IMG/VR virus record: IMGVR_UViG_3300021185_002958
Coordinates: 1-28,514 of that record
Direction: 5' to 3' (one strand)
Source of the DNA: a virus
DNA length: 28,514 bases
Within the stretch, counting starts at the first letter, position 1. Every line of letters starts with the position of its first letter. A program made the translations under genes and the position numbers. Shown here in pieces: positions 1 through 28,514 of this stretch. The notes beneath the pieces are model-generated. The model searched no databases, was not told the DNA's origin, and worked only from the letters and a program-made list of their open reading frames with translations.

Positions 1-2
1 TT

Positions 3-722
3 ACTGGCATACCATCTAGCGGAAAGTCAGATTTCGTTGATCAAATGGTAGTAGGTTACAACCAAAAGTATCAATGGAAAACTGCATTTGCTAGTCCTGA
101 AAATGCTCCTACATATTTACATGCTCACAAGCTTATGCGTAAGATATGGCAAGGCATGCCAACAAGAAATGATATACATTCAGACAAATGGAATCAGATC
201 GCAGAACATTGTAATGATAACTTTTTTCATATTGATATGGAACGTTATACTCTTGAGTCTGTGTTACGTAAAGGTGCTGAGCTAGTTAAACGTAAAGGTA
301 TTAAATGTCTTGTCATAGATCCATTTAATAAGATTAGAGATGTTGATTGTAAAACCGAGGATGTAAATAGATATACAATGGAATATCTAACTAAGATAGA
401 AATGTTTTGTAAAAAATATGATGTCTTAGTTTTTATTGTAGCGCATCCAACTAAAATGTATAGAGATAAAGATGGTAAAATTGAAGAACCTACTATGTAT
501 AACATTAAAGGCGGTGGCGAATGGTATGATGCAAGTTATCATGGTATACTGGTCCACAGAGATTATGAAGCTAAAACAGTTAAAGCAAAAGTACTTAAAG
601 TAAAGTTTCAAAACCTAGGTGAAAACGGAGCAGAAGCTCATTTTAAATGGGAACATAAATCAGGTTGTTTCATACCTCATCAATTAGCTGAGCTAGAAGA
701 GGAATCAATGCCTTGGGATTAA
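3..722 (+). CDS. Replicative DNA helicase (Twinkle / T7 gp4-like), C-terminal part, 5' truncated by window
   Basis: This is the RecA-like ATPase core of a hexameric replicative helicase, which unwinds the phage fork using NTP. The reading frame is open from base 3, so the true start lies outside the window and any primase domain is not visible; 239 residues are seen. The Walker A loop GIPSSGKSDF lies at the very start. The Walker B strand CLVIDPFN is at about residues 102-109, and the sensor-like strand IVAHPTK is at about 145-151. A GGGEWYDAS segment follows, as in Twinkle/DnaB-family proteins of phages. The stop TAA shares one base with the next ATG (TAATG), so it heads the operon seen here. 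The family call is firm; whether the whole protein is a primase-helicase fusion cannot be judged. Confidence 0.88.
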   Translation, partial: TGIPSSGKSDFVDQMVVGYNQKYQWKTAFASPENAPTYLHAHKLMRKIWQGMPTRNDIHSDKWNQIAEHCNDNFFHIDMERYTLESVLRKGAELVKRKGIKCLVIDPFNKIRDVDCKTEDVNRYTMEYLTKIEMFCKKYDVLVFIVAHPTKMYRDKDGKIEEPTMYNIKGGGEWYDASYHGILVHRDYEAKTVKAKVLKVKFQNLGENGAEAHFKWEHKSGCFIPHQLAELEEESMPWD

Positions 723-988
723 TGAGTGCTGCTTGGCGTAAAAAAAAGGTAAACATCTTAGGTCCTGAATGGACTGATGAAAATACAGAGGCATATAGAT
801 GGTGTATAAACAATGGTGTTAAAATATCTCCATGGGCTGCAAGTAGTGAACAAGATAATTACTACTGGTGGATTGATGTAGAAGTTAATGGAGCTAAAAA
901 ACGATCACCATTTAAATACAACGGTAAACAATTAAACGAAAAAATATTTGAATTATATAGATTTTATTATGACAAAAACAAAATTTAA
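722..988 (+). CDS. Hypothetical protein, 88 aa
   Basis: I do not recognise this protein. The ATG at 722 is preferred over the upstream TTG at 713 because it overlaps the helicase stop by one base (TAATG), a common coupling arrangement. The product is a small mixed-charge soluble protein. It is rich in Trp and Tyr (EAYRWCINNG, a YYWWID segment) and ends in basic and aromatic residues; no signal peptide or membrane segment is seen. Its last 20 bases overlap the start of the thymidylate-synthase-family gene. The WW-rich segment followed by VEVNGAKKRSPFKYNG looks like a compact beta unit, possibly a nucleic-acid-binding accessory, but that is a guess from composition and position. Confidence 0.65.
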   Translation: MSAAWRKKKVNILGPEWTDENTEAYRWCINNGVKISPWAASSEQDNYYWWIDVEVNGAKKRSPFKYNGKQLNEKIFELYRFYYDKNKI

Positions 989-1616
989 AACAGCGAGTGA
1001 TGCATTTAATTATTTTTTTCCAATAATAATGTTTGAAGGAGAAAAGTTTGATAATACTAGAGCTTTATTTAATGTAGGTTTTTATATAGAAAACCCTATG
1101 GATAATCATATACTAGCTAAAAACAGAAAATGGAATAAAGAATATGCTGAAGCTGAATGGCAATGGTACTTATCAGGTGATCCTAATGTAGATAAGTTAG
1201 GAGAGATATATGGTAGAGTGCCTGAGATATGGCAACGAATGGTCGACGGTAATAATGAAGTAAGATCTAATTACGGTTGGCAATGGGAACGCAACTATCA
1301 ATTAGATTATGTAGTTGCAAAGCTTAAGGATAATCCTAATACTAGACATGCGGCAATAAGTATATATGATGGTAAAGAACATCATTACTATGCTAAAGAT
1401 ACTCCATGTACTTATGCGGTTCAGTTTACAGTATTAAACAATAAACTAAATATGTCAGTTGTGATGCGTTCTAATGATCTATGGTACGGTTTCTGTAATG
1501 ATCAGTATTGTTTTTCAAAGCTACAGGAATTAGTCTCAGAGAGGACAGGATATGAAATCGGTACGTATTACCACTTTGCACACAACTTACATTTGTATAA
1601 CGATAAAATAACATAA
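969..1616 (+). CDS. Thymidylate synthase / dCMP hydroxymethylase family enzyme
   Basis: This 215-aa enzyme of the ThyA fold methylates or hydroxymethylates a deoxypyrimidine monophosphate using methylene-tetrahydrofolate. The nucleophile is Cys147 (in DTPCTYAVQF). From there it aligns without gaps to E. coli ThyA: Arg167 and Asp170 (MRSND), His208 and Tyr210 (HLY) fall one residue past Arg166, Asp169, His207 and Tyr209. YGWQW at 102-106 matches the ThyA YGxQW region. ThyA Asn177, which reads uracil, is replaced by Asp178 (in GFCND); the same change marks T4 dCMP hydroxymethylase. The second Arg of the ThyA Arg-Arg pair is His127. It is shorter than the usual 264 residues. The ATG at 969 is chosen over the TTG at 948. 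Family membership is firm; the dCMP preference is inferred. Confidence 0.85.
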   Translation: MTKTKFKTASDAFNYFFPIIMFEGEKFDNTRALFNVGFYIENPMDNHILAKNRKWNKEYAEAEWQWYLSGDPNVDKLGEIYGRVPEIWQRMVDGNNEVRSNYGWQWERNYQLDYVVAKLKDNPNTRHAAISIYDGKEHHYYAKDTPCTYAVQFTVLNNKLNMSVVMRSNDLWYGFCNDQYCFSKLQELVSERTGYEIGTYYHFAHNLHLYNDKIT

Positions 1617-1617
1617 T

Positions 1618-2388
1618 ATGTATTATTTATACCACATACCAGGTAAAAAGATAGGTGTTACACGTGATCTTAATACTCGTGTTACATTAATTCAGGGCTA
1701 TAGCTCTAGTGAATATGAAGTTCTTGATCAGTCGGACGATATAGATTATATATCGGACAAAGAGATAGAACTTCAAAAGTCTTATGGCTATAAAGTAGAT
1801 AGAAAGAAATATAAAAACCTTTTTAAGAAAATGAAAATAAACGTAACAGAACAAACTTCAACTTTTGCAGTTCCTTTAAACAAATTAAAAGGACATCTTA
1901 TGGATAACATGAATATGAAATGGGATACGTCTCACGGTAAGTTCTACATAGATATGCAAACAATACAATGGATAATGGATAACGCTAAAGTTTCAATGTA
2001 TAATGATAAGAGATCTTACATATACAATAAAGCTTTTGCAGAGTACTTTAAAACTAATACAATTATGGAAATACCAGACTATAATAAAAGTCAGGTTATG
2101 TTTGATAAAATTAGAACATGGGCTTATGAAAGAGGTTTATATGAAAAAGGAAATCCTATGGTACAGTATGTTAAACTACAAGAAGAAGCTGGCGAGCTAG
2201 CTAAAGCTTTATTAAAAGATGATCAACCAGAAGTTATAGACGCTATTGGTGATATGGTTGTAGTGTTAACTAACTTAGCTCATCAACGAGGTGTTTACAT
2301 TGAAACATGTATACAATCTGCATATGAAGTTATAAACCAAAGAACAGGTAAAATGATTAACGGAACATTTGTAAAAGATGAAGATTAA
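1618..2388 (+). CDS. GIY-YIG-like domain fused to MazG-type nucleotide pyrophosphohydrolase
   Basis: This is a 256-aa two-domain protein. The N-terminal 60 residues (YYLYHIPG, KIGVTRDL, NTRV, then EIELQKSYGYKVD) have the spacing of a GIY-YIG fold: a short beta hairpin, then an I-G-x-T-x-x-L-x-x-R-like strand and helix. The canonical motif is loose, so nuclease activity is uncertain. The C-terminal 90 residues are an all-alpha MazG domain with metal-binding acids Glu189, Glu190 and Glu193 (LQEEAGELA), then Glu205, Asp208 and Asp212 (EVIDAIGD). This domain would hydrolyse (d)NTPs to monophosphates. The middle part (70-150) is unassigned. It starts one base after the upstream stop and overlaps the next gene by 11 bases, placing it among the dNTP-supply genes. 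The MazG call is strong; the GIY-YIG call is moderate. Confidence 0.8.
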   Translation: MYYLYHIPGKKIGVTRDLNTRVTLIQGYSSSEYEVLDQSDDIDYISDKEIELQKSYGYKVDRKKYKNLFKKMKINVTEQTSTFAVPLNKLKGHLMDNMNMKWDTSHGKFYIDMQTIQWIMDNAKVSMYNDKRSYIYNKAFAEYFKTNTIMEIPDYNKSQVMFDKIRTWAYERGLYEKGNPMVQYVKLQEEAGELAKALLKDDQPEVIDAIGDMVVVLTNLAHQRGVYIETCIQSAYEVINQRTGKMINGTFVKDED

Positions 2389-2662
2389 AACAGAAGATAA
2401 GATAGTACAAGCAGTACTAAGGAAGATGGACCAACGTAGTTTAATAGGCCAGAAAAAATATGGAGCTACAATGATGCAAGAAATTGAAGGTCAAGAAAAA
2501 GATTTAAATAGATTTTTAATTGATGTACAAGAAGAATTAATGGATGCATTATTATATATTGAAGCAGCTAAAAGATGTTTACAAGATGAGATAGAAGAGG
2601 TTGCATACAATAGGTTTACTAAAGATGTAACTAATATAAACGTAAATGAAGAAGTCTTATAA
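2378..2662 (+). CDS. Small helical phage protein, possibly MazG-like, 94 aa
   Basis: This is an acidic, almost entirely helical protein. Its core reads QKKYGATMMQ, then LNRFLIDVQEELMDALLYIE. The Gln-Glu-Glu-Leu-Met-Asp-Ala pattern after a KYG motif is common in small phage proteins. It resembles the metal-binding helix of all-alpha NTP pyrophosphohydrolases, but a second acidic ExxD helix is not clear. The start overlaps the MazG gene by 11 bases and the end overlaps the endonuclease gene by 17. It could be a MazG-like nucleotide hydrolase or a helper of one; function is unproven. Coding status is supported by the good open frame and the tight fit between neighbours. Confidence 0.68.
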   Translation: MKIKTEDKIVQAVLRKMDQRSLIGQKKYGATMMQEIEGQEKDLNRFLIDVQEELMDALLYIEAAKRCLQDEIEEVAYNRFTKDVTNINVNEEVL

Positions 2663-3131
2663 ACGTAAAAGAGGACCAGTCCGAGCAAAAAAAGTAATAT
2701 ATGATAATATTAAATTTGCATCAGGACTAGAAGTGTATATGTATAAAGCTTTGAAAGAAGCTAGAATCGTAGCTGAGTATGAGCCTACAAGCTATACTCT
2801 GCTTAACGGTTTTGATTATGAAGGTATATGCTTTGAAAAACAAGCTAACGGTAAAGGTGAATACAAAGATAGAGGTTGTAAAAAGATTTTACCTATAAAA
2901 TACAAACCAGATTTTGTAGGTAGAGATTTTATAATTGAATGTAAAGGTAGAGCTAATGAATCGTTTCCGCTTAGGTGGAAATTATTTAAATCATGGATAG
3001 CACAGCATTCACCTAGTATAGCACTGTTTAAACCTCAAAACCAAAAAGACTGTGATGAAACTATCAAACAGATAGAAATCATGAGAAAAAATCTTAGAAC
3101 AAATGCAAAGAAAAAACAAACTAGCCTCTAA
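2646..3131 (+). CDS. PD-(D/E)XK endonuclease, T7 endonuclease I-like (Holliday junction resolvase)
   Basis: This 161-aa nuclease probably cuts branched DNA (junction resolution, debranching before packaging, or host DNA breakdown), as T7 gp3 does. The active-site set of the PD-(D/E)XK fold is visible: Glu29 in the first helix (FASGLEVYMY), Asp89 (YKPDF), then Glu98 and Lys100 in FIIECKG. The spacing resembles that of T7 endonuclease I (Glu20, Asp55, Glu65, Lys67), with a longer insertion between helix and strand (residues 50-85). The N-terminus (KKSYKRKRGPVRAKK) is strongly basic, as expected for DNA contact. The 149-aa length of T7 gp3 is close. It overlaps the gene before it by 17 bases and the next small gene by 29. 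It could also be a related recombination nuclease. Confidence 0.8.
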   Translation: MKKSYKRKRGPVRAKKVIYDNIKFASGLEVYMYKALKEARIVAEYEPTSYTLLNGFDYEGICFEKQANGKGEYKDRGCKKILPIKYKPDFVGRDFIIECKGRANESFPLRWKLFKSWIAQHSPSIALFKPQNQKDCDETIKQIEIMRKNLRTNAKKKQTSL

Positions 3132-3267
3132 ACATATAGCTAGAACTAAATATAAGGAACGTAAGATCGATACTTATATTAAATGGACAGTTAATAAAAG
3201 AGGTTATTTAAAATGGAAGGATCTAATTGCGATCCATAATAAATATAATATACAATGCTATGGGTAA
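3103..3267 (+). CDS. Small basic protein, 54 aa (hypothetical)
   Basis: A short open frame starts at an ATG inside the end of the endonuclease gene and runs to a TAA that overlaps the next small gene. The product is very basic (N-terminus MQRKNKLASKHIARTKYKER, later IKWTVNKRGYLKWKDL) with no Cys cluster or membrane segment. It fills the only otherwise empty stretch of the operon (3132-3259), which favours it being real. Lys/Arg content suggests nucleic acid contact, but no family is recognised. The short length makes this a moderate call. Confidence 0.5.
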   Translation: MQRKNKLASKHIARTKYKERKIDTYIKWTVNKRGYLKWKDLIAIHNKYNIQCYG

Positions 3268-3412
3268 ATCAAAACAATGGGAGTTATCAGCTGGAATGTT
3301 TCCAGGTATACTCTTTGGAATAAGAAGTTATGAAGACGGAGATTTTCAAGTAGATCACGTTTTATATTTAGGAATATTTGATATATGTTTAACTCTATAC
3401 TATGAAGAATAA
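3260..3412 (+). CDS. Small hypothetical protein, 50 aa
   Basis: The ATG at 3260 overlaps the stop of the 54-aa frame by 8 bases; a TTG at 3227 in the same frame is less likely. The product starts MGKSKQWELSAGMFPG and ends with an aromatic, hydrophobic stretch (VDHVLYLGIFDICLTLYYEE), which could be a buried beta/helix unit or a weak membrane segment. Short proteins of this kind often sit beside ribonucleotide reductase genes in phages, but no role is known to me. Its end overlaps the nrdB start by 11 bases. Confidence 0.52.
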   Translation: MGKSKQWELSAGMFPGILFGIRSYEDGDFQVDHVLYLGIFDICLTLYYEE

Positions 3413-4391
3413 TATGAACGTACCATTATTTACAGAAAGAATACCGTACAAGCCTTTTGAATATCCTGAGTACTATACCGAGGGTTGGTTAAAGCAAGCT
3501 CAAGCGTTTTGGTTACATACCGAAATACCTATGAGTGGTGATGTTAAAGACTGGAATGAAAAATTAACTCCAGAAGAAAAAAACTTAGTAGGTAATATAC
3601 TATTAGGTTTTGCACAAACAGAATGTGCTGTGTCAGATTACTGGACGCAAAAAGTTGTTGGCTGGTTTCCTAAACATGAAATACAACAAATGGCTATGAT
3701 GTTTGGATCGCAAGAAACGATTCACGCAGTAGCATATAGTTATTTAAATGAAACTTTAGGTCTTGAAGATTATGAAGCTTTTTTACACGAACCCGCTACA
3801 GCTGCTAGGTTTGATAACCTTGTAGCTTACGAAGGCAATGATCCTGTAGGTATAGGTAAATCATTAGCTACGTTCTCAGCTTTTGCTGAAGGGGTTAGTT
3901 TATATTCTGCCTTTGCTGTATTATACAGTTTTCAAATGAGAAACCTATTAAAAGGTATTGGCCAACAAATGAAATGGTCTGTAAGAGATGAATCATTACA
4001 TAGTAAAATGGGTTGTCAACTATTTAGACACATGTGTTCACAAATACCAGGATTAAAAGAAGAATGTAAAGAGCATGTATATGATGCAGCTTTAACTATG
4101 CATAATGCTGAAATGACTTATATATCTAAGTTATTTGAAATGGGTGATATTGAAGGAATAACAGAATATGACCTTAAACATTTTATTAAAAAACGTACAG
4201 GTGATAAACTTAAAGAATTGGGCTACAAAGCAGAAGGAAAATTTAAATTTGAATATGACCAAAAGTCAATTGAAAAAATGGCTTGGTTCGATCATCTTAC
4301 TGGGGGTCACACTCACACTGATTTCTTCGCTATTAGGCCGACTGACTATAGTAAAGCAAATGAAGGCGAAGACTTTGAAGATGTTTGGTAA
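3402..4391 (+). CDS. nrdB: Class I ribonucleotide reductase, beta (radical) subunit
   Basis: NrdB houses the di-metal/radical cofactor that starts reduction of ribonucleotides by NrdA. All expected positions are present in this 329-aa protein: Glu74 (FAQTEC), Glu105 and His108 (SQETIH), Tyr112 at the place of E. coli radical Tyr122, Glu163 (AFAEGV), Glu197 and His200 (RDESLH). Spacings match E. coli exactly for the first two acids (31), Glu105-Tyr112 (7), and Glu163-Glu197 (34). Trp37 fits the radical-transfer Trp48 region. The first ligand is Glu rather than the usual Asp. The C-terminus, EDFEDVW, is the expected NrdA-docking tail. ATG 3402 is used; ATG 3414 is an equally possible start. It pairs with nrdA downstream, with one small gene between. 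Confidence 0.95.
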   Translation: MKNNMNVPLFTERIPYKPFEYPEYYTEGWLKQAQAFWLHTEIPMSGDVKDWNEKLTPEEKNLVGNILLGFAQTECAVSDYWTQKVVGWFPKHEIQQMAMMFGSQETIHAVAYSYLNETLGLEDYEAFLHEPATAARFDNLVAYEGNDPVGIGKSLATFSAFAEGVSLYSAFAVLYSFQMRNLLKGIGQQMKWSVRDESLHSKMGCQLFRHMCSQIPGLKEECKEHVYDAALTMHNAEMTYISKLFEMGDIEGITEYDLKHFIKKRTGDKLKELGYKAEGKFKFEYDQKSIEKMAWFDHLTGGHTHTDFFAIRPTDYSKANEGEDFEDVW

Positions 4392-4408
4392 TAATAAAAT
4401 TAAATAAT

Positions 4409-4636
4409 ATGAAAGAAAGTAAATTAATAGAGATGCAAAATAGAATAGCTAATTTAGAGGCTATATTTAAACAGTTAATACCTGAATTAAACGGTATAAA
4501 AGATTTATCTTTTGGTGTTTTTGATACAATAAAATTAATGCCAGGTTATGAAGATGCTATAACTCAATTAAAAATTAAATCTGATGAAGCTAAAGCTAAA
4601 TTAGAAGAAAAAAAGTTTGAAACAGATGTGGAATAA
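4409..4636 (+). CDS. Small coiled-coil protein between nrdB and nrdA, 75 aa
   Basis: The start is ATG 4409; a TTG at 4385 in the same frame is less likely. The product begins MKESKLIEMQNRIANLEAIF and ends in a charged heptad-like helix (LKIKSDEAKAKLEEKKFETD), so it is probably helical and oligomeric. It lies 17 bases after nrdB and overlaps the nrdA start by 11 bases, suggesting translational coupling with the reductase. I recognise no family. A role as an assembly or stability factor of the reductase is only inferred from position. Confidence 0.62.
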   Translation: MKESKLIEMQNRIANLEAIFKQLIPELNGIKDLSFGVFDTIKLMPGYEDAITQLKIKSDEAKAKLEEKKFETDVE

Positions 4637-6350
4637 CGAATGGAAAAAAGGAGTTGATTACCCTGTTTGGGGTGATACTGACGTATATAAAAAAACAATT
4701 GGTGGTGGTTATCTTTTAAAAGGTGAAACACCGAAAGATGCATACCATAGAGTTTGTAATACTGTAGCGAGACGTTTAGAACGTCCTGAGATGGCCGAAA
4801 AGTTTTTTGAATACATTTGGTCGGGTTGGCTGTGTCTTGCATCTCCTGTGTTGTCTAATACAGGAACAGACAGAGGTTTACCGATCAGTTGTTTTGGTAT
4901 AGATGTTGCTGACAGTATATACGATATAGGTAGTAAAAACCTAGAGATGATGCTACTCGCAAAGCACGGCGGTGGAGTAGGAATCGGAATTAATCAAATC
5001 AGACCCGCAAGTGCAAAAATTAAAGGAAATGGAACAAGTGATGGAGTTGTGCCTTTTTGTAAGATATACGATTCAACAATACTTGCCACTAATCAAGGAT
5101 CTGTCCGACGAGGAGCTGCATCGGTTAATCTTAACATTGAACACCCCGATTTCGATGAGTGGCTCGAAATACGTGAACCTAAAGGAGACGTTAACCGTCA
5201 ATCGCTCAACCTGCACCAGTGCGCTGTGGTCGGCGACAAGTTTATGCGACGAGTTGAGTCAGGAGATAGAGAAGCTAGAAAACGTTGGGGAAAACTTCTT
5301 CAAAAGCGTAAAGCTACTGGAGAACCTTACGTGTTATTTAAGGGGAATACAAACAAGTGTAACCCACCAGCTTACAAAAAGCACGGTTTAAAAGTACATA
5401 TGACTAATATATGTAGTGAAATAACATTACATACAGATGAGTCACACAGTTTTGTTTGTTGTTTATCTAGTTTAAATCTAGCTAAGTACGATGAATGGAA
5501 AGGAAGTAATCTAATACATGACGCTATATGGTTTTTAGATGGTGTATTAGAAGAGTTTATACAGAGATCCAAAGGTAAAGTTGGATTTCATAATTCTGTA
5601 AGATCTGCTGAAAAAGGTAGAGCTCTAGGATTAGGCGTTTTAGGTTGGCACACGTATCTACAAGAAAAGGGCCTACCATTTGAAGGATTATTAGCACAAT
5701 ATGAAACTAGAAAAATATTTTCACAAATTAAAATTGAATCTGAACGAGCCTCTATGGCCCTTGCTGAAGAGTTTGGCGAACCTCTTTGGTGTGTCGGCAC
5801 TGGCATGCGGAATACTCATCTTAGGGCTATTGCTCCTACCGTTAGTAACAGTAAGCTTAGCGGTAATGTATCTCCTGGTATCGAGCCTTGGGCTGCTAAT
5901 GTATTTACTGAGCAAAGTGCTAAAGGCACTTTCATTCGTAAAAATCCCACATTGGTTAAACTCCTTCGGAAGCTTAAAATCAATAATGAAACTACTTGGT
6001 CTAAAATCTTAAAAGACGGAGGATCAGTACAAGGGCTAAAAGAACTTGATAAAGTTATGGTTGGTCCTTATAATGATATACCAGCTAAAGATGTATTTAA
6101 AACATTTAAAGAGATTAATCAATTAGAATTAATTAATCAAGCAGGTATCAGGCAGCAATATATAGATCAAAGCGTAAGTTTAAACTTAGCTTTTCCTAGT
6201 ATTGCTACACCTAAGTGGATTAATAAAGTACATTTTGAAGCTTGGAAGAAAGGTATTAAAACCTTATATTACACTAGAACTGAGTCAGTGTTACGTGGAG
6301 ATATTGCTGAACAAGCAATGGACGAAAGCTGTCTTAGTTGTGACGGATAA
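4626..6350 (+). CDS. nrdA: Class I ribonucleotide reductase, alpha (catalytic) subunit
   Basis: NrdA reduces ribonucleotides to deoxyribonucleotides for phage DNA synthesis. Start ATG 4626 gives 574 aa; a TTG at 4617 is possible. Active-site residues are visible: Cys89 (PISCF), Asn261, Cys263 and Glu265 (TNICSEITL), and Cys278 (VCCLSSLNL). The radical-path Tyr pair is 548-549 (LYYTRT). A C-terminal CxxC (Cys569, Cys572, then DG) is the redox shuttle that reloads the active site. The protein begins directly at the ten-helix region and lacks the N-terminal ATP cone of the approximately 760-aa E. coli form, so dATP overall-activity control through that domain should be absent. Base composition is patchy (see findings). 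It is the last + strand gene before the convergent terminator. Confidence 0.95.
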   Translation: MWNNEWKKGVDYPVWGDTDVYKKTIGGGYLLKGETPKDAYHRVCNTVARRLERPEMAEKFFEYIWSGWLCLASPVLSNTGTDRGLPISCFGIDVADSIYDIGSKNLEMMLLAKHGGGVGIGINQIRPASAKIKGNGTSDGVVPFCKIYDSTILATNQGSVRRGAASVNLNIEHPDFDEWLEIREPKGDVNRQSLNLHQCAVVGDKFMRRVESGDREARKRWGKLLQKRKATGEPYVLFKGNTNKCNPPAYKKHGLKVHMTNICSEITLHTDESHSFVCCLSSLNLAKYDEWKGSNLIHDAIWFLDGVLEEFIQRSKGKVGFHNSVRSAEKGRALGLGVLGWHTYLQEKGLPFEGLLAQYETRKIFSQIKIESERASMALAEEFGEPLWCVGTGMRNTHLRAIAPTVSNSKLSGNVSPGIEPWAANVFTEQSAKGTFIRKNPTLVKLLRKLKINNETTWSKILKDGGSVQGLKELDKVMVGPYNDIPAKDVFKTFKEINQLELINQAGIRQQYIDQSVSLNLAFPSIATPKWINKVHFEAWKKGIKTLYYTRTESVLRGDIAEQAMDESCLSCDG

Positions 6351-6412
6351 TCAACGTTCGTTGGGTTGATCACCAACGGAGGAAATGAGTGGTTGGTGGG
6401 AGTTGATTATAT
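6351..6412. other. Structured intergenic segment after nrdA
   Basis: The bases between the nrdA stop and the terminator contain repeated complementary words. ATCAAC (6350-6355) can pair with GTTGAT at 6365-6370 or at 6402-6407. CGTTGG (6359-6364) can pair with CCAACG (6373-6378), and CCAAC can also pair with GTTGG at 6392-6396. Several of these pairings exclude one another. It is also locally G-rich compared with its surroundings. No open frame fits. It may be part of a compound terminator or a short stable 3' RNA end. Confidence 0.25.
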
Positions 6413-6416
6413 AAAA

Positions 6417-6444
6417 AAAGGGGGCTATTTTCATAGCTCCCTTT
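6417..6444. terminator. Bidirectional intrinsic terminator between convergent gene arms
   Basis: A 12-bp stem runs from 6417-6428 to 6433-6444, with one G-T wobble and a TTTC loop; the arms read AAAGGGGGCTAT and ATAGCTCCCTTT. A run of seven A (6413-6419) serves as the U-tract for the minus-strand transcript. T-rich bases follow on the plus side (6442-6450). It sits just where the early (+) and late (-) arms meet. Confidence 0.85.
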
Positions 6445-6488
6445 CTTGTTACAGGAATGTTTGGGTATGGTGCCCATTTTGTTATTCC

Positions 6489-6818
6489 TTACTGTGTGGT
6501 TATCATTATTAACTCGGCTCGTGCGTAATAACTACCACTTTTCTTTGCCCAATCCATAGCATTATAACCTTCGTCACAAAAATCTGTAAAAGGTTGTGCA
6601 CCTCTTAAACATAATAAATAAACAATATTAGCTTTATCTGCTATAATAGCATGCACTAATAGTGGTTTACCATCAATTTTTTCTGTGGCGTGGATTTGGT
6701 TTACTATTAACATTGAGTTTACTTTGTTGTAATTCCCTTCATTAATAGCGTTTAACAGTTCTGTTTCAATATCATTTGACATATTGAAAAATAACAAGAA
6801 AGATAAAATTAAGTTCAT
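6489..6818 (-). CDS. Ankyrin-repeat-like protein, 109 aa (last gene of the late cluster)
   Basis: Two ankyrin-like units are visible: GKPLLVHAIIADKANIVYLL, followed by CLRGAQPF, and then DEGYNAMDWAKKSG. These have the usual helix-turn-helix and GA/G-x-x-A-x-x-W-A pattern. Ankyrin units bind other proteins, so it may target a host protein. The start at 6818 gives a hydrophobic N-terminus (MNLILSFLLFFN) that could be a poor leader without a clear cleavage site. An internal ATG at 6782 (MSNDIETELL) would give a cytoplasmic 97-aa form, and I cannot decide between them. It is separated from the gene upstream of it by an 81-bp gap holding an inverted repeat. Confidence 0.7.
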   Translation of the reverse strand: MNLILSFLLFFNMSNDIETELLNAINEGNYNKVNSMLIVNQIHATEKIDGKPLLVHAIIADKANIVYLLCLRGAQPFTDFCDEGYNAMDWAKKSGSYYARAELIMITTQ

Positions 6819-6849
6819 TTATAATAATTAAAGTGTTACATTATTATAA
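6819..6849. repeat. AT-rich inverted repeat upstream of the ankyrin-like gene
   Basis: TTATAATAAT (6819-6828) and ATTATTATAA (6840-6849) are perfect 10-bp inverted copies with an 11-base spacer, ending at the start codon of the ankyrin-like gene. It could be a weak terminator of the upstream message, a cruciform, or an operator/promoter element; the rest of the gap (6850-6899) shows nothing I can name. Confidence 0.35.
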
Positions 6850-6899
6850 TCACTTGATTCCCTGTTATTTACACCCTTAAAATCACTTTTGCAGATGTC

Positions 6900-7253
6900 T
6901 TAATTTGTTGATCTTCTTCTTGAGGGGTTGGCAGCTTCTTGGGCTATTAATTTATCAATATGATCTTGAACGTCTTGTTTTGTTATCTTTAATTTTAATG
7001 CAATACCTCCATTCCAAAGGCCTCTAGTCTTTTTATTCTTATCTAAAACGAGTATAGTTGGCACAGACTTAATTTGTTGTTTAAAAGAAGGTGATTGATC
7101 TTCTAAAAATACATATTTTACATTAGCATGTTTAAGCCCACTTAAATCTAAATTATGTCTAGAATTCCATGCACTATTGATGTGTAATACTTCGTATTGT
7201 GCATTTGAAAAATAACCGCACATTAAAGTAAATATAATTAAAAGCTTTTTCAT
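6900..7253 (-). CDS. Exported thioredoxin-fold protein lacking the CxxC
   Basis: This 117-aa protein has a Sec signal peptide at residues 1-18 (MKKLLIIFTLMCGYFSNA, cleaved before QY), typical of Flavobacteria. The mature part looks like a thioredoxin fold. A first strand ends at SAWN, where thioredoxin has WCxxC but here Trp29-Asn-Ser-Arg-His. The strand VKYVFLED comes next, and then the cis-proline motif SVPTILVLD (Pro65). With no Cys in the mature protein it cannot act as a disulfide oxidoreductase; a structural or binding role outside the cytoplasm is more likely. The C-terminus is basic (RRRS). It lies 4 bases from the TM protein gene, in the same transcript. Confidence 0.75.
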   Translation of the reverse strand: MKKLLIIFTLMCGYFSNAQYEVLHINSAWNSRHNLDLSGLKHANVKYVFLEDQSPSFKQQIKSVPTILVLDKNKKTRGLWNGGIALKLKITKQDVQDHIDKLIAQEAANPSRRRSTN

Positions 7254-7257
7254 TTGA

Positions 7258-7539
7258 TTATTTATTTATAATTTCAAACAGTTTATCATCTATTTTATCT
7301 AGCTTATCACTATTATCTTGCACTTTTTCATCAATGTCCATAATAGTCGATCTAACTAGCTCATCTTTTAGATCATATTCTGTTCTACTTACCTCTGGTT
7401 TAGGTAATTCTTTTGCAAGATCTATATCTTTTTGCAAAGTAAAATACATAGCAGCTAAACTCACGGCGCCTGCAACTAGCATTCCGATTGTTTTAAGATC
7501 TAATTGTATCTCTGTGTTTTCTGAAATTTTTTGAGCCAT
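7258..7539 (-). CDS. Single-TM protein with coiled-coil tail (holin- or spanin-like candidate), 93 aa
   Basis: One hydrophobic helix lies at about residues 17-35 (TIGMLVAGAVSLAAMYFTL), after a short polar N-terminus. It is followed by a strongly charged helical tail (SRTEYDLKDELVRSTIMDID, later DKLDKIDDKLFEI) with heptad spacing. It comes after the gp16-like gene, where T7-like phages keep the holin and spanins. Its topology (N-in, one TM, coiled-coil tail) would suit an inner-membrane spanin or a class II holin. It could also be a virion-associated membrane anchor. The membrane segment is clear; the lysis role is inferred from position only. Confidence 0.72.
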   Translation of the reverse strand: MAQKISENTEIQLDLKTIGMLVAGAVSLAAMYFTLQKDIDLAKELPKPEVSRTEYDLKDELVRSTIMDIDEKVQDNSDKLDKIDDKLFEIINK

Positions 7540-7548
7540 TTGTTGTAA

Positions 7549-8214
7549 TTATTTTTTCATTAGAACTTTAGTTGAATTAACTTCAGATCTACCGATGTTT
7601 TTGCTTAAATTATTATTGTTATTATTAAAGTTATTAGGGTTTTCTCTTGGAGTGATTTTAGAATTAAAATTACCAGGGTTTTCTCTTGGAATAAATTTAG
7701 TCCTATTGTTCCAAGTTATATCTTGTCTATTATTATTTATTTTTACTTCGTTTCTTAATCTATCAGCTATTATATTAACTTTATCTTCTTTCACTTTTCT
7801 AATACTACTTCTTCTACCTTTCATTATAGCTACATTATGAGGTTGCTCATACATGTAATATCTTGGCGCCGAGTAATAATAATTAAAATAAGGATAACTA
7901 AAAGCCCAGTCGTACCAAAAGCTATGTCTATTCCAGTACATATCAAAAGAATTAAACGGATTCCAAAATCTAGCAAACGACGCAGACGAATAAAATGAAA
8001 AAGGCTGATTAGATGCAAACTTGGCATAGTTCCATCTAAATGTAAAGCTATTTCTCATCTTCCAATTTAATCTCGTGTAAGATAGTGTGTCTATCTTAAC
8101 GGTAGAAGGAACATCTAACCAAGGACCTGATAATGGTGCTGGTGTTTTTTGTATTCCACAACTAGCAAAGACCGCAAAGGCCATTGCACAAAGTACAATT
8201 TTCCATAATTTCAT
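7549..8214 (-). CDS. Lipoprotein, aromatic-rich with Asn-rich C-terminus, 221 aa
   Basis: A lipoprotein signal (MKLWKIVLCAMAFAVFASC) places the lipidated Cys at residue 19, so the protein is membrane-anchored, probably in the outer membrane. Residues 45-122 are extraordinarily rich in Trp, Phe and Tyr (for example FWYDWAFSYPYFNYYY). Residues 174-199 hold two 13-residue repeats with the core PRENPxNFN, then a run of Asn. I know no family. Being next to a one-TM protein, it may be the outer partner of a spanin-like pair, a superinfection-exclusion factor, or a cell-surface modifier. Its start overlaps the stop of the 73-aa gene by four bases (ATGA). Confidence 0.78.
   Translation of the reverse strand: MKLWKIVLCAMAFAVFASCGIQKTPAPLSGPWLDVPSTVKIDTLSYTRLNWKMRNSFTFRWNYAKFASNQPFSFYSSASFARFWNPFNSFDMYWNRHSFWYDWAFSYPYFNYYYSAPRYYMYEQPHNVAIMKGRRSSIRKVKEDKVNIIADRLRNEVKINNNRQDITWNNRTKFIPRENPGNFNSKITPRENPNNFNNNNNNLSKNIGRSEVNSTKVLMKK
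7618..7695 (-). repeat. Two tandem 13-codon repeats in the lipoprotein gene
   Basis: The encoded units FIPRENPGNFNSK and ITPRENPNNFNNN lie directly in tandem; the DNA copies share the block GGGTTTTCTCTTGGA (plus-strand reading). The following Asn-rich stretch (AAT/AAC codons) suggests growth by slippage. Confidence 0.6.
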
Positions 8215-8432
8215 GATTTTTTAATTGATCTAATTTCTTTTCTTTTATTTTTTCTAACTCTTTTGTTTATTTTTCTATAAGCTTTGTTATTTGTTTCTGT
8301 AATTTTACCTTCATTAAACAATTGATCAGTAGCTTCTTCTCTTCTTTTTTGCTCATCTGTAGAATCAGGTGTTCCACCAAATCTAGATTTTTTTTTACCA
8401 TTAAGAAATGGTGAGTTCATATGAAATGCCAT
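8211..8432 (-). CDS. Small basic protein, 73 aa
   Basis: This is a highly basic, polar protein: MAFHMNSPFLNGKKKSRFGG at the start, KRVRKNKRKEIRSIKKS at the end. It has no Cys cluster, signal peptide or TM segment. It follows the giant virion protein gene with one base between and overlaps the lipoprotein gene by four bases, so it is surely in the same message. Short basic proteins with a G-K-K-K-S-R-F-G-G start are seen near tail genes in other phages, possibly as minor virion parts, but I cannot assign a function. Confidence 0.62.
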   Translation of the reverse strand: MAFHMNSPFLNGKKKSRFGGTPDSTDEQKRREEATDQLFNEGKITETNNKAYRKINKRVRKNKRKEIRSIKKS

Positions 8433-8433
8433 A

Positions 8434-11400
8434 TTATTTATTTGTTAGTTCGATTATTTTATTAACTCTATCATCTTCGTATTTAAGCTCTTTTATTTCT
8501 TTTTTAGTTAAACCTAGGTTTATTAAAGACTTTACTTGATCCGATTTATTAGTATCAACTATAGAGTCTCTACGTTTCATCTGTTTTATCTCTTCTTTAG
8601 TTTTACCTTTATACTTTTCAAGTTCTTTTAATCTTTTTCTTTCAGCTCTGTCATCTATAACTTTTTGCTTTCTAGCTTTTTCTTTAGCTTCTTTTGATTC
8701 TATCTTGACAAGATCTCTTTCTTCATTTTTAGTATTAACATCCCAAGTTCTATAACCTAAAGCTAAAGCTACTCTTTGAAAAGTAGTGTTTCTAGCATCT
8801 AACATTTCAACAATTCTGTCGATTTCTACTACAGCTCTTTCAAGTGGTAGGTTAGTTATTGCTTCTGTGAGCGATGCTATAACTTGATATGAAGGGCTGA
8901 GATTTACTCTACCTTTTAAAGTTACATCCCAACCTTGCTCTTTTACTACTTCTTCATTATAATCTTTAGCTTTTATAGCATTATTTATTTTTCTAAGTTT
9001 AGAACCAACCGGTGGGCTTAAGTTTAATATTTCTAATAATGTGTTTCTATGATCTTTGCCAAAAGCATCTTTCTTTTCTTCTCTATAATATGTGAGAGCG
9101 GTATTTTTCAATGTAGATACAATAGCTCCATAAACACCTGAACCTCTAAGCATAGTGTCTACCATACTGTTAAGTATTCTTTCTTCTTTTTTATCAAACT
9201 CTTTACTTTTCTTTTCTTCATCTTCTTCGTTATCAAAACCTGGTATCAAAGCAAATGCAGCATTTTGTAATGTAGCAAATATCATACCTTGAACAGCACC
9301 ATAATATATCATTTTAGATACATTTGTTTTTTGATCACCTCTATTGTTAATAAAATCTCTAGCTGATTTATTAAATATTCTAGTAACCTGAGCGGGTGTA
9401 TTTTGAAACGCTAATATTAATCTACCAAGTGGACTAGCTTGCTGCTGAGATATTAACATAGGATCTGCTGATTGCTGAGCAACATCAGAAGCTTCTGCAA
9501 AATCTTCAAATGCTTGTTGTTCAGCTGCTTTTTGATCTAAACCTTGATTTTTTAATGTGTTTATTCTATTTCTATAAAATGTAGCACCACCTGATGCAAT
9601 AGCAAAACTATCTGCCATCTGAGTTGGTGTAAAACCTATTTTAAGTAAATAACTTAATATTGCCTGTGGTTTATTTTTAGCACCAATAGCTGCGTTAGCA
9701 AGCTCAGCCTCGTTAACATCTTTTCTAAGACCAGATCTTCTTTGTTTTAACTTAGGCGAGTTCCATAGTGTAGCAAAGTCTGACCAGTACTGTTTTTGAT
9801 TACCAAAAGCTAAAGCGGCTTTATAAGGATTATTATCTGACCAATTTAAAAAGTTAACTGATGATATAGTTTGTAATAAAGCAGATTTAACGTTCATAAA
9901 CATTATTGCTCCAACAGAATTGTTAACCCAATTATTAAATTGATTTGTTAATTTATTAGTTCCAGAAGGTCTATTAGTACCGTTTTTCATACGGTATAAA
10001 GAATCTTCCATTGCTTCTCTCCAATTAGTTCCTAAAGCAACTTCCATTTTATTTAAGTTTTCTTTAGAAAATATTACATCAGCATTTTCTATAAAGCTAG
10101 CTAAATATTGTTTTCTACCAACCTTGTTTGTTAAATTGTTTAAATCAGATATTAAACTTTCAGAATCCCAATAAGCACTAGGTTCGATCCATTTATCTCT
10201 TTTACTTATTTCTAAAGCAGCTTGATTAAACAGTTTTAATTCAGGATCTTTATTAACTATATCGTTTAATTTTTTAATATCACGTTTAGATAAACCAGGT
10301 ATTTCAAAACCACCTTCTGTCCATAGATTTACTCTTAAAGCTTGATCAAAAGTAAATTCTGTGTCTGGTGCAATTTTACCTAATTTTTTAGCTACAACAG
10401 GAAACTTTTTAAGCAAAGAAGAATAATCGTTTTTTAAAGCCTGTCTGTAATTATCTATTTCAGCAATACCTTTTTGATAAGGTTTTATTAAATTATCTTG
10501 CACCCATTTTTGTTGTTGCTCACCTTTTTTACCTTTACTATATAAGTCATACATTAAACCACTAAAGTCTTGAGCGCTTGCAGGTATTAGTTTAAAACTT
10601 TTTAATCCAGCACCACGTCTTTTAGCTACAATATCAGAAAATTTATATCTAGCTTTGATACCTTTAGTATCTTCAATCATTTTATTTATGTCTTTATCTA
10701 AAACAACCGGATCAGTTACGGTGGGTATAGAATTAGGATTGTTTTTAACAAATTGCTCTCCTTTGTTTAAAACTGTAGAAGCTTTTTTAGCAGCTTCTCC
10801 CAGCTCTTGAACTTGTTTTTTATACTCATTTTGTGCGGTATCTGTTAAAAAATCTGTTTTAGTTCCAGGAACATATATAGATTCTACTATGTTTTTAGCT
10901 AAACCTCTTGTTAATCTTTCAGCACCTAGTCTAGATGTTTTAGAAAAAGTTGTATCAATAGGATCAAAAAGCTGTGTTTTATCTCCAAATATTTGAGTAT
11001 GACCAGACAATATATTTTTTAATTCTAAAGATGTAGAGTTAGGCGAAACTATCCAACCTAGTATTTCAGACATAGTTTGAGAATTAGACTGTAAATGTTC
11101 TCCTTTGAAAGTAGATAAATCAATTTTTCCAGCCTTAATCTCAACACCACCTATATCGGTAAACGCTCTAAAACCAGCAGTAACATTAGTTTGGGCTTGT
11201 AAAGCGTTAATAACATAATCTAAACTTAAGCTTCCATTTAAATAACCATCTTTTAAAATACTAGCATTTAATTCAGCAAATTTTAAATTATTCAAACCAA
11301 CTGATGGGTCATATATTTTATCAATAGCAGCTTTTTTTTGAGCAACAGTTTGTGCATCAGTTTTACCTGCTAATATGTTTTTTATTTTAGTAAGCAAAGG

Positions 11401-14400
11401 CGATAAATTAGTTGCTTTTGAATTAAGTGGTTGAACTTTAGACATGTCTATACTATTCCATATAGCAGCCGTCTTTTTACTCCAAGTTCCATCAGCTATT
11501 AATTGATCTGCAGATTTTAAGTTTAAATTATCAAACTTATTTTTATATCTACCTGGTTTACCTTTATCTGGACCTGTTAATTTTTTTCCAGCTATATCAA
11601 AATTTCTTTTATGCGTTCCAACTATATCTGTATATGGTTTACCTTTTATTCCTAAAGCTTTATGCGCTTCTGCTGGTATTGCTTCTGCAAATTTTACAGC
11701 ATCAACAACTAACTTATCAGCAACTTTTGTATCAATACGGCTTGGACTATTTTTTGTTTTAGCATAATAAATTTTAGAATTGTCTAAAGCTTTGTTAACT
11801 AATTCGTTTTTTAATTTTTTAGCCTCTGCCTTAAAATTTGCTTGATCTTGTTTTTTATCATAGTTTTCTAAGCTTTCAGTTAAAGCTTCTTTTATTTTAT
11901 CTATCGTTGCATCATCAAGCTTGTTTATTTCACCTACAGATTCTTTTACTTCATCAATAATTATATCAGCTTCTATAGTAGAAACTTTTCCAGCTAAATA
12001 TTTTTTTAAACTTTTATAAGCTGCTTCAACAGCTTTTTTAACATTAGAAGTTGTTTTTAAAACTTTTTTAAATGTTTTTGCAAATATAATTAAACCATCA
12101 ATAACTATTTTAGGATTGTTTAATCCTAAAACATTTTTGTATTTATCGCTTTGCGTCTGTAAATCAGCTATTTGTCTATCAATAGCTTCTAATAATTTAG
12201 GTATAGTATCTTTAGGCGTTTCTTTACCTTGTAACTCTTGCCTTTCTATAAATTCTTTTTGTACTTTAGGATCGGCTAAAACCTCTGCGGTAGCATCTAA
12301 AGCTAATTCTTGAGCTATTACATCTGCTAACGTTTTAACTCTAGCTCTATTAGTTGTATTTTTACCTGTAGTATAAAAATCTATTAATTCTTGTTTGGTA
12401 GGTGTTGTATATTCAAACACACCTTCACCAACTTTAGTTTTAGCTCTACCAACTTGCTTAGGTTTAAATAAAGAAGCTAATTGTTTATTTTTAACACTAT
12501 TAGGTATCGCAGCTATTATATCATTAAAATTAGTATCTAAAAATGTTACCAACCTACCAGCGTCTTTTAATCCACCCATTTCAGCTAATACTTTTTCACC
12601 AAACTTTAATCTGTTAGCTTCATTAACTTTTTGTCTAAACTTTTTTTCTGTAACACCAGGTAATCTTGTTTTTAATGTTTCAGTTACACCTACTTGAGCT
12701 TCTTCAGTTGTTATACCTGCAATATCTCTTAATTTAGTTACTGATGCTTTTTGTTCTGCTGTTCTAGGGCTTATATCTAAATCTTCTTGTATTTGTACAT
12801 TTACATCTGTTCCATCGGTAACACCTTTTGCTTCTGTAACATCTGTTTCAAAAACCTGTTTAGTTGCAGCTTCACCTTTTTTAAACACATTGCCAACCTT
12901 ATTGTTAATTTGAGACATTATCCAACCGTTCAAACTGTTGTTAACCTCTGGATTAAAGTTTCTTATATGTGGTATTAATTCAGCAACTACACCACTAACA
13001 AAATCAGGTTTTGAAAACCCAGGTGGTTTTTCTACAGGTATTTTGCTTTCTATTAAACCAGTTAGCATATCGTTATTATATATCTCAGTAATAACCTCAT
13101 CAGCTTTACCACCTTCCCATTCAGCTTTAGTTACCTCATAATTACCATCTTCATTTTTTTGGCCAGCTAAGTTATCTATTTCTTGACCTTTTTTACCTTG
13201 AGCTTCTTTAGTTACACTTTTTTGTGTTTCTTGTTCGCCTACATTTTTTAACTCTTCATTGATTTCATTAACTCTTTCAGATTGTTTACCTGTTAAGCTT
13301 TCATCATTAACTTGATTTATAGTTAATTCAAGATTTTTCTTTTCTTTTAACAATTCTACAGTTAAACCTTGTTGTGTTTTAGATAAACCTAACGGCTTTA
13401 TTTGATTTACAACAGCTTTTGTTTCTCTAAAACTAGTTTGAATATTTTTAGCTTCTTCAGGTGTAATTATTTTTCTTCTTATTTTGTTTTCTAATTCAAA
13501 ATTAAGAGTTTTCTCCGCATTAGGTATTTGACTAACGTCTATCTGAGTTTGATCTGTTTTGACATCAGGTTTAAAAGCATCAGACATACTAGCAAAACCA
13601 TTTGCTTTTACAGAATTTCTGACTTTAAGGTTAGTGCTAAGTTGATTTAAATTTAGCAAAGTTCCACCAACACTTATAGGTGCTTTTGTACCTAATCCAG
13701 CAAATGATTCTAAAAATATTTCTTGTCTACTTAAAGCTTGACCAGCAGCTTTTTGACCTAAATATTCACCTACACCTTCACCAACCATTTCTACACTACC
13801 ACCAGCTGCAGCAGCCACTTTTGCACTTTTACCTGCTTTCACTAAAGCTGTAGTTGTTTTAGCAGCAGCTCCTCCTGATAAAGCACTAACAGCACCAATA
13901 ACTTGACCTCTTCTTTCTGATTTTTTTTGTATATCTTTTAGTTTTTCTGGATCGTTTAAAACTTTTCTAAGATCTTCTACTGTTATTTTAGAAACATCTT
14001 CAATACCTGTTGCATCTATCAATAATTCATCAAACGTAATTCCTTTTTCTAAAGTTGAACCTATTCCGTAAAACATTCCACTCATTGCTCCGGTAGCTGT
14101 ACCTATACCTGGCACAACACTTCCTGCCGCACCTCCACTAACAACACCTCCAAAAGCGTTATTTCTAACTGTTTGAGATTGAGTAACGGCACCCGCGTTC
14201 AAAGCTATAGACTCTACACCAGCCTGTACAATGTAACCTGGGTTTTGGATAGCACATAATCCTAAGCTTAAAAAACCATCACCATTTTTTTCTACACATT
14301 TTTGGAAAGCTTTAGCCTCATCTGAATCTTGGTTTGAAGCTATTAATTCTTTTTTATCTTCAAGAAATTTTTGTAAAATTTTATCTTCAGTTTCATTACC

Positions 14401-15048
14401 TTGCTCAAATATTTGTAATGAAGTTTCTAAGTTTTCAGGTTGAGCATAACCTTTGTCTACAGATCTATATATATCAGATATAACATTAGTAACTATATTT
14501 TTACCAGCTAAATTTTCTAATATTGTAGCATCTTCACCTGATGCATCTTGAGCTGCTAGAGTTTTTAATCTATATGACTCATGCCAAATATCCATTGTGC
14601 TTGGCTTATAATCAGGATTATCTTTATTTTTATCTAAAGCTAGCTGCAAACCTAGTTGTGAAAAAATAGCATCTTCTTCCTCACTAACTTTTAAAGGATC
14701 ATTAGTAGACATATTTTGACCTAAAGATTTTAAAAATTCAGGATTAAAATATTCGTCAGAATCTTCGTCAGCATAAGTTTCTGGTGATATTTTTATGTTT
14801 TTTAAATTATTTAATTTATCTGCTTCAGAATAGCTTTCAGATATTTTATCAATTGTTTTTAAACCAAGATCAATTATATTTGCAGCTTCTTTTACCTTAT
14901 CAATACCTTTTTCTACAATACCTTTTTCAGACTTAAACTCTTTAGCTTTTTCATTTGCCTCAGATAAATCTGGTAAATTTTTTTGAACACATTCTTCAAA
15001 TTGTTTTTGAGTCCAATTATTTTGTATTCTTTTTTCTTCGCAATTCAT
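8434..15048 (-). CDS. Giant internal virion / DNA-ejection protein (T7 gp16 position), 2204 aa
   Basis: This gene takes up almost a quarter of the window. By order it is the counterpart of T7 gp16, an internal core protein that is ejected and helps carry DNA across the envelope. Gly/Ala-rich hydrophobic stretches at about residues 282-330 (GGVVSGGAAGS, GMFYGIG) and 382-460 could enter membranes. Residues 660-725 resemble sigma-factor region 2 weakly (see findings). The part from about 1470 to 1980 (IPGLSKRDIKKL, WVNNSVGAIMFMN, QTISSVNFLNW, LILAFQNTP) looks like a module I associate with very large proteins of marine phages. The last 100 residues are a highly charged coiled coil. No lysozyme or transglycosylase motif was found. 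The virion role is inferred from order and size; T7 gp16 is 1318 aa. Confidence 0.78.
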   Translation of the reverse strand: MNCEEKRIQNNWTQKQFEECVQKNLPDLSEANEKAKEFKSEKGIVEKGIDKVKEAANIIDLGLKTIDKISESYSEADKLNNLKNIKISPETYADEDSDEYFNPEFLKSLGQNMSTNDPLKVSEEEDAIFSQLGLQLALDKNKDNPDYKPSTMDIWHESYRLKTLAAQDASGEDATILENLAGKNIVTNVISDIYRSVDKGYAQPENLETSLQIFEQGNETEDKILQKFLEDKKELIASNQDSDEAKAFQKCVEKNGDGFLSLGLCAIQNPGYIVQAGVESIALNAGAVTQSQTVRNNAFGGVVSGGAAGSVVPGIGTATGAMSGMFYGIGSTLEKGITFDELLIDATGIEDVSKITVEDLRKVLNDPEKLKDIQKKSERRGQVIGAVSALSGGAAAKTTTALVKAGKSAKVAAAAGGSVEMVGEGVGEYLGQKAAGQALSRQEIFLESFAGLGTKAPISVGGTLLNLNQLSTNLKVRNSVKANGFASMSDAFKPDVKTDQTQIDVSQIPNAEKTLNFELENKIRRKIITPEEAKNIQTSFRETKAVVNQIKPLGLSKTQQGLTVELLKEKKNLELTINQVNDESLTGKQSERVNEINEELKNVGEQETQKSVTKEAQGKKGQEIDNLAGQKNEDGNYEVTKAEWEGGKADEVITEIYNNDMLTGLIESKIPVEKPPGFSKPDFVSGVVAELIPHIRNFNPEVNNSLNGWIMSQINNKVGNVFKKGEAATKQVFETDVTEAKGVTDGTDVNVQIQEDLDISPRTAEQKASVTKLRDIAGITTEEAQVGVTETLKTRLPGVTEKKFRQKVNEANRLKFGEKVLAEMGGLKDAGRLVTFLDTNFNDIIAAIPNSVKNKQLASLFKPKQVGRAKTKVGEGVFEYTTPTKQELIDFYTTGKNTTNRARVKTLADVIAQELALDATAEVLADPKVQKEFIERQELQGKETPKDTIPKLLEAIDRQIADLQTQSDKYKNVLGLNNPKIVIDGLIIFAKTFKKVLKTTSNVKKAVEAAYKSLKKYLAGKVSTIEADIIIDEVKESVGEINKLDDATIDKIKEALTESLENYDKKQDQANFKAEAKKLKNELVNKALDNSKIYYAKTKNSPSRIDTKVADKLVVDAVKFAEAIPAEAHKALGIKGKPYTDIVGTHKRNFDIAGKKLTGPDKGKPGRYKNKFDNLNLKSADQLIADGTWSKKTAAIWNSIDMSKVQPLNSKATNLSPLLTKIKNILAGKTDAQTVAQKKAAIDKIYDPSVGLNNLKFAELNASILKDGYLNGSLSLDYVINALQAQTNVTAGFRAFTDIGGVEIKAGKIDLSTFKGEHLQSNSQTMSEILGWIVSPNSTSLELKNILSGHTQIFGDKTQLFDPIDTTFSKTSRLGAERLTRGLAKNIVESIYVPGTKTDFLTDTAQNEYKKQVQELGEAAKKASTVLNKGEQFVKNNPNSIPTVTDPVVLDKDINKMIEDTKGIKARYKFSDIVAKRRGAGLKSFKLIPASAQDFSGLMYDLYSKGKKGEQQQKWVQDNLIKPYQKGIAEIDNYRQALKNDYSSLLKKFPVVAKKLGKIAPDTEFTFDQALRVNLWTEGGFEIPGLSKRDIKKLNDIVNKDPELKLFNQAALEISKRDKWIEPSAYWDSESLISDLNNLTNKVGRKQYLASFIENADVIFSKENLNKMEVALGTNWREAMEDSLYRMKNGTNRPSGTNKLTNQFNNWVNNSVGAIMFMNVKSALLQTISSVNFLNWSDNNPYKAALAFGNQKQYWSDFATLWNSPKLKQRRSGLRKDVNEAELANAAIGAKNKPQAILSYLLKIGFTPTQMADSFAIASGGATFYRNRINTLKNQGLDQKAAEQQAFEDFAEASDVAQQSADPMLISQQQASPLGRLILAFQNTPAQVTRIFNKSARDFINNRGDQKTNVSKMIYYGAVQGMIFATLQNAAFALIPGFDNEEDEEKKSKEFDKKEERILNSMVDTMLRGSGVYGAIVSTLKNTALTYYREEKKDAFGKDHRNTLLEILNLSPPVGSKLRKINNAIKAKDYNEEVVKEQGWDVTLKGRVNLSPSYQVIASLTEAITNLPLERAVVEIDRIVEMLDARNTTFQRVALALGYRTWDVNTKNEERDLVKIESKEAKEKARKQKVIDDRAERKRLKELEKYKGKTKEEIKQMKRRDSIVDTNKSDQVKSLINLGLTKKEIKELKYEDDRVNKIIELTNK

Positions 15049-15057
15049 ATATTAGAT

Positions 15058-16104
15058 TTAAACTACTTGTTCTGCTTCTTCTACTACTTCTTTTGCTTTG
15101 AGTCTAGGTGGTCCTGACGGAAACTCTTTACCTATTTCTTTTTCTAAATACCACGTTTGATAATCTTTTTGAAACTTATCTTTTTGATTTTGCTTTAATG
15201 CAATACCAGGTTTCAAATAAAAATCAGTTACTTCAGCTAATATATTATTATTAAAAGCTATAACTTGATCAGAACTTTGGTATGCACCTAATAAACCTGC
15301 GGATATTTTATCCATAGTCAATGTAAATGCTAAACTCTTGCCGATAGTATCTTTATCTATTTCGTAAAAATCTTGTACCATGTTAGCTGATATGTCTTTA
15401 GTTATAAGTTTAACCTTACCATCTTTATCTTTTACTCTGTATGTTTCTGTAACACCTCCTGTTAGTTGTCCTGGTTCTTGAGCATTACCACCTTTCATTT
15501 CAAATATCTCAGGATTAGTACCTTTAAACTCTTGATTTTGTTTAGCTGTATCTGGTATCGTAACAAACATGTCTTGCGTTTGCGACAACGTGTTTATTTT
15601 ATTTACTAAAAGCTTTTCAACAAAAATATCATTTTCATCGTATATAAGCCAAGCTAAATTATTTATATCACCATCAACAGCTTCAATATCTATTCTACCT
15701 TTTAAATCATCGTTCAATATACTAAGTGCCATAAATCTACTTACCGGTGTGCTCATCATATCTAAACCACCCATCATGCTTTCCATTTGAACCATATTGT
15801 TCCACACTTCTGTATTTGATGCAATGTTCTCCATGCACTCTTGTATGGTTTGTACGCTTTTAGAAATATCTTCTGTTATTTTTCTTGCTTGGACAGGATT
15901 TTCACTAGATCCATTCTCTAGTTGTAATTTAATTTTTGCATATAGCTCTATGTATGGGGCAAAGAAATGACTCCAGTTAACGTCCTGAGATGGTGTATCG
16001 TCCTCTCCTAGCCTGTAAGAGAGCGAAGATTGGTACTCAGAGATATAAAACTTAATCTCTTCGTTATCTTGTTTATTTTTTATTAATTGTTCTTTTAGTC
16101 CCAT
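15058..16104 (-). CDS. Putative internal virion protein (T7 gp15 position), 348 aa
   Basis: This acidic protein lies between the gp14-like gene and the giant gp16-like gene, the slot of T7 gp15. The N-terminal third is helical (MGLKEQLIKNKQDNEEIKFY). A Met-rich stretch (VQMESMMGGLDMMSTPVSRF) follows at about residues 105-125, then a beta-containing middle (TETYRVKDKDGKVKLITKDI) and a charged tail. No catalytic motif or membrane segment is visible. I recognise no sequence family. A virion role is inferred only from neighbours and spacing (6-9 bases to genes on both sides). It is about half the length of T7 gp15 (747 aa). Confidence 0.65.
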   Translation of the reverse strand: MGLKEQLIKNKQDNEEIKFYISEYQSSLSYRLGEDDTPSQDVNWSHFFAPYIELYAKIKLQLENGSSENPVQARKITEDISKSVQTIQECMENIASNTEVWNNMVQMESMMGGLDMMSTPVSRFMALSILNDDLKGRIDIEAVDGDINNLAWLIYDENDIFVEKLLVNKINTLSQTQDMFVTIPDTAKQNQEFKGTNPEIFEMKGGNAQEPGQLTGGVTETYRVKDKDGKVKLITKDISANMVQDFYEIDKDTIGKSLAFTLTMDKISAGLLGAYQSSDQVIAFNNNILAEVTDFYLKPGIALKQNQKDKFQKDYQTWYLEKEIGKEFPSGPPRLKAKEVVEEAEQVV

Positions 16105-16110
16105 TTTTTA

Positions 16111-16890
16111 TTATTGATTATAAGTACGTTGTAAAAACCCTCCTACTGCGGAACTTCCTCCGTCCGGTTGGTTACCACCAAATTCAATTCCACCCATAGC
16201 TGTATCTGCTAGGTTTCCAAAGCTACTAGCTATTTGACCAACAGCATTTGCTTTAGCTGTTCTAGCACCTTTAATACCAGCATTAGCTGTAGTATAGCTT
16301 TTTCTAAGAAAAGTCATCTTACTGTTATCTCTTCTTTCTTGAGCATTAAACTGAAAAGATCTACCCATTGCGTCTGCTTGTTGCATTCTTCTACCTTCAC
16401 CTATTTCTACACCTTGAACTCTTACTTGTTCTTGAGTTTGTGCAGCTTGTAATCTTTCGTCACCAGCAGCTCTCATTTTTTCATTTTGTGCCTCTTGCAT
16501 TTCTATGCTTGCAGCAATACCTTTTTTACTTTGTAATGCAGCTTGAGCTAAAGCAGTTGCACCACCAGCACTAGCACCACTTGCTCTTAATGTATCTAAT
16601 GTGTTAGCTAAAGCTATATCAGCTTCTTCAGCTTGCATCTCAGCACCAGCGGTTGAAACACTAAGGTTATTATATGGATTACTAAAGTTACCACTAAGAT
16701 CTTTAGCTAATGAACTTAAGTTAGAAAAGTTATCATAAGGATTAATTACCTTTTGTCTGTTCTTTTCAAGACTAGACATCTCTGCTCTTGCCTTTTTTTT
16801 CTCGGCTGCATACGCTCTCATATTTCTTCTAGCAGCTGCTTTTTTAGCAAATCCACCGACTATACCGCCAATTGCTTTAAATAATCCCAT
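16111..16890 (-). CDS. Internal virion protein, T7 gp14-like, 259 aa
   Basis: The N-terminus MGLFKAIGGIVGGFAKKAAA is a Gly/Ala amphipathic helix followed by a basic helical segment (RRNMRAYAAEKKKARAEM). The centre is Ala/Gln/Glu-rich (TLRASGASAGGATALAQAAL, then MQEAQNEKMRAAGDERLQAA). This composition and size are typical of gp14-type core proteins, which go first into the envelope during ejection and form part of the channel. It precedes the gp15- and gp16-position genes, as in T7 (gp14 is 196 aa). The call rests on pattern and order rather than on motif identity. Confidence 0.72.
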   Translation of the reverse strand: MGLFKAIGGIVGGFAKKAAARRNMRAYAAEKKKARAEMSSLEKNRQKVINPYDNFSNLSSLAKDLSGNFSNPYNNLSVSTAGAEMQAEEADIALANTLDTLRASGASAGGATALAQAALQSKKGIAASIEMQEAQNEKMRAAGDERLQAAQTQEQVRVQGVEIGEGRRMQQADAMGRSFQFNAQERRDNSKMTFLRKSYTTANAGIKGARTAKANAVGQIASSFGNLADTAMGGIEFGGNQPDGGSSAVGGFLQRTYNQ

Positions 16891-16901
16891 AATTTATTCT
16901 A

Positions 16902-18509
16902 TTAATACGATGATTCAACTGTGTCGCTGGACACTGCGAATAATTCTCTTTTTTGATTTATACTGTTATCTAACTTAAATTTAAATGTACTAAAAAATCC
17001 TTTAACACCAGTCATGTTATTTCCAAACACTATTTCACCTGCCGTTGGCGATGAGTTGTTTATAATGTTTGCAAAGTATTTATTTTCTTTTCTTTTAAAT
17101 TTATTAGAAAACATTTCACTTTCTAAAAGTGACAAGCTGTTAGGTACATTTCCATATTTAGCTATTGGTGTCAAGGCTATATCACCTGAACTAGCAACTA
17201 CACTATCTACTATCCAATCGTTTCCTCCTTCATAGTTAACTGTTTTAAATACTTTTACAGTAGATGGTTTTGCATTCAATACAACTGTAACATCAGAATC
17301 ATTTTCTATACCATAGAAATTAGCATAAGGACTAGAGCCATAGTGACTATATATCTTACCACTATTTGTAGAGAAAAATGTAGATGTTAAACTAAACATT
17401 AATTTTGGTTGAAAAGTAAATAAACTTGTCCAACCTTTTACACTTTCATCAAATGATACTGTTTTAAATGATTCATTATAAAATATTAAAACTTCGTTAC
17501 CAGGTATTTGAGTACCTATGTTACATTTAAATGACGATGGATTACCTGATGATATTACAGATTCAACTCTTCCATATAATTGGCCAACAACTTGACCTGA
17601 TGTAGTATATTTATATATATACATACCCGCTGTTATATTTGTATTAGCAGCATTTAATGTTAATGTTACATCAACACCATCAGATGGTTGATTATATGCT
17701 TGTGGAGTTGCTGCATTTCCTGATTGAGCAACAAAACCAGTTGATCTATTTTTCTTTATAGATAGTATATAGTTTTTAGTATGGTTATCCCAACCACCTA
17801 CAATACCATTAGTAGAAGTACTTGAGTCGGTTAATTGATCTCTAAAAAAATCATGCATACCATAACCAGATATTTCTACGATCTGTCCGTTTGTAGACAA
17901 TTGTAATACACAACCTCTTTTTCTATCAGTAAAGTATTTTCTATAACCATAAGCGGCAAAGCTTAATGGATCTTTAGCTATACCATACTTACCTTGATAA
18001 GCTATTATTTGTCCAATTACTAATCTACCAGATGTAGTTAAAGCTGAACCTTCTGCGGAATATATAGCATCTTTATCTATAAGTGCTCTATTTACTTTAT
18101 CCTCTTGAAATATAATTAAGTTAGTATCTTCTGCGTATAGCTTTTGTATTGAACCATGTGCTGGATCTAAACTTCTAGTTATATCTTCTGCTACTGAAAA
18201 CTCATTAGTTTGATTTACACCTGTTCTAGAATTAAATACTCCGGAATATATTAAAGAGTTAAATCTATCTTGATTGTTAGCATTGTCTTCTACTATGTGA
18301 GCTTTAACACCTATATCTGTTGATGTATTATTATAACCACCTCTTATTCTTGACTCTTCTATAAACCAATCAGTTGCATTAACAGGTGTATATGCTTCAG
18401 GTACATTAGCATATGGTGATGCTGGTGCTGATGGAGTTTCAGCAACAACATTTGTTAATTTCTTTAACCAGTATGAGTTAAAATATTTAAGTTCTAAAGT
18501 AGCACCCAT
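16902..18509 (-). CDS. Tail structural protein, 535 aa
   Basis: This is a beta-rich protein without signal or membrane segments. Residues 48-160 (FIEESRIRGGYNNTSTDIGV, then FNSRTGVNQTNEFS, then DITRSLDPAHGSIQKLYAED, NLIIFQEDKVNRA) look like beta-propeller-type blades as in nozzle/stabilisation proteins of podoviruses. Residues 279-345 hold a copy of a segment shared with two neighbouring genes (VTLTLNAANTNITAGMYI). It is 29 bases downstream of the 1419-aa tail gene. The two may be parts of one tail hub, since they look like complementary parts of a longer nozzle-type protein. An exact role (nozzle, hub or fibre anchor) cannot be fixed from sequence. Confidence 0.72.
   Translation of the reverse strand: MGATLELKYFNSYWLKKLTNVVAETPSAPASPYANVPEAYTPVNATDWFIEESRIRGGYNNTSTDIGVKAHIVEDNANNQDRFNSLIYSGVFNSRTGVNQTNEFSVAEDITRSLDPAHGSIQKLYAEDTNLIIFQEDKVNRALIDKDAIYSAEGSALTTSGRLVIGQIIAYQGKYGIAKDPLSFAAYGYRKYFTDRKRGCVLQLSTNGQIVEISGYGMHDFFRDQLTDSSTSTNGIVGGWDNHTKNYILSIKKNRSTGFVAQSGNAATPQAYNQPSDGVDVTLTLNAANTNITAGMYIYKYTTSGQVVGQLYGRVESVISSGNPSSFKCNIGTQIPGNEVLIFYNESFKTVSFDESVKGWTSLFTFQPKLMFSLTSTFFSTNSGKIYSHYGSSPYANFYGIENDSDVTVVLNAKPSTVKVFKTVNYEGGNDWIVDSVVASSGDIALTPIAKYGNVPNSLSLLESEMFSNKFKRKENKYFANIINNSSPTAGEIVFGNNMTGVKGFFSTFKFKLDNSINQKRELFAVSSDTVESSY
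17475..17675 (-). other. Shared beta segment, copy 3 (535-aa tail protein, residues 279-345)
   Basis: The encoded segment opens VTLTLNAANTNITAGMYI and closes EVLIFYN. It matches the segments in the 1419-aa and 473-aa genes by the pattern T-I/L-x-L/I-x-A-A-N-x-x-I-x-x-G-M-x-I, followed by a beta-rich stretch of about 45 residues. Confidence 0.6.
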
Positions 18510-18538
18510 GTTTTATTATTACTTGTTTTTTGTTATTA

Positions 18539-21500
18539 TTACGTCCAGCCATTTGTTCCAGGAACAGGTCTTGCGCAGCCAATACAAGATCTTGCAAATT
18601 TATCACTACATGTATTAGCATCTCCACTTATTTTAATACCACTTGAATTAAACTTAGCTGATGAATCTATTTGGTTAAAAGGCTCTGCAGGGTTAGATGC
18701 TGTTGAAAACCCGTAGAATGGTGTTGTATTACTAGCTGATTGATGTGTAAAAGTACTTGTTAACCCAGCATCTGTGTAAAATATATCTACATATTCAGAA
18801 TAAGGCATTGGAGCATACTTAGGTGTGTTACCTGTAGCGCAGGTATATGCGGTTTGAGGTGAAGAAAGATTATATAAATAACTTTTTGGAGTTTTATTAT
18901 CAGTAACGTTACTACCATCTTCAACAACACACGTGCTGTAATATAAATCATTTGAATTAACCCATAAACATAGTGAATCTGAGTAAGCACCTGCATATTC
19001 CGTATAAGCATCTTTAGCAACTATAGCATATTCTCCAACTGAATTAAATGCAAAAGCAGTTGAACCATATCTAGTACTGTTTATAGTACTGTTTGTCCAA
19101 TCACCATTTGCTTGTATATTAGAACCGTTGACATCATCTATTTGTTGCCAAGTAGCATTTGCATCTGCTCTATGATAAACAAGCCATTCTACACTCATTG
19201 TAGCAAAATTAGGACCACCTTGAGAACTACCATATGAATACAACTGTTGCATGTTACATTGAAAAACAACAGTACCTTGTGTTACTGCACTACCTAATTT
19301 ATTTATAAAATTTGAATCATTAGTGTTTGCTGAAACAGTTAAACCACTTATTTTAGGGTTATTAAAATCACTAGCCGTTAAAGTATTATTAGATAAATAC
19401 CAAACAGCGGTTCTTGTGTTTGAGCTAGTTGTATTGTTAGGAACAACTGATTGTTGTGTTGCTGGTATACCCGAGCTAACTACACCTTGAGCTACACATC
19501 CAGACTTTGAACTAGAATTTAAAGGTACAGCACCAACGGTTATAACCTGTTGCTTAGTAACACTTTTAGTATTTAATTGAGGAACGTTGTTTAGTATAGC
19601 ATCTTCAATTTTTAATTGTAAAGTATAAACACCTATAGGTGTAGAGTTTGCTGTTTTAGTAACAACACCAGTTGTATTATCAGTTATTTGAAAATAACTA
19701 CCTGGTGATTGTGAAACAATACTATATCTTAATCCTAAATTACTATTAGTTATTGATCCATTGTAACCTTGTCTTGTAACACCTACATTATCACCAGCGC
19801 TAACCACAGCGTCTGGCAAAGAAGTACCATCTACAAATACAGGATCTAAATTAGTTAACTCACCTGTAAAAAGTATTGTACTTGTGTCGCCACCAGAGTT
19901 GGCTACGGTTGTAAAAACAAAAGTATAGTTATAAACTTCTTTAGAGCTTTTGTTTACAGTTCCAGCTGTACCATCATTATAACCAGCTGCAGAATAATTA
20001 AAAGTATTTACTAGTGTTTCTATTTTATACCCTGTACCAGATGTTTTAATTTTAAATTGACTACCAGCACCTATGTTTTCTGTAAATGTAGAGCCATCAT
20101 ATGTTATGTTACCTGTAGCTCTTGTTGTACCTGCTCCGTCAACAACAGTGATAGCAACTTGAGCTATTTGAGTATTAGCAAAATTACTACCTTGATTATT
20201 CTGCGGATAAAATATAGCTGTAACATCTGTGTTAGCAGCCATGCCTTCTGTCTGCGAATAGCTCAGCGCTGAAAGTTGACTTACACCATCAAAACCAGTT
20301 TCAACATCTGCATTTAAATCAGCTATTAATCCAGCTGTAGTAGTTTCATAAAACAACTGTAACAAACTATCAACAGGCTCTGTTTCAACAATTGATAAAT
20401 ATGGAGCCATTGTTGTTTTTGTAGTACCTACTGTTGTAGTACCAGCATTAGACGTGGCTAGTCGAGCTATAAAAGGATTTGTATCTACTTGATAAAACGG
20501 ATCTCCTGTTGTTATATTAGTAGCACCCATTGATAAGTCATTAGCTGTGGCTATAGTATCAGCCGTCATAGATAATGGTAAAAACTGTGAGCCAGCTGCT
20601 GCAGAATTTACAGGAAAAAATTGTACATTACTTGTTGCTGTATTATTATTAACTCTACCATAAAGTTGCACTGAACTTCTAAATTGTTTTTGTTGATCAG
20701 ATGTTTCGTTTAAATCTCTAGGTATTTTATTTATATTGTCATTTAACAAAACAACATTTGCTGTTTTACCATCTTCTGATGGATAAGTTATCGATGTAGA
20801 AATTGGATAGCCGTCTAAGAATCCTGGTAAATAAACATTATAATATTCTTGCTCTTGTTGTTTAACAACAACTTTATAAGAATACCAGCCTAATGGATTT
20901 GGTAATGTATAAGCAAATTTAACGTCAGGGTTATTACTATTAGAGCTGTATAATAAATCATTAACCTCTCCATCAGTTGTTATTGTATAAGCCGCACCAA
21001 CGTTTGCTACATTAGTTACTTTAACAAAATCTGTATACTGACCTCTTAAATATGAATTTAATGTAGGTACGTTTGTTTGACCAGTTGACAAAGTAAAAGT
21101 AAATGTGTTACCACTTATGTTTGTTGGAGTGCCTGTAGTATTAAACCCTTGACCTATTTTTTCGGCATATAAACCAGGTTCACCTGCATTTGCTGTATCA
21201 CTTGTTATTGATTCGTTGACAACAACTTTTAAAGCATCACCAAACCATTGGTTTAAATTTTGAGTACTAGCTTTGTATGGGTGATAAAAAGTTGAACCAC
21301 CAAAAAAGTTTCCAGCCAAACTTAAACCTGCATCTACCGATGAAAGAATAACAGATGACTGTCTACCAAATTTATCTGATAATACAAAACCTACTTGATA
21401 ATTTCTATTTTGTTTTAATGTATGATTAGGATATTCTGCCCAGTTTGTAAACGTAGTAGTGTTTTTAGCTGAAGCGCCAACGTTATAGTTTAGTGTGTTA

Positions 21501-22798
21501 GGAGGAGTATGTTGACTTTGATAATTACCATAAATAACTCTGTTACCTGAAACTTCTTGTGACAAAGCTCTAACAGGAACACGATCATAAACTCTTACCG
21601 TTTGTCTTTCTGGTAATGTTTTAAAAGGCTTTCTTGACTGATAATTGTATGTGTAAATATTAGTGTTTTGGTTTGGCCAACTAGTATCCACAACGTTTAT
21701 TGAATCTAAAACTTTAACTGCTCTAGCGTCTGACTCTTTATATAATATATCTATTCCTATTATTTTATAACTGTCAGTATCAGCTGTTCCTATTTTAGTT
21801 TGTTGATCAGGTAAAGGTATTAATAGTTCTACATTTTGTACACCATTTTCCATAAAAGCAAGTATAGTACTTCTATAAGCAGCATCTTCATCGCCATCAA
21901 AAAAATAACCTTTTTGTTGAGGTATAAAAGCTGGCTGTGTAAATGGAGCCATAATAGAATACTCTAAGTCATCAAATTTAAATCTATAACTAAATCTAAC
22001 AAATAAATCTTGAAGAAAGTCTGGATCACCAGGCCAATCACTACCTTGATTAAAATCATAAGTAATGTCTTTACCAGTCATTGTAGTGGTTAAAAATGTT
22101 AAAACATCTAAATTTGCTACAGTTGCCGCTGTGTTTATAGTTACAGTTACACCAGACACATTTGTTACATATATATATTGATCAGCCGTTATGCTTGGGC
22201 CAATGATATTCATACCCTTTTTTATAGCTACGTTAGCTGCTGATAATGTTATAGTTGTAGAACTACTTGCTGCTCCAGCCGTGCTTGTTGTAGATTTTAA
22301 TAACTGTAAAGGCTCGTATGGATTATATTTAGCAACTGATATTTGATTTTCTTTTGTATAATAACCTAGCGTTTTAGTTACGTTTATTTTTCTAGGTTGA
22401 TTTCTATTATCTGTCCAAAATAAAAGATCTTCCACTAAGTTTACACCTATGATAGGACTTGACTTGCTAAAATTTAAAAAAGAACCAGTAACTAATGGTG
22501 TGTAGTTAGATCCTTCATATTTATATATCCAATGACTTGTTTCGTCTGTTAAAAAAGTATAAACAACACTATTATTATTATCTGTAAAATAGCCTATAAT
22601 TTCTAAGTTAGGATTTCCTGTGTTACTAACCTGAACTAAAGTGTTACCTAGTATGTTTTCTAATGCACCTATATCATCATCTTCAGACTTACCTACAGAT
22701 ATATTATTTGCATCTCTATACTCACCGTTAGGAATCAATCGGTCGTCAAGATCTTTATTCATCTTGGACCTTAGAAAGCTATTCTTTATTTCAGCCAT
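18539..22798 (-). CDS. Large tail protein with nozzle/stabilisation-type N-terminus, 1419 aa
   Basis: The N-terminus (NSFLRSKMNKDLDDRLIPNG, then EYRDANNISVGKSED, IGALENILGN) is the hallmark start of podovirus stabilisation/nozzle proteins (T7 gp12 or P22 gp10 type beta-propellers). Residues 178-240 carry the shared beta segment. Residues about 977-1089 look cadherin/Ig-like (LGLRYSIVSQSPGSYFQITD, then GVYTLQLKIED). The distal 320 residues are Ser/Thr/Asn-rich, fibre-like, and hold most of the Cys residues, ending CSDKFARSCIGCARP. This suggests a tail body protein that also carries a surface-exposed binding region. It is nearly twice the length of T7 gp12 (794 aa). The distal part may decide host range. 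Confidence 0.75.
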   Translation of the reverse strand: MAEIKNSFLRSKMNKDLDDRLIPNGEYRDANNISVGKSEDDDIGALENILGNTLVQVSNTGNPNLEIIGYFTDNNNSVVYTFLTDETSHWIYKYEGSNYTPLVTGSFLNFSKSSPIIGVNLVEDLLFWTDNRNQPRKINVTKTLGYYTKENQISVAKYNPYEPLQLLKSTTSTAGAASSSTTITLSAANVAIKKGMNIIGPSITADQYIYVTNVSGVTVTINTAATVANLDVLTFLTTTMTGKDITYDFNQGSDWPGDPDFLQDLFVRFSYRFKFDDLEYSIMAPFTQPAFIPQQKGYFFDGDEDAAYRSTILAFMENGVQNVELLIPLPDQQTKIGTADTDSYKIIGIDILYKESDARAVKVLDSINVVDTSWPNQNTNIYTYNYQSRKPFKTLPERQTVRVYDRVPVRALSQEVSGNRVIYGNYQSQHTPPNTLNYNVGASAKNTTTFTNWAEYPNHTLKQNRNYQVGFVLSDKFGRQSSVILSSVDAGLSLAGNFFGGSTFYHPYKASTQNLNQWFGDALKVVVNESITSDTANAGEPGLYAEKIGQGFNTTGTPTNISGNTFTFTLSTGQTNVPTLNSYLRGQYTDFVKVTNVANVGAAYTITTDGEVNDLLYSSNSNNPDVKFAYTLPNPLGWYSYKVVVKQQEQEYYNVYLPGFLDGYPISTSITYPSEDGKTANVVLLNDNINKIPRDLNETSDQQKQFRSSVQLYGRVNNNTATSNVQFFPVNSAAAGSQFLPLSMTADTIATANDLSMGATNITTGDPFYQVDTNPFIARLATSNAGTTTVGTTKTTMAPYLSIVETEPVDSLLQLFYETTTAGLIADLNADVETGFDGVSQLSALSYSQTEGMAANTDVTAIFYPQNNQGSNFANTQIAQVAITVVDGAGTTRATGNITYDGSTFTENIGAGSQFKIKTSGTGYKIETLVNTFNYSAAGYNDGTAGTVNKSSKEVYNYTFVFTTVANSGGDTSTILFTGELTNLDPVFVDGTSLPDAVVSAGDNVGVTRQGYNGSITNSNLGLRYSIVSQSPGSYFQITDNTTGVVTKTANSTPIGVYTLQLKIEDAILNNVPQLNTKSVTKQQVITVGAVPLNSSSKSGCVAQGVVSSGIPATQQSVVPNNTTSSNTRTAVWYLSNNTLTASDFNNPKISGLTVSANTNDSNFINKLGSAVTQGTVVFQCNMQQLYSYGSSQGGPNFATMSVEWLVYHRADANATWQQIDDVNGSNIQANGDWTNSTINSTRYGSTAFAFNSVGEYAIVAKDAYTEYAGAYSDSLCLWVNSNDLYYSTCVVEDGSNVTDNKTPKSYLYNLSSPQTAYTCATGNTPKYAPMPYSEYVDIFYTDAGLTSTFTHQSASNTTPFYGFSTASNPAEPFNQIDSSAKFNSSGIKISGDANTCSDKFARSCIGCARPVPGTNGWT
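22085..22267 (-). other. Shared beta segment, copy 2 (1419-aa tail protein, residues 178-238)
   Basis: The encoded segment opens TTITLSAANVAIKKGMNI, then has VTNVSGVTVTINTAA and closes DVLTFLT. It matches the copies in the two flanking genes in order and spacing, and lies as an insertion between two propeller-like parts. Confidence 0.62.
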
Positions 22799-22801
22799 GT
22801 A

Positions 22802-24223
22802 TTAAAATTTAAGCCATTTAGATTTTTGTCTCATAACTTGAACTATTTGATCAAGTTTTATATTAGATAATCTAATCTTAGCATTTCTTAGTTTAGCACT
22901 TCTTTCTTTTTTAAATCTTTGTACTATGTATTCTGGTACTTTAGCACTAACAGATAATATTGAATGTATAATATGAGAGTATAAAGCATCTTCTGCTAAC
23001 TTAGGTATTCTAGCATCAAGATCATAAGCATTTCCATCTGATATATACTCTATAACTACAAGCTTACCTTTTAAATCGTTACTAAAAGATATTTTACCTT
23101 CTCTGTCGTTTATTGTAAACCAACCATTGCGCTGACTAGTTTCAGGGTTAAGACCATATCTTTGACCTAAAGCTAATTCATAAAAGTTATTTTGATTTAA
23201 AGTGTCTGCGGTGTTTTCATCTTGTGCGGTAAATGCTCCTGAAATTCTTCTTGGATCATTAGATGCCCAAGCTGCTTCAACTTGTGATGTAGTAGTTATA
23301 TTAGAGTCAAAACTATCTTGTGTTGGCGTACCAAGATTATCTTGAGCTGGTGAAGCGTAAGGATCTGTTGTTAATGTATTTGCTGGAAATATAGTATGTT
23401 GAACACCAAACTTATCAGTCCAAGACATTCTAACATAATTAACATAATCTTGAGGTATAATAACATTTAAAGCATTGTTTACAGTAAGCTCTTGTGATCT
23501 AATGCTTCTAAGTGTATCATAACTAAATTCTTGTAATCCACGTTTTGCATGAAATATTACATCAGTTCTTTTTACGCTAGGTATTAATTTACCAGCACCT
23601 ACGTATGCTATTAAAAAATTATCAATAACATCTGTTAATCTAGTATATTCATAACTACCATAGTTTTCTTCTATAGCAGTTTCTTTTAATTGTATTTTTA
23701 AATAATTGTTAGCTGGTAAATCTATAGCTGCAGTAACAATATTATTAACCATAGAATATGGTTCATCAAATTGAAACAACACTGCTGTTGTAGCATTACC
23801 TGGTAAAGCAATAGGTTTGTCTAAAGTTATTGCAACACCATTTACACTTACTACTTTAGCACCAGTAGGATTATTAGTTATACCACCACCGTATATACTC
23901 ATACCAGCTATTATGTTTGCGTTAGCCGCTGCTATTTGTATAGTTGCTGATGCAACCCCACCATTTTCAGTTGCTACAGCATTTTGAACTGTAGTAGCTG
24001 GTGTTATTTCAGTCCATGTTAAAGCATCTGTACTTTTATATAATAGAAAATTATTCAGACCGTATTGACCGTTAGTAGGATCAGAACTTCCAAATATTAA
24101 ATTTGTATCAAAAGTAGATGTTATATTTATACCTACACCTCCTGTTGCTGAGTACTGCTGTTGGGCTCCAGCGTAATATTGTCTATTAGTTTCGGTGACT
24201 AATCCACCATCTGGTCTTGGCAT
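22802..24223 (-). CDS. Head-tail adaptor-like structural protein (T7 gp11 position), 473 aa
   Basis: Two parts are visible. Residues 1-155 are beta-rich, Ala/Asn/Thr-rich, and contain the shared segment (92-151). From about 170 the protein is alpha/beta: RLTDVIDNFLIAYVGAGKLI, then DVIFHAKRGLQEFSYDTLRS, then VIIPQDYVNYVRMSWTDKFG. The C-terminus is a basic helical tail (VQRFKKERSAKLRNAKIRLS, ending QKSKWLKF). The helical DVIFHAKRGLQEF segment resembles the alpha-helical core of adaptor proteins that attach the tail to the portal, and its place before the nozzle-type gene agrees with T7 gp11. No enzymatic motif. It is 3 bases from genes on each side. It could also be a neck protein of another class. 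Confidence 0.7.
   Translation of the reverse strand: MPRPDGGLVTETNRQYYAGAQQQYSATGGVGINITSTFDTNLIFGSSDPTNGQYGLNNFLLYKSTDALTWTEITPATTVQNAVATENGGVASATIQIAAANANIIAGMSIYGGGITNNPTGAKVVSVNGVAITLDKPIALPGNATTAVLFQFDEPYSMVNNIVTAAIDLPANNYLKIQLKETAIEENYGSYEYTRLTDVIDNFLIAYVGAGKLIPSVKRTDVIFHAKRGLQEFSYDTLRSIRSQELTVNNALNVIIPQDYVNYVRMSWTDKFGVQHTIFPANTLTTDPYASPAQDNLGTPTQDSFDSNITTTSQVEAAWASNDPRRISGAFTAQDENTADTLNQNNFYELALGQRYGLNPETSQRNGWFTINDREGKISFSNDLKGKLVVIEYISDGNAYDLDARIPKLAEDALYSHIIHSILSVSAKVPEYIVQRFKKERSAKLRNAKIRLSNIKLDQIVQVMRQKSKWLKF
23771..23950 (-). other. Shared beta segment, copy 1 (473-aa adaptor-like protein, residues 92-151)
   Basis: The encoded segment opens ATIQIAAANANIIAGMSI, then has KVVSVNGVAITLDKPIA and closes AVLFQF. 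It shares the pattern of the copies in the next two genes. Confidence 0.62.
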
Positions 24224-24226
24224 ATA

Positions 24227-25153
24227 TTAACTTTTTTGATTCATTTCTTCTTGTTGTATTTGACCCGCAGCAACTTCTATTATTTCACGATCTCTTACAA
24301 CAACACCTGCATATAATAATATTTTTATTATAAGTTCTGTTTGCTCTGATGAGTGTATTTCAAAGTTGTTTGATGTAGCTGGTGAAAAAACATATTGAGT
24401 GCTACCAGAAAAATTCCATATTGGATCAATAGGTTTTCTTAAATAATTAACTGATATACCACTTTGTATAGTTGTAGGATATACATTTAAGTAATTACCT
24501 TTGTAAGTATAAATAGGGTATGTAGTTGTGGGTTTTGTAAGATTAGAACCTAATAAATGATATAACTCGCTTGATCCAACTCTTTCTAATTCTTGTATAG
24601 GTAAAGCTCCTGCTGTATATATAACAGTACCTAGTCTATAAAACTGCTTAGCATAAAGATTTATATTTATAGAATCCCCTGCTGTTGGTTGAGATGTTAA
24701 AATTAAATTACCATTTGTTATAGTATATTCAGCATCTGTTAATTGAACATTAGCAACGAATACGCTTGCTATAGCGTTTTGATTTGCTAAAGTTAAAGCG
24801 TTACCTGATAAAGCGTATGATAATTGTGGGTTTACAGCTGTGAACTGTTGATTTGCGGAAGAGTTTCCGGAGTATTGTGAAGGTAATCTAAAACCGCTTG
24901 TAGTATATGTTGCGGCATCTATTTCTTTAAATATAGATAATTTTTCATCTATGTTAATTTGTCTATCGGAATAGTCTAAATCAACTTGAGGCACACGTAA
25001 TTGCTGATTCATATCTTCAGCGTATTTTTCAAATATTTCTAATTGAACTTGCCCACCTATTTTATTAAACTCAACAGGTGTCATATAACCTCTCTGTTCT
25101 TTATTTAGTATTAATAAAACGGTTTGATATACAGTATTTACGTTTATTGCCAT
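24227..25153 (-). CDS. Putative neck/tail structural protein, 308 aa
   Basis: The helical N-terminus (VNTVYQTVLLILNKEQRGYM, then TPVEFNKIGGQVQLEIFEKY) is followed by a beta-rich middle (residues 95-180) and a mixed C-terminal domain (VGSSELYHLLGSN, EIHSSEQTELIIKILLYAGV). The opening MAINVNTVYQTVLLILNKEQ looks like one I associate with phage structural clusters, but I know no established function. It lies 3 bases upstream of the adaptor-like gene, after the cUUCGg terminator. A head-completion or tail-adaptor role is inferred from position only. Confidence 0.68.
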   Translation of the reverse strand: MAINVNTVYQTVLLILNKEQRGYMTPVEFNKIGGQVQLEIFEKYAEDMNQQLRVPQVDLDYSDRQINIDEKLSIFKEIDAATYTTSGFRLPSQYSGNSSANQQFTAVNPQLSYALSGNALTLANQNAIASVFVANVQLTDAEYTITNGNLILTSQPTAGDSININLYAKQFYRLGTVIYTAGALPIQELERVGSSELYHLLGSNLTKPTTTYPIYTYKGNYLNVYPTTIQSGISVNYLRKPIDPIWNFSGSTQYVFSPATSNNFEIHSSEQTELIIKILLYAGVVVRDREIIEVAAGQIQQEEMNQKS

Positions 25154-25171
25154 TTTAATATTTTAGTTAAT

Positions 25172-25203
25172 AGTGATTAGGGCCACCGAAGTGACCCTTC
25201 ACT
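25172..25203 (-). terminator. Intrinsic terminator downstream of the 253-aa gene, cUUCGg tetraloop
   Basis: In minus-strand RNA the inner stem is GGGUCAC-UUCG-GUGGCCC (one U-G wobble), with an outer AGUGA/UCACU stem (25172-25176 with 25199-25203). The loop is the extra-stable C(UUCG)G. It lies between the 253-aa and 308-aa genes. The following T-run is weak, so leaky termination is likely. Confidence 0.8.
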
Positions 25204-25230
25204 ATAATTATAGTTACATGTTATTGTAAC
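25201..25230. repeat. Two palindromes at the 3' end of the 253-aa gene
   Basis: ACTATAATTATAGT (25201-25214) is a perfect 14-bp palindrome. GTTACA (25213-25218) pairs with TGTAAC (25225-25230), the hairpin spanning the stop codon of the 253-aa gene. They abut the terminator hairpin and may compete with or stabilise it, protecting the mRNA 3' end. Confidence 0.5.
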
Positions 25231-25982
25231 TTTTTCTCAATTGTTCTGAAAACTTCTACACCTTCATCAGTTTTGAACCATGCGGCCATAGCTGAATATG
25301 GGTTTTCATCAAAAGGAACAGTCAATAGTTTTCTATCATTTGATCCCCAATGAATAGTTCTTTGATCTTGTGATAGTTTTACTATATGTTGTTCAACTGC
25401 TCTAATAGCTGTGTTTCTTAATCCAACATTTTCATCATTAGCAATTGCTAAAAAATTACCTGGATTTCTTCTTGCCATTAATAATAAGTCTCTTCTTAAT
25501 TCTTTAGAGCTTAACGTTGCAACTTCAGATCCTTTTTCAACTCTTAAAACTGCTTCAGCATGATCTAAATCCATGTTTTTAGCAGCAGTCATAGCCTCTA
25601 GTTCAGCATCTAAATCTGCTAAGTCATCTTGAGCAACTTCTTTTTGATCCCACTCGGCAAATATACTGCCTTTTTTAGGGTGATGATGTAAAAATTTTTG
25701 TAAGTTTTGTTGTGACTCACCAACTGTCATTACTCCATCTTCAAATATAACATGACCTAATGTGCATTCACCTTGTTGTTCATCAACGAATGGTGAGTTT
25801 TGATTAGTCGCATATCTTAATTCTCTTTGTGTGTTTGTACTTTTATCAAAATATAATAAAGGATATTGAGTACTATGCTTGGTTTGTAATGTAAAAGTTA
25901 GTGGTGTAATGTCGTGTAATAAATAATACACTCTAGTTTTAATCTCCCATTTAGGGGCTTTGATTTCTTTTGTTTTTGACAT
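25221..25982 (-). CDS. Late protein of unknown function next to the capsid gene, 253 aa
   Basis: I do not know its function. The protein is soluble and mixed. The N-terminal half is beta-rich (IKTRVYYLLHDITPLTFTLQ, ELRYATNQNSPFVDEQQGEC, HVIFEDGVMTVGESQQNLQK), with a His cluster LHHHPKKG. An acidic helical linker (DDLADLDAELEAMTAAKNMD) follows. A helical C-terminal domain comes last (SKELRRDLLLMARRNPGNFL, then PYSAMAAWFKTDEGVEVF). It has its own expression unit: a terminator lies on each side (26011-26042 upstream and 25172-25203 downstream), so its level should be intermediate between capsid and tail genes. A capsid decoration, head-completion or assembly role is possible by position. Confidence 0.68.
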   Translation of the reverse strand: MSKTKEIKAPKWEIKTRVYYLLHDITPLTFTLQTKHSTQYPLLYFDKSTNTQRELRYATNQNSPFVDEQQGECTLGHVIFEDGVMTVGESQQNLQKFLHHHPKKGSIFAEWDQKEVAQDDLADLDAELEAMTAAKNMDLDHAEAVLRVEKGSEVATLSSKELRRDLLLMARRNPGNFLAIANDENVGLRNTAIRAVEQHIVKLSQDQRTIHWGSNDRKLLTVPFDENPYSAMAAWFKTDEGVEVFRTIEKKLQ

Positions 25983-26000
25983 AATATGATATAATATAAT

Positions 26001-26042
26001 TAAAAAAAATAAAGGGCTAGGCGCCGAAGCGCCTAACTCTTT
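26001..26042 (-). terminator. Intrinsic terminator downstream of the capsid gene, cUUCGg tetraloop
   Basis: In minus-strand RNA the arms AAAGAGUUAGGCGC (26042-26029) and GCGCCUAGCCCUUU (26024-26011) form a 14-position stem with one mismatch and one wobble, closed by C(UUCG)G. An AUUUUUUUUA tract follows (26010-26001). This is the strongest terminator in the window and lies 9 bases after the capsid stop codon. Confidence 0.9.
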
Positions 26043-26051
26043 AAAAAAGTA

Positions 26052-27563
26052 TTAAGCTTGGAATAACACGAAGTTATTAGCAGCTTGAGTTACAAGACAT
26101 CTCTCAGATAAGAAATGAACTTGCATTGCATCTAGTGCAGAGTTGTATACACCTCCAACAGATCCAGTGATCCAAGACTTGTAACGTCTGTCATCAGCTT
26201 CTGAAGATCTGTATCTTACGTGTAAGAATGGTCTTCTAACGTTTGTACCTAATAGTTGGTCATAAACTGTAGAAGTTCCAGCAGGTACTAATACACCATC
26301 TATTCCACTAACTGAAACAGCACCTCTTGTAGAAGCGTCGTTTAAGTATTTCCAGCTAGTTTTGTAGAAATCATAAGAACCTCTTCTAAATCCAGAGAAT
26401 CCTAAGTTAAGTGCCATTTGCTCAGAGTTTTCAAATAAACCGTAAGCAGTACCACCTTGTGAACCACCAGAGATTTGAGATAACATATCGTCAAAACCAA
26501 GATCAGTTGATCTGTTTAAGAATAACATGTTTTCTTCAATTGCTCCTTGAGTATCAAGGTTTTTAAGGATTTGATCAAAATCACTGATACCAGTAGCAGC
26601 AGAGAATCCTGACATGATGTTACCTCTTGTTTGGATAGCTTGGAATAAACCTTGCGTTCCATGAGCAGCAACAGCAGCATTAAATCCAGTATTACCAATG
26701 TTACCAGCAGCAGCTTGTACAGCAAACTGACCAGTAGCAGAAGCTAATTCACCTTCAATCATTGCCATTTCTAAGTAGTCATCAAATCTTAGTCTTGTTT
26801 CAGACTCAGACTTTAGATACCATAAGTATCCTGATGTACCATCTTCAGTAGCAACTTCAACCCATCCAATCTGTGCAGTGTCAGAACCATTAATTTGGTA
26901 TCTGTCTTTTATAATAATTGGTTGGTTATTAAATTGAGTGAACTGTGGTTGAGCAGCAGCAAGAGATTGCCCTGTTCCTTTTGCAAATACAGAACCGTAT
27001 ACAAATAGTTTCAAGTTAGCAGCAGAACCTAAAGAGTTTAGGTTAGCGGCAGTAAATGAAGTAACTTGTATTTGAGTTGCAGGTGCACCACCAGCAGCTA
27101 CTACAGGAGCAACAACTACTACAGCTTTAACTGTAACACCAGTGTCAGTGTTCATAATAACTACAGTGTCGTTAAGATTAATAACACCAATTGTTTGAAT
27201 AGGTGTACTTTGACCACCACCAGTTACAGGTGATACAGAAGCAGTAGAAGGAATTGATATAATTCCGATTGCAGCTCCACCAGCACTTGTTACTGAACAT
27301 CCTGTGTAAGAGATGTGTAGTCTGTTTTGTTCTGACCAGATTACTTGATCAGATGTCATTGGCATTTCAGCGCCAACCATTCTTAAGAAACCAGATAAAG
27401 TTCTGTTTCCATATCTTTCAACCTCAGCTTCATAAACTTCAGGAAGGTATTGTTGAGCGAAGTCATTTCCACCTCCATTAGCAAAGTTTAAGTAGTTGCT
27501 GTTTAAGATTTGTTGTTGTAGTGACGGCACGATCGAGCCGTATACAGGATTAATTTGTCCCAT
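26052..27563 (-). CDS. Major capsid protein, 503 aa
   Basis: This forms the head shell. The N-terminal part AEVERYGNRTLSGFLRMVGA, followed by EMPMTSDQVIWSEQNRLHIS, looks like the family of capsid proteins from T7-like phages of marine bacteria. Residues about 88-195 form an Ala/Gly/Val/Thr-rich beta insertion (LNDTVVIMNTDTGVTVKAV), probably surface-exposed. The C-terminal half includes FRRGSYDFYKTSWKYLNDAS and ends YRSSEADDRRYKSW, then LSERCLVTQAANNFVLFQA. Gene order supports it: scaffold-like gene 15 bases upstream and a strong terminator after it. Sampled GC (37-47%) is higher than in the tail genes (about 32%), consistent with codon selection in the most expressed gene. An HK97 fold is expected from family knowledge. 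Confidence 0.88.
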   Translation of the reverse strand: MGQINPVYGSIVPSLQQQILNSNYLNFANGGGNDFAQQYLPEVYEAEVERYGNRTLSGFLRMVGAEMPMTSDQVIWSEQNRLHISYTGCSVTSAGGAAIGIISIPSTASVSPVTGGGQSTPIQTIGVINLNDTVVIMNTDTGVTVKAVVVVAPVVAAGGAPATQIQVTSFTAANLNSLGSAANLKLFVYGSVFAKGTGQSLAAAQPQFTQFNNQPIIIKDRYQINGSDTAQIGWVEVATEDGTSGYLWYLKSESETRLRFDDYLEMAMIEGELASATGQFAVQAAAGNIGNTGFNAAVAAHGTQGLFQAIQTRGNIMSGFSAATGISDFDQILKNLDTQGAIEENMLFLNRSTDLGFDDMLSQISGGSQGGTAYGLFENSEQMALNLGFSGFRRGSYDFYKTSWKYLNDASTRGAVSVSGIDGVLVPAGTSTVYDQLLGTNVRRPFLHVRYRSSEADDRRYKSWITGSVGGVYNSALDAMQVHFLSERCLVTQAANNFVLFQA

Positions 27564-27578
27564 TTTTAATAATAATTT

Positions 27579-28514
27579 TTAGTTAAATTTCCGTTTTTTG
27601 ATTGTCAATTTTGAAGAATCAATACCAGACACTGCTTTAACTTTAAACCCTCCAACAAAAACATCCTCAGGAGCTCTTGATCTTGGGTTGGTATCAACGT
27701 TGTTTGACTTAGCAGCAATATCTCTAATCGCATCGGATTTACCTTGCTCATAAAAATGCTGTGCTATAGTATCAGCGTGATCAGCAGCGTACATAGCTTT
27801 GTGATAACCTTTGACATCTGCAACATTACCTTTTTTATCCAGGAACTTCCCGATCGTATTATTAATGTTCGATTGACTATCGACAACATCATTAACGTTT
27901 TTAACTCCATATCTAAATTTCTTTTCACCAACGCTAAATTCAAAACCTTTGAACTCATTGTTGAAATAATCTTTAGTGTTAGACTTAAACGCCTCATGTT
28001 GTTGTTGAGCTGTGTTTTGCTCTTCGTTGTAGCGATTGAAAAAATCTACAGCCTTTTGTTGTTCTTGAGTAGTACCAGGTCTCAACTTGATCTCTTCGTA
28101 ATACTTACTTTTTAAACCTTCCAAATGGTTTTTAGCTTTTGCAACCTCTTCTTTATATGCAAGCTTCTTCTTTCGAATATCTCTTGCTTCATCTAACTCT
28201 TCATCAAATTCAAAGTTATCTTCTAATAGAAAATTAACTTCTTCTGAATTCAAGTGAGATTTAGTTTGTTTATAATACTCTCTTAATAGAGTATCGTTAT
28301 CTACATTAGAATAATCTGCATTTAATCTTACATAATCTTCTAATGTTCCACCTGTTTCTTTCATAAAGTCTACGACTTTTTCGATGTTTTCAGGTAAATT
28401 AATATCTTGTTTTATTTCATCTGACACCTTTGCTATTGGCTGCTCTGATGATTGTACCATTTCTTCACCTATAGAAATTACCTCTTCTTCAGGTTCTTCT
28501 TTTATTTCTTCAAT
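27579..28514 (-). CDS. Capsid scaffolding-like protein, N-terminus cut by window edge
   Basis: The frame stays open through the right edge (18 further codons upstream of Met at 28460: acidic, with EEPEEEV), so the true start is outside; 311 residues are seen. It is a highly charged helical protein: acidic N-terminal half (EEVNFLLEDNFEFDEELDEA), coiled coil at about KKLAYKEEVAKAKNHLEGLK, a middle domain (GFEFSVGEKKFRYGVKNVND), and a basic C-terminus (SKLTIKKRKFN). An acidic body with a short basic tail, directly upstream of the capsid gene, is what scaffolding proteins look like; the basic tail usually binds the capsid protein. No protease motif is visible. The call is from composition and order. 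Confidence 0.72.
   Translation of the reverse strand: MEEIKEEPEEEVISIGEEMVQSSEQPIAKVSDEIKQDINLPENIEKVVDFMKETGGTLEDYVRLNADYSNVDNDTLLREYYKQTKSHLNSEEVNFLLEDNFEFDEELDEARDIRKKKLAYKEEVAKAKNHLEGLKSKYYEEIKLRPGTTQEQQKAVDFFNRYNEEQNTAQQQHEAFKSNTKDYFNNEFKGFEFSVGEKKFRYGVKNVNDVVDSQSNINNTIGKFLDKKGNVADVKGYHKAMYAADHADTIAQHFYEQGKSDAIRDIAAKSNNVDTNPRSRAPEDVFVGGFKVKAVSGIDSSKLTIKKRKFN

Follow-up and report, generated by a model that had tools for sequence, protein, structure and literature searches.

Three consecutive tail genes of the virus record IMGVR_UViG_3300021185_002958 (IMG/VR) share a short, beta-rich segment, which raises the question of whether this segment is a mobile or duplicated surface module and what it could contribute to the virion. 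The whole 28,514-nucleotide stretch analysed is referred to below as the window, and relatives of its virus are designated by L numbers. The tail features are the following.

16902..18509, minus strand: 535-aa protein, assigned as the C-terminal half of the muzzle (Pfam crAss_MUZ_C and gp44 matches)
17469..17747, minus strand: optional insertion in the 535-aa protein (residues 255-347), holding the module (core about 278-346)
17616-17669, minus strand: motif in the 535-aa protein (residues 281-298)
18539..22798, minus strand: 1419-aa protein, assigned as the N-terminal half of the muzzle (phrog_14478, gp44 and phi38:1 matches)
22091..22282, minus strand: copy of the module within the 1419-aa protein (residues 173-236)
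22205-22255, minus strand: motif in the 1419-aa protein (residues 182-198)
22802..24223, minus strand: 473-aa tail protein, with a ring-type C-part (residues ~185-473) and a 184-aa N-terminal extension
23768..23959, minus strand: copy of the module within the 473-aa protein (residues 89-152), with five predicted strands
23894-23947, minus strand: motif in the 473-aa protein (residues 93-110)
24227..25153, minus strand: 308-aa ring-type protein, module-free in the window

Judged from its sequence, the virus is a marine crAss-like virus: the window encodes a muzzle homologous to PhicrAss001 gp44 (muzzle structure in PMC10172136), one of the characters by which a crAss-like virus is recognized. 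The 1419-aa protein corresponds to positions 1-185 of phrog_14478, its residues 7-161 align with gp44 residues 8-179 (hhalign probability 95.6%), and two of its blocks (1-173 and 262-486) show 32-36% identity to the phi38:1 muzzle. The 535-aa protein matches Pfam crAss_MUZ_C (E = 1.4e-10, 41.9 bits; cut-off 27) and gp44 residues 1035-1353 (hhalign probability 96.8%). Because the two proteins match different parts of one PHROG family and of gp44, they are identified as separate halves of one muzzle, so that the proteins carrying the segment, originally described as otherwise different, are not so for this pair. The muzzle consists of two genes in the window (16902-22798) and in those relatives whose contigs reach that far, and of one gene in phi38:1 and elemoF; in other crAss-like phages the gene break lies elsewhere, namely, at the loop of the 535-aa module in phi13:2 and ctfjg026, and farther upstream in Panino.

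The C-part of the 473-aa protein matches the virion structural family phrog_13977 (E = 8.6e-38) and is 26-38% identical to proteins of 269-307 aa from Panino, ctfjg026, elemoF, phi38:1 and phi13:2, all of which lack residues 1-184; with single crAss001 ring sequences the C-part gave no alignment. Short ORFs resembling the C-part were also observed in L019, L069 and L078 (E down to 3e-26). The 308-aa protein shows a weak match to PhicrAss001 gp34 (hhalign probability 41.6%); its residues ~92-171 (window 24641-24880) form a different inserted domain (VFVANVQLTDAEYTITNGNLILTSQP...) that is missing in shorter cultured homologues. Elsewhere in the window, judging from sequence, 3402-4391 and 4617-6350 (plus strand) resemble the small and large subunits of ribonucleotide reductase, 6489-6818 (minus strand) resembles a small ankyrin-repeat protein, and 8434-15048 (minus strand) encodes a 2204-aa protein located where crAss-like phages have their large virion cargo proteins.

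The motif T..[LI].AAN..I..GM.I occurs in all three tail proteins, as originally noted, and nowhere else among the nine proteins scanned. Its chance expectation in 6302 residues is 1.5e-7, and none of 2000 shuffles contained a match; given that the motif was picked after the fact, profile evidence was given more weight than these statistics. In whole-protein BLASTP comparisons, the 1419-aa and 473-aa proteins matched with E = 2e-4 and the other two pairs with 0.03 and 0.03, too weak to prove homology, and pairwise BLASTP was dropped for that purpose. Iterated profiles started from any one of the three segments regained the other two, with last-round E values of ~1e-10 to 1e-16. A profile built from the 473-aa family only placed the 535-aa segment correctly at 40.6 bits (0 of 5000 shuffles scored as high), and the 1419-aa segment, also in the right place, at only 9.2 bits (5 of 5000 shuffles as high). 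By these profile comparisons, all three segments are members of a single sequence family.

The module comprises ~60-70 residues with five predicted strands. An AlphaFold2 model of residues 1-185 of the 473-aa protein (mean pLDDT 83) places the module strands at 92-97, 109-111, 123-128, 131-139 and 145-151. The model of the 535-aa protein, of low confidence overall (mean pLDDT 55; about 61-79 in blocks of the module region), places them at 281-285, 297-301, 307-320, 325-331 and 341-344; thus, where the original prediction called for structures to be compared, the strand order agrees between these two copies, within the low confidence of the second model. A fold search with the 473-aa N-terminal model returned three viral models below E 0.001 and no solved structure at E ≤ 0.001; two unnamed phage proteins matched over 69-74 columns at 2.6-2.8 A rmsd. 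With the module alignment as query, Pfam, PHROGs and PDB yielded neither a named family nor a ligand assignment, although module members touch the PHROG virion families 6005 and 5838. No Pfam match to BACON was obtained at E ≤ 1 (five window proteins and 33 module members), and none to Ig-like domains or carbohydrate-binding modules (CBMs); the scattered single-member matches were to unrelated families (best E = 0.022). The conserved positions are a Gly-Met turn, an Asn and alternating hydrophobic residues, and polar residues form no common cluster; this pattern points to a scaffold more than to an active site shared by the copies.

Comparison of filled and empty sites shows to what extent each copy is an insertion. 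At the 535-aa site, 37 relatives including the window fall into two classes, with 89-97 residues in 10 and 6-19 residues in 27, and on the tree of the remainder of the protein at least six presence/absence changes are required. L029 and L035 form a close pair of which one site is filled and the other empty, and in their DNA alignment, mostly 85-100% identical around the junction, the sole difference at that point is exactly the inserted block, the two being 88-100% identical from residue 41 up to the junction and 82-95% beyond it. The module in the 535-aa protein is an optional insertion; in phi13:2 and ctfjg026, the loop that holds it accommodates ~350-480 other residues and a gene break. The muzzle sites of cultured relatives are cleanly empty: the 1419-aa site is near-empty in phi38:1, where window residues 173-262 lie opposite muzzle residues 186-192, whereas every relative within the clade has extra residues there, nearly all recognizably the module. 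The 473-aa copy lies inside the N-terminal extension, which is entirely missing from cultured relatives; all relatives found to have the extension also have the module, and in L070-L073, L075, L079 and L080 the module is doubled in tandem. Insertion into the host protein, as originally claimed, is thus borne out at the 535-aa site, which is polymorphic within the clade, and at the 1419-aa site, which is empty in cultured relatives and always filled in the clade, with the clean absences that had been sought seen at the 535-aa and muzzle positions; the 473-aa copy belongs to an extension that cultured relatives do not have. When the two halves are mapped onto gp44 (PMC10172136), the 1419-aa copy would fall close to where the first Ig-like domain begins, and the 535-aa copy within a turn of the propeller. 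At the main muzzle module site of L054 (9431-13462), a further, Gly-rich insert (GGSGYTNTNGVATTVTPAGG...) seems to sit inside the module, so that one insertion would be nested in another.

The module extends well beyond these three sites. Relatives carry it at further positions in the N-terminal half of the muzzle (~54-66, marginal; ~451; ~530-540; ~718-731) and near residue ~30 of the 535-aa protein, and a 1328-aa protein has two copies. In L022, L032 and L064, the 308-aa ring protein has it in its central loop, next to an inserted domain of another kind. A small protein whose sequence begins with MIRNYY has two alternative sites: among distinct sequences, 50 are filled at the second only, 2 at the first only and 9 at both; L120, which belongs to the genome of the close relative L003, has the first site as the filled one. 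Counted across the clade, the sites number about ten and the kinds of protein six. In a search of whole records, all 15 marine relatives had 2-7 module matches, and none was found in ctfjg026, phi38:1, phi13:2 or PhicrAss001. The module profile also matched, weakly, the tail sheath of pelagiphage HTVC008M (E = 1.8e-4) and a virion protein of cyanophage S-WAM2 (E = 8.7e-5), segments that resemble the module by profile but score low; T4, P-SSM2, S-SM2, syn9, HTVC010P and phi14:2 gave no match. Searches of cultured phages by tblastn with single modules, an artificial consensus or the N-terminal domain, a method poorly suited to such short, low-complexity queries, gave nothing useful (one chance match, E = 4).

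The copies mostly descend within their sites. In a tree of 105 copies, in which few columns were available and many forks are unresolved, 16 changes of site label were counted, compared to 60.7 with shuffled labels, and the copies at the 535-aa site, like those at the first site of the small protein, come together as a single group (99% support in each case). Between genomes, some copies that lie in different proteins reach 54% identity and are more alike than the three copies of the window are to each other, which indicates that copying between sites did occur. In close pairs of the 1419-aa family, dN/dS of the module is 0.05-0.14, about the same as in its surroundings; at this site, the one measured, the module is under purifying selection, with no sign of the diversifying selection that might mark a receptor-tracking domain. 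Since copies cluster strongly by site, the module is best described, on these sequence comparisons, as an old, duplicated, optional building block rather than an actively hopping element. Of the two terms in the original prediction, 'duplicated' is upheld, with clean insertion in several virion proteins, and current mobility is not. Deletion or homologous exchange is the most likely route by which a site gains or loses its copy. Mosaicism was observed in L029, where the 473-aa gene groups with those of L028, L034 and L042 and the 535-aa core with those of L035 and L041.

What the module does is a matter of conjecture, for which we give an account that we hold to be about evenly poised between right and wrong. 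A small, beta-barrel-like accessory module of five strands and ~60-70 residues would have been copied in the distant past into loops in several of the virion proteins of the marine crAss-like clade and then kept, doubled or dropped site by site. Because the sites tolerate some 60-480 extra residues, they are probably outward-facing loops, from which the module would project on the rings, the muzzle and the small accessory protein. Through many exposed copies per virion, the tail could then hold on to the host surface (capsule or another polysaccharide) weakly and multivalently, close to its tip and ahead of muzzle opening; variable loops rather than a conserved pocket would confer specificity. 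There is a precedent in the carbohydrate-binding modules of neck and tail proteins in lactococcal 936 phages, two of which bind the host (PMC6669499). Multivalent adhesion is our leading guess, to which we give about the same weight as to all its rivals together. That one function is shared by every site is an assumption, given that most relatives lack the 535-aa insertion and that two sites are never empty in the clade. A broader proposal, which we regard as possible but doubtful, is that a single barrel family could serve as the common surface kit of the clade, on the rings, both muzzle halves and the small protein, so that occupancy switchable by recombination would tune tail-host contact while leaving the receptor-binding fibres untouched.

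The strongest rival to adhesion is structural cementing, whereby the barrels would pack on neighbouring ring or muzzle subunits and stiffen the tail surface without binding the host. Several observations are compatible with it: the module is found in ring proteins and in the muzzle, which adjoin each other, is under purifying selection, conserves a scaffold without a polar cluster and always fills the 473-aa and 1419-aa sites within the clade; moreover, the I-domain of the crassvirus capsid is an inserted barrel that adds wall thickness and stability (PMC10172136). However, the module is optional at the 535-aa and small-protein sites, even among close relatives, and cultured crAss-like phages are built without it, such that we consider cementing a serious but distinctly less probable explanation than adhesion. 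A further alternative is that the modules are near-neutral passengers, barrel cassettes that loops tolerate and recombination spreads, without a selected role at the majority of sites, as might be suggested by the at least six changes at the 535-aa site and by nested and unrelated insertions in the same loops. This we find rather improbable, considering the low dN/dS in close pairs (about 0.05-0.14, from the always-filled 1419-aa site), the site-faithful descent and the retention of copies in 15 of 15 marine relatives.

An actively mobile element carrying the module between genes could account for about ten sites, for clean junctions and for identities of up to 54% between sites of different genomes, higher than those within the window. 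Such an element is nevertheless very unlikely, because copies cluster by site, the in-frame insert of 64-93 residues is too short for a mobility enzyme and the junction has no obvious target duplication; neither near-identical copies at different sites (the best cross-protein identity is 54%) nor an encoded mobility enzyme, either of which would mark such an element, was found. Convergence of simple Thr/Ala/Val-rich strands is the least credible explanation of all, its appeal lying in the simple composition, the weak pairwise BLASTP and the 9.2 bits of the 1419-aa copy that 5 of 5000 shuffles equal, against which stand the 40.6 bits of the 535-aa copy (0 of 5000), reciprocal recovery from every seed and the same predicted strand order in two copies.

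Ig-like domains inserted in phage structural proteins are optional surface beta-domains, some of them adhesive. Compared to such domains (examples in PMC5292684 and PMC13370021), the module is shorter, with five predicted strands, and lacks an Ig-like Pfam match. Like the CBMs of 936 phages, it is a small optional 'brick' in several virion proteins (in that case the neck, major tail protein and Dit), but those modules resemble known binding modules and two of them bind host cells (PMC6669499), whereas here no known module matches and the function is guessed. In BACON repeats of gut crAss-like phages, domain duplication and transfer have likewise affected tail-associated proteins (PMC6949934); however, these form tandem arrays, whereas the module described here is mostly present as single copies over several proteins, and no BACON domain was found. 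For crassviruses, length variation of the muzzle by insertion and a beta-barrel insertion in the capsid, the latter unrelated in sequence to the module, are already described in PMC10172136, the available portion of which does not describe one module recurring in rings, muzzle and a small protein; among open-licence papers, no account of such a distribution was found, and domain shuffling is general in phages (PMC10684548). At the level of fold, there is a hint of the FCCH domain (PF16190), in that UBA6/UBA1 chains rank 1, 3 and 4 among solved structures with non-significant E values and an FCCH-annotated phage protein appears low in the viral list. Kinship with FCCH was not supported by the Pfam profile, since 11 records had no PF16190 match at E ≤ 10.

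Accessory virion domains, BACON repeats and muzzle insertions were thus known; what appears new is a module without a Pfam or PHROG name spread over six kinds of protein, where optional surface domains are mostly known from one or two proteins at a time. A single family with sites filled and empty in close relatives provides natural matched pairs for testing such add-ons, and the sites show where the crassvirus tail can take up foreign domains in its loops. A model of the module, which at present has no name in Pfam or PHROGs, would aid annotation of marine virion proteins.

The major capsid protein, which is 35-48% identical to those of phi38:1, elemoF, Panino and ctfjg026, carries an insertion of its own.

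26976..27314, minus strand: insertion in the major capsid protein (residues ~84-196), a variable domain

The suggestion that this insertion may be of similar kind to the module finds no support in sequence: profile-profile comparison (hhalign) gave a probability of 0.2%, on which a fourth module copy was rejected, and the 473-aa profile did not match it. By position and size, it fits the E-loop I-domain of crassviruses (PMC10172136). The capsid of L003 (L003:4692-6176) is 97-100% identical to that of the window (26052-27563) outside the insertion domain, and within this domain it is 100% identical (101 residues) to L014/L015, the rest of the protein being ~85% identical to the latter. This pattern is apparently the product of a recent I-domain swap, seen at a junction in one contig only, for which an assembly chimera is also conceivable. 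At capsid residues 61-75, just before the insertion domain, third-base identity at four-fold sites is 0.83, compared to 0.44-0.55 in neighbouring blocks, for divergent capsid genes and loci chosen without bias; this may suggest a recombination-prone flank, with similar values reached in other parts of the gene.
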